Assembly: GCF_019443085.1 (NCBI RefSeq)
Contig: NZ_JAHZIL010000003.1
Coordinates: forward strand, 1,488,001-1,552,000
From: Marinobacter sp. F4218
GTDB taxonomy: Bacteria; Pseudomonadota; Gammaproteobacteria; Pseudomonadales; Oleiphilaceae
Direction: 5' to 3'
DNA length: 64,000 nt
Shown here in pieces: positions 1 to 64,000 of this stretch (the stretch's first letter is position 1; the number at the start of each line of letters is the position of its first letter). The position numbers were made by a program, and so were the translations under genes. A model generated the notes under the pieces. It made no database searches, was not told where the DNA came from, and was given only the letters and a program-made list of their open reading frames with translations.

Positions 1-245
1 GCCAGGCTCTCACCGTGCCCGCCCGCCAGCACAATCATTGACTGGTCCAGTTCGGGCACGGTCAGACGGGCCACCGGCCAGGTGTCAGCCCAGGGCCAGG
101 GCCGGGTGTCGGTTTGTCTGGCCTGGCTCTCGGCCCAGGCCAGTTCCAGCAATTCCTGGGCAACCACCGCTTTCAGCGGAATCCAGAGCCCGAACACCAG
201 CAGTGTGGCTGACGAGGTGGCCAGTAAAAGAAAGAAGCGACTCAT
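1..245 (-). CDS. Class GN sortase, N-terminal part (cut by left window edge)
   Basis: Reading the minus strand from ATG at 245 gives about 81 residues starting MSRFFLLLATSSATLLVFG, a membrane anchor, followed by a soluble part with ARLTVPELDQSMIVLAGGHG, which resembles the start of marine class GN sortases. The ATG overlaps the TGA of the upstream gene as ATGA, so the two are translationally coupled. Known family role: a transpeptidase that processes one dedicated target. The catalytic His, Cys and Arg lie beyond the window and cannot be checked. The identification rests on the N-terminus and on the neighbouring target and PdsR/PdsS genes. Confidence 0.8.
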   Translation of the reverse strand, partial: MSRFFLLLATSSATLLVFGLWIPLKAVVAQELLELAWAESQARQTDTRPWPWADTWPVARLTVPELDQSMIVLAGGHGESL

Positions 246-2368
246 ACGGATTGCCTCCGTTGCAACAGGCCAATGGCCGCCGCAAACATCAGGCCGGTCA
301 GGCCCAGGGCGGTCAGCAATGGGGCCACCGTGGCCGTCTGCGGGTAGCGCAACATACCGGCCTTGCTGCCCGCCGGCAGCAAGGTGGGAAGATGGTCCGT
401 CCCCTGCGGCGCACCGGACGGCCGGACGGGGGTATCATCGACGGCGACAAAACTGGTGTAGGGCGACATCAGACCGTGCTCCACGGCGAGGCGGGTCACA
501 CGGGATTTGTCCGGCTGTGTTCCCTCCAGTCGTGCCGTATCGAGCAGGCTGTCGATTTTCTGCCTCGCCCAGTGGCGGGCCACACCGGTGCCCTCGGCCG
601 CCTGCTGCAGGTCCAGCGAGCGCTCCCATTTCTGCCCCCCCGGCAGCTTGCCAGACACCTTCAGGACCCCCTCCGGCGCGCTGCCCTGCACCACCTGTAT
701 CAGCGGCTCCCCCTGAAACAGGTCCCCCGGGCGAGCCGGAAAGCTCTCGACCTGACCGGTCTGGGCTGGCCATTCGACCCGGACGTCGGTCAGTACCGGC
801 GCCTCCATGGCGTTGAACAGCGTTTCAAGCGGGCCGCCGACATCCGACGGATCCTGGATGGCGGTGTACAAGCCACGGCCCCAGCGGGCCGCTTCACGCA
901 TGAAATGCAGGTTGGGCGCCGAACCAATGCCCACGGTGAACAGGCGCTGGCGCCCCAGTTGCTGGCGAATCTGGTTGAACAGCGCCGCTTCGTTGCCTAC
1001 CGCGCCATCCGTGATGAACACGACCTGACGCACCCGTTCCGCTGGGTCCTCGGCCCCACCGCCGTCGGTTGGCGTAGCCAGCGCCAACTCGAGCGCAGGG
1101 GCCATTTCGGTGCCGCCATCCGCATTCAGCGCGTCGACATAGCGACGGGCACGGGCCAGGTTGTTACCGATCGCTGGTACCGGCTGCATGAACAGGGCGT
1201 GAGTCTGGTTGTTGAACTGGATGATGTTGAACCGGTCTTCGGGCTTCAGGGTGTCGAGACCGCGCTGGAGCGCAGATCGAGCCTGGCGAATGGACTCGCC
1301 AGCCATGGAGCCGGAGGTGTCGATCACGAACACCAGCTCCCGAGGCAAGACCCGGGCGTTGCCACTGCCGGGCACAATCATGGTCAGCAGGTAGTCTTCT
1401 TCCTGCCAGCGCTGATGAAACACAGCAGCCGTGGGCTCCTGCCCCGCCAGCGGGCGCCAGCGCACCACAAAATCCCGGTTCATCAACAGTCGCCCTTGCT
1501 CTGGCTGTACCTGCACGGTCTGGCCATCGAGACGGGTTTCGAGCCGGTGCGTGGGGCTGATCACCCGGGCCAGCGGGAGCCCCGCGTCGATCGTCATCCG
1601 GACCGACGCCCGGTGGCTGCCGGCGTCCACGTCGCTGGCCCGAACGGTGTACGGGCTGATGGCATCGGCGTCCGGCACCTCGGTCGTGGGCACGGCCCAG
1701 CCTCCCTGCCACTGCCCGGACTGCTCTGCCAGGTGCTGACCCGGCATGTAACGGGGCGTGAGTGTGGTTGGCAGGCGCAACTCGAACTCACCTGCCCGGT
1801 AATCCACCGGCTGCTGGTAGCGGAGCTCCACCGCGATGGTTTCGCCCGGCGGGATATTTGCCACGCGTGCGGTGAACAGGTTCGGGCGCTGCTGTTCGAC
1901 ATTGGCGGCATGACGCCCCGAGGCCTTGGCCTTTTCATAGGTTTTGCGGGCCTCGGCCTTCGGCTGCACCTTGCCAACAATGGTGCGCTCCCCGACCTTC
2001 ATGGTCAGGCCATAGACGCTGGCGTTTTCCGGCAAAGGGAACACAAACACGCCTTCGCGCCATTCGCCACTGGTATTCCGGAAACGCCGGGTCAGTTGGC
2101 TGTCCGCAATCAGACCGCTAACCCGGATCTCAAACTCGCTGTCGAGGATGATCGCCGGCTCCTGCCAGCGCCCCCCTGCATCCACAAAATGCAGCAGGCC
2201 CGCGTTCTCCAATTCCATCTGGTTGGCCTCCGCATAGAGCGGATGCACGAACAGCATCAGCAGAACCGCCAGCCAGAGGCTGACGCCTTCGGCCCAGCGC
2301 CGCGCCCGGCGGAACTGGCCGTCCGTGAGCCTGGGTGCTAGTTTGAGTAAACCGGTAGAAAGCATCAT
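242..2368 (-). CDS. Marine proteobacterial sortase target protein (VIT + vWA)
   Basis: A 708-residue exported protein. A hydrophobic signal segment lies near residues 30-46, then a VIT domain (about 55-190), then a von Willebrand A domain with the MIDAS motif DTSGSMAGES near residue 346. The C-terminus is a sorting signal: YPQTAT at about residue 675, a hydrophobic helix, then an RR-containing tail, which is the tripartite layout expected for sortase substrates. The family is the single substrate of the dedicated sortase encoded immediately downstream (ATGA overlap). The start MMLSTG has an AAGGATC-like RBS upstream. Its biological role is not established. The GC-rich opposite strand carries a long open frame here that I regard as a shadow. 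Confidence 0.92.
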   Translation of the reverse strand: MMLSTGLLKLAPRLTDGQFRRARRWAEGVSLWLAVLLMLFVHPLYAEANQMELENAGLLHFVDAGGRWQEPAIILDSEFEIRVSGLIADSQLTRRFRNTSGEWREGVFVFPLPENASVYGLTMKVGERTIVGKVQPKAEARKTYEKAKASGRHAANVEQQRPNLFTARVANIPPGETIAVELRYQQPVDYRAGEFELRLPTTLTPRYMPGQHLAEQSGQWQGGWAVPTTEVPDADAISPYTVRASDVDAGSHRASVRMTIDAGLPLARVISPTHRLETRLDGQTVQVQPEQGRLLMNRDFVVRWRPLAGQEPTAAVFHQRWQEEDYLLTMIVPGSGNARVLPRELVFVIDTSGSMAGESIRQARSALQRGLDTLKPEDRFNIIQFNNQTHALFMQPVPAIGNNLARARRYVDALNADGGTEMAPALELALATPTDGGGAEDPAERVRQVVFITDGAVGNEAALFNQIRQQLGRQRLFTVGIGSAPNLHFMREAARWGRGLYTAIQDPSDVGGPLETLFNAMEAPVLTDVRVEWPAQTGQVESFPARPGDLFQGEPLIQVVQGSAPEGVLKVSGKLPGGQKWERSLDLQQAAEGTGVARHWARQKIDSLLDTARLEGTQPDKSRVTRLAVEHGLMSPYTSFVAVDDTPVRPSGAPQGTDHLPTLLPAGSKAGMLRYPQTATVAPLLTALGLTGLMFAAAIGLLQRRQSV

Positions 2369-2559
2369 GTCGGGATCCTTTTTGCTGCATGATTGGTCGA
2401 GATGCAGTCATTTCAGCAATCCCATGAGTGCCTGAGGTGGCAAATCCGGGCATTCCGGCCGCAAAAAATGATCAATTGTGGCAACCTCGGCGACAACCTT
2501 GCTCTCGCCGGTTGCCGTGTTTAAATAGAAGCTCACTGGTTAGCCGAACTGTCCTTACC
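2369..2559. promoter_or_regulatory. Divergent intergenic region between sortase operon and pdsR
   Basis: This 191-bp gap separates the minus-strand target/sortase operon from the plus-strand pdsR/pdsS operon and must hold both promoters. The PdsR side is AT-rich just before the start (TTTAAATAGAA at 2520-2530), a plausible -10 area, but I cannot assign exact promoters. A PdsR binding site would be expected here by analogy with other autoregulated two-component systems, but no clear direct repeat stood out. Confidence 0.4.
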
Positions 2560-3261
2560 ATGAAGAAACACATTGTTCTGATCGAAGACGAACCCGCCAT
2601 TCGCGATAACTACCGCGTCGCCTTCGAGCGCCGTGGCTATCGGGTATCCGCCTTTGGTGACCGGCCAGCCGCCTGGCAGGTGCTGCGGCAGGAACTGCCC
2701 GACCTCGCCATCATCGATGTCGGCCTCGGCGATGAGCCGGAGGGGGGCTTCGCCCTGTGCCAGGACCTGCGGGGCCTGTCCCAGACCCTGCCCATCATCT
2801 TTCTGACGGCTCGGGACAGCGACATAGATTCGGTGCATGGATTACGGCTTGGTGCCGACGATTACGTCACCAAGGACATGAGCATGGAACACCTGCTGGC
2901 GCGCGTCACCGCTCTCCTGCGCCGCGCCGAGGCGTGGGCGGAAGCGCTGCAAAAGCCGGATGAGGTTCTGGAGCGCGGACGCCTCGCCCTTAATGTGGAC
3001 CGGATGACCGTGGCCTGGGACGGACGCCCCCTGGACCTGACCGTTACGGAGTTCTGGATGCTGCATTCCCTGGTCCAGCATCCCGGGCACGTTCGCAGCC
3101 GCGATCAGTTGATGGAGGCGGCCAGCACCGTTCTCGACGACAACACGGTGACCTCCCATATCAAGCGGATTCGCCGCAAATTCACACAGCTGGATGGCGA
3201 GTTCGACGGGATTCAGACCGCCTATGGCATGGGGTACCGCTGGAACGCGCATGAGGCCTGA
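2560..3261 (+). CDS. pdsR: Proteobacterial dedicated sortase system response regulator PdsR
   Basis: A 233-residue OmpR-type regulator. The receiver domain (1-120) has acidic pocket residues in IEDE, the phospho-acceptor Asp53 in IIDVGLG and the conserved Lys in VTKD. A winged-helix DNA-binding domain follows (about 135-230). I chose ATG 2560 (MKKHIVLIEDE) rather than an in-frame start 132 nt upstream, because the receiver fold begins there. It lies directly upstream of the kinase gene (3 nt gap) and divergent from the sortase target, the standard layout for this cassette. It likely regulates the sortase/target operon. Confidence 0.9.
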   Translation: MKKHIVLIEDEPAIRDNYRVAFERRGYRVSAFGDRPAAWQVLRQELPDLAIIDVGLGDEPEGGFALCQDLRGLSQTLPIIFLTARDSDIDSVHGLRLGADDYVTKDMSMEHLLARVTALLRRAEAWAEALQKPDEVLERGRLALNVDRMTVAWDGRPLDLTVTEFWMLHSLVQHPGHVRSRDQLMEAASTVLDDNTVTSHIKRIRRKFTQLDGEFDGIQTAYGMGYRWNAHEA

Positions 3262-3264
3262 AAC

Positions 3265-5310
3265 TTGACCCTGAAACGTCAGCTCCTGATTGCCAGCCTG
3301 CTCATGCTGCTGATTCCCTGGGCGGGCCTGCAGTTTGTGCTGGAGCTGGACGACGCCCTGCGCCAACAGGCTCGAGAGCAGCTTCGCATGCAGGCCAAGC
3401 GATTGGCCGAAACCACGGGCGACGCACTGGTGGGCAAGACGCCGGTCACGCCTGAGCAGCCGGCCATTTACGTCGAGGCACTGGACCGCTCCCTGAACCT
3501 TGACGGGTACCCGGACGACTGGCCCGGCTACGAAGAAGGTGAACAGGTTCAGTCGTGGCAGGAAGCCAACACCGGGGCCGACAAGGCCTCGGGGCAACCC
3601 GGGCTTCAATGGCAAGCCGCCTCCGACGGCCGCCACCTCTACCTCCTGATTCGCATCACCAATCGCCAGCCGACGCTGTATGACCCCGGCAACACCGACG
3701 CCCCCCACGATCGCCTGTTACTCTGGCTGCAACCGCCGGACGACACCGTGGGTATAACCGCTGAGGACCGGTCCTGGCTTATCAGGGCAACAGCACCCGG
3801 CACCTTCTACGCCCTCGACGGGTCCGACAACGACACCCCCGACTACCGCGTGACCGGCAGTTGGCAGACCACACGTTCGGGCTGGCAGCTTGAGTTCCAG
3901 ATGCCCGAACCGCCCAACGGCAGCCGGCTCGGCTTTGCCGCCCGGTGGGCAGACGATAACCCGGCTGCCGGTGTCAGCACGCCGGTTAAGCCCATGCCTG
4001 TGCTTGTCCGCCCGGATCATGGCCTGGAGCGGAAACTGGAGCCCCGCTTGAATCCGGGCCAGAGCGTGCGGGTCATAGAACCGGCTGGCTGGGTGATGGC
4101 ACAGCAAGAGGTCACGCCCGGTCAGGCCCCACCGGAATTCGACCAATTGAGCCCACTCCAGGTTACCGAACAGATCAGCCTCAATGCCCTGCGGGCGCTG
4201 ATCCGGTTTTACCAGCCAGAGCCGGCGGATGCGGTCAACGGTGGCAATCGCCTGGCACCCGGCACCCTGCCATCGGAAGGGCTGGTCCAGCACGATGACG
4301 GCAGCATCTGGCTATTGACCACCGAACCGGTCTTCGGCGGCCGAACCCTGATCCTCGAACAATCCCTGGACCAGTTGTTGACGCTCTCGGGCTCCACCCT
4401 GGGTTCGGTGATCGCCCGCAGCACCCTGATCATTGTCGGCCTGACCCTGGTCCTGCTGGGCTACGCCAGCTGGCTGTCCTGGCGCATCACACGCTTACAG
4501 CGGGCAGTCAGTGCCAGCGTGGATGAGGACGGCCGGATTACCGGCTCCCTGCCTGCTTCCAGATCCGACGATGAACTCGGGCAGCTCCAGCGCCACTTCA
4601 GCCAGATGGTGGATCGCCTGCACGGGTATAACCGCTATCTGGAAAGTTTTTCCCGGCGCCTGTCCCATGAGCTGAAAACGCCGGTTGCCGTGGTCCGTTC
4701 GTCACTGGAAAACCTCAGCCACAGCGAATCCGAAAGCGAGCGCCAGCAATACCTGGAACGGGCCTCAGCCGCGACCGACCGGCTGCGTCAAATCCTCAAT
4801 GGCATGAGCGAGGCGGCCCGACTGGAGCAAAGCTTTGACCACGCTGACAAGGAACGCTTTGATCTCGCCGAAGTGGCGTCCCAGGCGACCGCTGCCTATC
4901 AGACACTGGATCCACATCACCGGATCCGGTACGTCGGCCCCGAGCACGGTTGCGCCATGATCGGTTCCCCCGAACTCATGGTCCAGTTGCTCGACAAGCT
5001 GGCGGACAACGCCCGGGACTTCACCCCCGAGGGCGGACTGATTCAGGTGGAACTCGAAAGCCATGCCGATGGCCTCTGGCTGTCGGTGTTCAACGAGGGA
5101 TCGGCTCTGCCCGGCGACACCGGAACCGACATTTTCGGTCCCTTTGTGTCCCTGCGTGCAGGGCAGGAAGAGGGCCACCTGGGCCAAGGCCTGCTGATAG
5201 TCCGACTCATTGCCGACTTTCACGGGGCGAGCGTGGAAGCCGCCAATGGCGTCCAAAGTGGAATTGACGGGGTCCGATTCCGCGTTATCATCCCGTCAGC
5301 CAATTCTTGA
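3265..5310 (+). CDS. pdsS: Proteobacterial dedicated sortase system histidine kinase PdsS
   Basis: A 681-residue membrane kinase starting at TTG 3265. A transmembrane helix lies near residues 9-26, a very large periplasmic sensor region spans about 30-375, a second helix lies near 378-402, then a HAMP-like linker. The HisKA box reads SHELKTPVAVV (His near 468), and a HATPase domain follows with NARDFTPEGG as N-box and LGQGLLIV as G-box. The partner regulator ends 3 nt upstream. Family knowledge: this kinase is found with class GN sortases. The signal it senses is unknown. Confidence 0.9.
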   Translation: MTLKRQLLIASLLMLLIPWAGLQFVLELDDALRQQAREQLRMQAKRLAETTGDALVGKTPVTPEQPAIYVEALDRSLNLDGYPDDWPGYEEGEQVQSWQEANTGADKASGQPGLQWQAASDGRHLYLLIRITNRQPTLYDPGNTDAPHDRLLLWLQPPDDTVGITAEDRSWLIRATAPGTFYALDGSDNDTPDYRVTGSWQTTRSGWQLEFQMPEPPNGSRLGFAARWADDNPAAGVSTPVKPMPVLVRPDHGLERKLEPRLNPGQSVRVIEPAGWVMAQQEVTPGQAPPEFDQLSPLQVTEQISLNALRALIRFYQPEPADAVNGGNRLAPGTLPSEGLVQHDDGSIWLLTTEPVFGGRTLILEQSLDQLLTLSGSTLGSVIARSTLIIVGLTLVLLGYASWLSWRITRLQRAVSASVDEDGRITGSLPASRSDDELGQLQRHFSQMVDRLHGYNRYLESFSRRLSHELKTPVAVVRSSLENLSHSESESERQQYLERASAATDRLRQILNGMSEAARLEQSFDHADKERFDLAEVASQATAAYQTLDPHHRIRYVGPEHGCAMIGSPELMVQLLDKLADNARDFTPEGGLIQVELESHADGLWLSVFNEGSALPGDTGTDIFGPFVSLRAGQEEGHLGQGLLIVRLIADFHGASVEAANGVQSGIDGVRFRVIIPSANS

Positions 5311-5325
5311 CCACAGGACCTTGCC

Positions 5326-6633
5326 GTGAGCGCACGACTGGACTGCCTCGACATCCATCCCCTACGGGATGATCTGTACAACGAACTGCACTCACGTCCC
5401 TTCCAGGTACTGCCTACCCCGGCCCGGGTTACCCAGATGGCGGTACTGACTTCCCCGGAGCAGCGCCGGCAACAGTTTCTGCACCTGCAGCAACTGCACC
5501 GTCAGTTGGGTTATCCGGTGCCAGAGCACGAGGTAGGCTGTTTCGAACAGACCTTTGGCAATCTCCGGGTTCGTCGGGAAATGCACATGGAGTTCGCAAC
5601 CTACACCTTCACCAACCTGGCCAGCGGCGACGAATCCCCCTTTCTCGAAACCGGCATCTCATTGCTGCCAGAGGGCTGGCTCGAGCAGCTGACCGGCACC
5701 ATTGTCGCAGCGTTCCATCTGGAAATCCGCCCGGCCACTGAAGACGCCCATGGGGACCTGGCCTACGTGCGACAACATTTCGAGGGAATGCGGCTGGTTG
5801 GCAGCAGCCCACAGGAGGGCGCAGCAAGGGTCTGGGGCACCTTCAAGCTGCACAGCGATGGCTTCGGGCGGTTCATGGTTATGAATCACCATATGTCGGA
5901 CAGTCAGCTCGGCCGACTGACCCAGCGGCTGATGGAAATCGAGACCTACCGGCTGATGTCATTACTGGCGCTGCCGGTGGCGCGGGAAATCACCCCCGCA
6001 CTGAACGATATGGACCAGCAGATGGCGACCATCACCCAAGCGCTGGCTGACAAACAGGACGTGGACGAACAGGAACTGCTGGCGCAACTGACCAACATCG
6101 CCTCCCGCATTGAAGCGTTCCGGGCACACTCCACCTTCCGGTTCTCAGCGACCCGCGCCTACCACCGCCTGGTGCTCACGAGGCTGGAGGAATTGCGGGA
6201 AGACGAGCTCTCGGGCCACCTCACCATCACCGAATTCATGACCCGCCGGCTGACCCCGGCGGTCAAGACCTGCGAAGCGGTCAGCGAACGGCTGGAGGAT
6301 CTGTCACGGCGGGTCGACCGGGCTTCCGACATGATGCGCACCCGGGTTGAACTGGCGATCCAGAGCCAGAACCAGCAGTTGCTCAGTTCCATGGATCGCC
6401 GTTCCAAGATCCAGCTGATGATGCAGCACACCGTGGAAGGCTTTTCCGTGGTGGCGATTTCCTACTACCTGGTCGGGCTCCTCAAGCTGGGACTTGAGGC
6501 CCTGTACGACGCCGGTTTCGATTTCAACAAGTCACTGGTACTCGGCATTGCCATACCGGCCACTCTGCTGCTGGTGTTCTTTGGCGTGCGCACCATACAT
6601 AACCGGTTCATCAAACTCGCCAAACGGCAGTAG
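5326..6633 (+). CDS. DUF3422 family membrane protein
   Basis: A 435-residue protein with GTG start 5326, 15 nt after pdsS. The N-terminal half carries the DUF3422-like opening HPLRDDLYNELHSRPF. The middle (about 210-370) is helical and charged and probably coiled coil. Two C-terminal hydrophobic helices lie near 372-395 and 405-424, ending in a basic tail. The architecture resembles a cytoplasmic coiled-coil protein anchored by a C-terminal hairpin. Function is unknown, and the proximity to pdsS may be coincidental. Confidence 0.85.
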   Translation: MSARLDCLDIHPLRDDLYNELHSRPFQVLPTPARVTQMAVLTSPEQRRQQFLHLQQLHRQLGYPVPEHEVGCFEQTFGNLRVRREMHMEFATYTFTNLASGDESPFLETGISLLPEGWLEQLTGTIVAAFHLEIRPATEDAHGDLAYVRQHFEGMRLVGSSPQEGAARVWGTFKLHSDGFGRFMVMNHHMSDSQLGRLTQRLMEIETYRLMSLLALPVAREITPALNDMDQQMATITQALADKQDVDEQELLAQLTNIASRIEAFRAHSTFRFSATRAYHRLVLTRLEELREDELSGHLTITEFMTRRLTPAVKTCEAVSERLEDLSRRVDRASDMMRTRVELAIQSQNQQLLSSMDRRSKIQLMMQHTVEGFSVVAISYYLVGLLKLGLEALYDAGFDFNKSLVLGIAIPATLLLVFFGVRTIHNRFIKLAKRQ

Positions 6634-6635
6634 CC

Positions 6636-7424
6636 CTAGCCCTGGTCCGAGAGGTCGTCACCGGCAAACTGGCGATAGAACTGCTGGGCAGTCCGGCCAT
6701 TACGTACGCCTTTGCCTGTGGCAAACCGGATGGCCTGCCGGTGCAGGGCGTCCCGGTCGGCCACCTCCGGGAACAGCGCGTCCACCGCCTGCAGGTAGAC
6801 GTCCTGGGAGAACGGATAGAACGATAGCTGGAGGCCAAAACGGTCGGCCAGGGAGACCTGTTCTTCAATGGCCTCGGCCGGATGCAGTTCGCCGTCCCGG
6901 ATCTCGCTCTTGAGGTTGTCGGACATGAACTCCGGCATCAGGTGTCGGCGGTTGGAGGTGGCGTAGACCCGGACATTTTCCGGCGGCAGTTCCAGCGAGC
7001 CTTCGAGAACACTCTTGAGTGCCTTGTATCCGGATTCACCCACGTCGAACGACAGGTCGTCGCAGAAGATCACGAACCGGAAGCTGAGGTCGCAGATGTC
7101 ATCGACGATTTCCGGCAGGTTCACCAGGTCATCCTTGTCCACCTCAATCATCCGCAGCCCGCGATCGCTGTAGCGGTTCAGCAGGGCCTTGATCAGGGAG
7201 GATTTCCCCGTCCCGCGGGCCCCCCAGAGCAAGGCGTTGTTGGAGGGTTCGCCGGCCAGAAACCGCTCGGTGTTCCGGGCCAGTGCCTGCTGCTGGCGAT
7301 CAATGCCTGTCAGGTCCTGCCACTGCACCGGATCGAGCCGGCGAATGGCCCGCAAACCGGACCGGTGGCGGCGCCAGAGCGCGGCGGATATGGTTCTCCA
7401 ATCAACGGTTTCGGTCACCGACAT
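6636..7424 (-). CDS. DUF815 family AAA+ ATP-binding protein
   Basis: A 262-residue P-loop ATPase. The Walker A motif is GARGTGKSSLIKAL near residues 88-101 and the Walker B-like segment is FVIFCDDLSF near 138-147. A sensor-like ATSNRRHLMPEF follows. This pattern fits the DUF815 branch of AAA+ proteins, whose role is not well defined. It converges on the DUF3422 gene with only 2 nt between stop codons and is divergent from mgsA. Confidence 0.85.
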   Translation of the reverse strand: MSVTETVDWRTISAALWRRHRSGLRAIRRLDPVQWQDLTGIDRQQQALARNTERFLAGEPSNNALLWGARGTGKSSLIKALLNRYSDRGLRMIEVDKDDLVNLPEIVDDICDLSFRFVIFCDDLSFDVGESGYKALKSVLEGSLELPPENVRVYATSNRRHLMPEFMSDNLKSEIRDGELHPAEAIEEQVSLADRFGLQLSFYPFSQDVYLQAVDALFPEVADRDALHRQAIRFATGKGVRNGRTAQQFYRQFAGDDLSDQG

Positions 7425-7509
7425 AACCCTTCTGTCCTATTCCGTCCGGTGGCCGGCTGTGAAACACTGGCCACCGGATTCGTTCAGTAAAAAGGAGACT
7501 TTACCTCAA

Positions 7510-7953
7510 ATGGCCGTGAAATCCGTCGCTCTGGTGGCACACGACAACAAGAAAAAGGAGCTGGTCGACTGGGTTGCCGAGAACCGCACCCGCTTTGCCC
7601 CCCTGGCCCTTTACGCAACCGGTACGACAGGCCGCCTGTTGCGCGAGAACCTGCAGCGGGACGATATCCAGTGTCTGCTGAGCGGCCCCCTGGGCGGTGA
7701 CCAGCAGATTGGCGCCAAGATCGCCGAAGGTGAAATTGATCTACTGGTGTTTTTCTGGGACCCACTGGAACCCCAACCCCACGACCCGGACATCAAGGCC
7801 CTGCTGCGGATAGCGGCCCTCTGGAACATTCCGGTGGCGTGCAATCGCGCAACCGCCGAGTTCATCCTGACGTCCGCCTACATGACCGACGACCAGCACC
7901 ACCCGAAAAAGCCGGACTTTTCCGATTACACCGGGCGAAAGGTCAGCGACTGA
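7510..7953 (+). CDS. mgsA: Methylglyoxal synthase
   Basis: A 147-residue enzyme converting dihydroxyacetone phosphate to methylglyoxal, a bypass of lower glycolysis under phosphate limitation. Family motifs are visible: VALVAHDNKK at the N-terminus, LYATGTTG, SGPLGGDQQIGAKIAEG with the catalytic Asp, and FFWDPLEPQPHDPD carrying the active-site His. I placed the start at ATG 7510, preceded by AAGGAGAC, because the longer upstream reading adds about 107 unrelated residues. The length matches the family. Confidence 0.95.
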   Translation: MAVKSVALVAHDNKKKELVDWVAENRTRFAPLALYATGTTGRLLRENLQRDDIQCLLSGPLGGDQQIGAKIAEGEIDLLVFFWDPLEPQPHDPDIKALLRIAALWNIPVACNRATAEFILTSAYMTDDQHHPKKPDFSDYTGRKVSD

Positions 7954-8030
7954 TCGGCCAGCACCCGCGCATCTTGAATTCGGCGGCATTGGGCTCCATT
8001 TGAAGAGGCAGACCGTTTAGGAGAAACCTC

Positions 8031-8468
8031 ATGACCGATGTCCGCCAGATCACGTGTCCCCACTGCCTGAGAACCAACCGCGTACCCGCCGCCCGTCTGG
8101 CGGACAATCCGAACTGCGGAGCCTGCAAGCGCCCCCTGCTGGCGGGTGAGGTCGCAACCCTGAACGACGCCACCCTGACAAAGGTCGTGGCGCAGTCTGA
8201 CCTGCCGGTGCTGGTGGATTTCTGGGCCAGCTGGTGTGGCCCGTGCAAGGCCATGGCGCCGGAATTCCAGCAAGCTGCCAGGCAATGGGCCGGCAAGGTC
8301 GCGTTTGCCAAGCTGAATACCGAGGAAGCGCCACAGGCCTCGGGTCAGTTCGGCATTCGCAGCATTCCGACGCTGATTCTCTTCCGCGGCGGGCAGGAAA
8401 TTGCCCGGAAAAGCGGCGCCATGTCCGCATCCCAGCTTTCATCCTGGCTGAAGCAGTTTGTAACCTGA
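8031..8468 (+). CDS. trxC: Thioredoxin 2 (TrxC)
   Basis: A 145-residue thioredoxin with an N-terminal zinc-binding extension (CPHC near residues 7-10 and CGAC near 31-34) and a thioredoxin domain with active site WCGPCK near residues 65-70 and cis-Pro loop SIPTL. This matches TrxC, a cytoplasmic disulfide reductase linked to oxidative stress. The RBS TAGGAG lies just before ATG 8031. It stands alone between mgsA and the diguanylate cyclase. Confidence 0.95.
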   Translation: MTDVRQITCPHCLRTNRVPAARLADNPNCGACKRPLLAGEVATLNDATLTKVVAQSDLPVLVDFWASWCGPCKAMAPEFQQAARQWAGKVAFAKLNTEEAPQASGQFGIRSIPTLILFRGGQEIARKSGAMSASQLSSWLKQFVT

Positions 8469-8547
8469 CGTTCACGCTCGTTGGGCAAAGCCGGTTGCAC
8501 CGACTAGACTGAATCCCTATCAGGGACTGACTATCACCGGCAACGCA

Positions 8548-11472
8548 ATGAGCGACTGGTTCGCCCCCCGTTCAAACATTATTTTTATCTGGCTGGGGCT
8601 TACCATTCTCTCCGCCTTGGGTCTGTGCGTTCCCCGCTCTACGCTCAGCGCCGAGGAACTCGCCTCTGAAGACACGGTTTCCGTTGGCATCGTCGCCGAC
8701 AACAAGCCCTACTCGTTTTTCGAAGGCCGCACCACGTCCGGTTTTTCACCGGATATCCTGAAAGAGATCGAGGCCAACAGCGGCATCAAGTTTGAGTATC
8801 GGGCCGGCAACTGGCCCGAGCTCTACGAGGCCTTCCTGGACGGCCGGCTTGATGTCATCGATGCCATTTCCTACCGGGAGGATCAGACCGACCGGATCCT
8901 GTTCACCGAGCCCTACCATATCCGCCAGACCTTCCTCATGCAGGACGGAACCCACCCGATTGGAGACGTCGAGTCCCTTGCCGACCTGAAGGATCTCACC
9001 GTGGGTGTTGTGGAAGACGTCTATTACCGGGACCTGCTCGTTGAAAACGGCATTGACGTCAGGACCTACGATTCCATCCCCAGCCTGGTCCGTGCCCTGG
9101 CGTTCCAATGGGTGGACGTCATCATGGGGCCACGACTGAGCCTCAAGTACCAGGCCAACATTGCAGGCCTGTACTTTCTGAGCATTGCCGGTCCGGCACC
9201 GCTGGGCCCCAAGGCCCAGGAAGACCTTCGCATCGGCGTGAGAAAAGACAACCCGGAACTGTTCCGGCGCATACAACTGGGGCTCAAGGCCATCCCGGAA
9301 TCCAGGAAAATGGAACTGCTGCAACGATGGCGGGAGTTCGGCGGCACCAGCATCAACGAAACCCTGAACTTCAAACTGACCGACGAGGAGCGCCTGTTCA
9401 TCTCCAGGCTGGGGCCGGTCCGGGTTGGCCTGATGCCGGATTATGCCCCCTTCAGTTTCAAGGCGGGCGGCAAACTGCAGGGGCTGTCCGTCGATGTTCT
9501 CAATCGTCTGGCAGATCTCACCGGGCTGCAAGTGATCCCCGTCAGCGGCGCCTGGTCGGAACTCGTCCCCATGCTACGGGATGGCACCATCGACGTATTG
9601 GGAAACATGTCCCTGACCGAAGAACGACAGACGTTTGCCCGGTTTACCGAACCCTACTACCTCATTCCCAACGTGGTCTTCACTCGTGATGGCGGCCTTG
9701 AATACAACGGTTTGGAAAGCCTGTCAGGCTACACCGTTGGCATCAGTTCGGACATCTACTACGAGACAGAAGTGGTTCAGGCACTGGGCGACAGCGCCAA
9801 GGTGTTTGATTCCCAGGAAGCCATGTTCCAGTCCCTGGAACACGACCGTGTGGATGTCGTGCTCGCCGCTCTGCCCAATGGCAACTTCTGGATTCAGGAA
9901 CTGCGGATACCCGGTGTCCGGATTGCCGGTGAACTGGTGTTTGAAGACCACCCCGGAGAGGATCTGCGCTTCGGGGTGCGCGCCTCCCTGGCGCCGCTGG
10001 CAGAGATTCTCGATCAGGCACTGGCGGCCATCAGCCCGACGGAAATGAGGACCATCGAAGATCGTTGGCTGGGTGCGTCGGCTGCCGAGGAATCCCTCGG
10101 CCCGGCCAAGCTAAGCCTCTCTCCCGATGAGCAGGCATGGCTGGACGAACGCGACCGAAACGTCTCCTACTGTATCGACAACGACTGGATGCCATTGGAA
10201 GGGCTGGATTCATCCGGCGAACACGAGGGCCTGTCGGCGGAAACCTTTCGGCTTTTCAGTGAAAGGGGCAACATTCAGTTTCAGCTCGTAAAAACAGATT
10301 CCTGGCCCGAAAGCCTGGAAGCTGTCAGAGAGCGGCGCTGCGACATGCTGGCACTGGCGATGAAAACCCCGGAGCGGGCCCAATACCTGAACTTCACCAC
10401 ACCCTATCTGCAAGTTCCCAATATCATCCTGGGCCGGATCGAAGCGCCGTTCATCGAGAACGTGGGCGACCTTCGCAACAAGCGGGTCGGCGTGGTCAAA
10501 GACTATGCCTTCTCCGAACTCCTGAAATACCGGTACCCGGGGATGCAACTGGTCGAGGTGGAGAACGAGACCAAGGGCATGAAACTGTTGCAGGATAATG
10601 AACTTGCCGGATACGTCACGACCCTCGCAACCGCCAGCTACCACATGCAGGAGCTTGGCCTGGCGGACCTCAAGGTCATCGGCCGGATCCCGGCCGACTG
10701 GTCGCTGTCCGTTGCCTCCCGCAGTGACGAACCGGTTCTGCATGACATCATGCAGAAACTCGTCGACAGCCTGACCCCGGAGGAACGAAGCGGGCTGGAA
10801 AGCTACTGGCGCAATATCAAAATCGAGCAGTCGGTGGATTACCGGCTGGTGTGGCAGCTGGTGGGCATAGCCATCATCGGCGCTGCCCTGCTGTTTTACT
10901 GGAACCGCAAACTCAATCGGCTGAACCGCCAACTGGCGAGCGCCAATGACGCCCTTGCACGCCTGAGCGTGACAGACGATCTGACCCAGCTTGGCAACCG
11001 CAGTTACTTTGACCGGGAGTTCCGGAAAAGCTTCCAGTGGTGTCAGCGTAACCGGGACGGATTCGCGGTGGCCATGGTCGATGCAGACCTGTTCAAGTCC
11101 ATCAACGACACCTTTGGCCATGACGCCGGCGACCACTGCCTCAAGACCCTGGCGGAGATGATGAAGCGCCATTTCCGGCGAGAGACGGACCGTCTGTCAC
11201 GCTTTGGCGGCGAAGAGTTTGTTATCTTCACCACCTATCAGGACCGCAGGGAAATCATCGAACGGCTGGACCGGTTCCGGAACGCCATCGCCGATTCCCC
11301 AACGGTCTTTTCCGGCCAGGAGATTCACCTCACCGTCAGTATCGGGCTCGCCACCGGCATACCGGAACCAAGCGATTCCCCGGCTGCGTTCCTGCGGCTT
11401 GCCGACCAGGCACTCTACTGCGCCAAAGAGAACGGGCGGAACCGGCTCGAGGTTCGAGCCATCAAACAGTGA
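8548..11472 (+). CDS. Diguanylate cyclase with three periplasmic solute-binding domains
   Basis: A 974-residue sensor. After an N-terminal signal/anchor (about 13-32) come three tandem bacterial extracellular solute-binding (family 3) modules at roughly 42-260, 285-510 and 525-762. Each opens with a V-G-I/L-x-x-D/N-x-x-P pattern (VGIVADNKPYSF, VGLMPDYAPFSF, CIDNDWMPLEG) and contains an FTEPY or FTTPY motif. A transmembrane helix follows near 768-788, then a GGDEF domain with FGGEEFV near 887. The intact active site predicts c-di-GMP synthesis controlled by periplasmic amino-acid-like ligands. I see no RxxD I-site but did not search exhaustively. Confidence 0.92.
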   Translation: MSDWFAPRSNIIFIWLGLTILSALGLCVPRSTLSAEELASEDTVSVGIVADNKPYSFFEGRTTSGFSPDILKEIEANSGIKFEYRAGNWPELYEAFLDGRLDVIDAISYREDQTDRILFTEPYHIRQTFLMQDGTHPIGDVESLADLKDLTVGVVEDVYYRDLLVENGIDVRTYDSIPSLVRALAFQWVDVIMGPRLSLKYQANIAGLYFLSIAGPAPLGPKAQEDLRIGVRKDNPELFRRIQLGLKAIPESRKMELLQRWREFGGTSINETLNFKLTDEERLFISRLGPVRVGLMPDYAPFSFKAGGKLQGLSVDVLNRLADLTGLQVIPVSGAWSELVPMLRDGTIDVLGNMSLTEERQTFARFTEPYYLIPNVVFTRDGGLEYNGLESLSGYTVGISSDIYYETEVVQALGDSAKVFDSQEAMFQSLEHDRVDVVLAALPNGNFWIQELRIPGVRIAGELVFEDHPGEDLRFGVRASLAPLAEILDQALAAISPTEMRTIEDRWLGASAAEESLGPAKLSLSPDEQAWLDERDRNVSYCIDNDWMPLEGLDSSGEHEGLSAETFRLFSERGNIQFQLVKTDSWPESLEAVRERRCDMLALAMKTPERAQYLNFTTPYLQVPNIILGRIEAPFIENVGDLRNKRVGVVKDYAFSELLKYRYPGMQLVEVENETKGMKLLQDNELAGYVTTLATASYHMQELGLADLKVIGRIPADWSLSVASRSDEPVLHDIMQKLVDSLTPEERSGLESYWRNIKIEQSVDYRLVWQLVGIAIIGAALLFYWNRKLNRLNRQLASANDALARLSVTDDLTQLGNRSYFDREFRKSFQWCQRNRDGFAVAMVDADLFKSINDTFGHDAGDHCLKTLAEMMKRHFRRETDRLSRFGGEEFVIFTTYQDRREIIERLDRFRNAIADSPTVFSGQEIHLTVSIGLATGIPEPSDSPAAFLRLADQALYCAKENGRNRLEVRAIKQ

Positions 11473-11511
11473 GAGCTGCTAGACTTCCAGAATAACGACA
11501 AGGAGCACCCC

Positions 11512-12483
11512 ATGGCACGCATCTATGAAGACAATTCCCTTTCCATCGGTAACACGCCGCTGATCCAGCTGAACCGGGTAAACGACGGGGCCACTATCTG
11601 GGCCAAGATTGAAGGCCGAAACCCGGCCTATTCCGTGAAATGCCGTATTGGTTCGGCCATGATCTGGGATGCGGAAAAGCGGGGCACCCTCAAGCCCGGC
11701 ATGACCATTGTGGAACCGACCAGCGGCAACACCGGCATTGCCCTGGCGTTCGTGGCGGCAGCGCGCGGCTACAAGCTGGTACTCACCATGCCTTCGTCCA
11801 TGAGTCTGGAACGGCGCAAGGTGCTCAAGGCGCTGGGCGCAGAACTGGTCCTGACCGAGCCCGCCAAGGGTATGCCCGGCGCCATTGCCAAAGCCGAGGA
11901 GATTTTCGCCTCCGATCCCGATAGCCATTTCCTGCCGCAACAGTTCCAGAATCCGGCCAACCCGCGCATTCATGAAGACACCACAGGCCCCGAGATCTGG
12001 CACGACACCGATGGCGAGGTCGACATCTTTGTCTCCGGCGTTGGCACCGGCGGCACCCTCACCGGTGTGTCCCGCTATATCAAGGAAACCCGTGGCAAGC
12101 AGATCACCACCGTGGCGGTCGAGCCCACGGATTCGCCGGTGATCACCCAGACCCTCAGTGGCGAAGAGCCAAAGCCCTCACCCCACAAAATCCAGGGCAT
12201 CGGGGCCGGCTTCGTACCCAAGAACCTGGATCTGGACATGGTGGACCAGGTTGAAACGGTGTCCAACGAAGAGGCCATGGAGATGGCCCATCGGCTGATG
12301 CAGGAAGAAGGCATCCTGTGCGGCATTTCCTGTGGCGCAGCGGTGGTCGCGGCGGTACGCGTCAGCAAGCAGCCGGAGCACAAGGGCAAGAATATCGTCG
12401 TGGTGCTGCCGGATTCGGCGGAACGTTACCTGTCATCGGCCCTGTTTGCCGACCAGTTCGGGGATCTGGAGAACAAGCAGTAA
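11512..12483 (+). CDS. cysK: Cysteine synthase A (O-acetylserine thiol-lyase)
   Basis: A 323-residue PLP enzyme making cysteine from O-acetylserine and sulfide. The N-terminus ([19 protein letters not shown]) and length match enterobacterial CysK rather than CysM. The PLP lysine lies in SVKCRIG, the substrate loop in [12 protein letters not shown], and the phosphate-binding glycines in [12 protein letters not shown]. An AAGGAGC RBS precedes ATG 11512. Confidence 0.94.
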
Positions 12484-12501
12484 CGAAGAGCTTAGCGGGG
12501 A

Positions 12502-12518
12502 CGCGGCCACCGGCCGCG
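12502..12518 (+). terminator. GC-rich hairpin after cysK
   Basis: A perfect 7-bp stem CGCGGCC/GGCCGCG with a 3-nt loop lies 19 nt after the cysK stop. It is not followed by a clear T-run, so it is only a weak candidate for an intrinsic terminator. Confidence 0.35.
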
Positions 12519-12585
12519 CCCACGGTTCCTTAAGGCACTGATATTTTAAAGTTGCCTCACTTCCACCCCATCAGCGACGAAATAA

Positions 12586-13881
12586 CTATTCAGCCAGCCC
12601 CATGCAGTTGGCATAAAACGTTGTGGTAGCCGGCCAATCAGAGAAGATGCCAATCACGCCCACGTCCCTCGCGAGCGCGTCGATCACCGTAAGCACGTCA
12701 CCGTCGTTGTTGATGGCATCCGTGACGCTCTGGTAGTACCAGCCACCGCCGCTGGCCAATGGACCACTCCGCTCCACCGTCCAGGCAATCAAATCCAGCC
12801 CGGCCAGACGGGCATTCTCGGCATACCCGGATGGCACGATCTCCTGGTGCCCATTCAGCGCCAGCAACTTCCAGAGCGCGGGCGCCAGAATGTTCACGCC
12901 CTGGGCTTTCAAACTCTCCATATAGGCCAGAGAGGTGTTGCCATCCGTGGGTTTGGCCTGATCGAGAAACACCGCCTGCTCACCAAAGCGCGGGGTTTCG
13001 TTAATCCAGAACAGTACGTCATCCAGATTGAACGACTGCGGCCAGACATCCCCGGGAGACACCCCGGCCTTGCGGTAGTCTTCGATCATCTGGCGGGCGT
13101 AATCCTGCTGGCTGTAGTCGCCCTCGAAGGGCATCTCGACCACCGGTGATTTAAGCTCCGGCGTGAATTTCACACCAAGGGCCTGAAACAGGTCGATGCT
13201 CTCGCGATGGGTCATCAGGGTGCCACGGGCGGTGTACAGATCGGTCCGCCAGTCTGCGGTGCCACGCACATACTCTTCCGGGGTGGTTGCCATAGGATTG
13301 AAGGCATCCATCTTGCCCTTCAGGGTTTTGAACTCGGCCAGGGTGATGTCGCTGGTCCGACACTCCGCCCGGGCCGGTATGCCCGTGGCAGGGTCTGCTG
13401 GCACAAAGGGCTGGGTACACCTGGCATTCAATTCGGGAATGGTGACGATGTCGGTGGTGGTATGCAGGTCATTCTGGGCGTGCCGGCACACCAGCTCCCG
13501 GTCCTTGGTGAATGCGACATCACACTCGACAATACCGGCCCCCATCTTGGCGGCAGCAACGTAGGATTCCAGGGTGTGTTCCGGAAACTGGAGCGGCGCG
13601 CCCCGGTGGCCAATCGAGAAATCGGTTCGCTTCAGGTGCTTGGTTTGGCAGGCTTGCAGACGCTCTTTCAGCGGGCCTTCATCCATGTCGTCGACCAGCC
13701 AGAACGGGCGCGGCCCGATCTCGATGGTGTCATGACCTTTGGCACCATGCTCCAAGGCTCCCTGCCAGTCGACCTGTCCGGGCGGCAACCGGTTCTGCCC
13801 CGCCTGGGTGTTCGGCGCAGCCTGCGTGCAAGCCAGGGGCAGTGAGCAAAGCGCGATGCCCAGCAATGTGCGTAATATCAT
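12586..13881 (-). CDS. Glycerophosphodiester phosphodiesterase, lipoprotein (GlpQ-like)
   Basis: A 431-residue exported enzyme. The signal ends in a lipobox LPLAC (Cys18), so it is probably a lipoprotein, unlike soluble periplasmic GlpQ. The catalytic motif [13 protein letters not shown] spans residues 91-103 with the two expected His (92 and 102), and the metal ligands lie in [10 protein letters not shown]. It hydrolyses glycerophosphodiesters to glycerol 3-phosphate and an alcohol. The RBS AAGGAGC precedes ATG 13881 and sits inside a 12-bp inverted repeat reported separately. The region downstream of the HD-like core has about 130 extra residues compared with short GDPDs. Confidence 0.9.
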
Positions 13882-13886
13882 AAACA

Positions 13887-13934
13887 GCTCCTTGTGAAAT
13901 GAATGATACTGCCAATTCAGTGTTCACAAGGAGC
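13887..13934 (-). promoter_or_regulatory. 12-bp perfect inverted repeat enclosing the GDPD ribosome binding site
   Basis: The arms are GCTCCTTGTGAA at 13887-13898 and TTCACAAGGAGC at 13923-13934, 24 nt apart. In the minus-strand transcript the 5' arm is complementary to the arm carrying the AAGGAGC Shine-Dalgarno, 5 nt before the ATG, so a hairpin would hide the RBS. It could alternatively be a protein operator. Confidence 0.5.
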
Positions 13935-13981
13935 GTTACGATGGCGTGAACGTTAGTTGACCACTGTGTGGGCGTTTTATG

Positions 13982-14248
13982 TCAGCCGGCGGCAGCCGCC
14001 TCATACTCCCGAACCATCGTGTACAGCTGGTCCTTCAGGCTCAGACGCTGCTTCTTCTGGTTTTCCAGGTAGTCGTCCGAGGTGTTTTCAGCGCCCGACT
14101 CAATCCGGTGAATCTCATGGTCCAGCTCATGATACTCATCGAACAGCCGGGCAAAGTGGCCACTGTTGGCTTTAAGCAGGTGTATCGCTTCTCTGGACTC
14201 GGGCAATTCGTGCAAAAGATCGTGTTTTTCCAAAGGCATCGCCAGCAC
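13982..14248 (-). CDS. YdcH/DUF465 family small protein
   Basis: An 88-residue, highly charged, helical protein. The pattern LxxEYHELDHEIHRIE followed by LKDQLY near the end is typical of DUF465 (YdcH/SlyX-like) small coiled-coil proteins of unknown role. The start may instead be the internal Met4 (MPLEKHDLLHEL), which fits the family start better. No partner genes are obvious. Confidence 0.8.
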   Translation of the reverse strand: MLAMPLEKHDLLHELPESREAIHLLKANSGHFARLFDEYHELDHEIHRIESGAENTSDDYLENQKKQRLSLKDQLYTMVREYEAAAAG

Positions 14249-14300
14249 TCTCCATGGCTGAGTTAGGGATTATTCCCCGTCAGTTTAGAGTGCGGCTGCC

Positions 14301-14615
14301 CTATGCTTCTTGATCCCGATCAACGGCCTGATCCGGATCCGGATCCGGCGATAATGCCGCAATTGCAAAGCCCAGGCCCGCAGCGGCCAAGCTCACACTT
14401 CTGTAGCTCACCCTTGAGATACCACGATGCGACACCCGAACCAGCCGGCTCCAGGGACGGGCAACCGGAACGCGCTCCAGAAGGCCGAAGGTTTCGTCAG
14501 CTATCGCAAGGTGCACGCGCTCGAGCTTCAACGCGCTGTGACTCGCCCCCTGCGCGAGCAGGTCCCCCATCCCGAGCCACCAGCGGCGCTGGTGCGGATC
14601 AATCTGGATACTCAT
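14301..14615 (-). CDS. Small protein coupled to the alpha/beta hydrolase gene
   Basis: A 104-residue product beginning MSIQIDPHQRRWWLGMGD. Its ATG overlaps the TGA of the upstream hydrolase gene as ATGA, and a GGAG lies 8 nt before it, so translation is credible. It has one moderately hydrophobic segment (SLAAAGLGFAIAAL) near its C-terminus. The tail DPDPDPD is produced by three tandem ATCCGG units at 14331-14348. I do not recognise a domain. The tight coupling suggests it works with the hydrolase. Confidence 0.7.
   Translation of the reverse strand: MSIQIDPHQRRWWLGMGDLLAQGASHSALKLERVHLAIADETFGLLERVPVARPWSRLVRVSHRGISRVSYRSVSLAAAGLGFAIAALSPDPDPDQAVDRDQEA
14331..14348. repeat. Three tandem copies of ATCCGG
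   Basis: ATCCGG occurs three times in tandem and encodes the Pro-Asp repeat near the C-terminus of the overlapping minus-strand gene. Copy number could vary by slippage without a frameshift, because the unit is 6 nt. Confidence 0.8.
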
Positions 14616-15523
14616 ACCAACCACTCCTGCAGTTGAGTTGCCACATCCGGGTGATGGGCCAGACCAATGTGGTCAATCCCCGGAAACGTCGCCATGCCCG
14701 CCAGCTGCCAGCCCGGTTGTTCCAGACCCTGCGCACTGGCTTCATGCACCAGGGCATCGCCGAACAACGCATTCACGGGGTGAGTTCTGGAGCGGGACAA
14801 CAAACCACAGACCACATAATGCCGGGCGCCGGGCAGCAATGGCGCCTCACCCGCACCCTGTTCCAGAATGTCGCCCCGGGAAAGATTACGAATGCCCGAG
14901 CTACGCAAATCAATCACCTCACCAATCACCTTCAGGTAGTCGCGGGGCATGTCATTAAGCATCCCCGCCACCGAACGCGCGCCCCTGGCCAACCAGGATC
15001 CATCATGAGGCGATCCGATGTACACGCAATCGCTGAGCGCCTTCAACCACCGGTGCCCGGCTGCTTGCCCCGACTGGCAGGCGCTGCGAATCACCAGCCC
15101 CCCCATACTGTGCCCAAGCAGGATCAGGCGGGTGACGGGCACGGGCCAGGAAGTAACAACCTGTTCCAACAGCTGTGCCAGATCCCGGCCATTGCGGTAG
15201 ATGGGCCGACCAGTGTTGTAACGCAGCACAAGATCGGTAACACCCCCGCGAATGGCCGACGAGAGCGATGCACCGTAGCTGTCACCCGAGGCACCCGGCA
15301 TGCGCCAGACCGTTTCCAGCTCCATCAGGCCATGTATGGAAAGGCACAGGGTTCCGGAAGGCTCGTCAATGCAGGGATATGCCGGGTCCAGCTCGGAATT
15401 CTGGTGCAGCAACGCCAGAGAGACCGCCAGCGGATTTCGGCGTGACTCCAGCCAGTCACCGAGGAAACCACTCGCAATAGCAGAGGTCTGGCGTTGCCAC
15501 CGAGGCATCGGTGCAGACGGCAT
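14612..15523 (-). CDS. Alpha/beta hydrolase (lipase/esterase-like)
   Basis: A 303-residue protein with the nucleophile elbow GHSMGG (Ser139) in LILLGHSMGGLVI, the oxyanion-region LSIHGLME near residue 61, and a DHIGL segment near the C-terminus suited to the catalytic His. There is no obvious signal peptide. It resembles lipase/permease-type hydrolases, but the substrate cannot be inferred. It is followed by a translationally coupled small gene. Confidence 0.85.
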   Translation of the reverse strand: MPSAPMPRWQRQTSAIASGFLGDWLESRRNPLAVSLALLHQNSELDPAYPCIDEPSGTLCLSIHGLMELETVWRMPGASGDSYGASLSSAIRGGVTDLVLRYNTGRPIYRNGRDLAQLLEQVVTSWPVPVTRLILLGHSMGGLVIRSACQSGQAAGHRWLKALSDCVYIGSPHDGSWLARGARSVAGMLNDMPRDYLKVIGEVIDLRSSGIRNLSRGDILEQGAGEAPLLPGARHYVVCGLLSRSRTHPVNALFGDALVHEASAQGLEQPGWQLAGMATFPGIDHIGLAHHPDVATQLQEWLV

Positions 15524-15981
15524 GAAACAGCTTCCTTCTGTGAAATTTCGACCCAGTCTACACCCATTGCCGCTCAGACACGCGCTTGCCCTGATCGTTC
15601 AGATTGTAGAAGCCGGAAATGCTCTCTCCATGTACTTCAGACGGGCGCGAAGCTTCTGGCACAGTTAAGCCTGTTTGGCGGCCCGCTTCTCGGCCTGACT
15701 GAGGTCCATAGTCAGTGCCCCTGCTCAACCCCCTCGATGCCGATTTCGTCGAAGTATCTCTTCCCTCCGAACATCAACATCTGTAGCTTTAGCCTTTACG
15801 TAGAATAATAAAAGTCGTCTATATCGGGCCTTACCATGATTCATTCGGCGCTCGACGCACCCGGACTCGCAGAATCACCTTTGTTTCGTTTCCACTCGGG
15901 TTGAACCTGCTCAAAGCCCTTGCGAACCTGAGGCAAAGAGGATTGAATCTTTGTTTTACTGCTGCAGGACTATCCTTATAA
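15524..15981. other. 458-bp region without a supported gene, upstream of tup operon
   Basis: Open frames here lack RBSs and recognisable sequence, so I call no gene. It must contain promoters for the minus-strand hydrolase and the plus-strand tungstate operon. An AT-rich patch at 15781-15825 (TAGAATAATAAAAG) is a plausible promoter zone. Several short GC-rich repeats (for example GAACCTG at 15904 and 15924) could support RNA structure, but I do not recognise a molybdenum/tungsten cofactor riboswitch. Confidence 0.4.
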
Positions 15982-16677
15982 ATGGATGCTTTGTCTGAAG
16001 CCTTTCGACTGATTATCACGCTGGATGCAGATCTCTTCGAAATCCTTTTGCTGTCCATCCGGGTCAGCCTGATTGCCTTGGCCATATCCGCCATCATCGG
16101 TTTGCCCCTCGGGAGCTGGCTGGCGATCTCCAAATTTCCGGGGCGGAAATTCTGCATCCTTTTGCTCAATGCTCTGATGGGCATGCCCCCGGTGGTTGTG
16201 GGGCTGATCGTGTACCTGCTGCTGTCTCGGTCCGGGCCACTGGGTTGGCTGGGGCTTCTGTACACACCCTCTGCCATGATCATCGCGCAGGCAGTCCTGA
16301 TCACCCCGATTATTGCGGCCCTGTCGAATCAGGTGATTGAGAATCTCCATCAGGAATACCGCGATACTTTTTACTCCATGGGCATCACCGGACGCCGGGC
16401 TGTGGTGGCCTATCTGGTGGACGCACGCTATGCCCTGACCACCTGCATTCTGGCGGGCTTCGGTCGCGCCATCGCCGAGGTTGGTGCTGTCATCATCGTC
16501 GGCGGCAATATTGATCATCTGACCCGTGTCATGACCACCGCCATCGCGCTGGAAACCTCCAAGGGCAACCTGACCCTCGCCTTGGGCCTGGGAGCGGTGC
16601 TGCTGTCGCTGTCATTGCTGGTCAACGCGCTGGTGATAGGCGTCCGTGAATACGCTGCGAAACGCCAATATGCCTAA
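15982..16677 (+). CDS. tupB: Tungstate ABC transporter permease TupB
   Basis: A 231-residue inner-membrane permease with about six hydrophobic segments. The binding-protein-dependent transport signature lies around GFGRAIAEVGAVIIVGGNI (residues 156-174). Length and sequence fit TupB of the TupABC tungstate importer rather than molybdate ModB. It overlaps the ATPase gene by 8 nt and is followed by the binding protein gene, a complete tupBCA operon. It is placed at the head of the formate dehydrogenase cofactor operon. Confidence 0.9.
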   Translation: MDALSEAFRLIITLDADLFEILLLSIRVSLIALAISAIIGLPLGSWLAISKFPGRKFCILLLNALMGMPPVVVGLIVYLLLSRSGPLGWLGLLYTPSAMIIAQAVLITPIIAALSNQVIENLHQEYRDTFYSMGITGRRAVVAYLVDARYALTTCILAGFGRAIAEVGAVIIVGGNIDHLTRVMTTAIALETSKGNLTLALGLGAVLLSLSLLVNALVIGVREYAAKRQYA

Positions 16678-17380
16678 TCCACTATTGCCCATAAGTATCC
16701 GCGATCTGCGCCTGACCAGAAGCGATCGGCCCGTGCTGGGAGGGGTGAACCTGAAGATTGATGACCCTGGTATCACTGTGATTATGGGCCCGAACGGCGC
16801 AGGCAAAACCCTGCTCTTGCGCTGTCTGCATGGCCTGATCACTCCGGATCAGGGATTCATCAAACTGGGTTCTCTGGCAGTCGCGGACAGTCGCGATGAG
16901 CAGGCCATGGTCTTTCAGCACCCGGTACTGCTGCGCCGAACCGTGCTGCAGAATCTGGCCTTTGCGGCCCCCGAGATTGCCAAGACCGCGCCCGAGCGTT
17001 TGATTCAGGCCCTGGAGTCGGTCAACCTGGCTAACCGCGCCGACCAACCCGCCCGGATGCTGTCAGGTGGGGAACAGCAACGACTGTCCCTGGCCCGAGC
17101 GCTGTTGAGTGAGCCCGCATTGTTGCTCCTGGATGAGGCGACGGCTAACCTTGATCCGGCATCGGTTTTGTTAATCGAATCCCTGGTCAAAGCCCAAAGC
17201 CTCCAGGGAACCAAGGTGATCCTGGTCAGTCATGATCAAAGTCAGGCTAGACGTCTGGCCGATGAAATCGTATTTATGTCTAATGGGAAGGTAGCGGAGC
17301 AGAGTCCGGCGGATCAATTCTTTACCACGCCCCAGACCCCTGCGGCCAAAGCTTATCTGGCCGGTGAAATCCTGTTTTAG
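16670..17380 (+). CDS. tupC: Tungstate ABC transporter ATP-binding protein TupC
   Basis: A 236-residue ABC ATPase: Walker A GPNGAGKTLLLRC, signature [15 protein letters not shown], Walker B LLLLDEATANLD and switch His in LVSHD. I chose ATG 16670 (MPNPLLPISI), overlapping tupB by 8 nt. A GTG at 16646 would add eight residues and cannot be excluded, because neither start has a strong RBS. It energises tungstate import with TupB and TupA. Confidence 0.9.
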   Translation: MPNPLLPISIRDLRLTRSDRPVLGGVNLKIDDPGITVIMGPNGAGKTLLLRCLHGLITPDQGFIKLGSLAVADSRDEQAMVFQHPVLLRRTVLQNLAFAAPEIAKTAPERLIQALESVNLANRADQPARMLSGGEQQRLSLARALLSEPALLLLDEATANLDPASVLLIESLVKAQSLQGTKVILVSHDQSQARRLADEIVFMSNGKVAEQSPADQFFTTPQTPAAKAYLAGEILF

Positions 17381-17389
17381 AGGGCTGCC

Positions 17390-18187
17390 ATGAAACATCT
17401 CATCACCTGCATTGCTTTAATGTTAAGCGCTCAAACTCTGGCGGATACGATCATCGTTCAATCCACCACTTCAACTCAGAACAGTGGTCTGTATGACTAC
17501 CTGTTACCGATACAGGAAAAGGACACCGGTGTTGAGGTTCATGTCGTCGCAGTGGGCACGGGACAGGCGATCAAAAACGCCATGCATTGTGACGGGGACG
17601 TTCTCCTGGTTCACGCCAAGCCCGCGGAAGAAAAATTCGTCACCGAAGGTTATGGCGATTACCGCCGCGACCTGATGTACAACGACTTCGTCATCATCGG
17701 GCCTGAAACTGATCCGGCCAATGTAGGAGGAGCTCAGAACGTTATTGAGGCTCTGGAGCGGATCAAGCAATCAGGGGCTAAGTTTGCGTCACGCGGGGAT
17801 GATTCGGGGACACACAAGAAAGAACGATCTCTGTGGCAGGCGGCCGGTATCGACCCTGATACCGGATCCGGTCAATGGTACCTTGAAACCGGCAGCGGCA
17901 TGGGCGCAACCCTCAACACGGGCGTGACCCTGAGCGCCTATGTGTTGACCGACAGAGCCACCTGGATCACATTTGCCAACAAACAGGATGCCACCATTCT
18001 CTACGAGGGAGACGCCTCCCTGTTTAACCAGTACGGTATTATTCCCGTCAACGCGGACAAGTGTCCCAGCGTGAATCAAGAGGCGGCGAAGACCTTTGCA
18101 CAGTGGTTGGTGTCCGAAACCGGACAAGCCGCCATTGGCGCCTATCAGGTTGATGGTAAACAGTTATTTTTTCCGAATGCCAACTAG
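17390..18187 (+). CDS. tupA: Tungstate-binding periplasmic protein TupA
   Basis: A 265-residue periplasmic binding protein with a short signal peptide ending near ALA-like LADT (residue 18). The motif VQSTTSTQNSGLYDYLLP near residues 23-40 is the TTTS-type oxyanion loop typical of TupA, and ASRGDDSGTHKKE near residues 131-143 is the second conserved block. These distinguish it from ModA. It starts 9 nt after tupC. Confidence 0.93.
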   Translation: MKHLITCIALMLSAQTLADTIIVQSTTSTQNSGLYDYLLPIQEKDTGVEVHVVAVGTGQAIKNAMHCDGDVLLVHAKPAEEKFVTEGYGDYRRDLMYNDFVIIGPETDPANVGGAQNVIEALERIKQSGAKFASRGDDSGTHKKERSLWQAAGIDPDTGSGQWYLETGSGMGATLNTGVTLSAYVLTDRATWITFANKQDATILYEGDASLFNQYGIIPVNADKCPSVNQEAAKTFAQWLVSETGQAAIGAYQVDGKQLFFPNAN

Positions 18188-18257
18188 GTTGACCGGATAT
18201 GATCGGGTTGGCCAAGCGTAATCCGACACCGGCATCATATGTCGCGTAACACCCCGA

Positions 18258-19142
18258 ATGGCTCGAACAATGATGACGATTGAAAAGCTTCTTCCCAACC
18301 CCACCGACCCCCGGCTATCGCGCACTGTTGAAGGCGTTGACGAGACCGGTCAAGCCAAATCGATCAGTGTGATCGAAGAGCGTCCCCTGACCATCTATCT
18401 GAACAGCCAGGAGATCGTCACGGCAATGACCATCGGCGATCACCCGGAGTACCTGGCGCTCGGTTTTCTCCTGAACCAGGGGATGCTGAAAGAGACCGAC
18501 CGGGTCACGAAGATCGATTTTGACGAAGAGCTGGAAGTCGCTGTGGTTCGCACCGCGGGTGTCACAGACGTGGAAGACAAGCTGGAAAAGAAAACCCGGA
18601 CCTCAGGCTGCGCCGTGGGCACTGTGTTTGGAGACATGATGGCGGGACTTGAAGGGCTGTCCTTACCGGACACACCGGTTCATACCAGCACCTTCTACGA
18701 CCTCTCCTACCAGATTAATCACACGCCCAGCCTGTACATGGAAACCGGCGCCATTCACGGCACGGCCCTGTGTCAGGGGCTTCAGGTCCTGGCCTATATG
18801 GAGGATGTCGGACGTCACAATGCGGTCGACAAGATCGCTGGCTGGATGCACTTGAACGACATCCAGGCGGCCGATAAAGTTCTTTACACTACAGGCCGCC
18901 TGACCTCCGAGATGGTGATCAAGACCGCCCTGATGGGCATTCCTACCCTCATCAGCCGGTCCGGCTTCACTGCCTGGGGCGTCGATATTGCCCGGCAGGT
19001 CGGGTTGACGCTGATTGGCCGGATGCGCGGCAAGAAATTCACCTGCCTCAGTGGCCAGCACCGTCTGGTCTACGATCAGGACTTGTCGCAGGTTCCCGAT
19101 GAGGACAAGAAAATGCGCCGTAAAGGTGCTCAGCGTGATTGA
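18258..19142 (+). CDS. fdhD: Formate dehydrogenase accessory sulfurtransferase FdhD
   Basis: A 294-residue protein that in E. coli passes sulfur from IscS to the bis-MGD cofactor. Family blocks are visible: ERPLTIYLN, GDHPEYLALGFLLNQG, SGCAVGT, a long ALCQGLQVLAYMEDVGRHNAVDKI block and SRSGFTAWGVDIARQ. The usual CxxC loop is reduced to one Cys (Cys118); the second position is Gly121. Start is ATG 18258, and MMTIEKLL at 18270 is an alternative. It lies 70 nt after tupA. Confidence 0.93.
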   Translation: MARTMMTIEKLLPNPTDPRLSRTVEGVDETGQAKSISVIEERPLTIYLNSQEIVTAMTIGDHPEYLALGFLLNQGMLKETDRVTKIDFDEELEVAVVRTAGVTDVEDKLEKKTRTSGCAVGTVFGDMMAGLEGLSLPDTPVHTSTFYDLSYQINHTPSLYMETGAIHGTALCQGLQVLAYMEDVGRHNAVDKIAGWMHLNDIQAADKVLYTTGRLTSEMVIKTALMGIPTLISRSGFTAWGVDIARQVGLTLIGRMRGKKFTCLSGQHRLVYDQDLSQVPDEDKKMRRKGAQRD

Positions 19143-19154
19143 CGGAGGCGGAGC

Positions 19155-19742
19155 ATGACTGAGTGCGCAGTCATTCTGGCCGGTGGCCAGGCAAACCGCA
19201 TGGGCGGCGGTGACAAGGGACGATTGTTGCTGGGCGATCGGTCGTTGATCCAGCGTGTCATTGATCGAATCACGCCGCAGGTCGACGCCGTGGTGTTGAA
19301 CGCCAATGGGGATCTGAGTCGTTTCGACGATTTGGGGTTGCCCGTGGTGGCCGACTCTGTCACCGGCTACGCGGGCCCGCTGGCGGGTGTGCTGGCAGGA
19401 ATGGATTGGGCGGCGGAACAGGGCCACGATTGGCTGATCAGTGTCGCCGCCGATACCCCATCCTTCCCTCTAGACCTGGCCCGGCGTTTGTCCGAATACG
19501 ATACTCCGGTGGTATTGGCGGCGACGCCGGACCCGGAGCGCGGCCGAGTGCCCCAACCGACCTTTGGCCGCTGGCGGGTTGCATTGCGTCACGATTTGAG
19601 AGATGCCCTGAACGACGGCGTGCGCAAGATTCGTCAGTGGACACAAACCCAGGGCGAGACCCTGGTGATTTTCGGTGAGGATGACTTTTTCAACATCAAC
19701 ACGCCAGAAGATCTGGCCTGGGCGGAGCAGCATCTGAAGTGA
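19155..19742 (+). CDS. mobA: Molybdenum cofactor guanylyltransferase MobA
   Basis: A 195-residue nucleotidyltransferase that attaches GMP to the metal-pterin to give the MGD cofactor used by formate dehydrogenases. The N-terminal signature is LAGGQANRMGGGDKG, followed by the metal site in SVAADTPSFP. The GGAGGCGG RBS precedes ATG 19155. Its stop overlaps the mobB start (GTGA). Confidence 0.95.
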   Translation: MTECAVILAGGQANRMGGGDKGRLLLGDRSLIQRVIDRITPQVDAVVLNANGDLSRFDDLGLPVVADSVTGYAGPLAGVLAGMDWAAEQGHDWLISVAADTPSFPLDLARRLSEYDTPVVLAATPDPERGRVPQPTFGRWRVALRHDLRDALNDGVRKIRQWTQTQGETLVIFGEDDFFNINTPEDLAWAEQHLK

Positions 19743-20230
19743 ATGTCATTGGTATTGTCGGCTGGAAAAACTGCGGAAAAACCACCCTGGCCAGCGCACT
19801 GATCCGTGAGCTTTCCAGCCGAGGTTTAACGGTCAATTCGATCAAACATGCCCACCATAAAGTGGATGTCGACCAGCCCGGCACCGACAGCTACCGGCAT
19901 CGCGAGGCCGGCGCCCGGGAGGTCATCCTGGCGGGTGGACAACGCTTCGCCATCATGCACGAGCTTCGGGACGCCAACGAGCCGACCATGGATGAGTTGC
20001 TGGCCCGTCTGGGCCCCTGCGACTGGGTCGTGGTTGAGGGGTTCAAGTCCCATAAACACCCCAAGATCGAAGTGCACAGGCAGGAGTGTTCCCGTGCGCC
20101 GCTTCATCTGGAAGACGCCAGCATTATTGCAGTGGCAACGGATTATCCTTCGGAGTTTTCGGGCCCCGGCTTTGATTTGAACGATGTATCCGGGATAGCC
20201 GACTTTATTCTGAGCCCAAGAGGGCCGTAA
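19739..20230 (+). CDS. mobB: Molybdopterin-guanine dinucleotide biosynthesis protein MobB
   Basis: A 163-residue GTP-binding adaptor. Walker A is GWKNCGKTTLASALI at the N-terminus, and conserved blocks SIKHAHH, DQPGTDSYRHREAGA and VVEGFKSHKHPKIE follow. It starts at GTG 19739, overlapping mobA, so MobA and MobB are co-translated. It assists cofactor guanylylation but is not strictly essential in model organisms. Confidence 0.94.
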   Translation: MNVIGIVGWKNCGKTTLASALIRELSSRGLTVNSIKHAHHKVDVDQPGTDSYRHREAGAREVILAGGQRFAIMHELRDANEPTMDELLARLGPCDWVVVEGFKSHKHPKIEVHRQECSRAPLHLEDASIIAVATDYPSEFSGPGFDLNDVSGIADFILSPRGP

Positions 20231-20241
20231 ACGGGAGAATC

Positions 20242-21489
20242 ATGAACGAGCTTCGTAACGACTGTTTTGCCCTGCCCCCCGGGGTAAACTGGACACCCGT
20301 AGACGAGGCACTGGAGCGCTTGCGTTCACGTTTGCATCCCGTGGTGGGCGTGGAGCGCGCTGTTCCGCTGTCACAGGTGAGTGGGAGGATACTGGCGAGC
20401 GATGTCTATGCGCCTCGCGCCCATCCCCCCAGCAGCAATTCTGCGGTCGACGGCTATGCGTTTGCAGGACCTTTAACCCGGGTACCCTGCGCCCTGCCCC
20501 TGGTGGATGGCCGCAGTGCCGCCGGTGAACCTTACATGGGGCAGGTGCCCGAAGGCCACGCGATCCGGATCCTGACCGGCGCGGTGATGCCGGCTGGCAC
20601 TGATACGGTGGTTCTGGAAGAGGACTGCGAGGTCGTCGATGACCAGCTGCATTTGAATGGTACGTTAAAAGCAGGCGCCAATCGGCGAAAAGCGGGTGAG
20701 GACATCAAAGCGCAGGATCGCATCCTCAAGGCGGCAACCCGCCTGACGCCGACCCAGGTTTCAGTCCTCGCCAGCGTGGGTGTGGCGTCGGTGGATGTGT
20801 ATCAGCGACTGCGCGTTGGCGTCCTGTCCACGGGCGATGAAGTGAAGCCAGTCGGTTCAGCGGTCACCGACTGGCAGATTTACGACGCGAACCGCCCGAT
20901 GCTGAGTGCCCTGGTGGCACAGCTTGGCTACGAGTTGGTCGACCTGGGCCATGTACTGGACCGGGCTACGGACGTCAAAGCAGCGTTAGAGCGTGGCGCC
21001 GAGCAATGCGACCTGATCCTGACCAGCGGCGGGATATCTGCCGGGGACGAGGATCATGTGTCGAAAACGCTGAAAGCCCACGGTGACATCAGCAACTGGC
21101 GCATCGCGATCAAGCCCGGGCGGCCGCTGGCGCTGGCCATGTTCCGTGGCACGCCTGTGGTGGGGTTGCCGGGCAATCCGGTGGCCGCCTGGGTCTGCGC
21201 GCTGCGTTTCGGCGCGCCCGCGATGGCGCTGCTGGCAGGGGGGGAGTGGTTCGAACCTCAGGGCTATCTCGTGCCCGCCAGTTTTACCAAGAACAAAAAG
21301 CCGGGGCGCAGCGAGATGTTGCGCGCTCGGGTCCGTAACGGTCAGGTTGAGGTGTTCGGCTCTGAAGGCTCGGGCCGGGTTACGGGGCTGGCCTGGTCTG
21401 AGGGTCTGGTGGAACTGGATGAGACTGCGCAGCAAATCGAGCCCGGGACCCCCGTGCAGTTCATCCCCTACGGCAGCTTCGGGTTGTAA
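20242..21489 (+). CDS. moeA: Molybdopterin molybdenumtransferase MoeA
   Basis: A 415-residue enzyme that inserts molybdate (or tungstate) into adenylylated pterin. Visible blocks: SSNSAVDGYAF, GHAIRILTGAVMPAGTDTVV, GVLSTGDEV, YDANRPML, TSGGISAGDEDHV and GLPGNPVAAWV. It is the last gene of the tup-fdhD-mob-moe operon. Its stop codon directly abuts the stop of the convergent DUF6505 gene with no spacer. Located in an FDH island with TupABC, it may be specialised for tungsten. Confidence 0.95.
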   Translation: MNELRNDCFALPPGVNWTPVDEALERLRSRLHPVVGVERAVPLSQVSGRILASDVYAPRAHPPSSNSAVDGYAFAGPLTRVPCALPLVDGRSAAGEPYMGQVPEGHAIRILTGAVMPAGTDTVVLEEDCEVVDDQLHLNGTLKAGANRRKAGEDIKAQDRILKAATRLTPTQVSVLASVGVASVDVYQRLRVGVLSTGDEVKPVGSAVTDWQIYDANRPMLSALVAQLGYELVDLGHVLDRATDVKAALERGAEQCDLILTSGGISAGDEDHVSKTLKAHGDISNWRIAIKPGRPLALAMFRGTPVVGLPGNPVAAWVCALRFGAPAMALLAGGEWFEPQGYLVPASFTKNKKPGRSEMLRARVRNGQVEVFGSEGSGRVTGLAWSEGLVELDETAQQIEPGTPVQFIPYGSFGL

Positions 21490-21966
21490 TCACTCGACGC
21501 TGCCGTGCACGGCAAAGGCCTCCAGTGAGGCATCTTGTGGAGCCCGGGAGCGGTAGGTTTCCTCAACTCCCAGCTCGGTCAGCGTGCGGCTGACCATCAG
21601 CAGGGTGTTGTCTTCGAAGTCCTCACACATGCTACGCATCTGCTCAATTTCTTCGCAGGCGACGGGGTAAGCCGCGTCGATATCCGGCGCACCGTAGCGC
21701 TCAACGAAAGTTTGCGCGAGGGTCCTGCACAACTGCTCCAGTTCCGCTTCAGTAATGTCACAGACCCCAACAAAACTGGCGCGGCCACCCGACTCTACAC
21801 TGTACCAGCCGTTGCTGAAGGCCTGACGGGCCTTGCCCGTCAGATCCGCTTCGCGCCAGTTCGAAAACTCGAATCCGCCTGAGATCGCCCATTCGCCGCT
21901 GGGGGCCGGCACCTCGTAGACATTTTCATCGGATACATCCAGACGCAGGGTTCTGGCCAGTTTCAT
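21490..21966 (-). CDS. DUF6505 family protein
   Basis: A 158-residue soluble acidic protein beginning MKLARTLRLDVSDENVY. It resembles the DUF6505 family, which recurs in formate dehydrogenase gene clusters and has no assigned function. It has a Trp/Phe-rich core (EWAISGGFEFSNW) and a helical C-terminal half. It overlaps the upstream biotin-ligase-like gene by 4 nt and is the last gene of the minus-strand block. Confidence 0.8.
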   Translation of the reverse strand: MKLARTLRLDVSDENVYEVPAPSGEWAISGGFEFSNWREADLTGKARQAFSNGWYSVESGGRASFVGVCDITEAELEQLCRTLAQTFVERYGAPDIDAAYPVACEEIEQMRSMCEDFEDNTLLMVSRTLTELGVEETYRSRAPQDASLEAFAVHGSVE

Positions 21967-22667
21967 AGGTGCTCCGCGAATTCAATCAAACTCACTGTCT
22001 CGGTCATGACGTCCTGACGCAATAGCATCCGGCCCTTTTCATCCAGACCAACAAAGACTCCGGGTTTTGGCTGGTCGATCATTTTACCCAGAGTGTCACA
22101 ACGTGGTCGCCACTCGCTATGTACGCGTTCGAACCCACTGTCCATGAAGTAGGTCAACCACAGCAAGGTGTGCTTGGACCAGCTTTCCAGCAGCCCCATG
22201 GGGGTGATCTCGACACAACCCTCCTCGTGCAGACAGGTTTGATTCGGGTTTTTGCCTGGCTCGTTGCTCAAATGCATGAAGGGTACATTGATGCCGATGA
22301 CCAGCCAGTTAGGTTGCGCTTTGGGATCAGACACATCTGCGGCAAAGCGAACAACACCGCAGAGGGCGCCATTGACCTTGATACGATCGGGCCATTGAAA
22401 GTGCACAGGCACTTCGGGCGGGGCCAGTGCCCCCAGACTCTCGGCCAGACCTATCTGGGCCACGTAAACGGCTTGAATCGCCTCTTCCAGGCTCGTTTCC
22501 GGTGCCAGCACCAGAGCTGCCCGCAAGGTGTCGACCGCGTCGGAGTAAAAAATCGTCCCGGAATCGACCCCGGCGATGGCTCGGCTGACGGCCTTGTCAA
22601 AGGGATCCGTGTGCTTGGGCACCACTTCGCCCGAGAGTAGCGGCGGGAACTGGGGTGACTCGATCAT
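21963..22667 (-). CDS. Biotin/lipoate ligase-fold protein with DUF4444-like C-terminus
   Basis: A 234-residue protein. Residues about 45-150 follow the biotin-ligase fold, with the recognisable block HFQWPDRIKVNGALCGVV in place of the WPND...RKxAGI segment. By eye, the adenylate-binding GRGRxG motif is absent (GTIFYSDAVDTLR occupies that region) and the catalytic Lys of the KxAG motif is replaced (ALCG). The C-terminal part contains a short DUF4444-like domain. It overlaps both neighbours by 4 nt (Mrp-type ATPase upstream, DUF6505 downstream). It is probably not a normal biotin or lipoate ligase; function is unknown. Confidence 0.78.
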   Translation of the reverse strand: MIESPQFPPLLSGEVVPKHTDPFDKAVSRAIAGVDSGTIFYSDAVDTLRAALVLAPETSLEEAIQAVYVAQIGLAESLGALAPPEVPVHFQWPDRIKVNGALCGVVRFAADVSDPKAQPNWLVIGINVPFMHLSNEPGKNPNQTCLHEEGCVEITPMGLLESWSKHTLLWLTYFMDSGFERVHSEWRPRCDTLGKMIDQPKPGVFVGLDEKGRMLLRQDVMTETVSLIEFAEHL

Positions 22668-23509
22668 CGCATAGCCCGGGCGTAGACATCAGAAGCAACA
22701 ATTTCATCGGCAATACGCTGGAAAGCCTTTGCCTGCGGGCTATCCGGCTTTGACACCACAATCGGAACGCCGCCGTCCGAGCCCACACGGATATCCAGAT
22801 CGAGCGGGATCTCGCCCAGAAACGGCGCGCCAAGCTTTTGTGCTTCAGCCCTGGCGCCGCCGGATCCGAACGGGTGGTGTTCTTTCCCGCAACCGTCACA
22901 GACGAAGGATGCCATGTTTTCGATCAGACCAAACAGCGGCACCTCCATCCGGTTGAACATATCGATGCCTTTGCGCGCATCCATCAAAGCGATGTCCTGG
23001 GGTGTCGAGACCACAACGGCGCCGGCCACAAAGAATTTCTGACTCAGGGTCATCTGGACGTCACCCGTTCCCGGGGGAAGATCCACCAGCAGCACATCCA
23101 GCCTGCCCCAATCCACCTGATTCATCATCTGTTGCAGGGCGCCCATCAGCATGGGTCCGCGCCAGACGATGGCTTCGTCGTCCGGGGCCATCAGCCCCAG
23201 GGACATCAGGGTCACGCCATGATTGCGCAGGGGCAATATGGTATGCCCGTCAGGACTGGACGGACGACCTGAAACACCCAGCATACGGGGCTGGCTGGGC
23301 CCGTAGACATCCGCATCTAACAGACCCACCTTGAGACCTTTCGAGGCCAGCGCAACCGCCAGATTGGACGCCACTGTCGACTTGCCCACACCACCCTTAC
23401 CCGAGGCGATGGCGATGATGCGATCAATCCCCTTAGGATTTTTGTCCTGGGGCCGGGGCGCGTCGGTGCCGATCAGATTGGCTTGTCCCGCGTCAACGTA
23501 TTGAACCAT
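22664..23509 (-). CDS. apbC: Mrp/NBP35-type iron-sulfur carrier P-loop ATPase
   Basis: A 281-residue ATPase with the deviant Walker A SGKGGVGKSTVASNLA near residues 35-50, switch DADVYGPSQPRML, VDLPPGTGD, and the C-terminal CDGC pair that binds a bridging Fe-S cluster in ApbC proteins. It lacks the N-terminal DUF59 domain of longer Mrp proteins. Sitting between a ferredoxin and a cofactor-ligase-like gene in an FDH island, it may load Fe-S clusters onto the FDH subunits or the ferredoxin. Confidence 0.9.
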   Translation of the reverse strand: MVQYVDAGQANLIGTDAPRPQDKNPKGIDRIIAIASGKGGVGKSTVASNLAVALASKGLKVGLLDADVYGPSQPRMLGVSGRPSSPDGHTILPLRNHGVTLMSLGLMAPDDEAIVWRGPMLMGALQQMMNQVDWGRLDVLLVDLPPGTGDVQMTLSQKFFVAGAVVVSTPQDIALMDARKGIDMFNRMEVPLFGLIENMASFVCDGCGKEHHPFGSGGARAEAQKLGAPFLGEIPLDLDIRVGSDGGVPIVVSKPDSPQAKAFQRIADEIVASDVYARAMR

Positions 23510-23528
23510 GTTGTGTCCTGTTTTGTTT

Positions 23529-25508
23529 TTAACTGTCCAGGTAGTCGTCCCTGGTGCGAACCCGAGGACGCTCGCCCCCTGCCATGGGTGAGTTATCCGT
23601 GTGGTACTGGGCTTTCACTCGACAGTCGTCGCACATCTTTATGAGCTGGACATTGTCAGCGTTAGTGTACATCCAGTGCTGGTTTTCCAGTTTTTCAACG
23701 ATCCGGTTAATGGTGCTGGCGACACCAAAGGGCGTTCCACAACTGATGCATTCGAACGGTTCTTCGCCATGCAATGCCCGGGCACTCAACGCATCCTTCG
23801 ACACATCCAACTGGGGTTTCAGAGTGATGGCCGTTTCCGGACAGGTGCTATCACAGACGCCACATTGAACGCAGGCGTTTTCCGTGAACTGGACTTCCGG
23901 CCTGTCAGGGTGGTCGCCAAGGGCACCGGTCGGACACAGTGATACACAAGCCAGACAGAGTGTGCATTTATCAGAATCGATTTCTATCGCACCGTAGGGG
24001 GCGCCCACGGGCAGAGGAATCGGCGCTTCGATCCTGTCCGCCATCGCGGCAACGGTGACCCGGGTGATGTCACGGCGACCGCCAACCAGCAAAACCGGCT
24101 CACTGACCCGTCCGGCGTTATCACCAGCGGCGCAGAGTTCGATGGCTTCGATAACCCGGACCCGGCTGGGTGAATTATGGGTGCCTTTGAGCATGGCCTG
24201 CGCCAACTCAACTTCCGCCGTAACCGCCCGGCGGTCTATCTCGTTATCTGCCAGGATCAGAACTTCTGCATAACCCGCCCCGAACGCGGCCATGATTTCC
24301 GCATGACCGATCCGGTCTACATGTTCCAGTCCCAGCGGGATCAGATCATCAGCCAGCCCATCGTCATATCGAGCCAGATAGACAATGGCCTCCGCACCAG
24401 CGCTCAACGTGTGAAAAACCAGACGCGGAGCTTCGCTGGTATGCTCGCGGTAGACCCGGGCCATGACTTCCAGGTACTGGGTGATGGCCTCGAAGGGGGT
24501 TTCATTCATGGTCACGGCCGACGTCGGACAGACCGCCGCACAGGATCCGCAGCCGGCGCAAATATCCGAATCGATTTGTATGTGGTCGCCAGCGGAAAAA
24601 ATAGCTTCGGTCGGACAGACGTCCAGACAACGCGTACAGCCCGTCTGGTTCGCCCGGGAATGCGCACACAGTGATTCTTCCAGCCTGAAAAACACGGTCT
24701 TCTCAAACTCACCGACCCGATCCCTGGCGGTCAAGGCGATACGTTCCAACTCTTCGGTTTTCGCCGGGTCAGCCCAGAAATAGCCGTTGCGCTTTTCATG
24801 ACTGGGAAACGCGGGGCCAATACCGCGCAGGTCAATAAAGATGTCGCACTCACTGCGGGCAGTGGCTTTGATCTCGCCAAAACCGAGGGCGCCACGACCC
24901 GCGGGATTCAGCGTTTGCAGTTGGACAAACTCCAGTTTGAAGTTGCCCAGCGCGCCTTGGGCCGCCGTCAATTGACCTCTGGCCACGTCGTAGCCAGCGG
25001 AGGGTAGCTGTATCGGCCCCGAATCATTGACGATGCACGTAACCCCCAGCTCGTCCTGCACCAGTTCAGCCATCCTGATGGCCTGCTCGGTAGGACCGAC
25101 AATGCAACACACCCCGCTGGACTGAATGGTTTTCACCGGCGCCATAGGAGCCGGTAACTGTGCGGCGGCAATCAAGGCTGCCTGTTTGGCGTGTATGCGC
25201 TTCGGGCTTGCGTTCGGTGCGCTCCAGCCCGCGCGATCCCTGATATCGATGGAACTCAGCGGAGCGGAGTGCTGAATTTCACTGTATATGTCCTCGCTCA
25301 AACGCTCGAACAAGGCGGCTTGTTGGCCGCAGGCAATGAGCACTTCGCTACTGCCGCCCAGATGCTCTGCAGCAGTTTTCATATCGTTGCCGCACAGTTG
25401 ATCCACAACGATCACCTGCTCAGCTGCCGCTGCCGTTTGCAGTGCCTTGTGATCAAGCGACTGTGATTTATCGCAGGTGCATAACAGTAGGGTCTTGTGT
25501 GCCGTCAT
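23529..25508 (-). CDS. Multi-cluster 4Fe-4S ferredoxin-type protein
   Basis: A 659-residue soluble protein. Two 4Fe-4S motifs lie near residues 285-330 (CTRCLDVCP and CAGCGSCAAVCP) and two near 515-565 (CTLCLACVSLCP and CVQCGVCDSTCP). A further Cys set near the C-terminus (CISCGTPFG and CDDCRVK) could bind zinc or another cluster. The first 270 residues have no obvious motif. It is the first gene of the minus-strand operon and is divergent from DUF3305. This type occurs in FDH clusters and likely carries electrons or aids cluster assembly. Confidence 0.85.
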   Translation of the reverse strand: MTAHKTLLLCTCDKSQSLDHKALQTAAAAEQVIVVDQLCGNDMKTAAEHLGGSSEVLIACGQQAALFERLSEDIYSEIQHSAPLSSIDIRDRAGWSAPNASPKRIHAKQAALIAAAQLPAPMAPVKTIQSSGVCCIVGPTEQAIRMAELVQDELGVTCIVNDSGPIQLPSAGYDVARGQLTAAQGALGNFKLEFVQLQTLNPAGRGALGFGEIKATARSECDIFIDLRGIGPAFPSHEKRNGYFWADPAKTEELERIALTARDRVGEFEKTVFFRLEESLCAHSRANQTGCTRCLDVCPTEAIFSAGDHIQIDSDICAGCGSCAAVCPTSAVTMNETPFEAITQYLEVMARVYREHTSEAPRLVFHTLSAGAEAIVYLARYDDGLADDLIPLGLEHVDRIGHAEIMAAFGAGYAEVLILADNEIDRRAVTAEVELAQAMLKGTHNSPSRVRVIEAIELCAAGDNAGRVSEPVLLVGGRRDITRVTVAAMADRIEAPIPLPVGAPYGAIEIDSDKCTLCLACVSLCPTGALGDHPDRPEVQFTENACVQCGVCDSTCPETAITLKPQLDVSKDALSARALHGEEPFECISCGTPFGVASTINRIVEKLENQHWMYTNADNVQLIKMCDDCRVKAQYHTDNSPMAGGERPRVRTRDDYLDS

Positions 25509-25645
25509 CAGGAATTTGACTCTTTTCGTTGTTGTTATACGTATACGTGATCATGCCTCCGTTAGAGCATGGCACAGCCCTTTCTTTTTAGACAACTGGA
25601 TAATTGTTTGGGCTCTGCTAGCTTTTAAAAAAAAGAGATGTAGTC
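25509..25645. promoter_or_regulatory. Divergent FDH-island promoter region with overlapping palindromes
   Basis: This 137-bp region separates the ferredoxin operon from the DUF3305-to-TusA operon. It contains two overlapping 10-bp palindromes, TATACGTATA (25536-25545) and ACGTATACGT (25539-25548), positioned to control both directions. They are a plausible operator for a metal- or formate-responsive regulator. No regulator gene is encoded nearby. Confidence 0.5.
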
Positions 25646-26224
25646 ATGAGCAGTCGCACAGAGCATTGGAAACGCGAGATACAAGTGGGTGCCGTCGTCC
25701 GCCGTTCCCCTGGAGTGACCCAGTGGGCGCGTGATATCTGGAAGCCAGTGGCCGTCATACCGGGCGCACCGGAGGCGTTCTGGAAAGAGCTGGTTCGCGA
25801 GGGCGAGGTGGTCGATTTTCACGCAGGCACCGTTCCCATGGAACTGTTTCGCGCCGATGTGGAAGGTTACCTTGTGTCCCTTAACATGACCGTTCCCTCC
25901 GTCTGGATCATCATGGATAAAGACCAGACCAGTCGCTCTCCCTCAGGGTGGGTGGTCAGCACCATTACCGCCAGTGCCCACGAGGCGTTGGATGCCCTGG
26001 ACAGTGGCGAAAGCATTGTCGAAGCCGTTCCGATCCCCGAGTCGCTGGCGGCCTGGATCAAAGAGTTTATCGACATGCATTACATCGAGGAGCCGTTCAA
26101 AAAACGCCGTCGCGATGAGGTCCGTGTTGACGCTGTCGAGGAGGGCAAAGGCGATCCACGTATCCGTCAGCAGAGCGACGTCTACCGTGCTCCCTCCCAC
26201 CTCAAAAAACCCAGGGTGCACTGA
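25646..26224 (+). CDS. DUF3305 domain-containing protein
   Basis: A 192-residue soluble protein. Residues about 5-140 match the DUF3305 pattern (QVGAVVRRSPGVTQWARDIWKP). The C-terminus is basic and probably disordered (KKRRRDEVRVD). The family is almost always next to DUF3306 and formate dehydrogenase genes, but no function is established. A GAGATG-type RBS precedes ATG 25646, and its TGA overlaps the DUF3306 ATG by one base. Confidence 0.87.
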   Translation: MSSRTEHWKREIQVGAVVRRSPGVTQWARDIWKPVAVIPGAPEAFWKELVREGEVVDFHAGTVPMELFRADVEGYLVSLNMTVPSVWIIMDKDQTSRSPSGWVVSTITASAHEALDALDSGESIVEAVPIPESLAAWIKEFIDMHYIEEPFKKRRRDEVRVDAVEEGKGDPRIRQQSDVYRAPSHLKKPRVH

Positions 26225-26838
26225 TGAGTGAGTCACGCCTGCAGCGCTGGTCGCGTCAGAAAGCCGAAGCTCGCAAAGAGGCGGAGCTCGCCCCTCCCTC
26301 GCCAGCCGAATCCGAACCATCACCCGAAGCGCAAGAACTCGTCATCAATGAGACCTTGCCCGAGCATGAGATCCTGGAGAAGTACAACCTGCCCGCCCCG
26401 GATACCATCGTGCTGGGCACCGACATTACCGGGTTCATGCGAAAAGAAATTCCCGAATTCCTCCGTCGTAAGGCCCTGCGCGCGCTGTGGAAATCAAACC
26501 CCGTTCTGGCAGTGCTGGACGGACTCAATGACTACGACGAAGATTTCTCGGACGCCGCCACTGCAGGCAACGTCGTGCAGACCCTGTACAAAGTTGGGCA
26601 GGGCTTAATTGATAAAACCGCAAGGGTGGATGAGCAAGTCGAGATCCCGGTTAAGGAACAGGCCAACGCTTCGGAAACGATTTCCTCTGCGGAGGACGCC
26701 GAAGAAATCGTCGACCATTCAGAATCCGAAATGCGTGCAGAACCCCTTACCGCTAGCCGCCACTCTGAACCTGTGGCTCCCGAGCCTGAGCTGGAAACGA
26801 CACCTCGCTATCGTCCCAGGATGCGTTTTGACCATTAG
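26224..26838 (+). CDS. DUF3306 domain-containing protein
   Basis: A 204-residue hydrophilic protein with an N-terminal RLQRWSRQKAEARK segment and a middle block FMRKEIPEFLRRKALRALW (about 70-90) that is the DUF3306 hallmark. The C-terminal third is rich in Glu, Ala and Pro and likely disordered. It is coupled to DUF3305 by an overlapping stop and start. It is probably an FDH maturation partner, inferred from neighbours only. Confidence 0.87.
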   Translation: MSESRLQRWSRQKAEARKEAELAPPSPAESEPSPEAQELVINETLPEHEILEKYNLPAPDTIVLGTDITGFMRKEIPEFLRRKALRALWKSNPVLAVLDGLNDYDEDFSDAATAGNVVQTLYKVGQGLIDKTARVDEQVEIPVKEQANASETISSAEDAEEIVDHSESEMRAEPLTASRHSEPVAPEPELETTPRYRPRMRFDH

Positions 26839-26922
26839 CGGCTGAAGCCGAAGTTGCTCCCGCGCTAAATCGGGTCTATAGAATAGTGATGGAAATTTAA
26901 ACAACAACAAGAGAGATAAAAC

Positions 26923-27534
26923 TTGGCCAACGCTGTAGAAGTTCCATGCCCCCGTTCGATCAACGACGAAGATCGTGCGCGAGCCCAAATGTATCAGTTG
27001 CTGGGCGTCTTGCTGGGGGGGCCACCTTCCAAAGAGCTGCTCACCGGATTGGCATCGCTAAAGGGTGATGACACTCCGCTGGGGGCTGCCTCAAAGAATC
27101 TCGCAGCTCTTGCCGAACGCACTACTCCTTATGACGCCGAACGCGAGTACAACAACCTTTTCGTGGGCGTCGGCCGTGGTGAACTGCTGCCTTACGCCAG
27201 TTACTACCTCACCGGTTTTCTGAATGAGAAGCCCCTCGCGAAATTGCGTAGCGATCTGATGGTCAGGGGCATCAAATCGAGGGATGACGTTAAAGAGCCC
27301 GAAGATCACATCAGCACGCTGTGCGAAATCATGGCGGGCATCATCACGGGCGAGTTCGAGTGCGACAGCGATTTGCCTTCACAGAAAGCCTTTTTTGACG
27401 CCCACCTGGCAAAGTGGGCGGCGTTATTTTTTACCGATTTGGAAGAAGCGCAAAGCGCAGTCTTCTTCGCTCCTGTGGGCTCGTTGGGTCGGGCTTTCAT
27501 GACCGTAGAAGCTGATGCTTTTGCAATTCAGTAA
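26923..27534 (+). CDS. TorD-family chaperone for the FDH catalytic subunit
   Basis: A 203-residue, all-helical TorD/DmsD-like protein starting at TTG 26923 (MANAVEVPCPRS). The pattern YDAEREYNNLFVGVGRGELLPYASYYLTGFL (shown in part here) matches the conserved chaperone core, and EPEDHISTLCEIMAGI is the second core block. Such chaperones bind the Tat signal of a molybdo-enzyme and delay export until the cofactor is inserted. It lies just upstream of the Tat micro-protein and the alpha subunit. Confidence 0.88.
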   Translation: MANAVEVPCPRSINDEDRARAQMYQLLGVLLGGPPSKELLTGLASLKGDDTPLGAASKNLAALAERTTPYDAEREYNNLFVGVGRGELLPYASYYLTGFLNEKPLAKLRSDLMVRGIKSRDDVKEPEDHISTLCEIMAGIITGEFECDSDLPSQKAFFDAHLAKWAALFFTDLEEAQSAVFFAPVGSLGRAFMTVEADAFAIQ

Positions 27535-27575
27535 CCGGGATCTGCCCGATCCCTTAACTCAGGTGGAGGTGTCCG

Positions 27576-27764
27576 ATGGACAACCCCAAACATGAAAACA
27601 GCCGTCGCCGTTTCTTGCAGCTGGCAGCAACCGCAGCACCAGCTGCCGTTGCCATGGCAGTTGCACCGAACGCCGCAGCCGAGGTCGCTAACGACGCCCC
27701 GAAAAGCCGCGGTCTGCGTGACACTGAGCACACAAGGAAATACTTCGAATCGGCTCGCTTTTGA
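27576..27764 (+). CDS. Formate dehydrogenase region Tat-signal micro-protein
   Basis: A 62-residue protein with a Tat motif SRRRFLQLA near residue 9, a hydrophobic Ala-rich stretch and an AEV cleavage-like site. The short remainder ends in HTRKYFESARF. This is the formate_TAT type found next to FDH subunits. Strong RBS GGTGGAGGTG precedes ATG 27576. Its role is unknown; it may accompany the FDH complex to the periplasm. Confidence 0.9.
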   Translation: MDNPKHENSRRRFLQLAATAAPAAVAMAVAPNAAAEVANDAPKSRGLRDTEHTRKYFESARF

Positions 27765-27850
27765 GGAAGCGTGCGTCGTTCAGGATTGCGTGATGCTCCT
27801 GAATGATCACACCTCCGGAAAAACGAGAACAAAAAACAGAGGTAACTGAC

Positions 27851-30736
27851 ATGTTAAGGAAGAAAACCAACGGGGTAGCGAAAGGCTCCCGTGCGGGATC
27901 TTTACTTTCATCCCTCGCCGCAAAAACTCTGGACCGACGTGGGTTTCTGGCGGCCTCCGGTGTCACCGTGGGTGGTCTGGCGGCTCTATCGCTGACGTCC
28001 ACGCGGGTTCGGGCCGAAACGCCGTCGGCGGAAGGCGGGGAAGTCGTTCTCAAGAAATCAGTATGTACGCATTGCTCCGTCGGCTGCACGGTCGAGGCCG
28101 AAGTGCAAAATGGCGTCTGGACCGGCCAGGAGCCGGGATGGGACAGCCCATTCAATCTCGGCGCTCACTGTGCGAAAGGAGCCTCTGTGCGCGAGCATGC
28201 GCACGGCGAACGTCGCCTCAAGACCCCTATGAAAATGGTCGATGGCCAATGGCAGAAGATCTCCTGGGAAACCGCCATCAACGAGATCGGCGACAAGATG
28301 CTGCAGATCCGCGAAGAGAGCGGTCCCGACTCCGTCTACTGGCTCGGCAGCGCCAAGTTCAACAACGAACAGGCGTACCTCTTCCGTAAATTTGCTGCCT
28401 ACTGGGGCACCAACAACGTCGATCACCAGGCCCGGATCTGTCACTCAACCACGGTCGCGGGCGTAGCCAACACCTGGGGCTACGGGGCGATGACGAACTC
28501 GTACAACGACATCCACAAATCCCAGGCGATTTTCCTGATCGGGGGTAACCCCGCCGAAGCGCACCCGGTGTCGTTGCTTCACATTCTGAAAGCCAAGGAA
28601 GAAAACAACGCGCCGCTCATTGTTTGCGATCCGCGTTTCACGCGCACCGCCGCCCATGCCGATGAGTTTGTACGCTTCCGGCCGGGTTCAGACGTGGCTT
28701 TGGTCTGGGGCATTCTCTGGCACATCTTTGAGAACGGCTGGGAAGACAAGGAGTTTCTCCGCACCCGGGTGTGGGGAATGGACGAGATCCGAAACGAGGT
28801 GAAACGCTGGAACCCTGAAGAAGTCGAGCGGGTTACCGGTGCACCGGGAGCCCAGCTTGAGCGCGTTGCCCGTACTCTGGCGAATAACCGCCCGGGCACC
28901 GTCATCTGGTGCATGGGTGGTACCCAGCACACCAACGGAAACAACAACACACGCGCCTACTGCATTCTGCAACTGGCACTGGGCAACATGGGCGTTTCTG
29001 GCGGCGGCACCAACATCTTCCGTGGTCACGATAACGTTCAGGGTGCCACCGATCTGGGCGTCCTGGCCGACACCCTGCCCGGCTATTATGGCCTGGCCGC
29101 CGGCTCCTGGGCTCATTGGGCGCGCGTCTGGGAGGAGGACCTGGACTGGCTGAAAGGTCGGTTTGCCGTGTGGGACAAAAACGGCAAATCCAGAGCCATG
29201 ATGAACGAGAAAGGCATTCCGGTTTCCCGTTGGATCGATGGTGTTCTGGAGGCCAAGGAAAACTTGGAGCAGCCCGACAATACCCGGGCCATGGTTCTGT
29301 GGGGCCACGCGCCCAACTCCCAGACCCGTATGCTCGAAATGAAGGAAGCCATGGAGAAGCTGGACCTGTTGGTCGTCGTGGATCCCTTCCCCACCGTGTC
29401 GGCAGTTTTGCACGATCGCAAAGACGGCGCTTACCTGCTGCCAACGACCACCCAGTTCGAGACCTACGGTTCCGTTACTGCTTCGAACCGCTCGCTCCAG
29501 TGGCGTGAAAAGGTGATTGAGCCACTGTTCGACTCCAAGGTCGACCACGAAATCATGAAGCTGTTCTCGGACAAGTTCGGTTTCACCGATCGTATGTTCC
29601 GCAACATTGCCATTGAGGGCGACGAGCCGTCGATCGAGGACATTACCCGCGAATTCAATCGCGGTATGTGGACCATCGGTTACACCGGTCAATCACCCGA
29701 GCGTCTCAAGAAACACATGCAGTACCAGCACCACTTCGACAAGACCACTCTGCGAGCGAACGGAGGCCCCTGCGATGGTGACGTCTATGGGCTGCCGTGG
29801 CCTTCCTGGGGTACAGCGGAGATGAATCATCCCGGAACACCCAACCTGTACGACATGTCGTTGCCGGTCTCCAAGGGCGGCCTCACCTTCCGGGCCCGGT
29901 TCGGTGTCGAACGCGACGGCGAGAACCTGCTTGCAGAAGGCGTCTACTCCAAGAATTCCGAGATTAAGGACGGCTACCCGGAATTCACCATGCAGATGCT
30001 GATGGATCTGGGCTGGGACGGCGACCTCACGGATGAAGAGCGCGCCAGCATTGAAACAGTTGCCGGTCCCGAGACCAACTGGAAGACCGATCTGTCAGGC
30101 GGTATCCAGCGGGTGGCCATCAAGCACGAGTGCGCACCCTTTGGTAACGCCAAAGCGCGGGCCGTGGTCTGGAACTTCCCGGATCCCGTGCCGATTCACC
30201 GTGAACCGCTTTACACCACGCGCCGGGATCTGGTCAAAGATTACCCTACCTACGAGGACAAGACCTTCTGGCGGGTTCCGACCTTGTACGAGTCCATTCA
30301 GAAGAATGACTTCAGCAAGGAGTTCCCCATCATTCTCACCTCCGGCCGCCTGGTCGAATATGAGGGTGGCGGTGACGAGACACGCTCGAACCCCTGGCTG
30401 GCGGAATTGCAGCAGGAAATGTTCATCGAGGTGAATCCCCGCGATGCGAACAACCTGAACATTCGTGACGGCAACGACGTCTGGGTTTCCGGTCCGGAAG
30501 GCGGACGCATCAAGGTCAAGGCGATGGTGACCGAACGGGTTGGCGAAGGCGTCGCCTTCATGCCGTTCCACTTCGGCGGAGAACTGGAGGGCAAGTCTCT
30601 GAGGGACAAATACCCCGAAGGGGCCGACCCGATTGTCTTGGGTGAATCCACCAATGTTGTTCAAACATACGGGTATGACTCGGTCACGCAGATGCAAGAG
30701 ACCAAGGCCACCCTGTGTTCGATTATGCCGGCATGA
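27851..30736 (+). CDS. fdhA: Formate dehydrogenase catalytic (alpha) subunit, Cys-type
   Basis: A 961-residue bis-MGD enzyme that oxidises formate to CO2. I chose ATG 27851 (MLRKKTNGVAKG) with AGAGGT upstream. A Tat-like motif DRRGFLAASG (28-37) predicts periplasmic location. One 4Fe-4S cluster is bound by Cys72, 75, 79 and 107 (CTHCSVGC and CAKG). The metal ligand lies in ARICHSTT with Cys197 encoded by TGT, so it is not a selenoprotein. Together with the tungstate importer it may carry W. Length matches membrane-bound FDH3-type alpha subunits. Confidence 0.96.
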   Translation: MLRKKTNGVAKGSRAGSLLSSLAAKTLDRRGFLAASGVTVGGLAALSLTSTRVRAETPSAEGGEVVLKKSVCTHCSVGCTVEAEVQNGVWTGQEPGWDSPFNLGAHCAKGASVREHAHGERRLKTPMKMVDGQWQKISWETAINEIGDKMLQIREESGPDSVYWLGSAKFNNEQAYLFRKFAAYWGTNNVDHQARICHSTTVAGVANTWGYGAMTNSYNDIHKSQAIFLIGGNPAEAHPVSLLHILKAKEENNAPLIVCDPRFTRTAAHADEFVRFRPGSDVALVWGILWHIFENGWEDKEFLRTRVWGMDEIRNEVKRWNPEEVERVTGAPGAQLERVARTLANNRPGTVIWCMGGTQHTNGNNNTRAYCILQLALGNMGVSGGGTNIFRGHDNVQGATDLGVLADTLPGYYGLAAGSWAHWARVWEEDLDWLKGRFAVWDKNGKSRAMMNEKGIPVSRWIDGVLEAKENLEQPDNTRAMVLWGHAPNSQTRMLEMKEAMEKLDLLVVVDPFPTVSAVLHDRKDGAYLLPTTTQFETYGSVTASNRSLQWREKVIEPLFDSKVDHEIMKLFSDKFGFTDRMFRNIAIEGDEPSIEDITREFNRGMWTIGYTGQSPERLKKHMQYQHHFDKTTLRANGGPCDGDVYGLPWPSWGTAEMNHPGTPNLYDMSLPVSKGGLTFRARFGVERDGENLLAEGVYSKNSEIKDGYPEFTMQMLMDLGWDGDLTDEERASIETVAGPETNWKTDLSGGIQRVAIKHECAPFGNAKARAVVWNFPDPVPIHREPLYTTRRDLVKDYPTYEDKTFWRVPTLYESIQKNDFSKEFPIILTSGRLVEYEGGGDETRSNPWLAELQQEMFIEVNPRDANNLNIRDGNDVWVSGPEGGRIKVKAMVTERVGEGVAFMPFHFGGELEGKSLRDKYPEGADPIVLGESTNVVQTYGYDSVTQMQETKATLCSIMPA

Positions 30737-30751
30737 TGAGAGGTGTAGATC

Positions 30752-31360
30752 ATGGCACTTGAAGGACAAGCACGCGCAAAATTCCTTTGCGACGCCGAAC
30801 GCTGCATCGAATGCAATGCCTGCGTAACGGCCTGTAAGAATGAGAATGAAGTCCCCTGGGGCATCAACCGCCGACGCGTGGTGACCATCGAAGATGGTAA
30901 GCCTGGCGAGCGCTCGATCTCGGTAGCCTGCATGCACTGTTCTGACGCGCCTTGTATGGCCGTCTGTCCGGTGGACTGCTTCTACCAGACCGAGGACGGC
31001 ATAGTGTTGCACTCCAAGGATCTGTGTATCGGCTGTGGGTATTGCTTCTACGCTTGCCCCTTCGGCGCACCTCAGTTCCCACAGGCGGGCAACTTTGGCA
31101 GCCGGGGCAAGATGGACAAATGCACGTTCTGTGCTGGCGGTCCTGAAGAAGACAACTCGACAGCGGAGTTCTCAAAGTACGGACGCAACCGCATTGCGGA
31201 GGGAAAATTGCCACTTTGTGCGGAAATGTGCTCAACCAAAGCCCTGTTGGCCGGTGATGGCAACGAGGTGGCGGATATCTATCGCCAGCGCGTGGTGAAC
31301 CGTGGTTTTGGTTCCGGCGCCTGGGGATGGGGCACAGCCTACGAGAAGAAGGGTGCATAA
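30752..31360 (+). CDS. fdhB: Formate dehydrogenase beta (iron-sulfur) subunit
   Basis: A 202-residue ferredoxin subunit with four cluster-binding motifs: CIECNACVTACKNE near the N-terminus, CMHCSDAPCMAVCP, CIGCGYCFYACP, and CTFC with a distal CAEMC. It transfers electrons from the alpha subunit to the cytochrome. It starts 15 nt after the alpha stop. It has no transmembrane helix, unlike longer FdnH types, and fits FDH3B. The next gene is separated by a strong hairpin. Confidence 0.95.
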   Translation: MALEGQARAKFLCDAERCIECNACVTACKNENEVPWGINRRRVVTIEDGKPGERSISVACMHCSDAPCMAVCPVDCFYQTEDGIVLHSKDLCIGCGYCFYACPFGAPQFPQAGNFGSRGKMDKCTFCAGGPEEDNSTAEFSKYGRNRIAEGKLPLCAEMCSTKALLAGDGNEVADIYRQRVVNRGFGSGAWGWGTAYEKKGA

Positions 31361-31375
31361 ACCGGCCTGAGTGTT

Positions 31376-31396
31376 CCGGGGCCCGTCGGGCCCCGG
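31376..31396 (+). terminator. Perfect 9-bp intercistronic hairpin between fdhB and fdhC
   Basis: CCGGGGCCC and GGGCCCCGG are separated by 3 nt. No T-run follows, so this is more likely an RNA-processing or attenuation element that sets the beta to gamma ratio than a full terminator. Confidence 0.55.
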
Positions 31397-31446
31397 TATT
31401 CAGAAAGGCAACGAATGCTTCTTTTCGATTCCGCTGGAGTGCTCTC

Positions 31447-32619
31447 ATGAAATCAAAACTATTTAGTGCCGCCGTCCTTGCGCTGGCGACACTGCTGTTT
31501 AATCCTGCCTGGGCGCAAGATGGTTCGACCGTTGATCGAACTGCCACGGGGGGAGCTCAAACCCTCGAAGACATCATGCGCCGTCAGGAACAGTTGGAGA
31601 TCGATGAGTCCTTTCGATCTGAAAACCTCGGTAATCCCGAAAATGCGGCGCCGGCCAGTGGCCAACTGGGCACGCTGGGAGGGCGCTCTGATGCCGATGT
31701 CTGGCGCTCTATCCGCTACAACAAGATTGATCCCACCGTTCAGTCACCCGGACCGGCCAATGGCGTAATGATTCAGGACGAAGGCATGCCCTGGTACAAG
31801 CTGCGCGAGGGACCGGTGATCACCTACGGCGGCGGTGCAATCCTTGGCTTCGTGGCATTGCTGGTGGTGTTTTACTTCGTTCGCGGCAAAATCATGATTG
31901 ATGGCGGTCCTGCCGGCACCACGATCGAGCGATTCAAGGCCGTAGAACGATTTGGCCATTGGTTGCTGGCCGGCTCGTTTATCGTTTTGGGTATAACCGG
32001 GCTGGTCACGTTGATGGGGCGCAGTTTTCTGATCCCGGTGATCGGGATCGACGCCTTTGCGCCGATCGCTGCCGGCTCCAAGTGGCTTCACAACAATGTT
32101 TCGTGGGCCTTCATGCTGGGGCTGGTAATGACGTTCTGCATGTGGGTGGCGCACAACATCCCAAACAAGCTGGACTGGCAATGGCTTAAAGCGGGCGGCG
32201 GCATCTTTACCAAGAGCCACCCTTCAGCCAGGAAGTTCAACGCAGGTCAGAAAATAATTTTCTGGACCGTGATGGTGCTGGGCTTTTCGGTCTCTCTGTC
32301 CGGCCTGTCCCTGCTGTTCCCGTTTCAATTGCCGATGTTTGCCGATACCTTTGGGGTTATCAACAGCGTCCTGGGCACCAGTTTCCCGACCGACCTGGCA
32401 CCCCACGAAGAAATGCAATACGCCAACATTTGGCATTCGATTGTGGCCTTCGTGATGATGCTGGCCATCATTGCCCACATCTACATCGGCTCGGTCGGTA
32501 TGGAAGGGGCATTCGATGCCATGGGCAACGGTCATGTTGACGTAGAGTGGGCGCGCCAGCACCACGATCTCTGGGTGGCTGAGGTCGAGGCCAAAGAAGG
32601 CAAAGGAGAGTCATCATGA
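31447..32619 (+). CDS. fdhC: Formate dehydrogenase gamma (cytochrome b556) subunit
   Basis: A 390-residue membrane protein. I use ATG 31447 (MKSKLFSAAVLALATLL) because a signal peptide begins there. Residues about 25-115 form a hydrophilic periplasmic domain, and then at least five hydrophobic helices follow. The haem-binding His candidates include RFGHWLLAG and KWLHNNVSW, plus NIWHSIVAF and IAHIYIG. It passes electrons to quinone. The last codons overlap the start of a 41-codon ORF (ATGA). Confidence 0.93.
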   Translation: MKSKLFSAAVLALATLLFNPAWAQDGSTVDRTATGGAQTLEDIMRRQEQLEIDESFRSENLGNPENAAPASGQLGTLGGRSDADVWRSIRYNKIDPTVQSPGPANGVMIQDEGMPWYKLREGPVITYGGGAILGFVALLVVFYFVRGKIMIDGGPAGTTIERFKAVERFGHWLLAGSFIVLGITGLVTLMGRSFLIPVIGIDAFAPIAAGSKWLHNNVSWAFMLGLVMTFCMWVAHNIPNKLDWQWLKAGGGIFTKSHPSARKFNAGQKIIFWTVMVLGFSVSLSGLSLLFPFQLPMFADTFGVINSVLGTSFPTDLAPHEEMQYANIWHSIVAFVMMLAIIAHIYIGSVGMEGAFDAMGNGHVDVEWARQHHDLWVAEVEAKEGKGESS

Positions 32620-32741
32620 AGGTCATGATTTCCGCATTTGTCGCAGCCTTGGTGATTGCCTCGCTCGCCCCGGTCGTTCTTGACCAGTTCGGCTGGTCCT
32701 CAGCCGAACAAGCCAGCAGTGAGAGCGTACGCCTTGAATGA
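32616..32741 (+). CDS. 41-residue membrane-associated peptide after the FDH gamma subunit
   Basis: ATG 32616 overlaps the gamma stop (ATGA), and the RBS AAGGAGAG lies 7 nt upstream. The product starts MKVMISAFVAALVIASLAPV, one hydrophobic helix, followed by an acidic tail. It is either a signal peptide plus a short tail or a single-pass micro-subunit. Its end overlaps the start of the TusA-like gene. The gene order suggests it belongs to the FDH complex, but no function is known to me. Confidence 0.65.
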   Translation: MKVMISAFVAALVIASLAPVVLDQFGWSSAEQASSESVRLE

Positions 32742-32973
32742 TCAGACCGGGGTACACCAAATCGACGCCGTCGGTTTAGTGTGCCCGCTCCCTATTTTAC
32801 GGTTTAAAAAACGCACCCAGGGTTTACCCAGCGGGACCGAAGTCGAATTTCTGGCCGACGACCCCAGTGGCCGTCGGGATTTGCAGGCGCTGTGCGAAAT
32901 AACCGGTCACCGGATTGAATGGATCCGGGAGGAGAACGCCGGCGTTCTCCGTTATCGCATCTGTCTGGCATAG
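32734..32973 (+). CDS. TusA-family sulfurtransferase of the FDH operon
   Basis: A 79-residue protein with the conserved CPLPIL motif near residue 18 (catalytic Cys) and the typical beta-alpha fold (DDPSGRRDLQALCEITGH). I start it at TTG 32734, overlapping the preceding small ORF, with GAGAG upstream. An upstream in-frame start would overlap that small ORF completely. TusA carries persulfide sulfur; here it may feed FdhD, which sulfurates the FDH cofactor. It is the last gene of the operon. Confidence 0.82.
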   Translation: MNDQTGVHQIDAVGLVCPLPILRFKKRTQGLPSGTEVEFLADDPSGRRDLQALCEITGHRIEWIREENAGVLRYRICLA

Positions 32974-33078
32974 CGGGCATTCGAGAAGGTTATTAGCCCT
33001 CCGCCAAAAACTTCGGTTTTACGTTCAAGGGCTGAATGTATTGGTTTGGTCAATCTGTGGAAATAGCCCCAAACGCAG

Positions 33079-33570
33079 TTACCCCCGCTTAGGCGTCCAC
33101 GCCCACACCATCTCGATTTCGATGGGCTCCTTGCCCTCACTGTCGCGAATGGTGACCGGGACGGAAACGTCGCCTTTTTCTTCCGAACGCATTCGCTCGC
33201 GCTGCTCTTCCGTCAGGTGGGCTTCAACGGTCATGTCACCCTTGGCACGACGGGTATATTCCGCTTTGGCAGTCTTGATCACCGGCACCTTGTCGTCCGG
33301 CACGTTCAGGCCAACCAGAAAGCCGGTTGCCGACTCAGCCAGCACCAGGGAGGCAACCGCATGCACGCCACCGATGTGGTTCTGAACACGGCGCTTGTTG
33401 GCCAGACTGATGACACACCGCGCCTGATCCAGTGATTCAATACGGATGCCGGTGGTACCGGTAAACGGCACGACCTTTCCGAAGAACAGGGTCAGGGCTC
33501 TGGAACGGGCAAAATCAGGCAGTCGGTTGATTTTATTTACGATTCCAGACAACTTGTTGGTGCTGGCCAT
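33079..33570 (-). CDS. DUF4442 (PaaI-like hotdog) protein
   Basis: A 163-residue hotdog-fold protein. I chose ATG 33570 ([13 protein letters not shown]) with a GGAGAG RBS. The block [20 protein letters not shown] is the hotdog helix with the usual HxxAxxxLxE pattern. It probably acts on acyl-CoA or a related thioester. The partner is unknown; it is divergent from an acyl-CoA-binding protein gene, which supports a link to acyl-CoA metabolism. Confidence 0.88.
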
Positions 33571-33722
33571 GGGCAACTCTCCGCTTATCGAATTTTTCGG
33601 CTCGGGACAATACCCCATTCGTCGAAGGAAAGGAACGTTTGGTCAATGACGACGGGCCCTGTGCTGGCTATACTCGGCCCAATCCCTCTCAGGACCCAAC
33701 GAATACCAACAAGGAGAGCAAG

Positions 33723-33983
33723 ATGAGCGATCTGAAAACCCAGTTCGATGAAGCCGTAAAATACATCCAGAACGCCGAGGGCGATTTTCAGCCGTCCAAC
33801 GAGATGAAGCTGGAGTTCTATGCGCTTTACAAACAGGCCACTGAGGGCGATGTTTCCGGCAAGCGCCCGGGCATGATGGACTTTGTTGGCCGCGCCAAGT
33901 ACGACGCCTGGGACAAGCTCAAGGGCACTTCCAGCGACGAGGCCATGCAAAAGTACATCGACAAGCTCAACGCCCTGAAATAA
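33723..33983 (+). CDS. Acyl-CoA-binding protein
   Basis: An 86-residue four-helix protein. The start ATG 33723 ([15 protein letters not shown]) has AAGGAGAG just upstream. The conserved acyl-CoA-binding block [12 protein letters not shown] and the [10 protein letters not shown] motif are both present. It buffers and delivers long-chain acyl-CoA in the cytoplasm. It is common in marine proteobacteria that store or degrade lipids. Confidence 0.95.
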
Positions 33984-34113
33984 GCATTCCTCCCTGTGGA
34001 CTCCGGTCAGGTTGATCGGGGTCACTCTTCCCCTAGAAAGTTTTGCGACGTTCAAACGTTTGTCATAAGATGCGCCCAACATAACAAGAAGAACCCTATC
34101 GGAAGAGTTATTC

Positions 34114-34425
34114 ATGGATATCACCCAAGCGCTGGAACAATCCCAGCCCGGCCTTGTTGGTCGTGTAAAAAACGCCATTCGCACCCAGCACCTGAACCAG
34201 CGTGCCGAACAGAATTACCTGCACTGGATTACCCGCTTCGTGTTGTTCCACGATATGAAAGACCCGGAAACCCTCGCCGGCGAGGATCGCCAACTGTTCC
34301 TCAGCTATCTGAGCGACCGCGTCGAGATTTCACGTGCACGGCTGAACCAGGCCAGCCAGGCCCTGACGTTTTTCTATGAGGATGTTCTTGGAAAAGCCAG
34401 CATGGGCGAAACTGCTGCAGCCTGA
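34114..34425 (+). CDS. Stand-alone integrase N-terminal SAM-like domain protein
   Basis: A 103-residue protein matching the DNA-arm-binding SAM-like domain at the start of integron and Xer-type integrases: RVKNAIRTQHLNQRAEQNYL then HWITRFVLFH and the NQASQALTFFYEDVLG segment. No catalytic tyrosine recombinase domain follows; the gene ends at 34425 and the next gene is convergent 17 nt away. It is either a conserved stand-alone DNA-binding protein or a fragment of an ancestral integrase. Confidence 0.8.
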   Translation: MDITQALEQSQPGLVGRVKNAIRTQHLNQRAEQNYLHWITRFVLFHDMKDPETLAGEDRQLFLSYLSDRVEISRARLNQASQALTFFYEDVLGKASMGETAAA

Positions 34426-34441
34426 GTGCCGCAGCAGTGGT

Positions 34442-34933
34442 TTAACGCCCAGTCATGTTGACGTTCAGGGCGTCGTAATTGCGGTTTTCAGGCGGACGGA
34501 TAACGTAGTTGTTGCTGTGCGTCTGCCCGGGAATGGACTTGGGATTACTGAAGCGGAATTCCACCGGAATTTCGGAGCGCCCCAGGTCCGTTCGGCTATC
34601 CCGAGGCTGTAAAGCCAGCGGGTCCAGGTAAAAATCGTCGTCTGTAGCAGGCTTGACCGGCACACCGACCGCCGGCGCAGACAACCCACCCTCGATCACC
34701 GTATTGGCGAGAACGTCTTCTTCTATCGAGCGCAGTGGAATGTTGTGAATCGTAGAACGTTCTTCGTATTCAAAGGCATCGTCTTCGCCAGGGGCCTCGC
34801 TCTGGGCGGAAACCAGTGCCGGCAGCGCAAATAACACAACACTGCCCGCGCCCCTCACCGAGCGACCGACCAAACGTCCGACTATCCCAATCCCCGAAAA
34901 CATATCCATGACCACAAACCTGTGCTGACTCAT
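34442..34933 (-). CDS. Exported protein of unknown function
   Basis: A 163-residue product with a hydrophobic N-terminal segment (about 22-44) ending in LVSAQS, consistent with a signal peptide. The start could be Met9 (MDMFSGIG) or Met1. The mature part is acidic and low in hydrophobic residues (about 45-163), with no recognised domain. It converges on the SAM-like domain gene. I see no functional clue. Confidence 0.6.
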   Translation of the reverse strand: MSQHRFVVMDMFSGIGIVGRLVGRSVRGAGSVVLFALPALVSAQSEAPGEDDAFEYEERSTIHNIPLRSIEEDVLANTVIEGGLSAPAVGVPVKPATDDDFYLDPLALQPRDSRTDLGRSEIPVEFRFSNPKSIPGQTHSNNYVIRPPENRNYDALNVNMTGR

Positions 34934-35184
34934 TCATCCATGCCAAACGCACATGACAATTTTTGATCAGTCTATCGTCAAAAAAGACGGTTTGCGCAGT
35001 TGGTCGACGATTCTGTGACGCTTTTCACTAACACGGGAACACAAAACATAGCAGCATGGGCTCGGTGCATTGTCAGGACAGCCTCATTCCCCTTTTCAAG
35101 TTTGCTTAAGCAAGAAATACGTCTAAACTCCGGTTTGGTAAGCAATTCTCGCGCTTAGGTACGCTCTTTCAACTCGGTCACAGG
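34934..35184. promoter_or_regulatory. Intergenic region upstream of the TonB receptor with a 12-bp palindrome
   Basis: The 251-bp gap separates divergent genes and should hold the receptor promoter. TTGCTTAAGCAA (35102-35113) is a perfect palindrome about 70 bp before the receptor start, a good size and position for a repressor operator. It does not match a Fur box as I know it. Confidence 0.4.
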
Positions 35185-37293
35185 ATGCGCATATTGAAAG
35201 TCCGCCAGCAACTCTGGATCTCAGTCCTCGTTTGGCTGTTAATTCCCGTGGCGGCAAACGCAGCATCCAGTGATGACACACTCTGGGATACCCCTCTCGA
35301 GGAACTGGGTCAGATCCGGGTGGTTTCGATCGCATCCGGGACCGCAACTCCGCTGGACAAAGCTGCAGCCATTACCTCGGTCATTAGCGCCGACGATATA
35401 GCTGCAATTGGGGCAACGGACCTGGATCAGGTTTTGGAGACCGTTCCCGGTCTTCATGTTAACCATTCTGACCAGGGCTTCACGCCCAAGTATATTTTCC
35501 GCGGCATTACCTCCAGCTTCAATCCCCAAGCTCTGCTGTTGATCAACGGTGTTCCTGTCACCTCAATGATGTTCGGTAATCGAGGTAATGCATGGAGCGG
35601 CATGCCGGTTAAGGCCATCAAGCGGATAGAGGTAATTCGCGGCCCCGGATCAGCCCTCTACGGTGCGGATGCCTACGCCGGTGTCATCAACATCATCACC
35701 AAGAGCGCGCAGGATATAGATGGTGTGGTGGCCGGCGCGCGTACAGGAAGCTTCGACACCCACGCTGCGTGGATTGAGGGCTCCACCGCATGGAATGGCA
35801 CCGATATCAGTCTGGTGCTCGAACAGCAAAGCACCGATGGCTGGCGCAAAACTATCGATCGTGATGCCCAAACCAACTTCGACGAAGCATTCGGTACGTC
35901 TGCCTCCCTGGCTCCTGGACCGGTAAATATGGCCGCAGACCATTTCGACGCTCGAATTGATTTCAGCGGTGATCGCTGGCAGTTGAGGGCCGGCTTGCAA
36001 GATCGAAGGAATCTTGCCACGGGTCCTGGCCTGGCACAGGCACTCGACCCTGAAGGGCGTTACGAGTCCCAGCGGATCAACCTGGATTACAGCTATCATT
36101 GGCTGGAAATAATCGATGGATTGGATATTGAGTCGCGAATCAGCTACTACAACCTTACCCAAGAACCTGAAAACGACATCGCTCTGTACCCGCCCGGGGC
36201 TTTTGGTGGTGCGTTTCCTGATGGGTTTCTTGGTAGCCCGGGGTACAAAGAGCGGCAAGCACGGCTCGATCTGAGCTCTATCTACAGTCGCTTTGACAAC
36301 CACCGCATTCTGTCGGGCGTTGGCGCCTTTTGGGCAGATTTATACGACGTCAGCGAGCGTAAAAACTTCAATGCCGACTTCAGCCCGAAGGGGCAAGTGG
36401 AAGACGTTTCCGACGATCCGGATCAGGTCTGGATGCCGGAAGAAGATAGAAAGAATTACTACATGTTCGTACAGGATGAATGGCAATTTGCCCAAAACTG
36501 GCAACTGGTAAGCGGGCTTCGCTACGACTATTACGCCGACTTTGGGGACACGGTTAACCCGCGAGCAGCATTGGTCTGGGCCACCACAAACAATCTGACT
36601 ACCAAGTTTCTTTATGGCCGTGCGTTCCGAGCGCCCTCCTTGAATGAACTCTATGTTGACAACAACCCGGTCACGGCGGGTAATGATGAACTTGACCCGG
36701 AAACGATTGACACTCTGGAACTGGCTCTTTCCTACCAGGCCAGTTCACGCCTCTTTTACGGATTTAATGTTTTTTACTACGAAATTGATGACCTGATAAC
36801 TGCGGAGCCCACGTCGGGACCAGTTTCCAGCCAGTATCAAAATTCAGGGAAGCGAAAAGGTCATGGCGGAGAACTGGAGGTGACGTATCAGGCGCTCGAC
36901 AATCTCAATCTGACAGCAAACTACGCTTACCAATCCGCCGAGGATGATGAAAATAAGGAATCAGTCGGGCAGGCGCCCAATCATCAGGTCTATGCCCGCG
37001 TTGAATGGCAGGTTGCGCAGACGTGGGCCCTGAACACTCAAGCCAACTGGGTTGGGGAACAAAAGCGGGCAGCTACCGACTCAAGGGAGCCGGTAGCGGA
37101 CTACACGACGGTTGACTTTACTGCCCGCACCAACGGCCTGTGGCGTGGGTTTGATATTGCAGTTTCGGTCAGAAACGCATTCAATGCCGACGTTCGCGAT
37201 CCTAGCCCCTATTCGGACCCGAGACCGGCGATTCCCGGTGACTTCCCCATGCCGGGGAGATCTGCCTACGTCGAAGCGCAATACCAGTTCTAG
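35185..37293 (+). CDS. TonB-dependent outer-membrane receptor
   Basis: A 702-residue receptor with signal peptide ending in VAANAASS (about residue 28), a plug domain (about 45-160, with IEVIRGPGSALYGADA) and a beta-barrel. It ends in the C-terminal aromatic residue motif VEAQYQF. It imports a large or scarce ligand such as a siderophore, cobalamin or a fatty compound; nothing specific to one ligand is visible. It converges on the citrate-synthase-like operon, and the stop codons overlap (CTAG). A YfiR signalling operon lies nearby, which is a common partnership for such receptors. Confidence 0.93.
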   Translation: MRILKVRQQLWISVLVWLLIPVAANAASSDDTLWDTPLEELGQIRVVSIASGTATPLDKAAAITSVISADDIAAIGATDLDQVLETVPGLHVNHSDQGFTPKYIFRGITSSFNPQALLLINGVPVTSMMFGNRGNAWSGMPVKAIKRIEVIRGPGSALYGADAYAGVINIITKSAQDIDGVVAGARTGSFDTHAAWIEGSTAWNGTDISLVLEQQSTDGWRKTIDRDAQTNFDEAFGTSASLAPGPVNMAADHFDARIDFSGDRWQLRAGLQDRRNLATGPGLAQALDPEGRYESQRINLDYSYHWLEIIDGLDIESRISYYNLTQEPENDIALYPPGAFGGAFPDGFLGSPGYKERQARLDLSSIYSRFDNHRILSGVGAFWADLYDVSERKNFNADFSPKGQVEDVSDDPDQVWMPEEDRKNYYMFVQDEWQFAQNWQLVSGLRYDYYADFGDTVNPRAALVWATTNNLTTKFLYGRAFRAPSLNELYVDNNPVTAGNDELDPETIDTLELALSYQASSRLFYGFNVFYYEIDDLITAEPTSGPVSSQYQNSGKRKGHGGELEVTYQALDNLNLTANYAYQSAEDDENKESVGQAPNHQVYARVEWQVAQTWALNTQANWVGEQKRAATDSREPVADYTTVDFTARTNGLWRGFDIAVSVRNAFNADVRDPSPYSDPRPAIPGDFPMPGRSAYVEAQYQF

Positions 37294-38087
37294 GCACTCC
37301 AATTCCGCTTGGCGGGCCCTTCATAAACGATGTTACTGCATCGCACAGGAAAGAAACTTCCCTCAGGCCTATCTCGCGCATCTTGATAGCATGGTGCCAA
37401 GCCCGTGACAAAAGCCGGACTCCCGAAAATCTGGTACTCCTGACAACTCAGGCCGATGTCAGCGGCGAGGCCCGCATGCACCGCCGCAACGTTCATTGAG
37501 TAGCCATACTTTTCATATAGATAGCTGTGCACATTAAGTGCGATCTGCAAGTAGCGGCCGCCATCCAATTCAAACTCCCTGGCTTTGTCCAACATGAATG
37601 GGATTCGCTCGTCGGTCCTGGACAGCGGACGACCATAACCATAGATAGTCCGACCCGCCGACTTCTCGTTTTCAACGAACTCGCCGAGATCACCGCCAGC
37701 GTCAAGATGCTTACCGGCTCGATAGAAAAAATCGAGCGCCCGCACTTCAGGACGGCGACCATATATCGACGCTTCCGAAATGCTCAGTCCGGCCATTAAC
37801 GACAGTGATGCTGTTGCGCGAACGGTCCCTGCCAATGCCGTTACGTGGTTAGGCCATATCGAAGCGTCCGGATAACTGGTGGAAACCCAGAATGAACTCA
37901 GCAATTTCGCAACATTTTCACCCGGATCGCGCCCTAAAATGGCGTATAGATATAGATGAATCCAGTCGTAATCGCCGAGCTCCTTATGCAAATCCTTGCC
38001 ATGCACAATAACCCGGTCGGAAAGGTAGGCTTTGCCCTTGCGGGTTACCCAACGTTTCTCGGTATCCAAAAGCCGTTTGTGACTCAT
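37290..38087 (-). CDS. Citrate-synthase-superfamily half-size protein B (catalytic residues replaced)
   Basis: A 265-residue protein with the citrate synthase/citryl-CoA lyase pattern. By-eye matching puts YGRR (Tyr109) where the His-Gly-Gly is expected, GYGRPLSRTDERIP (150-163) where GFGH...DPR is expected (Arg153 for His), and NVAAVHAGL (199-207) where NVDFYSG is expected (Ala201 for Asp). If correct, all three catalytic positions are changed. Its start overlaps the stop of protein A by 4 nt, so a heteromer is likely. The substrate is unknown. Confidence 0.7.
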   Translation of the reverse strand: MSHKRLLDTEKRWVTRKGKAYLSDRVIVHGKDLHKELGDYDWIHLYLYAILGRDPGENVAKLLSSFWVSTSYPDASIWPNHVTALAGTVRATASLSLMAGLSISEASIYGRRPEVRALDFFYRAGKHLDAGGDLGEFVENEKSAGRTIYGYGRPLSRTDERIPFMLDKAREFELDGGRYLQIALNVHSYLYEKYGYSMNVAAVHAGLAADIGLSCQEYQIFGSPAFVTGLAPCYQDARDRPEGSFFPVRCSNIVYEGPAKRNWSA

Positions 38088-38911
38088 TTTCGGGTCGCCT
38101 CCGGAGAATCCGTGTTGGAGCCGCTCTCATCAAGCTCGATCGCGGGGCCGTAGTAAGGGAACTTTTTCCAGCCCATCTGTTTCTGCTCCAGGGCGTGTGC
38201 TGCCGCCCCCGGCAGCCGGAGCATCAGGTACAACATGCTGCCCTGATCCGGATCCATACCGAGATCCACCAGCGCGGCTGCCGCAAGCCCGCTCATTGCC
38301 AGAGGGTAGCCGACGTGCTGCTCCAGGGCCTGCCGATTGGCTTTCAGCCAGGCGAGTGCACCGTTGGCTGGCGCTAATCCGACGAGCAGGTCCAGCGATT
38401 GGAGAATGGGCGTGGGAGTTACGTCGCCATTCGGATCGAAGCCGGGTGCATGTTCCATGGGCAGCCAGATGTCTGCCCGTTCGTCGTCACTAGGGTTCAG
38501 TAGCCGGGCGCACCATCGATCAAAATCAAAACGGCATTCTTGCCATAACCCGATACACACCGAGAGTTCCTGTGAACCACCGTACTGGCCGGCGCCAACT
38601 GCAAGTGCCGCCATCAAGGCGGAGCTGTGATTGGTCCCAGCCACTCCTGCATTCATTGCCGCCCGGACGCTGGCCTCCCGGGGCCCCGGGTTCGCGATAA
38701 CCAAGGCGAGCTTCTCGAGTAACTCCGGCTCTCCCGTGCCCGGTCGCTCGCCCTTGAACATAAGCAAGAGGTACTCGAACCAACCGGCCTTCCGGACGAC
38801 TTCGCCGTAGACATCGTACCCACGGCAGTAGCAGGCCCTTGCCGCAAAAGGGTTTTCAGCTTCCGGCTCTTCCAGCCAGATGTTGGAGTGGTACTGATAC
38901 TCTGTAGCCAT
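38084..38911 (-). CDS. Citrate-synthase-superfamily half-size protein A (citryl-CoA lyase-like)
   Basis: A 275-residue protein whose second half (LAAAALVDLGMDPDQGSMLYL, LRLPGAAAHALEQ) is typical of citryl-CoA lyase-like proteins. By-eye matching gives Tyr110 in GAGQYGGSQE for the canonical His, PGFDP (156-160) instead of PGFGHP, and Ser207 in AMSGLAAA in place of the Asp of NVDGA. It lies 13 nt after the ThDP enzyme and overlaps protein B. The pair plus a ThDP enzyme implies a shared pathway not known to me. Confidence 0.72.
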   Translation of the reverse strand: MATEYQYHSNIWLEEPEAENPFAARACYCRGYDVYGEVVRKAGWFEYLLLMFKGERPGTGEPELLEKLALVIANPGPREASVRAAMNAGVAGTNHSSALMAALAVGAGQYGGSQELSVCIGLWQECRFDFDRWCARLLNPSDDERADIWLPMEHAPGFDPNGDVTPTPILQSLDLLVGLAPANGALAWLKANRQALEQHVGYPLAMSGLAAAALVDLGMDPDQGSMLYLMLRLPGAAAHALEQKQMGWKKFPYYGPAIELDESGSNTDSPEATRK

Positions 38912-38924
38912 TGGGTTGTCCTGT

Positions 38925-40649
38925 TTATTCAGTTCCGGTGAGTACCTTCATTCTCGCGCCCATGGGCGGCACCTCCTCGGCATCAATCAGCACGTCGAGC
39001 AGGCAAGGGCCAGGACGCGCAAAAATGGCCCCGAGATCGAGCGCATAGAGCTCTTCCATGCTATTGATTCTATACGATTTAACGCCTAATGCTTCAGCTA
39101 GCTTTGCATAATTCACACGGGGCAGAGTATTGGCGATCAGTTCTGCGCCGCCGAGGGCCTGGCCATGGCGAACCATTCCCAATGAGGCATCGTTAAGCAC
39201 CACCATCAGGAGGTTCTGATTTTCCTGTGCCGCGGTCGTCAGCTCCTGCCCGGACATCAGGTAGCTGCCATCACCGGTGACGCACAACACCGGAGCACCC
39301 TTCGCGGCCATGGCGACGCCAACCGATGCCCCGATGGCCCACCCCATCGGCGCAAATCCAATGCCGATGTGGAACAGATTCTTTTCCGGAGCCAGTGCCT
39401 CGGGCCGTCGCACGTTCCAGTGGTGTATTCCCCACAGGAAACTGTTGCCGCTATCAAACAGGGCGCGGGTCGTTTCCGGGCAGGCCCGGCTGAAATACGT
39501 CATCAGTGCCTGCGGTTTGACTGGCCCGGAACTGGCGTAACACCCCTCGCGAAATCGCTCGTCAATGATCGCTGCCAGCCCATCGCTGGTGGTTAAGCGT
39601 GCCGAACTCGCCGCGCTGGCGTCGTGTCCCAGCGCGTCCAGAAGCCGATCAAAAATCAATCGGGGTTCGCCAAGAATGGCGAGGCGCGCCATGGTGGCTC
39701 GTGTCAGATGGCCGGGATTTCTGGAGATATGGATCAATCGTCCCGACAGGATGCCGTCCGGATCCCAACCTGCCGTCGACACCTCGTCCAGCGCCGCACC
39801 CACCACAATGATCCTGTCGGCATTTTCAGGTTTCAGGGCGTCCGACGCACTGCGATGTCCGGCAAAGCCGAAGACACCCCGGTACAGGGGGTGAAAACTG
39901 TCAATCACACCCTTTGCCCGCGGGGTCGTCACCAGCTGCCAGCCTTTGATTTCCGCAAGCTTTGTCAGCTGAGATATCGCGGAGATGGCACCCTCCCCCA
40001 GGACGATCGTCGCCCGGCGTATGCCCTCAAGATGACCGATCAGGCTTTGCATGGTTTCAGGCGCTGGCAGCACTTCGTTCGCCAAAAAGGCATTCAGGGA
40101 AGTGTAAGCCGCTTCATCTGAAACACAGTGGCGCATGACGTCCAGAGGAATGGATAGATGCACCGGGCCCGGCTGATGGCCCATGGCATGGCCTATGGCG
40201 TGAAGCAGTTTCGGAACTAGCTGTTCCGGGTGCGACACCAGCGTGTTGTAGCGGGTGCAACTGGAGAACATATCAATGGTGTTGACGCTGGTGCAGGAGG
40301 ATTCCTGCAGGGCACCCTGGCCGAAACGGTTCAGCGAGGTCTGAGCAGATATGACCAGCATTGGCGTGTTATCGGCGTAGGCGGTGGCCACACCGGTGAG
40401 AAGATTGGTTGCGCCCGGACCCGCCGTGGCACAACACACTCCGAGTCGACCGGATTCCCGGGCGTAACCGTCAGCCATGAAGGCGGCGCCGGTTTCATGG
40501 CGCGCGGTTACAATGCGGATTCCACCGCGACGCTCACTTCGGGCGAGGGCATTGTAAAAAGGCTCGATGCTGCCACCCGGCACCCCGAAAACGTACTCAA
40601 CACCCAGACGTTCCAGGTAACGCAGAATTAGATCACCACACTCAAGCAT
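38925..40649 (-). CDS. Acetolactate-synthase-like ThDP-dependent enzyme
   Basis: A 574-residue ThDP enzyme with three domains: N-terminal pyrimidine domain (1-170, catalytic Glu52 in ARHETGAAF), a central domain (about 190-330) and a C-terminal domain (380-540) with the cofactor motif TGDGSYLMSG near residue 459 and Asn-Asp about 27 residues later. Glu52 argues against glyoxylate carboligase, which lacks it. It is the first gene of a three-gene operon with two citrate-synthase-like proteins. The substrate is unknown. Confidence 0.85.
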   Translation of the reverse strand: MLECGDLILRYLERLGVEYVFGVPGGSIEPFYNALARSERRGGIRIVTARHETGAAFMADGYARESGRLGVCCATAGPGATNLLTGVATAYADNTPMLVISAQTSLNRFGQGALQESSCTSVNTIDMFSSCTRYNTLVSHPEQLVPKLLHAIGHAMGHQPGPVHLSIPLDVMRHCVSDEAAYTSLNAFLANEVLPAPETMQSLIGHLEGIRRATIVLGEGAISAISQLTKLAEIKGWQLVTTPRAKGVIDSFHPLYRGVFGFAGHRSASDALKPENADRIIVVGAALDEVSTAGWDPDGILSGRLIHISRNPGHLTRATMARLAILGEPRLIFDRLLDALGHDASAASSARLTTSDGLAAIIDERFREGCYASSGPVKPQALMTYFSRACPETTRALFDSGNSFLWGIHHWNVRRPEALAPEKNLFHIGIGFAPMGWAIGASVGVAMAAKGAPVLCVTGDGSYLMSGQELTTAAQENQNLLMVVLNDASLGMVRHGQALGGAELIANTLPRVNYAKLAEALGVKSYRINSMEELYALDLGAIFARPGPCLLDVLIDAEEVPPMGARMKVLTGTE

Positions 40650-40703
40650 TGGATACTCATCACAGGTGGCTGGCGCATACGGTGAAAGCAGCGCCTGTCC
40701 GGT

Positions 40704-42407
40704 TTACTGATCCAGGGGAACTGGCTTCGCTATCCCGTATCCCTGGGCGTAATCGAGCCCGAGCTGGCGCAGGCATTCTTTTACCTCGTCCGTCTCGACA
40801 AACTCGGCAATGGTTTTCAAGCCGGCCGCGTGTCCAATCCGGTTGCAGGCATCAACGATGCCCATGTCGATCGGGTCCGCGGTCATGTTGCGAATGAAGC
40901 CGCCATCCACTTTCAGGTAATCAATGGGTAGGGCTTTGAGGTAGGAGAAGGAACTCATGCCCGAACCAAAATCGTCCAGGGCGAATTGGAATCCGTCGTG
41001 GCGAGCCCGCTCAATGAAGCCGATGGTGTCGTTCAGATTCGCAATCGCTGACGTTTCGGTGATCTCAAAACACACGCGATTTGGCAGAATTGAATACTCC
41101 TCGACCTTGTTGCGGATGAAACTGAAAAGCTCGCCATCGCTTAACGATCCGCCAGACAGGTTAATGAAGAAGGTGCCAGTCGGTTCGCGACCCAAGCCGG
41201 TGCGGTCGAGATAGCCGAACGCCAGTTCGATGACTCGTCGATCGATTCTTGGCATCAAGCCAAAGCGCTCAGCGGCCGGAATGAACGCTCCGGGCGGAAC
41301 AACCTCGTTGCCCTGTCGCAAGCGGACAAGGAATTCGGTACGGAATCCATCGTTACTCGCTTCCTGCAACGAGATCATTTCCTGGTGACACAGGAAGAAA
41401 TCGTCGGTCTGCAAAGCGCCCTGCAGCCGACTGGTCCATTGCATATCCCGCTGGCGCTGCTGCATGTCCTTGTCGCTGGATTCGTAGACCTGGACGTTGT
41501 TTCGCCCCCGATCCTTGGCCGCGTAGCAGGCCAGATCTGCGTGACTGAGCAATTCGCTTGCCGTCTTGTAACGACTGCCGATGATAACCATGCCCACGCT
41601 CAAGGAGACCGCAAACGGCTTACCCTCCCAGACAAACCGGTATTCCCGGACTTCCTCGCACAGGGACTCGGCAACCTTGCGAGCATCGATGGCGTCACAA
41701 CCGCGAAGCAGTACCCCGAACTCATCCCCCCCCAGGCGTGCCAGGGTATCGTTCGCACGCAAATTCTGGCCAAGCAGTTTCGCTAACTGTTTCAACAACT
41801 CATCGCCGGCCCTGTGGCCACAGGTATCATTGATGATCTTGAACTGATCAAGGTCCAGGTACAGCAGGACGCAGTCGCGGGCAGATTTCCGGGAATCATG
41901 GAGAGCCTCGTCCAGCTGGCGCTCGAATTCACGGCGATTAACCAGATCTGTAAGGCTGTCATGGTAGGCCATATGCTGGAGTGTCGATTCGGCCTCCTTC
42001 TTGGCAAGGCGGACGGTCACTTCCCGCATTTCGCGATGGATCGCCGGTATTAACCGGGCAAGATTGTTCTTCATTATGTAATCTTGCGCACCGGCCTTCA
42101 TGGCCTTCACCGCAACGTCTTCACCGATAAGGCCAGAAACGATGATCACCGGCAGGTCGGCGGCAAACTGACGTGCCAGCTCAAGCACACGAAATGACGT
42201 AAACCCCGGCAGACTGTGGTCTGTAATCACAAGGTCCCATTCCGACGTCGTGAGCGCAGCCTCCATCGCGCTCTCCGTGTCCACCATCTGGTAATCCGGC
42301 TCAATCCCACCCTTCTTCAGAGTTCGCAGAAGGAGGAAGGCATCATCCTCCGAATCCTCGACCAGCAACACTCGCAGGCGATCATTGAATTCACTCACCA
42401 TCGCCAC
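40704..42407 (-). CDS. Receiver-GGDEF-EAL c-di-GMP signalling protein
   Basis: A 567-residue protein with a receiver domain (8-130, Asp in VITDHSLPG), a GGDEF domain with LGGDEFGV (about 225) and an EAL domain (about 310-560). The EAL motif reads EFLVRL instead of EALVR, and DDFGSG near residue 480 and KVDGGFI are intact, so phosphodiesterase activity is possible but not certain. ATG at 42401 (MVSEF) may be the true start. It overlaps the upstream receiver gene by about 17 nt. Confidence 0.88.
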   Translation of the reverse strand: MAMVSEFNDRLRVLLVEDSEDDAFLLLRTLKKGGIEPDYQMVDTESAMEAALTTSEWDLVITDHSLPGFTSFRVLELARQFAADLPVIIVSGLIGEDVAVKAMKAGAQDYIMKNNLARLIPAIHREMREVTVRLAKKEAESTLQHMAYHDSLTDLVNRREFERQLDEALHDSRKSARDCVLLYLDLDQFKIINDTCGHRAGDELLKQLAKLLGQNLRANDTLARLGGDEFGVLLRGCDAIDARKVAESLCEEVREYRFVWEGKPFAVSLSVGMVIIGSRYKTASELLSHADLACYAAKDRGRNNVQVYESSDKDMQQRQRDMQWTSRLQGALQTDDFFLCHQEMISLQEASNDGFRTEFLVRLRQGNEVVPPGAFIPAAERFGLMPRIDRRVIELAFGYLDRTGLGREPTGTFFINLSGGSLSDGELFSFIRNKVEEYSILPNRVCFEITETSAIANLNDTIGFIERARHDGFQFALDDFGSGMSSFSYLKALPIDYLKVDGGFIRNMTADPIDMGIVDACNRIGHAAGLKTIAEFVETDEVKECLRQLGLDYAQGYGIAKPVPLDQ

Positions 42408-42873
42408 CTTTTTGGAACGATCGGGTTACTCCCATCACGGGAACTCTGTTAACGGTTAACCAGTATCGAGCCAGCAAACTCATCTGTTCGCTGAACTTAC
42501 TGTAGTCGATCTGCTTTGTTACGAAGCTGTTGGCCCCTAACCGGTAGGCTTCGCGAAGTTCCTGGGGCTCATCCGACGAGGTGACCATGACCACCGGAAT
42601 CCAGTCGGTCTTGGGCGAGGACCGAATTCGACGTAGCACTTCCAGGCCACTCACCTTGGGCAGTTTGAAGTCGAGCAATACAACGCCTATCGATTCGACT
42701 TGCTCGGAGCGCTCACGGGTTTCGGTTCCGAAAAGGAAATCTAGCGCTTCCTGTCCGTCTTCGAGCATGATTATGGGGTTGTATCTACTCGCATTCCTGA
42801 GCGCGCGCATCGTGAGAACCTGATCATCCGGGTTGTCCTCCACGACCAGAATCGAATAGTCATCCATACCCAT
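42391..42873 (-). CDS. Single-domain response regulator
   Basis: A 160-residue receiver-only protein: acidic pocket in VVEDNPDD, phospho-acceptor Asp in VVLLDFKLPKVSG, Thr/Ser in VMVTSSDEP and Lys in FVTKQID. The spacing is that of the Rcp1-like receivers used with phytochrome-like or CHASE-type kinases. It has a GGAG RBS before ATG 42873. It lies between the histidine kinase and the receiver-GGDEF-EAL gene and is likely a phosphorelay intermediate. Confidence 0.9.
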   Translation of the reverse strand: MGMDDYSILVVEDNPDDQVLTMRALRNASRYNPIIMLEDGQEALDFLFGTETRERSEQVESIGVVLLDFKLPKVSGLEVLRRIRSSPKTDWIPVVMVTSSDEPQELREAYRLGANSFVTKQIDYSKFSEQMSLLARYWLTVNRVPVMGVTRSFQKGGDGE

Positions 42874-42923
42874 ACACGCTCCATTTCCATTGGAATATCA
42901 AAGGCATCGCTATACACAATGCC

Positions 42924-44381
42924 TTACTTTTGTATTGACGAAGGGAACCTTACATAGAAGCAGGCGCCCTTGTCGACTGAGGAGTCAGCGTAAATTTCAC
43001 CGAAGTGTCGCCGCACAACCCGGTCAACCGTGGCCAGCCCCAGCCCCGTCCCTACGAACTCCGAGGGGGTGTGCAAGCGATTAAACGCGACAAACAGCTT
43101 GTCCACGTATTTCATGTCGAACCCGACACCATTGTCCCGAATTGCAACGGTAATACTGTCAGAAGCTTCACAAGCCGTCACAGCTATGCGGCGCTCGCCG
43201 TTCTTGGACGTGTACTTCCAGGCATTCTCGAGCAGATTCTGAAAAGCAACGCGGATCATTCTACCATCGCCCACTACCCGAATACCCGGTTGTATCCGGA
43301 CATACGTCGGGAGGGGGTCAGTGGTTTCCCTCAGCTCTTCCACAATTTCCTCAAGCATGGCGCTGAGATCGAGCTGTTTGATCTCCATCGCCTGACGGCT
43401 GACCCGGGAGAGTACCAGAAGCCCGTCAATCAGCCCCCCCATTCTTACGGTGGCCGTTCGTATCCTGGACAGGTAATCCCGTCCAGTCTCGTTTAGCTGG
43501 TCCCCACAGTCCTCTTCGAGGGCCTGACCGAAACCCTCAATCGCCCGCAGCGGCTGCCGAAGGTCATGGGAGACCGAAAAACTGAAGGCTTCCAGTTCCC
43601 TGTTGGCAAGACTCAGCTCCGAGGTGCGATCAGCCACGGTCCGCTCCAGTTCGTCACGACTCTGAAGTATCTTCAGGTTCTGCTGCTGGACGGTTCCAAT
43701 CATCTCGTTGAAGGCACTGCCCAGCCGTCCGAGTTCGTCTTTTCCATAGACCGGCACCCGGATGGAATAATCGTGGTCCCGGGCAATCCGCTCGGCGGCA
43801 TCCGAGAGCTGAAAGATCGGCTCAGATACCAGTCGCTGCAAACGCAACGCGACCCAGGCCAAAATCATCTGGATCACAATCCCGATGCTGAAAGTCACCA
43901 GGATGAAAGCCCTGATATGCTCACGCAACACCTCCAGCCGGGACATCAGATAGAATTGACCGACGATGTCACCGTCGAGCATTACCGGCTCCAGAAGACG
44001 ATAATAGTCGCCAACAAAACCAACCTCTGGCGGAACGGAAAGGGCCGGGCAGCTGGCATCATCCGACTCGTCCAATGCGCTCACCACTCGCCCCGCAACG
44101 TTATACACGCACACCTGTTCGATGGTTCCGATCTGGCGCAGGCTCGAAATTATGGTGCTGAGTTGCTGATCATCCTCGAACAGAAGCGCAGCCGCGGACT
44201 GCTCCGCCAGAATGTCCGCGATGACGTGCAGTTCCGACTCGAGCTGCTCCTGATAGTTCTCGTTTTCAACCACCACAAGACTGGTACAAACGAGCAGGAT
44301 ACCCAGCGTACTGATCGACAGCGTGAGCAAGAGCAGTTTGGTTTTAAGTGGCCAGTACTGCCAGCGCCAGCGGTCCATCAT
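42924..44381 (-). CDS. CHASE8-type sensor histidine kinase
   Basis: A 485-residue kinase. Transmembrane helix 1 is near residues 15-35; a CHASE8-like periplasmic domain (about 40-155) contains AALLFEDDQQLSTIISSL, similar to the YfiN sensor domain; helix 2 is near 160-185, then HAMP, HisKA (SVSHDLRQPLRAIEGF) and HATPase (DNGVGFD, GTGLGLATV). It overlaps the YfiR-like gene by 4 nt. A CHASE8 domain next to a YfiR homologue predicts control by periplasmic YfiR. Confidence 0.9.
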   Translation of the reverse strand: MMDRWRWQYWPLKTKLLLLTLSISTLGILLVCTSLVVVENENYQEQLESELHVIADILAEQSAAALLFEDDQQLSTIISSLRQIGTIEQVCVYNVAGRVVSALDESDDASCPALSVPPEVGFVGDYYRLLEPVMLDGDIVGQFYLMSRLEVLREHIRAFILVTFSIGIVIQMILAWVALRLQRLVSEPIFQLSDAAERIARDHDYSIRVPVYGKDELGRLGSAFNEMIGTVQQQNLKILQSRDELERTVADRTSELSLANRELEAFSFSVSHDLRQPLRAIEGFGQALEEDCGDQLNETGRDYLSRIRTATVRMGGLIDGLLVLSRVSRQAMEIKQLDLSAMLEEIVEELRETTDPLPTYVRIQPGIRVVGDGRMIRVAFQNLLENAWKYTSKNGERRIAVTACEASDSITVAIRDNGVGFDMKYVDKLFVAFNRLHTPSEFVGTGLGLATVDRVVRRHFGEIYADSSVDKGACFYVRFPSSIQK

Positions 44382-44896
44382 CGGATGACCCTCACGGCAA
44401 GTTCCAGCAATCGGGAATTGACATGGAGGCCCGCGCTCTGGGCAGCCTTCAGGTTAATCTCGAACCGGATAACATTGCCTTCCTTCACGTATCCGATGAT
44501 CCCGCCATCCTCCACAAAGTCGGGAATCTCACTGATCGTTAGCATTTGACGGTCATGTGCATAACCGATGATGGCCGGCAAATCCCTGGATCTGGCACTG
44601 CCGACAAACAGGACCTGACAGTCGTCACTGTCGGAAAGCGATTCCGGATAACCCAATGCCAGAGGCCGCCCCTGCGAGACACGGCCATCCAGTTGCTGCA
44701 GCACGTCACCAAAGGGGTCCTGCCCCAGAACACAGATCTTCAGGTCAGGCACATCCGACAGTGGATCTGCCCAAGTGATGAAGCGTGTGAAATTATAGAG
44801 GAAGGCTGCTTTGACCTCGTACTCCGAGCGCACGGAAGCACTGGAGGCTCCGACGACGGCGCACAAAAGCGATGCGACAAGGAATTTCAAAAACAC
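44378..44896 (-). CDS. YfiR-family periplasmic regulatory protein
   Basis: A 172-residue protein with a signal peptide (residues 1-20, ASSASV) and the YfiR/DUF4154 pattern EYEVKAAFLYNFTRFITW then ICVLGQDPFG, VLFVGSA and GGIIGYVKEGNVIRFEIN. In Pseudomonas YfiR holds back the CHASE8 protein YfiN; here the partner is the downstream CHASE8 kinase. It is the first gene of a four-gene signalling operon (44896 to 40704). Confidence 0.9.
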   Translation of the reverse strand: MFLKFLVASLLCAVVGASSASVRSEYEVKAAFLYNFTRFITWADPLSDVPDLKICVLGQDPFGDVLQQLDGRVSQGRPLALGYPESLSDSDDCQVLFVGSARSRDLPAIIGYAHDRQMLTISEIPDFVEDGGIIGYVKEGNVIRFEINLKAAQSAGLHVNSRLLELAVRVIR

Positions 44897-45204
44897 CTAA
44901 GGGCAACCCCCGGCTATCCATTTCATCGAACCCTTACCCTGAAGGCCGCACGTCGTGTGCAACCGATAAGCTAGCCCGGAGTGTTTAGATTGATCACGAT
45001 CCAGATTTGGCGTATCGGAGGCTCTTGCATGACACCCTGGCAAACACCCCCGATATTCCCCGAAAGGTTAGCACCGGTTTCCGTCTCGTCAATAAACCGA
45101 TCCCAATTAACCCCTTACGGATGAGACGCTTGTGGCAGTATCTCCATCGATTTGCGATTCTATAACAACATGTCCCCTTGCTTCTCTGGTAAATCGCTCA
45201 CTTT
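44897..45204. other. 308-bp gap between the yfiR-like gene and greB
   Basis: Divergent promoter area. I see no credible gene in it. The stretch nearest greB contains CTATAACAACATG (45159-45171), a plausible -10 region, and the stretch near yfiR has no clear motif. Confidence 0.45.
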
Positions 45205-45684
45205 ATGAAAACAAATCTGATCACCCGCGAAGGTTTCGACAAGCTGCAGGAAGAGCTGGATTTTCTCTGGCGCAAAGAGCGGCCCGAGGTGACCCGGAAA
45301 GTGACCTGGGCGGCGAGCCTCGGTGACCGCTCGGAAAATGCCGACTACCAGTACAACAAGCGGCGCCTGCGCGAGATAGACCGCAGGGTCAGGCACATCA
45401 GGAAACGGCTTGAAAGTGTTCGAATCGTGGATTATTCCGAGCTTCAGGAGGGCCGCGTGTTTTTTGGCGCCTGGGTCAGGCTGGTCGACGATGAGACCTC
45501 CCTGACTTTCCGAATTGTCGGCCCGGATGAAATCTATGAGCGAAAGGACTATGTCTCGATCGATGCTCCGATTGCCCGTGCATGCCTTAAAAAAGAAGCG
45601 GATGATGAAGTAATTGTCCGCACACCGGTAGGCGAGAAAACCTGGTACGTCGATCAGATCTGGTATGAAACGGACAAGGCCTGA
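45205..45684 (+). CDS. greB: Transcript cleavage factor GreB
   Basis: A 159-residue elongation factor that rescues backtracked RNA polymerase. The N-terminal coiled coil carries the acidic tip SLGDRSENADYQYNKRRLRE (residues about 39-58), which matches GreB; GreA has a shorter distinct sequence. FFGAWVRLVDD and GRKDY-like ERKDYVSIDAPIARA follow. It stands alone and is followed by a hairpin. Confidence 0.95.
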   Translation: MKTNLITREGFDKLQEELDFLWRKERPEVTRKVTWAASLGDRSENADYQYNKRRLREIDRRVRHIRKRLESVRIVDYSELQEGRVFFGAWVRLVDDETSLTFRIVGPDEIYERKDYVSIDAPIARACLKKEADDEVIVRTPVGEKTWYVDQIWYETDKA

Positions 45685-45693
45685 ACCAAAAAA

Positions 45694-45713
45694 AACCCCG
45701 TAAAAACGGGGTT
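45694..45713. terminator. Intrinsic terminator hairpin after greB
   Basis: AACCCCGT and ACGGGGTT form an 8-bp stem with an AAAA loop, 9 nt after the greB stop. An A-run on the 5' side would give a U-tract to minus-strand RNA; the plus side has no strong T-run. Confidence 0.7.
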
Positions 45714-45941
45714 AAGGCTAGCGCTGTGCTGGAGGGAGAAGCAAGCTATGGTTGAGACTTGCCTCAACATCTTCATCTTCCATTCTGCACAGCCGGGATT
45801 ACAGCAGAGTGGCCAGCGAATTACCTTTTGGACAGGGCAGGGGCGCACCGGCCTGGACAAAATTAGGTTGCACACTCTAGGGCCTGGCGCTAGTTTTCAG
45901 GCAAAGAATTCCACCACGATTTCCAGTCACGGAGCTTGCAA

Positions 45942-46223
45942 ATGAACACTCAGAAATTGCTGAACTTTGCCCTTGAAGGCATCGATACTCTTGGTTATCG
46001 CCTTGATCAGATGGGCATTACCGGCAAGGTCAACCGCCACAACATTGCGGCCTATCTGATGGCGGAACAGAAGTATCTGGAAGGTGAATGGGACAGCATC
46101 CAGGCCAGAGTGGGTCGCCGCCGGTCCCAATTCGAACACATCACCCATACTCTGGAAACACGTGCCGACGCGCTGATTGCCCCGGTGCGCGAACGGGTCA
46201 ACCGGTTCCGTACCGGCCAGTGA
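45942..46223 (+). CDS. Small helical protein of unknown function
   Basis: A 93-residue basic, predominantly helical protein. ATG 45942 with GGAG 7 nt upstream. No recognised domain. The pattern with many charged residues (RRRSQFEHITHTLETRAD) hints at a coiled coil or a phasin-like fold, but that is a guess. It lies downstream of greB and converges on the two-component operon. Confidence 0.65.
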   Translation: MNTQKLLNFALEGIDTLGYRLDQMGITGKVNRHNIAAYLMAEQKYLEGEWDSIQARVGRRRSQFEHITHTLETRADALIAPVRERVNRFRTGQ

Positions 46224-46225
46224 AT

Positions 46226-47707
46226 TCAGACGTCGCTGGTCTTGGGTGGGTTGTGGGAGCCCTCCTCGCCTGAACTGGAAGGCAACTCAGCCTGGGTGGC
46301 CTTGATGCGTTTGCTCACACCCGAGAAGGCCGGCATATGAATTGATACGGTCAGCCCGGGCGGGGTGCTGCCCGGGTAAGTGTCGCTCAGCACAATGTGC
46401 CCCTGGTGGATTTCGGCCACCGCACTCACCAGACTAAGTCCCAGCCCATTACCCGGCAAAGACCGACTCTTGCCAACCCGGTAGAAGCGCTGGAACACCT
46501 GATCTTTTTCTTCGTCGGGAATACCGATCCCACTGTCCCGCACCTCGAAGATGGCATCTGCCCCGTCCCTTCGGACAGCGACTCCAATTTTTCCATGTTC
46601 CGGTGTGTACTTGATTGCGTTGTCGATCAGGTTACTGATCATCTGGAACAGCAGGTCCCGGTCGCCCTCAATGAATACGTCCTTGTTCAGTCGCTGCTCG
46701 AACGTCTGTTCCTTGTCTTCGGCCAGCGCTTCATACAATTCGCAGGCGTCGGTCACCAGTTCATCGAGGGAAACGGGCTTCATGTCGGCAGTGTTGCCAC
46801 GGGTTTCCAGGCGGGCGATGCGCAACAGGGCATTGAAGGTTGCCAGCAACTGATCCGCCTCTGCCACGGCACGACCGGCCTGCTCGCGGGCCTCGTCGTT
46901 ATCCACTGACATCAGCGTGCTTTCCAGCTGGTTTCTGAGTCGGGTCAGGGGCGTTCTCAAATCGTGGGCAATACTGTCGGACACGTGCCGGATACCTTCC
47001 ATCAGATACACAATGCGATCGAGCATCTGGTTCAGGTTCTCTGCCAACTGATCGAAATCGTCGTCGGTTCCTCGGGTGGGAATCCGTAGCGACAGATGGC
47101 CGTTCATGATCCGCCGTGAGGTGTTGTTGATTATTTCGATGCGCCGGGTGGTGCTTCGGCTCATCAGGAAACCACCAAGCAGGGCAAGTGCCAGGGTAAT
47201 CCCCATCCCCCAGTTGATGGCGGTTTCAATTACCCGCTTGAGGTTGGTCAGCTCGTCGACATCGCGGCCCACCAACAGACGCAAGCCGCCCTGAACCTCG
47301 AAAATCCGGGCACGGGCCAGGCGTTTCGGGCCATTCCAGCCAACCGCCTCGTCCAGCGTGAAGTTGATCCAGCCGCTGTCGGAGCGGGAGCCTTGAGGCC
47401 AGGATTCGATGTTACCGGCGAGTTTAAGAAAATCGTCGGTCGTGAGGAGATAGATGGACTTGGCGTTGGGGTCGCGTGAGACCCGCTCGCGAATGATGGT
47501 AATCAGGCCGTTCACACCCCGGCCGCGATACTGCTCGGCCAGACCGGCGATTTCCGCTTCGATGGTTTCGTCAGTCTGGGCAGTCATGAAGCCCGCAGTA
47601 CGCCAGTAGATAAAGGCCAGTAACAAAAATACCGAGGTGGCAAAAACCACCATGTACAGCAGAGCGAGCTGGAAGGACGAAGTTCTTAGTTGACTAAGCA
47701 GTTTCAC
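46226..47707 (-). CDS. Membrane sensor histidine kinase
   Basis: A 493-residue kinase. I chose GTG 47707 (MKLLSQLRTSSFQLA) because the longer frame lacks a match and this start overlaps the end of the upstream regulator gene by 14 nt. Helices near 12-35 and 155-178 flank a periplasmic sensor (about 36-155). HAMP is followed by HisKA (DSIAHDLRTPLTRLRN), HATPase (IDNAIKYTPEHG, GNGLGLSLV). Partner of the regulator upstream. The signal is unknown. Confidence 0.9.
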   Translation of the reverse strand: MKLLSQLRTSSFQLALLYMVVFATSVFLLLAFIYWRTAGFMTAQTDETIEAEIAGLAEQYRGRGVNGLITIIRERVSRDPNAKSIYLLTTDDFLKLAGNIESWPQGSRSDSGWINFTLDEAVGWNGPKRLARARIFEVQGGLRLLVGRDVDELTNLKRVIETAINWGMGITLALALLGGFLMSRSTTRRIEIINNTSRRIMNGHLSLRIPTRGTDDDFDQLAENLNQMLDRIVYLMEGIRHVSDSIAHDLRTPLTRLRNQLESTLMSVDNDEAREQAGRAVAEADQLLATFNALLRIARLETRGNTADMKPVSLDELVTDACELYEALAEDKEQTFEQRLNKDVFIEGDRDLLFQMISNLIDNAIKYTPEHGKIGVAVRRDGADAIFEVRDSGIGIPDEEKDQVFQRFYRVGKSRSLPGNGLGLSLVSAVAEIHQGHIVLSDTYPGSTPPGLTVSIHMPAFSGVSKRIKATQAELPSSSGEEGSHNPPKTSDV

Positions 47708-48374
47708 GCAACATGTACCCTGCACCCCGGATGGTCTGCAGTAAGGGTGTATCGAATTCCTTGTCGATCTTCGCCCGCAGGCGGCTGATGTGCACGTCAA
47801 TCACGTTGGTCTGGGGATCAAAATGATAGTCCCATACCTTTTCGAGCAGCATCGTGCGGGTGACCACCTGGCCGGCATTGCGCATCAGGTATTCAAGCAG
47901 GCGAAACTCTCGGGGCTGGACATCAATGCTTTGGCCGGCTCGCTTCACGGTACGCGCCAGCAGGTCCATTTCCAGATCCGCCACGCGCAGTACCGTTTCG
48001 GTTTCGGCCGTCTGTCGGTTACGGCGAACCAGTGATTCGATCCGGGCCAGCAATTCCGTGAACGAGAAAGGCTTGGTGAGATAGTCATCGCCACCGCCAC
48101 GCAGGCCCTCTACCCGGTCGTCGACATCACCCAGCGCACTGAGGATCAGCACTGGCACCTGGTTACCCGTGGCCCGAACCGTTTTGATGATGGACAGTCC
48201 GTCCATCCCCGGGAGCATACGATCCACGATCATGATGTCGTAGTCCTCGCTGGCGGCCATGAGCATTCCGTCTTTTCCGTCCGCGGCATGGTCCACGACG
48301 AAGTCTGACTCTCTCAGTCCTTTTACCAGATAGTTTGCTACATCCTGATCGTCTTCGATTACCAGTGCTTTCAC
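47694..48374 (-). CDS. OmpR/PhoB-family response regulator
   Basis: A 226-residue regulator with receiver domain (Asp in IMIVDRMLPGMDG, Lys in LTKPFSF) and a winged-helix domain (about 130-224) ending GAGYMLRETA. Transcribed first, it overlaps the kinase gene. Likely autoregulated. Downstream genes on this strand do not suggest a target. Confidence 0.93.
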   Translation of the reverse strand: MKALVIEDDQDVANYLVKGLRESDFVVDHAADGKDGMLMAASEDYDIMIVDRMLPGMDGLSIIKTVRATGNQVPVLILSALGDVDDRVEGLRGGGDDYLTKPFSFTELLARIESLVRRNRQTAETETVLRVADLEMDLLARTVKRAGQSIDVQPREFRLLEYLMRNAGQVVTRTMLLEKVWDYHFDPQTNVIDVHISRLRAKIDKEFDTPLLQTIRGAGYMLRETA

Positions 48375-48469
48375 CGGTTTTCCTCCCGATAGCGGATTAC
48401 ATTAATTACCGACAAGGGTACGAAGAAGTCAGGGGACGGGCCAGTTACGATCTTGTAAGAGGGTGTCGC

Positions 48470-49261
48470 CTATGGCGACGGTCGAGCACCGCTCGAAAAC
48501 CACCCAAGACTGCTACCGGTCTCTCCCGAGGGCCGGTATTCCGCGCTTACCCAGCCTTCATAACCCATACTGTCGATCGCTTCGAAAACATTCGAAAAGT
48601 TAATCTCTCCTGTCCCCGGCTCATGTCGACCGGGATTATCGGCAAACTGAATGTGACCGACCCATGGTAACAGGCATTCCATGGATCGGATCAGATCTCC
48701 TTCCATGATCTGCATGTGGTATAGGTCGTACTGCAAGCGAACGTTATCGGCATCGACTTCCTCGATCAAGGCGAGCACCTTGCCTGAGGTATCCAGGATA
48801 AAACCGGGCATATCAACCCGAGAGTTGATTGCCTCCAGGCACAACGTGATATCTTCAGCAGCAAGCTTTTCCGCAGCATAAGCCACGTTATCGACCAATG
48901 TCTGCCAGGCCACATCCTCCGACACCGAATCGGGCCGCAGTCCAGCCAGACAGTTCAGTCGCCGGCAGCCCAGAGCCCTGGCGTACTCGATGCCCTGATC
49001 CACACCAGCCCGGAATTCCTCCAACCGATCCGGCAAGCAGGCGATGCCCCGCTCACCGGCATCCCAATTCCCCGGCGGCAGGTTAAACAACACCTGGGTC
49101 AGGTTATTGTCACTCAGGGCCCGGGCCAGCAGATCCTTGGGATAAGCATAAGGGAACAGGTATTCGACACCAGCAAAGCCGGCCGCGCGGGCACGGGCAA
49201 ATCGCTCGGTAAAATCCACCTCGGTAAACAGCATCGACAGGTTGGCGGCAAAACGTGGCAT
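48470..49261 (-). CDS. hyi: Hydroxypyruvate isomerase
   Basis: A 263-residue TIM-barrel enzyme interconverting hydroxypyruvate and tartronate semialdehyde. The N-terminus PRFAANLSMLFTEVDF and GVEYLFPYAYP, plus CLEAINSRVDMPGF and HIQFADNPGRHEPGTGEI (metal ligands) match Hyi. It lies directly after glxR, 3 nt apart. The pair implies a glyoxylate-to-glycerate route. Confidence 0.94.
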   Translation of the reverse strand: MPRFAANLSMLFTEVDFTERFARARAAGFAGVEYLFPYAYPKDLLARALSDNNLTQVLFNLPPGNWDAGERGIACLPDRLEEFRAGVDQGIEYARALGCRRLNCLAGLRPDSVSEDVAWQTLVDNVAYAAEKLAAEDITLCLEAINSRVDMPGFILDTSGKVLALIEEVDADNVRLQYDLYHMQIMEGDLIRSMECLLPWVGHIQFADNPGRHEPGTGEINFSNVFEAIDSMGYEGWVSAEYRPSGETGSSLGWFSSGARPSP

Positions 49262-49264
49262 GTC

Positions 49265-50176
49265 TTACTCCTTCAGGCTGCGGCCAAGGGAACCCAGAAG
49301 CGAACCGTTCAGGTGTTCCAGTTCCAGCAGCAAACCACTGTGATCGACATCACTGTGGCCGTTGGCGACCAGTGACAGATATTCGTTGTGGACCTGCTGG
49401 GACAGCGGCAGGGTGAGCCCCTCTGTACGGGCTTCGTCCAGAATCATGCGCATGTCCTTGAGCTGAATGCGCGCAGGCGCGCCCGGTGAGAAGTTCCGAT
49501 CCAGCATTCTCTGCCCGTGCAATTCCAGAATCCGGCTGCCGGCAAAGCCTCCCATCAGCGCCTCCCGGACGGCCGCCGGATCAGCGCCGCCCTTGGCGGC
49601 CAGCAGCAGCGCTTCGGACACAGCACCGATGGTGATACCCACGATGGCCTGGTTGGCCAATTTGGCCAACTGGCCAGCCCCAACCGGCCCGATTCTGGTG
49701 CAGGTTCCCAGTGTTGAGAAGATCGGCTCTGCGCGGGTCAGGTCATCCTCGGAACCGCCGGCCATGATGCTCAACCGGGCTTCCGCTGCCCCCACCGTGC
49801 CTCCGGACACCGGCGCATCAACGTAGCCAGCCCCCCGTTCTGCAGCCAGCTCGGCATGGCGACGGGCTACGGAAGGCTGAACCGAGCTCATATCAATCAA
49901 CAGTGAGTCCTGCTTGAGCGCGTTCAGGGTACCCTGTCCTACCAGCACCTGATCGACGACGTCGCTGTTCTCCAGCATGGTAACCACCACATCCGCATCG
50001 CGCACCGCTTCTGACGGTGAGTCGGCAATTTCGGCCTCACCGGAAAACGGTTCGCATTTGCTGGCAGTGCGATTCCAGAGAGTCATCGGGAATCCGGCAT
50101 CCAGCAGGTTGCGCGTCATGGGTGCACCCATCAGGCCAATCCCGAGAAATGCGATGTGCGGTCGTGCTGAGATCAT
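49265..50176 (-). CDS. glxR: Tartronate semialdehyde reductase (2-hydroxy-3-oxopropionate reductase)
   Basis: A 303-residue NAD(P)-dependent beta-hydroxyacid dehydrogenase. Dinucleotide motif FLGIGLMGAPM at the N-terminus, substrate motif DAPVSGGTVGA and catalytic Lys in LAKLANQAIVG. I use ATG 50176 (MISARPHIAFL); an ATG at 50191 is also possible. It makes D-glycerate from tartronate semialdehyde and is co-transcribed with hyi. A glyoxylate carboligase gene is not within the window. Confidence 0.9.
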   Translation of the reverse strand: MISARPHIAFLGIGLMGAPMTRNLLDAGFPMTLWNRTASKCEPFSGEAEIADSPSEAVRDADVVVTMLENSDVVDQVLVGQGTLNALKQDSLLIDMSSVQPSVARRHAELAAERGAGYVDAPVSGGTVGAAEARLSIMAGGSEDDLTRAEPIFSTLGTCTRIGPVGAGQLAKLANQAIVGITIGAVSEALLLAAKGGADPAAVREALMGGFAGSRILELHGQRMLDRNFSPGAPARIQLKDMRMILDEARTEGLTLPLSQQVHNEYLSLVANGHSDVDHSGLLLELEHLNGSLLGSLGRSLKE

Positions 50177-50231
50177 ACCCGTAAATTCCATGCAGTGGTC
50201 TGAAGAGTGGTGCCATCGATTATACAAACAA

Positions 50232-50263
50232 AAACGCCACCAACCGGAACGGTGGTGGCGTTT
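50232..50263 (-). terminator. Intrinsic terminator of rpoH
   Basis: AAACGCCACC and GGTGGCGTTT form a 10-bp stem with a 12-nt loop, and on the minus strand the stem is followed by a T-rich run (TTTTGTTTGT). It lies 28 nt beyond the rpoH stop codon. Confidence 0.85.
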
Positions 50264-50291
50264 CGAGAGATCCTCGCTGGAAGCCTTGGAC

Positions 50292-51152
50292 TCAGGCCAC
50301 TTCGGCCATCTGGTTCCGGATCTTCTTCATCGCGTTCTTTTCAAGCTGGCGAATCCGCTCGGCAGAGACGCCGTAACGGGCTGCCAATTCATGCAGCGTG
50401 GACTTGCTGTCGGAAAGCCAGCGCTCACGCAGGATATCCTGACTGCGATCATCCAGACCGTCCAACGCCTCCATCAGACGACCGTTGGAATCCTCGGTCC
50501 AGTCGGCGTTTTCAAGCTGGGTCGCCGGATCGCTGCGACGATCTTCAAGGTAATAGGCCGGTGCCTGGTACGCGTTATCCTCGTCGTCGTCCATCGGTCC
50601 ATCAAAGGCGGTGTCTTGGGAGGCCAGCCGGCCTTCCATTTCACGGACAACACGCGGCTCAACGCCAAGATCGGCGGCCACCGCTTTCAGCTCATCGTGA
50701 TTCAGCCAGGCAAGCTTCTTCTTCTGACTACGGAGATTGAAGAACAGCTTTCGCTGGGCCTTGGTGGTGGCCACTTTCACGATGCGCCAGTTACGCAGAA
50801 TAAACTCGTGGATCTCTGCCTTGATCCAGTGCACCGCAAAGGATACCAACCGGACCCCGTATTCCGGGTTGAAGCGCTTCACCGCCTTCATCAGGCCAAC
50901 GTTGCCTTCCTGAATAAGATCAGCCTGAGCCAAGCCGTAGCCGGAATAGCTTCTGGCGATGTGAATCACGAATCGCAGGTGAGACAGAACCAGTTGACGC
51001 GCGGCATCGACATCACCGTCGTAATGGAGCTTTTCGGCCAGCTCCCGCTCTTGATCCGCCGTGAGAACCGGAATGCGACCCGCAGCCTGAATATAAGACT
51101 CGAGATTGGCACCCGGAACCAGTCTGTCAATCAACTGTAAACTCGTACCCAT
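50292..51152 (-). CDS. rpoH: Heat-shock sigma factor sigma-32 (RpoH)
   Basis: A 286-residue sigma factor. Region 2 carries [20 protein letters not shown] and [19 protein letters not shown], the latter with the RpoH-specific QRKLFFNLR segment nearby. Region 4 has a helix-turn-helix ([17 protein letters not shown]). The RBS GGAGG lies 7 nt before ATG 51152. It is downstream of ftsX in the usual gene order and has its own double promoter. Confidence 0.96.
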
Positions 51153-51181
51153 GCTTTAACCTCCGAACCTGACAGCCGTTT

Positions 51182-51226
51182 AATATAGCAACTTAAAATT
51201 AGACTGCCAAGAACCTGAAAAGTTCC
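51182..51226 (-). promoter_or_regulatory. Overlapping sigma-70 and sigma-E-like promoters of rpoH
   Basis: On the minus strand TTGGCA (51205-51210), a 17-nt spacer and TATATT (51182-51187) form a good sigma-70 promoter. Overlapping it, GGAACTT (51220-51226), a 16-nt spacer and TCTAA (51199-51203) match the sigma-E consensus. The transcription start would be about 20-45 nt before the ATG. Confidence 0.65.
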
Positions 51227-51345
51227 CGAATTCCTCAGTAAAACGTTTAAAATCAACCATCTGAAAAATTCACCGTGGCTTTCTCTGACCCCGAAACTAC
51301 GCCAGGGCCACCTGCACTTTCAATACGGTTTTCCCGCAATCCGGA

Positions 51346-52350
51346 TCATCCTCCGGCAATTTCGCCAGGCTCAATGTCGTCCAGATGCCGCTTTACTGCG
51401 ACCCAGGCGCCTAGCCAGCCTAGCAGCATCGCAACAATAATCAACGTCAAGGCACCATCAACACTCAATCCATTCAGGGAGAACTCACTGCGATAGAGGC
51501 CGGCGAGACGTTCAATCGGCCCACTCAACCACCAGAGCGACAGTTGCAGAAGCACCCACGCCACGACGCCACCACCCAATCCAAACCAGGCACCGGTGTA
51601 AAGAAATGGCCGACGCACAAAGGCATCCGTTCCGCCCACCAGCTTGGCAACCAGAATCTCGTCGCGCCGATTTTCGATCGCTAATCGGACCGTATTACCG
51701 ATTACCAACACCACGGCCGCAGCCAACAACAGAGAAAGCGCCCAGACCGCTCGGGCCAGCAAATCGGTCATGGCGTTCAGTCGCTGCAGCCAGCCGAGGT
51801 CCACCTGCACGCGCTCAATGCCCTCCATACCCTGGACAAAGCGCACCAGCCCCTCCACGCCGGCCTCTGAACGGGCACTTTCCTCCGGCGTGATGAGCAA
51901 GGTGTGGGGCAGCGGGTTATCTTCAAGGTAATCCAGTGCGTCCTCCAGCCCCGATGACGCCCGAAATTCGGTCAGCGCATCTTCCCGATTGACCAGCTCC
52001 ACCTCGGCGACCCGCCCGTCGACCCCGATTTCCTCACGCAATTCGCGGGCATCTTCCAGGGGTACCTCCAGCTGCAGGTAAGCGGTCAGGCGGGCACTGC
52101 TTTCCCACCCCGCACTGACACCCTCAAGACTGGTGAGCAACAATAACAGAGCGACCGGTAGAGCCAACGCCACACCCATCACGGTCCACGTCATGAGACT
52201 CGCCACCGGCGTTTGCCACAGGCGCGCGGCACTGTCGCGTGCCACCTTGCGATGGTGGGTCAGGTAACTTTCCGCCTGCTGCCGCCAGGCTGCCCGGGAG
52301 GTCTTGGCACCCCTTGTTGCGTCGGCTTTTCGCCGTGGGTCAGTGGCCAC
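51346..52350 (-). CDS. ftsX: Cell division permease FtsX
   Basis: A 334-residue membrane protein with four hydrophobic segments and a periplasmic domain between the first and second (about 75-195), the layout of FtsX. I start it at GTG 52350 because a strong GGAGG lies 5 nt upstream and the frame overlaps ftsE by 11 nt. With FtsE it activates periplasmic peptidoglycan hydrolase regulators at the division septum. Confidence 0.93.
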   Translation of the reverse strand: MATDPRRKADATRGAKTSRAAWRQQAESYLTHHRKVARDSAARLWQTPVASLMTWTVMGVALALPVALLLLLTSLEGVSAGWESSARLTAYLQLEVPLEDARELREEIGVDGRVAEVELVNREDALTEFRASSGLEDALDYLEDNPLPHTLLITPEESARSEAGVEGLVRFVQGMEGIERVQVDLGWLQRLNAMTDLLARAVWALSLLLAAAVVLVIGNTVRLAIENRRDEILVAKLVGGTDAFVRRPFLYTGAWFGLGGGVVAWVLLQLSLWWLSGPIERLAGLYRSEFSLNGLSVDGALTLIIVAMLLGWLGAWVAVKRHLDDIEPGEIAGG

Positions 52351-53029
52351 TTGCACCTCCGACCAGCGGCGTACCGCCGGCGACCAACCGACCGTGATCA
52401 AGGGTCAGGGTACGGCGACCCATTTCATTAATCAGGGCAATATCGTGGGTCGCAATCAATACGGTGACACCAACCTGACTGAACTGACCGAACAGATTCA
52501 TGATGTCGGCCGACAGTTCCGGGTCCAGGTTACCGGTGGGCTCGTCCGCCAGCAGTACCGGCGGTTTGTTGACCACGGCCCGGGCAATCCCGACACGCTG
52601 CTGCTCACCGCCGGAGAGCTGCATGGGGTTCATTTTTTCCTTGCTCAGCAACCCAACCTTATCGAGCGCTGCCCGCACCCGGCGACCGGCCTCACGGGGC
52701 GATGCCCCCATAACTTCCAGGGGCATTGCGACGTTGTCGTAGACGGTACGGTCAAACAGTAACTGGTGGTTCTGAAACACCACGCCAATATGACGACGGA
52801 TGTAGGGAATCTGGCGGCGCGGCAGGCGGTTCAGAAGCTGCCCGCCAACGATCAGTTCTCCGGCGCTGGGCCGCTCCATTACCATGATCAGCTTCAGCAG
52901 GGTGCTTTTCCCGGCGCCCGAATGGCCAGTAAGAAACGCCAGCTCACCCCGATCAAGGCCGAAATTGACCTGGCGCAGGGCCGTGTGATCACTGTCGTAT
53001 CGTTTGGTGACCTGACGAAACTCGATCAT
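52340..53029 (-). CDS. ftsE: Cell division ATP-binding protein FtsE
   Basis: A 229-residue ABC ATPase: Walker [15 protein letters not shown], signature [15 protein letters not shown], Walker [15 protein letters not shown] and switch His in IATHD. Order ftsY-ftsE-ftsX-rpoH is the conserved gammaproteobacterial arrangement. It overlaps ftsX. Confidence 0.96.
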
Positions 53030-53059
53030 GGCTGGCTACTGCTCCGGTAAAGCCGGTGT

Positions 53060-54217
53060 TTAGTCAAAAAGTGCATCCACGAAGGTTTCCGCATCGAAGC
53101 TGCGCAGATCATCCACCTGCTCACCAACGCCGATGAACCGGATGGGCAACTGCAACTGACGGGCAATGGCGAAAACGATACCGCCTTTGGCGGTGCCGTC
53201 CAGCTTCGTCAAAGTGATCCCGCTCACGCCCACAGCCTGCTGGAACACCTGGGCCTGACTCAGGGCGTTCTGCCCGGTCCCGGCATCCAGCACCAACATC
53301 ACCTCGTGAGGCGCGGTGTCATCCAGCTTTTTCATCACCCGGACCACCTTCTCCAGCTCGTTCATGAGGTTGTCCTTGTTCTGCAACCGGCCGGCGGTAT
53401 CGGCGATCACCACGTCGACCTCCCGGGACTTGGCGGACTGGATGGCATCGAAAATGACCGAGGCACTGTCCGCGCCCGAGTGCTGAGCCACGACCGGAAC
53501 GTCGTTGCGCTCACCCCAGACCTGCAACTGCTCGACGGCCGCGGCACGGAAAGTGTCGCCAGCCGCCAGCATGACCGACTTGCCTTCGTTCTGGAACTTT
53601 TTGGTGAGCTTCCCGATGGTGGTGGTTTTGCCGACACCATTCACACCTACCATCAGGATCACGTACGGCCGCTTGCCGGTATCGATCTCCAGAGGTTTGG
53701 TGACATCTTTCAGCAGACCATGCAACTCGCCCCTCAGGGCCTTGCGCAGGGCTTCACCATCCTTGAGCTGATTGCGCTCAAGTTTGTCGGTAAGAGATTC
53801 GATGATCTCCGACGTCGCCGTTACGCCCACGTCCGCCATGAGCAGGGTGGTCTCGATCTCCTCCAGCAGGTCCTCATCGATTTTCTTGGTCAATGAGAAC
53901 AGGTCGGACATGCCGCCGGTCAGGCTTGCTCGTGTCTTGCCCAGTCCCTGCTTGATGCGCTCGACAACGCTGAGCTGCGGCTCCGGCTCGGGTGCGGGCT
54001 CAACTTTTTCCGCAGGCGACGGTTCCGCCGCAACCTCTTGGGCTTCAGGAACTTCCCTCTCAGCCGGCTTGGCCGGTGCTGGACCCTCGGCCACCTCTGG
54101 CTTGCGCTGGGGCACCGGTTTCGGACGCGGCGCACGACTGCGGTTGCCGGCAATCTCCAGAACAAATACGAGCACAAGAAGGGCCAGGAGGCCGATTGAA
54201 ATCCACTCTGCCGTCAT
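53060..54217 (-). CDS. ftsY: Signal recognition particle receptor FtsY
   Basis: A 385-residue GTPase. A short N-terminal hydrophobic segment (LALLVLVFVLEIAG, about 8-22) precedes an acidic Ala/Pro/Glu-rich region (about 25-85), then the NG domain with GVNGVGKTTTIGKL, DTAGRLQNKDNL and TKLDGTAKGG. It docks ribosome-SRP complexes at the membrane. It lies 30 nt upstream of ftsE. Confidence 0.95.
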   Translation of the reverse strand: MTAEWISIGLLALLVLVFVLEIAGNRSRAPRPKPVPQRKPEVAEGPAPAKPAEREVPEAQEVAAEPSPAEKVEPAPEPEPQLSVVERIKQGLGKTRASLTGGMSDLFSLTKKIDEDLLEEIETTLLMADVGVTATSEIIESLTDKLERNQLKDGEALRKALRGELHGLLKDVTKPLEIDTGKRPYVILMVGVNGVGKTTTIGKLTKKFQNEGKSVMLAAGDTFRAAAVEQLQVWGERNDVPVVAQHSGADSASVIFDAIQSAKSREVDVVIADTAGRLQNKDNLMNELEKVVRVMKKLDDTAPHEVMLVLDAGTGQNALSQAQVFQQAVGVSGITLTKLDGTAKGGIVFAIARQLQLPIRFIGVGEQVDDLRSFDAETFVDALFD

Positions 54218-54378
54218 AAAGTCATACCATCAGTCTGAATGGGCGGGACAAATAAAGCCGACATTCTAGCAGACTGTCCCGTTGAAGTGAGGGCCATCGG
54301 AATTATCCCACCCGGCAGCGTTTCAGCTAAGATGCTGTCCGGAAACACTGAATCCGAACTGCTTCTGGAGTTGAGACC

Positions 54379-55029
54379 ATGGCGCGCAGAAAACCCGTTA
54401 GCCGGGGCCCCTTGAACAAGCCTTCCCGCGAAGCAGACCGTACCGGGGCCGGCGTAGGCGAGCTGCGCATCATCGGTGGTGACTGGCGCAGCCGGAAACT
54501 GCGGTTTCCCGACGCCGGTGGCGTGCGACCAACGCCCGCCCGTACCCGTGAAACCCTGTTTAACTGGCTGTCGTTCCAGCTTGCCGGGGCCGACTGCCTT
54601 GACCTTTTTGCCGGTTCCGGCGCACTGGGACTGGAGGCTCTGTCCCGCGGCGCCGGCAGCGCGACCCTGGTCGACCACACCCCGGCCCTTGCCCGGGCCC
54701 TTCGTGACAACCTTCGCCTGCTCAAATCGGATAAAGGAGAGGTGGTCTGTGCCAGCGTGGACACCTACCTCACTCATCGCGACCGCCCGCCATTCGACGT
54801 CATTTTCATGGACCCGCCATTCCGGCAGGGTTGGCTGGAGCGAATTCTTCCACTGCTGGATGAGCAGGGTTGGCTAAAACCGCGCGGCTGGATTTACATC
54901 GAACACGAAAGTGACATTGCCACACCGGCGGTGCCCGCCCACTGGCACCTTCATCGCGAGAAAACCGCAGGTCAGGTCACCTACTGCCTGTTCCGGGTGC
55001 AGCCCGCCGAGCCGGAGACTACTGCCTAA
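54379..55029 (+). CDS. rsmD: 16S rRNA guanine-966 N2-methyltransferase RsmD
   Basis: A 216-residue SAM methyltransferase: RIIGGDWRSRKL near residue 30, the RPTPARTRETLFNWL block, motif I DLFAGSGALGLEALSRG and catalytic DPPF. It methylates G966 of 16S rRNA. It is divergent from ftsY, as in many gammaproteobacteria. Confidence 0.95.
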   Translation: MARRKPVSRGPLNKPSREADRTGAGVGELRIIGGDWRSRKLRFPDAGGVRPTPARTRETLFNWLSFQLAGADCLDLFAGSGALGLEALSRGAGSATLVDHTPALARALRDNLRLLKSDKGEVVCASVDTYLTHRDRPPFDVIFMDPPFRQGWLERILPLLDEQGWLKPRGWIYIEHESDIATPAVPAHWHLHREKTAGQVTYCLFRVQPAEPETTA

Positions 55030-55058
55030 ACGCCGCAGCATGAGCCCTCCAGCCACAA

Positions 55059-55082
55059 AAAACCCCGCCGAAGCGGGGTTTT
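55059..55082. terminator. Bidirectional terminator between rsmD and the desaturase gene
   Basis: AAAACCCCGC and GCGGGGTTTT form a 10-bp stem with a CGAA tetraloop, with A- and T-runs on either side. Both converging genes end within about 30 nt of it. Confidence 0.9.
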
Positions 55083-55085
55083 CAA

Positions 55086-56264
55086 TCAGGCGGCAGGCCT
55101 GAGGGAGTAGGCGCGAAGGTGCTCGGCAAACTCCTCCAGGTAACGGATGCCGCTGGCTTCCGCTTCCCTGCACCATTTCATCAGCGCATTCAGTTTTTCC
55201 TGGGGCTTGAGCCCTCGCTGACGCCATAGCGCCTGAAGTTCATGACTCTTTTCATACAGCTGGCGAAGCATGGCGTTACGCTCCAGCACAGACTCCAGGG
55301 TCTCCTTCTCCTTCGGATGGATCAGGGAGACCTCCCGGGACAGCAGCTGTTTCAGCTTGCGATACCGGGGCCGGATCTCATCGTCCATCAGTGCCTTCTG
55401 CTGCCGCAGAGCCGGTTCCATCACCCGCTTGCGATACTGCCGCATGATGTCAAACCGGTTATTGGCGATGGCCTGCACCGTTTCCACATCCACATCCTGC
55501 TTGCCCGGCACGTGGTGGGCAATCGGACGATAACCCTTGGGCTTGGCCAGACCGAACAGCTGGAACAGGCGGATATAGCCCCAGCCGATATCGAATTCGT
55601 ACCAGCGCCTGGAAAGCTTGGAGGAGTTGGGGTAGGTGTGGTGGTTGTTGTGCAGCTCCTCGCCGCCAATCAGGATGCCCAGCGGTGAAATATTACGGGC
55701 ATTGTCGGCGCATTCGAAATTACGGTAACCGAACCAGTGGCCGATACCATTAACCACACCGGCAGCCCAGACCGGAATCCACATCATCTGAAGCGCCCAG
55801 ATCCAGATGCCGTTAACACCGAACAGCGCCAGATCAAGCCCGGCCATCAACATGACACCCAACATCTTGTAACGGCTGTAGACGTTGCGCTCGATCCAGT
55901 CTTCCGGAGTGCGCTGGCCGTAACGCTCCAGGGTTTCCGGAGTAGCGGCGGTGGCGTAGAGCTCGGCACCTTCGAACAAGACCTTCCTGATCCCAAGAAC
56001 TACAGGACTGTGGGGATCTTCCTCGGTTTCGCACTTGGCGTGGTGTTTGCGGTGGATGGCCGTCCACTCCTTGGTGTTCTGGGCGGTGGTCATCCAGAGC
56101 CAGAACCGGAAGAAGTGCTTGAGCACCGGATGCAGGTCCAGCGAATTGTGGGCCGAATGGCGATGCAAATAAAGCGTAACACTAACGATGGTGATATGGG
56201 TCATGCCCAGGGCAACAAGAATCAGCTGCATCACCGACAGGTCAAGAAGACCGTTAAACCACAT
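55086..56264 (-). CDS. Membrane fatty acid desaturase (acyl-CoA delta-9 type)
   Basis: A 392-residue membrane enzyme with three His boxes: HRHSAH (near residue 34), HRKHH (near 72) and HNNHH (near 207), and several hydrophobic segments (8-28, 130-170). It introduces a double bond in long-chain fatty acids and probably tunes membrane fluidity. The C-terminal 150 residues are a charged extension (REVSLIHPKEKETLE) that is longer than in typical desaturases. Confidence 0.92.
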   Translation of the reverse strand: MWFNGLLDLSVMQLILVALGMTHITIVSVTLYLHRHSAHNSLDLHPVLKHFFRFWLWMTTAQNTKEWTAIHRKHHAKCETEEDPHSPVVLGIRKVLFEGAELYATAATPETLERYGQRTPEDWIERNVYSRYKMLGVMLMAGLDLALFGVNGIWIWALQMMWIPVWAAGVVNGIGHWFGYRNFECADNARNISPLGILIGGEELHNNHHTYPNSSKLSRRWYEFDIGWGYIRLFQLFGLAKPKGYRPIAHHVPGKQDVDVETVQAIANNRFDIMRQYRKRVMEPALRQQKALMDDEIRPRYRKLKQLLSREVSLIHPKEKETLESVLERNAMLRQLYEKSHELQALWRQRGLKPQEKLNALMKWCREAEASGIRYLEEFAEHLRAYSLRPAA

Positions 56265-56494
56265 ATAAATTCCTCAATTCAATTCAGCGGCTTGCACCAC
56301 CTCGAAAGGCACGACGAAAGGGATTATTCGACTTTCGACTGAAATAACAAACCATCCCTGTCACTTTAGCGTACGCCTGTTCGCTGCCACAACAGCATTT
56401 GGCTGCAAATTTGTTACTAATTACACTTAGTCTGTTTATTGCCCCACGGCCAGCATGCTGACCAACGATCGTTTTCCGCCCGGAGTACCGCCGA

Positions 56495-57307
56495 GTGCCT
56501 GAATTACCCGAAGTTGAAACCACGCGACGTGGCATTGCCCCCCATTGCGAGGGCCAGACCATTACCCGGGTTACCGTTCGCAATCCCAGCTTGCGCTGGC
56601 CGGTACCCGACGATCTGGTCCAACGGCTGGAAGGCCAGATCATCCGCACTGTCGACCGACGGGCGAAGTATCTGTTCCTGAACCTGGACGGCGGCACCGT
56701 GATCGTGCACCTGGGCATGTCCGGCAGCCTGCGCGTGATTACGGAGGACACCCCACCCCTGGCCCACGACCACGTTGAACTGGGTTTAGCTTCGGGAGTA
56801 ACTCTGCGGTTCAATGACCCACGGCGCTTCGGATGCTGGCTTTGGGCCGATGCGGCGGAGCACCATCCGCTGATTGCCAGCCTGGGGCCTGAACCGTTGT
56901 CACCCGAGTTCAACGGGCCGCTGCTGTACCGCCTCTCCCGAGGCAAACAGACACCCGTCAAGGCCTTTATCATGGACAGTCATGTGGTCGTGGGGGTGGG
57001 CAACATCTACGCCAACGAGGCCCTGTACAAGGCCGGCATCCACCCCAAAAGAAAGGCCGGGCGCATCAGCCTGGACCGTTACCACCGACTTGCCGACGCG
57101 ATCCGCGAAACCCTCAGTGCCGCCATTCTCATGGGCGGAACCACCTTGCGGGATTTTGTGAATAGCGACGGCAAACCCGGCTATTTTGCCCAGTCCCTGC
57201 TGGTGTATGGCCGCCCCGATGAGCCCTGTCGGGAGTGCCTCAGACCGCTAAAAGAAATTCGCATGAACAACCGCTCCACCGTCTACTGCCCTCGCTGTCA
57301 GCGGTAA
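56495..57307 (+). CDS. mutM: Formamidopyrimidine-DNA glycosylase MutM (Fpg)
   Basis: A 270-residue bifunctional glycosylase/lyase. N-terminal Pro-Glu (after start processing) is the catalytic nucleophile and acid: PELPEVET. The DNA-binding block [14 protein letters not shown] and the zinc finger CRECLRPL ... CPRCQR close the protein. Start GTG 56495. It removes 8-oxoguanine. Divergent from the desaturase gene with a 230-bp gap. Confidence 0.96.
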
Positions 57308-57476
57308 AACTCGGCACAAACGCACAATTTGCAACGAAAAACCGTTTGAAAATACGTAAATATGATTCATAGTTAACAGAGAAATCATGTCCCTCGTTTA
57401 CACTGGGCAAGTATATTGAGCGCTCAAACCGGCGCGGCCGGAACCCCAAGGGCCGATTAGTTCAGGAGACAGTACA

Positions 57477-57809
57477 ATGACCCGCAAGATTTCCCGCACA
57501 TTGATGGCCACGCTGGCCGCCTGCCTGATGGCATTCTCTTCCGTTGGGCACGCTCGCGCCGTGGACGAAACCCCCTCGGCCCTGGCCATGACCGGTGATG
57601 CCATTTTCGCCCGCCCGGTTCTGTTTGCCACCACCATTATTGGCAGTGCCGTGTACCTGGTATCCCTGCCGTTTTCACTGTTGGGCGGCAACGCCGGTGA
57701 AGCGGGCGAAGTGCTGGTCATGGGCCCGGCCAAAGCGACGTTTGTACGTTGCCTGGGCTGCTCCCGAACTGGCCGCAAACCGGAATCGGTCGAACAGACC
57801 AGCAACTGA
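57477..57809 (+). CDS. Small exported/membrane protein
   Basis: A 110-residue product with a signal-like N-terminus ending VGHARAVD (about 1-27) and one membrane-like helix FATTIIGSAVYLVSLPFSLLG. Two Cys (RCLGCSR) lie near the end and might bind metal or form a disulfide. An AGGAGA RBS lies 9 nt before ATG. No family recognised with confidence. Confidence 0.7.
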   Translation: MTRKISRTLMATLAACLMAFSSVGHARAVDETPSALAMTGDAIFARPVLFATTIIGSAVYLVSLPFSLLGGNAGEAGEVLVMGPAKATFVRCLGCSRTGRKPESVEQTSN

Positions 57810-57859
57810 TCCGCCCCGGATCCGTACTATCCCGGCTTGCCAAGGCCGGGCTTCTCCGG

Positions 57860-57889
57860 CAGCCTGAAGTAAATTCTTCAGGCTGTTTT
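57860..57889 (+). terminator. Hairpin terminator ending just before yrfG
   Basis: CAGCCTGAAG and CTTCAGGCTG form a 10-bp stem with a 6-nt loop, followed by TTTTGGTT. It ends about 9 nt before the yrfG ATG, so it both terminates the preceding gene and covers the yrfG ribosome binding region. Confidence 0.8.
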
Positions 57890-57893
57890 GGTT

Positions 57894-58583
57894 ATGGTGG
57901 ATTGGTCTTCCCTCGACACTGTGTTCCTCGATATGGACGGGACACTGCTTGATCTGCACTTTGACAACTACTTCTGGCTGGAACACCTGCCCAGGCGTTA
58001 CGCCGAGCAAAACGACCTTGCACCTCAGGCTGCGAAAGATCATCTGATCCCCATGATCATGGCCGAACGCGGCTCCCTGAACTGGTACTGCACCGACTAC
58101 TGGAGCGACCGGCTCGCATTGGATATTACCGGTCTCAAGGCCGAGGTCGGCGACCGCATTGGCTATCGCCCGCACGTCGTTGATTTCCTTGACGCCCTGG
58201 AGGCGTCCGGCCTGCACTCGGTGATTGTCACCAATTGTCACCCGGATCCACTTCGACTGAAACTCGAACGCACCGGACTGGATGGCCGCGTCGACGCTAT
58301 CGTATCCAGCCATCATTTGGGCAAGGCAAAGGAACACCCGGAATTCTGGCACGACCTGCAACAGCGGGTGCCCTACCGGGCCAGCTCAACCCTCATGGTG
58401 GACGACAGTTTCCCGGTTCTGGAGAGCGCCCGCAGAGCCGGCATTGCCCAGTGCCTTGCCGTTTTGGCGCCAGACAGCCAGCGGGAGGCAAACGCACATC
58501 ATCCGGAGATTCCAGGCATATATCACTTTGATGAACTGCTTCCGGCGCTGCGTGAGCGCCAATCTGTGCCATCCGGCCAGTGA
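57894..58583 (+). CDS. yrfG: GMP/IMP nucleotidase YrfG (HAD family)
   Basis: A 229-residue HAD phosphatase. Motif I is DMDGTLLD near residues 14-21, motif II VTNCH, motif III region with Lys in LGKAKEHPEF and motif IV VDDSFPVLE. It dephosphorylates purine mononucleotides. Start ATG 57894; TTG 57888 is an alternative. Order yrfG-hslR-hslO-pckA matches enterobacteria. Confidence 0.9.
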   Translation: MVDWSSLDTVFLDMDGTLLDLHFDNYFWLEHLPRRYAEQNDLAPQAAKDHLIPMIMAERGSLNWYCTDYWSDRLALDITGLKAEVGDRIGYRPHVVDFLDALEASGLHSVIVTNCHPDPLRLKLERTGLDGRVDAIVSSHHLGKAKEHPEFWHDLQQRVPYRASSTLMVDDSFPVLESARRAGIAQCLAVLAPDSQREANAHHPEIPGIYHFDELLPALRERQSVPSGQ

Positions 58584-58589
58584 GCGGGT

Positions 58590-58595
58590 TATAAT
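58590..58595 (+). promoter_or_regulatory. Candidate -10 box upstream of hslR
   Basis: TATAAT is a perfect -10 hexamer 30 nt before the hslR ATG, but the -35 at the 17-nt spacing (TGCCAT) is poor and overlaps the end of yrfG. It does not look like a sigma-32 promoter. Confidence 0.4.
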
Positions 58596-58624
58596 CACAG
58601 TATACGCTCATCAGGTGAGGAGAC

Positions 58625-59032
58625 ATGACGGCATCCACCGCTGACGAACAACGTGTAAGACTCGACAAATGGCTCTGGGCGGCACGCTTTTACAAAACCC
58701 GCACCCTGGCCAAAGAAGCCATCGAAGGCGGTAAGGTTCACTACAACAGCCAACGGTGCAAACCCGGCAAGGTAGTGGAAACCGGTGCCCGAGTGACCCT
58801 GCGGCTGGGTTGGCAGGAAAAGGTGGTGATCATTGATGACATCAGCGATCGTCGCCGGGCTGCGCCCGAAGCCCAGAAGCTATACCACGAGACCGAAGAC
58901 AGCGTAAAAAAACGCGAAGATCTGGCCTGGCAACGGAAAACGATGCAGGCCGCGCAGTTACCACCAGCGCGTCGACCGTCCAAGAAGGACCGTCGAGACA
59001 TCCAGCGCTTCCGTGAGCAAAACAACATCTGA
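58625..59032 (+). CDS. hslR: Heat shock protein 15 (ribosome-associated, HslR)
   Basis: A 135-residue basic protein. The S4 RNA-binding domain spans residues about 9-70 (VRLDKWLWAARFYKTRTLAKEAI, shown in part). It binds stalled 50S subunits carrying nascent chains. GGAGAC RBS before ATG. The C-terminal tail is lysine/arginine-rich (RPSKKDRRDIQRF). Confidence 0.94.
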   Translation: MTASTADEQRVRLDKWLWAARFYKTRTLAKEAIEGGKVHYNSQRCKPGKVVETGARVTLRLGWQEKVVIIDDISDRRRAAPEAQKLYHETEDSVKKREDLAWQRKTMQAAQLPPARRPSKKDRRDIQRFREQNNI

Positions 59033-59115
59033 GTCCTTTCAGAATGCCCCGCGACCGTCACGGGGTGCGCGATTGAATCGAATTCAGCAGTCAGCATTAT
59101 TTCAGGAGATACACC

Positions 59116-59970
59116 ATGGCATCCCGTGACCAATTCCAGCGCTTTATCTTCGAGGACAGCCAAGTCCGGGGCGCCTGGGTACAGCTGGATGAAAGCTACC
59201 GGGAGATCGGCAGCCAGGCACCCTACCCCGAATCGATCCGGGATTTGCTCGGTGAGGCGCTCGTTGCGAGTGTCCTGATGAGCAGCACCCTGAAGTTTGA
59301 AGGCACCCTGTCACTTCAGGCACAGGGGGAAGGACCTCTTCGAACCCTGATGGCAGAGTGCAGTCACGACCGCCACATCCGGGGCTTGGCACGGTTCGAT
59401 GAACACGCCATGAGCGAGGAAGACTTTCACAACCTGCTGGGCGAGGGACGGATGGCCATCACCATCACTCCCAACAGGGGCAACCGTTATCAGGGCGTGG
59501 TTCCCCGGGAGGAGGGCAGCCTGGCCGGCTGCCTTGAGGAATACTTCGAACGCTCTGAACAGATTTCCACCAGTCTGATCCTGTTTGCCGACGAAAACCG
59601 TGCAGCCGGGCTCTTGCTCCAGCGCCTTCCCGGCGCCACCGACGGTGATAATGACCTCTGGGATCGCGTGAACCACCTGGCACGCACGGTTGAAGAGTCA
59701 GAACTCCTGGAACTGGACAGCGAAACCGTGCTCCACCGCCTGTTCCACGAGGAAACCGTACGCCTGTTTGATCCGGAAACCGTTGCGTTCCGCTGCAGCT
59801 GCTCGCGGGAGCGTACCCTGGGTGCCCTGGAGGCGATTGGCAAGGATGAGTGCTACAGTATCCTCGACGAGCAAGGCCAGATCGATATGGACTGCCAGTT
59901 CTGCCACGCTCACTATCGCTTCGATAGAAATGATATTGACCATCTTTTCACCGGTCATACGCTACACTAG
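59116..59970 (+). CDS. hslO: Redox-regulated chaperone Hsp33
   Basis: A 284-residue chaperone activated by oxidative unfolding. The C-terminal zinc/redox switch has RCSCSRER and, 30 residues on, DCQFCH, giving the CxC and CxxC pairs. The N-terminal core matches Hsp33 (FEGTLSLQAQGEGPLRTL). AGGAGA RBS before ATG 59116. It follows hslR, as in E. coli. Confidence 0.95.
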   Translation: MASRDQFQRFIFEDSQVRGAWVQLDESYREIGSQAPYPESIRDLLGEALVASVLMSSTLKFEGTLSLQAQGEGPLRTLMAECSHDRHIRGLARFDEHAMSEEDFHNLLGEGRMAITITPNRGNRYQGVVPREEGSLAGCLEEYFERSEQISTSLILFADENRAAGLLLQRLPGATDGDNDLWDRVNHLARTVEESELLELDSETVLHRLFHEETVRLFDPETVAFRCSCSRERTLGALEAIGKDECYSILDEQGQIDMDCQFCHAHYRFDRNDIDHLFTGHTLH

Positions 59971-60039
59971 AAGCTTTCCAGATGGCCCGAAAGCCAGTCA
60001 TGACGGGTCGTTAAGGTTATCGTTTTTTATAGGCGTCTC

Positions 60040-60048
60040 TGGCATAAT
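60040..60048 (+). promoter_or_regulatory. Candidate extended -10 promoter upstream of pckA
   Basis: TGGCATAAT fits an extended -10 element about 96 nt before the pckA start; no clear -35 is visible. Low confidence. Confidence 0.3.
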
Positions 60049-60143
60049 AGCGCGCCTGAATTGACCCGATTGTTCAGATTTCCGCCAAGTTAATGGGGGG
60101 CGGCCCGAGCAATCACGAAGACATTCCCAAGGGCGAGGTCGAA

Positions 60144-61676
60144 GTGAGCAACACTTATAATGATCTGAGTACAGCACGACTGGTCGAGCTGGCACTGGCA
60201 CGTAACGAAGGCCAATTGGCTTCCAACGGCTCACTGGTTGTGAAAACCGGCGAGCGGACTGGCCGGTCTCCCATGGACCGATATATCGTCGAAGAACCGA
60301 GTACCGCCGACGATATTCACTGGGGACCAATCAACCGCCCATTCGACGCCGACAAGTTCGACGCCCTCTGGGATCGTGTTGAAGCCTACATCGCCGAAAA
60401 AGACCAGTTCGTTTCCAACGTCCACGTCGGCTCAGATCCAGAGCACTATCTGCCAGTCAAGATGACCACCGAGACCGCCTGGCAGAACCTCTTTGGCCGT
60501 AACCTGTTCATCCGCCCGGACAGCTACAATCCGTCTGACAAACAGGAATGGCAGATTCTGAACGCCGCCAACTTTGAGTGCGATCCGGAGCGTGACGGCA
60601 CCAACAGCAACGGCTGCGTGATGATCAACTTCGCCAAACGCAAGGTCCTGCTGGCCGGCATGCATTACGCGGGCGAAATGAAGAAAGCGATGTTCTCCGT
60701 GCAGAACTTCCTGTTGCCCGAGAAAGACGTGCTGCCCATGCACTGCTCGGCCAATGTCGGTGAAGACGGCCAGACCTGCCTGTTTTTCGGTCTCTCCGGC
60801 ACCGGAAAGACCACCCTCTCCGCGGATCCGCACCGCTTCCTGATCGGTGACGATGAGCATGGCTGGGGCCCGGGCACAGTCTTCAACATTGAAGGCGGCT
60901 GCTACGCCAAGTGCATTGATCTTTCCCGGAAGAACGAGCCGATCATCTGGGACGCCATCCGGTTCGGTGCGATCGTTGAGAATGTAGCCATCGACCCGGA
61001 GACCCGCGAGCCGGATTACACCGACGTCTCCCTCACGGAGAACTCCCGCTGCGCCTACCCGCTCGAACACGTCGAGAAGCGCGTGCTCGAAAACCGGGCC
61101 GGTGAGCCGTCACACATTGTCTTCCTGACCTGCGACATGACCGGCGTACTGCCTCCCGTGTCCATTTTGTCCAAGGAAGCAGCGGCCTACCACTTCCTGA
61201 GCGGTTACACCGCTCTGGTGGGCTCCACCGAGATGGGCTCGTCCTCCAAGCTGAAGTCCACGTTCTCCACCTGCTTCGGCGCCCCGTTCTTCCCGCGTCC
61301 GGCCGGCGTCTACGCAGAGCTTCTGATGAAGCGGATGGACGAATTCGGCAGCAAGGTGTTCCTGGTCAACACCGGCTGGACCGGCGGACCTTACGGCGAA
61401 GGCAGCCGATTCAGCATCCCGACTACGCGGGCGATCATTGCCGCGATCCAGAACGGCGATCTCGATGACGCAGAAACCGAGCATCTGCCGGCGCTGAACC
61501 TGGACGTTCCCAAGCACGTACCGGGCGTAGATTCCGCGTTGTTGAACCCGCGCAATACCTGGGTAAGCCCGGACTATTACGACGGCAAGGCGGAAGAGCT
61601 GATTGCCCAGTTCGTCGACAACTTCAAGAAGTTCGACGTTTCTGACGCGATTGTTGAGGCTGGCCCGAAGCTCTGA
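60144..61676 (+). CDS. pckA: Phosphoenolpyruvate carboxykinase (ATP)
   Basis: A 510-residue enzyme converting oxaloacetate and ATP to phosphoenolpyruvate, first step of gluconeogenesis. I use GTG 60144 ([13 protein letters not shown]), because it follows an AAGGGCGAGG RBS and matches the family N-terminus; a frame from 60093 would add 17 unrelated residues. Kinase-1 motif [14 protein letters not shown], the R-site [14 protein letters not shown], and [13 protein letters not shown] are visible. Confidence 0.94.
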
Positions 61677-61693
61677 GGCCGAGTCTGATTCCG

Positions 61694-61725
61694 AAAAGCG
61701 CCCGGCGAGAGCCCGGCGCTTTTTT
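61694..61725 (+). terminator. Intrinsic terminator of pckA
   Basis: AAAAGCGCC and GGCGCTTTT form a 9-bp stem with an inner GGC/GCC extension and a T-run to 61725. It lies 18 nt after the pckA stop. Confidence 0.9.
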
Positions 61726-61855
61726 CATGGCCAGCGAACATCCGACGCGGCGAGCACAATCAGTGAACAGCTGGCGATACCCTTGGGCTGCAGGTTTATG
61801 GCACAGTGGAACATTGCCGGACAGCTTCTTCATTATTTCAAAACACGGTGATGCT

Positions 61856-62134
61856 ATGAAAGAAACCCTTCGACAGCTTTGCTCGCCAATACTCAAGCCG
61901 CTGGAGTCAGGGGATGTTGGTCCCAATTACAAAGCCTCTCACCGAACCATCCTCAACGTGGTGGGCGCGCTGTTCCTGACGCTCTCGACGGTTTCAGCGG
62001 CCGCACTGGTCTTTACAGGGCAGCTTGGCGCGCTTGTTCCGGTCCTGGTCTTTCTGGGCATTGGCGGTCTCTCGTTAATCGTTGGAACTCTGGGGACGGA
62101 TGCCGCGGTTTCCCGAATGTGGGGCAACCGCTAA
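61856..62134 (+). CDS. Small two-helix membrane protein
   Basis: A 92-residue protein. ATG 61856 gives MKETLRQLCSPILKPL; the longer frame lacks support. Two hydrophobic segments (about 32-52 and 58-77) form a membrane hairpin. No domain recognised and no partner evident. Confidence 0.65.
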   Translation: MKETLRQLCSPILKPLESGDVGPNYKASHRTILNVVGALFLTLSTVSAAALVFTGQLGALVPVLVFLGIGGLSLIVGTLGTDAAVSRMWGNR

Positions 62135-62259
62135 AGCCCGGCACCTTTGGTGCCTTGTCTGGAACCGGAAACCCTCCGATCTGTCTAATATTTGGGTGTG
62201 GAATAAAAGGTTATTCTGAATGCACGTTTTGATGTCGTGTCTCGGATAAGGAGACGGGC

Positions 62260-63063
62260 ATGGAACATTCGCGCAGACCGGAACCTGAAGAGACGGCAAA
62301 GGCCTACGAGGAGAGGCTCGTGCCTGCTCTGTTCCAGGATGTCGCGAAGCACCTGGCGGAGGCAGCTAAAGTCCACACGGGACAGGATGTTCTCGACGTG
62401 GCCTGCGGTACAGGCATCCTCGCCCGAGCAATTACAAGGCAGTACGAAAACCTGGGCTCGGTCACTGGCCTGGATCTCAACCCCGGCATGCTCGCCGTGG
62501 CGCAACGCAAAGCGCCGGGCATCGACTGGCAGAAGGGTGATGCAGAGGCGCTTCCCTTCAAAGACCGGTCTTTTGATGTTGTCGTCAGCCAATTCGGGCT
62601 GATGCTGTTCCCTTCCCCTACGCTTGCTTTGCAGGAAATGTATCGGGTTCTACGGCCCAAGGGCCGATTGGTAGTCGCAGTGTTTGACTCGATCAACCGC
62701 GTACCGGCGTACGAGGCAATGTCGACGGTATTTGGTCGTATGGTCGACCCTGCGGTCGGTGAAGCACTCCGTGGTCCCTTTGCGCTGGGCGACACCCGAC
62801 GACTCTCGGCATTGTTCGCCAGTGCGGGTATCAGTGCACCCGACATCAGAACGCTGGAAACCACCGCTCGCTTTCCCGGGGTCCGGGAAATGGCGCTCGC
62901 CGACATCAAGGGCTGGTTTCCGTTTGCCGATATCCATCTGGATGAACCCACCATCAATGCCGTCGTTGAGGAGGCTGAAGCCGCCCTTGAACCCTTTTGC
63001 ACCGATAGCGGCATGGTTGAGTTCCAGGTACCTGTCCACGTTCTCAGCGCCCAGAAATTCTGA
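62260..63063 (+). CDS. SAM-dependent methyltransferase (UbiE/BioC-like)
   Basis: A 267-residue class I methyltransferase. Motif I VLDVACGTGILARAI (about 45-60), motif II-like VTGLDLNPGML and motif IV-like DVVVSQFGLMLFP follow the Methyltransf_11 layout. The C-terminal 100 residues have no match to a known specificity. The substrate is unknown. AAGGAGAC RBS before ATG 62260. Confidence 0.88.
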   Translation: MEHSRRPEPEETAKAYEERLVPALFQDVAKHLAEAAKVHTGQDVLDVACGTGILARAITRQYENLGSVTGLDLNPGMLAVAQRKAPGIDWQKGDAEALPFKDRSFDVVVSQFGLMLFPSPTLALQEMYRVLRPKGRLVVAVFDSINRVPAYEAMSTVFGRMVDPAVGEALRGPFALGDTRRLSALFASAGISAPDIRTLETTARFPGVREMALADIKGWFPFADIHLDEPTINAVVEEAEAALEPFCTDSGMVEFQVPVHVLSAQKF

Positions 63064-63095
63064 TCGGTGGCAACGCTGGCGCCAGTCAAGCCCCC

Positions 63096-64000
63096 TCAGG
63101 CGTAGAACATCAATGGCACAAAGGCCACCACCAGCAGCGAGATCCCCATTGCGATGAGCGGCATGATAATGCGCTCGTGACGCTGATAGAAGGTTCCGGA
63201 TTCCTGCTGCGCTGCCATGACTTCCGCCTCACCCACAACCTGCCGGGTGAGCAGGTGGTTCAGGGCCACTGGCGGGCTCAGATACCCGAGTTCAAAGGCA
63301 ACGAGGGTAACCATCCAGAAATGGACGGGGTGGATCCCACTGCTATAGGCAATGGTGGCCACGGTGGCTGTCACCAGAATCACAGCACCAAAAGCATCCA
63401 TGATCATACCGAGAATGACCAGTATCACCACCATCAGGAGCATGGCCGACCAGGCACTGTCGAATGCCTGGGGGAAGCTCTGCATGATGTGGGATCGCTC
63501 GATGACGCCGCCAATGCTGACTGAAAGGCCCAGTAGCAGGAGCAACGCCCCGATTTCGGCAGTGGTATCGTTAGTGGCCCCACGGAGGCTTCGTTCAAGG
63601 CCCTGATGGTTGAGTTCGCCGGAAGCCTTGCCGTGGGAGCTCTTGAGGCTGACGTGCTCATAAACCAGAATGGCCAGCATGATGACCGGTAGCAGACGTG
63701 GCGCGGAGAATTCATCCATGCTCACGTCCAGCGCGAAACGGTACATCAGGACGACCGCGGCAATCACCAATACGTAGGGAACCAGTGGCCTGAGCTCCCG
63801 GATCATGGCCGGGAACGCCACCGACGACGGCGCCAGATCAAAACGGCTCTGCCGGTTCACCGCCAGCGCCACCAGCGTGAACATGGTGGCGGTCAGGACA
63901 AACACCCAGATACCCCAGCCAAACAGTTCGTCGGTGGTTACTTCCCGGTTCAGGTAGGCAATCACTACCACCAGCAGGCACGGGCGCAGAACCACGCCCA
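63096..64000 (-). CDS. TRAP transporter large permease (DctM-like), C-terminal part (cut by right edge)
   Basis: About 300 residues of a polytopic membrane protein; the frame stays open to the window end, so the start lies outside. The regions IGALLLLLGLSVSIGG, LGMIMDAFGAVILVTATVATIAY and FELGYLSPPVALN match the DctM permease core. TRAP systems import organic acids using a sodium gradient and a periplasmic binding protein. The binding protein and small permease genes would be expected further right. Confidence 0.85.
   Translation of the reverse strand, partial: GVVLRPCLLVVVIAYLNREVTTDELFGWGIWVFVLTATMFTLVALAVNRQSRFDLAPSSVAFPAMIRELRPLVPYVLVIAAVVLMYRFALDVSMDEFSAPRLLPVIMLAILVYEHVSLKSSHGKASGELNHQGLERSLRGATNDTTAEIGALLLLLGLSVSIGGVIERSHIMQSFPQAFDSAWSAMLLMVVILVILGMIMDAFGAVILVTATVATIAYSSGIHPVHFWMVTLVAFELGYLSPPVALNHLLTRQVVGEAEVMAAQQESGTFYQRHERIIMPLIAMGISLLVVAFVPLMFYA

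Follow-up and report, generated by a model that had tools for sequence, protein, structure and literature searches.

What can be the role of a ThDP-dependent enzyme encoded together with two proteins that have the citryl-CoA lyase fold and none of its catalytic triad? The question is raised by a window of 64,000 nucleotides from Marinobacter sp. F4218, the whole stretch of DNA analysed here. Three genes lie next to each other on the minus strand: T (38925..40649, 574 aa), encoding an acetolactate-synthase-like ThDP-dependent enzyme, A (38084..38911, 275 aa) and B (37290..38087, 265 aa). In the window open reading frames, T and A are separated by 13 bp, and the genes of A and B share 4 bp. The trio closes a same-strand run that contains, in order, the genes of a YfiR/HmsC-like periplasmic protein (44378..44896), a sensor histidine kinase with a CHASE8 periplasmic domain and a HAMP domain (42924..44381), a single-domain response regulator, or receiver (42391..42873), and a response regulator with the GGDEF and EAL domains of c-di-GMP signalling (40704..42407). 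At its other end it abuts the gene of a TonB-dependent outer-membrane receptor on the plus strand (35185..37293), which is convergent with B and overlaps it by 4 bp. A promoter and terminator scan returned sites no more numerous than in shuffled sequences, and Rfam gave no match within the window at the gathering score.

The active site of T is complete. The protein matches three TPP domains of Pfam, and Glu52, the GDG motif and Asn486 are kept in 74 of 74 sequences (the 73 of 76 relatives that passed the length filter plus the window copy). The domains, the catalytic Glu and the GDG...N motif place T in the ThDP decarboxylase/carboligase superfamily; together with the open reading frames they bear out the original prediction of an enzyme with intact Glu52 and GDG followed by two short proteins. 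T shares domains, catalytic Glu and GDG with the acetolactate-synthase-type enzymes but differs from acetolactate synthases proper, since it scores 304.4 bits with the NCBIfam acetolactate synthase model, whose cut-off is 538.35, and hence does not classify as a biosynthetic acetolactate synthase. The solved structures nearest to it are BbmA (8x3x, 327 bits) and CsmA (8x3z, 271 bits), with acetolactate synthase I at 225 bits.

A and B adopt, in AlphaFold2 models (mean pLDDT 88.1 and 86.4, respectively), the citryl-CoA lyase fold. Their best structure matches are citryl-CoA lyase modules, with Z 16.0-18.7 and rmsd 3.9-7.4 for A among the best 23 matches listed, and Z 21.8 and rmsd 2.3 over 229 residues for B against 6hxp, the citryl-CoA lyase of Hydrogenobacter thermophilus. 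This enzyme and the modules of ATP citrate lyase, which also give the best sequence-profile matches, share fold and length with A and B. The proteins had been called half-size, wrongly, because their length is normal for such a module (268 aa in 6hxp). Family models recognise them poorly: PF00285 matches A weakly (E 1.5e-4, 21.4 bits against a cut-off of 27) and does not match B, the best NCBIfam citryl-CoA lyase matches (E 4e-12 for A, 8e-11 for B) are far under the cut-offs, and no Pfam, NCBIfam or PADLOC model passes its cut-off for either protein. The genome itself has two PF00285 matches over the cut-off, both on another contig. A is homologous to B (hhalign probability 96.8, E 3e-10). 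This homology, the joint occurrence of both genes in 79 of 80 related loci and their overlap in the window fit a heteromer, and A and B are probably such a pair.

The residues of the lyases are replaced in a consistent manner. The window proteins have Tyr110, PGFDP and Ser207 in A and Tyr109, Arg153 and Ala201 in B, as read originally, and the relatives agree (66 sequences of A and 61 of B, from the 65 of 79 and 60 of 80 that passed the length filters plus the window copies). None of the 66 A sequences has His at position 110 or Asp at 207; His occurs at position 109 of B in 0 of 61 and Asp is missing at 201 in 61 of 61. The second catalytic His has gone by shortening of its loop in A and is replaced by Arg153 in 61 of 61 sequences of B. 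The loop alignment of A differs by tool, as HMMER pairs its FDP with the FDP of 6hxp while MAFFT pairs its PGF with the PGF of the lyases and gaps the next residues, but neither puts any His of A on the catalytic His position. A triad restored at shifted positions would have undone the idea of two proteins deprived of His, His and Asp; alignment with four citryl-CoA lyases restored it in neither. Residues and cut-offs together rule out that A and B are an ordinary citrate synthase or lyase. Both nevertheless keep residues of their own, namely the invariant His154 in A, which could be the displaced catalytic His, and in B the invariant Arg153, Asp159 and Arg161 and the near-invariant Cys233 and Cys250. 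Such strict conservation suggests working sites.

Out of 234 confirmed stretches, the 80 best were used to compare the surroundings of the trio. Within these 80, A is present in 79, T in 76 and a TonB receptor in 74; the four loci lacking T, like the single locus lacking the A and B pair, are cut by a contig start. The three genes, whose separation in other genomes would have spoken against the predicted operon, are thus linked in the related loci. In the 54 loci that span 18 kb or more, a TonB receptor is found in 53, a kinase or GGDEF/EAL gene in 50, a substrate-binding protein (SBP) or YfiR gene in 47, the first two together in 50 and all three kinds in 47. The corresponding numbers in 40 control stretches, drawn from 20 genomes that carry a T-A-B locus, are 2, 11, 0, 1 and 0, which rules out chance clustering. 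Among 37 Marinobacter genomes, A, T, YfiR and a close receptor homologue are present in the same nine and absent from the other 28, and in loci outside the class T-A-B is kept in eight of eight, again with sensors adjoining. The pairwise distances between receptors follow those between T proteins (r 0.90 in the 48 of 80 loci where all four genes are within length limits, 0.84 in the 32 of them outside Marinobacter), although this may reflect mere common descent of the hosts. A cassette of T-A-B with receptor and sensor is hence well supported. Some loci depart from it: the trio stands beside kinases without a TonB receptor in L132, L133 and L150-L153, no TonB gene occurs in the stretch examined of L087 and L104, and in L119 and L127, where A, B, receptor and sensor are present, no T lies within 20 kb. 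In another genome a receptor related to these is accompanied by an SBP-like protein and a kinase, and T and A are absent.

In an even draw of 369 genomes from the class the profile of B has matches in 44, and among 398 genomes drawn from the phylum in 10. Of the 44, one (G412) has a lyase-like protein but neither T nor B, and two have fragments or broken genes; 20 of the 44 were examined as loci. On plasmids only three records were found, at 24-26 percent identity to A and annotated as citryl-CoA lyase, and in E. coli the trio has no match at the DNA level. A function in anti-phage defence was rejected, as PADLOC gave no match for A, B or T.

The sensory part of the cassette resembles the YfiBNR type. 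PF13689 matches the YfiR-like protein over its cut-off, as CHASE8 does the kinase, and residues 13-262 of the latter match DgcN/YfiN under the cut-off of that model, so that a YfiR-like periplasmic protein is accompanied by a membrane partner with a YfiN-like periplasmic domain. The part of an outer-membrane partner in this YfiR-type signalling may fall to the TonB receptor. YfiR-like protein, CHASE8 kinase and TonB receptor are shared also with the TOL_0243/TOL_0244 YfiR-TonB-kinase families of NCBIfam; the window proteins, however, are all under the NCBIfam cut-offs, those models name no T-A-B partner, and at most loci outside Marinobacter an ABC_sub_bind protein occupies the place of YfiR. 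From the citryl-CoA lyases, in turn, A and B differ in being a pair encoded beside a ThDP enzyme, a receptor and sensors. With the TonB receptor, periplasmic protein and kinase/c-di-GMP genes around the trio, overlooked in the original reading, the likely role moves from a metabolic pathway to the making of a sensed small molecule; of the complex proposed originally, the missing triad and the linkage stand, a heteromer is probable, and A and B may have new chemistry or a regulatory role.

The reading preferred here, with a probability of about one half, is that T-A-B makes a secreted small molecule whose own TonB receptor and periplasmic protein relay its presence to a kinase or c-di-GMP output. 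T would decarboxylate a 2-oxo acid and couple the unit thus formed with a second substrate, to yield a product of the alpha-hydroxyketone or alpha-hydroxyacid type; A/B would bind and position a partner, either a CoA thioester or a carboxylate, or perform a condensation or cleavage independent of the triad. The product, tailored in some lineages, would leave the cell and be bound or imported by its receptor, and the YfiR-like or ABC_sub_bind-type protein would pass this state to the histidine kinase or GGDEF/EAL protein, so that a self-made signal, or signal-like metabolite, would be read at the cell envelope. In favour of this are the intact site of T beside an A/B pair that lost the triad and strictly keeps other residues, the association with receptor, periplasmic and kinase/c-di-GMP genes in the 54 loci against the 40 controls, the common distribution in nine of 37 Marinobacter genomes, the correlated distances and the sensors beside T-A-B outside the class. 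Tailoring-type genes (SDR, P450, FkbH-like, MaoC-SDR, methyltransferase, AMP-ligase) at some loci and a CheB gene adjoining one point the same way, and the receptor, SBP-like protein and kinase found without T or A are as expected of a listener. Against it count that no dedicated exporter gene was recognised, that SDR genes are weakly enriched (14 of 54 loci versus 3 of 40 controls, p 0.03; 5 of 27, p 0.25, in a set leaving out L137, which has no T or B) and that the loci named above have no TonB receptor or no T. TonB receptors, moreover, more frequently carry metal complexes and nutrients.

In an unlikely alternative, T-A-B would produce a small metallophore of the hydroxycarboxylate type; its metal complex would be taken up by the receptor, and the sensor would report the supply of metal or metallophore. 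Citrate-like hydroxyacids chelate iron, a TonB receptor is present in 74 of the best 80 loci, and among the NCBIfam matches of the receptor, none of which reaches its cut-off, are receptor families for heme, siderophores and B12. Yet there is no siderophore synthetase at the locus, the outputs are c-di-GMP and kinase genes instead of a sigma/anti-sigma pair, and a simple consensus scan of three window regions gave no Fur-box match above shuffled sequences: out of 19, the score is 11 upstream of YfiR, 11 upstream of TonB and 10 upstream of T, and 167, 188 and 96 of 300 shuffles, respectively, scored as high. The regions upstream of five further Marinobacter receptors score 10-13, the 13 of L045 being scored without control.

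A and B could also be regulators of T that bind CoA or carboxylates and catalyse nothing themselves, in a trio that makes or consumes an intracellular metabolite and couples metabolic state to the kinase. Loss of the triad from both paralogues fits, as do the loci where the trio adjoins kinases and lacks a receptor, and for human ATP citrate lyase PMC10115795 argues that the citrate-synthase homology domain has an allosteric role; the proposal is nonetheless improbable, as it leaves the receptor and periplasmic protein of most loci unexplained and A and B keep putative working sites. Quite improbable, too, is a catabolic cassette whose receptor imports a compound that the sensor detects and T and A/B cleave. 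Both superfamilies include C-C lyases, and enzyme folds of degradative type do adjoin receptor, periplasmic protein and sensor, but the clusters of unlabelled ORFs located up to 9 kb from B contain no recurrent inner-membrane transporter or CoA ligase, the output is c-di-GMP or kinase signalling, and the FkbH-like, MaoC-SDR, methyltransferase, AMP-ligase and P450 genes of some loci look biosynthetic.

A self-made compound sensed at the envelope has a parallel in the alpha-hydroxyketone systems CqsA/CqsS and LqsA/LqsS, where, according to PMC3376566, the gene of a small-molecule synthase adjoins those of a sensor kinase and regulators, as in the T-A-B cassette. CqsA and LqsA are described there as PLP enzymes and their kinases as having six transmembrane helices, whereas the cassette combines A/B with a ThDP enzyme and also has a TonB receptor and a periplasmic protein; none of its eight proteins matches a PLP-enzyme family in Pfam or NCBIfam. 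More tentatively, the cassette could be a widespread cell-to-cell signalling system of Proteobacteria, in which a ThDP enzyme, working with a heteromeric, triad-less pair of citrate synthase fold, is the synthase, and the signal is read through a dedicated TonB receptor, periplasmic relay and histidine kinase/c-di-GMP output; A/B would then catalyse a triad-independent reaction, perhaps using Cys233 and Cys250 of B, both near-invariant, or the invariant RP..DER motif of this protein. Among the titles and abstracts listed from the open-licence literature of PubMed Central, none describes the combination of T-A-B with receptor and sensor.

By the hits of the B profile (44 of 369 genomes from the class and 10 of 398 from the phylum) the cassette is common, yet A and B fit no model of Pfam, NCBIfam or PADLOC over its cut-off. 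If the signalling reading is true, a type of synthase and a route of outer-membrane reception would be added to bacterial communication; if the product is a metallophore or the pathway catabolic, the citrate synthase fold would still be shown in a new use. With this gene set the question can be tested directly in cultivable bacteria such as Marinobacter and Hahella.

The minus strand of the window encodes a ThDP enzyme (T; 38925-40649) and two citryl-CoA-lyase-fold proteins (A, 38084-38911; B, 37290-38087). T contains three TPP domains according to the domain search, and among solved structures BbmA, CsmA and acetolactate synthase I come closest to it. Profile comparison indicates that A is homologous to B, and both are related to citryl-CoA lyase by profile and by predicted fold. 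The original observation of a ThDP enzyme with two proteins devoid of the His/His/Asp triad of citrate synthase was borne out: the catalytic Glu and GDG of T are invariant (n=74), and the triad is gone in A (n=66) and in B (n=61). The HGG, GFGH and NIDG motifs are present in the four control lyases of the alignment (two plasmid-borne and annotated as citryl-CoA lyase, two weak genome matches). In A any of Tyr, Leu, Ser, Asn, Phe, Cys and Ala stands in place of the first His, the loop that would carry the second is shorter, and 57 of 66 sequences have Ser or Thr instead of the Asp. In B the first His is Tyr (57/61) or otherwise Phe, the second is always Arg (61/61), and Ala, Gly, Thr or Ser occupies the Asp position. 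Strict conservation is found at Arg153, Asp159 and Arg161 of B (61/61) and at His154 of A (66/66), and Cys233 and Cys250 of B are kept in 60 of 61. These strict non-triad residues, together with the invariant residues of T, indicate at the sequence level that T is kept active and that A and B are under constraint without the triad. His154 of A may be a displaced catalytic His. At the locus L139 (3079-5111) the gene of an annotated citryl-CoA lyase whose triad is intact immediately precedes that of a CaiB-type CoA-transferase, a setting unlike that of T-A-B; by eye, L029 resembles it.

Upstream of T, also on the minus strand, are genes for a YfiR-like protein, a CHASE8 histidine kinase, a single-domain response regulator and a receiver-GGDEF-EAL protein. 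Since gaps in the same-strand YfiR/kinase/regulator run do not exceed 54 bp, the genes from YfiR to B probably form one transcription unit. The gene of a TonB-dependent receptor is convergent with B, overlapping it by 4 bp. Elsewhere (15982-32619), translations judged by eye suggest a molybdate/tungstate-type ABC transporter with molybdenum-cofactor and formate dehydrogenase genes after it.

Genome contigs were scanned with the B alignment, which confirmed 234 stretches. All of the best 80 have B, 79 have A, 76 have T and 74 have the TonB receptor, which in 71 is no more than 1.5 kb from B; loci lacking A or T are cut by the contig start. Three of the six TonB-less loci stop no more than 1.2 kb from B and a fourth, L067, is a contig of 4 kb; in L087 and L104 the 8.5-10 kb read after B contains no TonB gene. 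These best 80 come from Marinobacter (17 loci), Hahella, Ketobacter, Roseateles, Massilia, Herbaspirillum, Chitinimonas, Gallionella, Sideroxydans, Geobacter, Methylococcaceae and others. Of the 44 B-profile matches among 369 genomes of the class, 20, mostly divergent, were examined: 17 have the TonB receptor and 13 a recognisable T, counting L138 (G091), where TonB, B and T are all fragmented (6900-12400). Of the seven T-less hits, four stop near a contig end, L137 is a lyase-like protein, and L119 and L127 have no T within 20 kb. At L132 and L133, T-A-B adjoins hybrid PAS/GAF kinases, with no TonB receptor. Outside the class T-A-B occurs in 8/8 loci, four with TonB, kinase and an ABC_sub_bind-type periplasmic protein (SBP), and four (L150-L153) with no TonB; L150 neighbours a Ser/Thr-kinase–AAA–GAF–histidine-kinase fusion with a LuxR-type regulator, and L151-L153 have proteins resembling these by eye. 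The original proposal that A and B form a complex of new chemistry or regulatory role linked to T is supported in part: the linkage stood in relatives, and a regulatory role is one possibility.

The 54 loci of at least 18 kb were compared, with the same queries, with forty 20-kb control stretches at arbitrary positions in 20 genomes carrying the A/B locus. TonB was found in 53 cases and 2 controls, kinase or GGDEF/EAL in 50 and 11, SBP/YfiR in 47 and 0, and all three kinds in 47 and 0. TonB and kinase/GGDEF occurred together in 50/54 cases versus 1/40 controls (Fisher p ~1e-20), p-values of these counts being a guide only because species are non-independent. In 27 further loci (19 within the class, 8 outside) the counts were TonB 21, kinase or GGDEF/EAL 23, SBP/YfiR 20, TonB with kinase/GGDEF 20 and all three 20.

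Among 37 Marinobacter genomes, the identical nine carry A, T (E < 1e-100), YfiR and a close TonB homologue; all four are missing from the remaining 28, except for one weak A match (E 2.8e-5) and weaker TonB paralogues. All eight congeners examined have B next to A or T. The flanks are not alike in some congeners, and the cassette therefore appears to be acquired or lost as a whole. In Marinobacter salarius R9SW1 (CP007152.1; L025, L033), A, kinase and TonB are each in pieces and T and B are open, through either decay or sequencing error.

We propose, with a probability of about 0.5, that T with A and B would build a small molecule, tailored at some loci, which would exit the cell and be read by the producer's own TonB receptor, whereupon the periplasmic protein would control the kinase. 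By analogy, a possible model for the last step is YfiBNR, where a membrane diguanylate cyclase is under repression by YfiR, and YfiR can itself be sequestered at the outer membrane (PMC3375315). A synthase beside a kinase is likewise the logic of the alpha-hydroxyketone systems of Vibrio and Legionella (PMC3376566), but that synthase is a PLP enzyme, unlike T. As to tailoring, SDR matches occur in 20 of the best 80 of 234 loci, and their excess is weak in both the cases (14/54 versus 3/40 controls, p 0.03) and the further loci (5/27, p 0.25); a P450 match occurs in 5 of the same best 80 versus 0/40 controls. Single loci add an asparagine-synthase-type protein (L126), a carbamoyltransferase (L024) and, across L150-L152, a weakly FkbH-like protein, a MaoC-SDR fusion, a methyltransferase and an AMP-ligase. 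T-A-B is repeated in tandem at L107 (7314-14555), a second T is present at L062, L093 and L123, and CheB adjoins the locus in L144. In G042 (L141, 9094-15786) an SBP-like protein (31 bits) and a kinase accompany a related TonB receptor, with no match to T or A in the genome; this group is a possible listener.

That the T-A-B product is a metallophore we regard as rather unlikely. An intracellular product with A and B regulatory is unlikely, and catabolism about equally so. An allosteric function has been argued for the citrate-synthase homology domain of human ATP citrate lyase (PMC10115795), so A and B may have a regulatory role. Part of the chemistry may already be covered by the work on BbmA and CsmA. 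The more important result is the cassette as such, which is conserved, common and unnamed and in which a ThDP/citrate-synthase-fold core is joined to an outer-membrane receptor and a sensor kinase.
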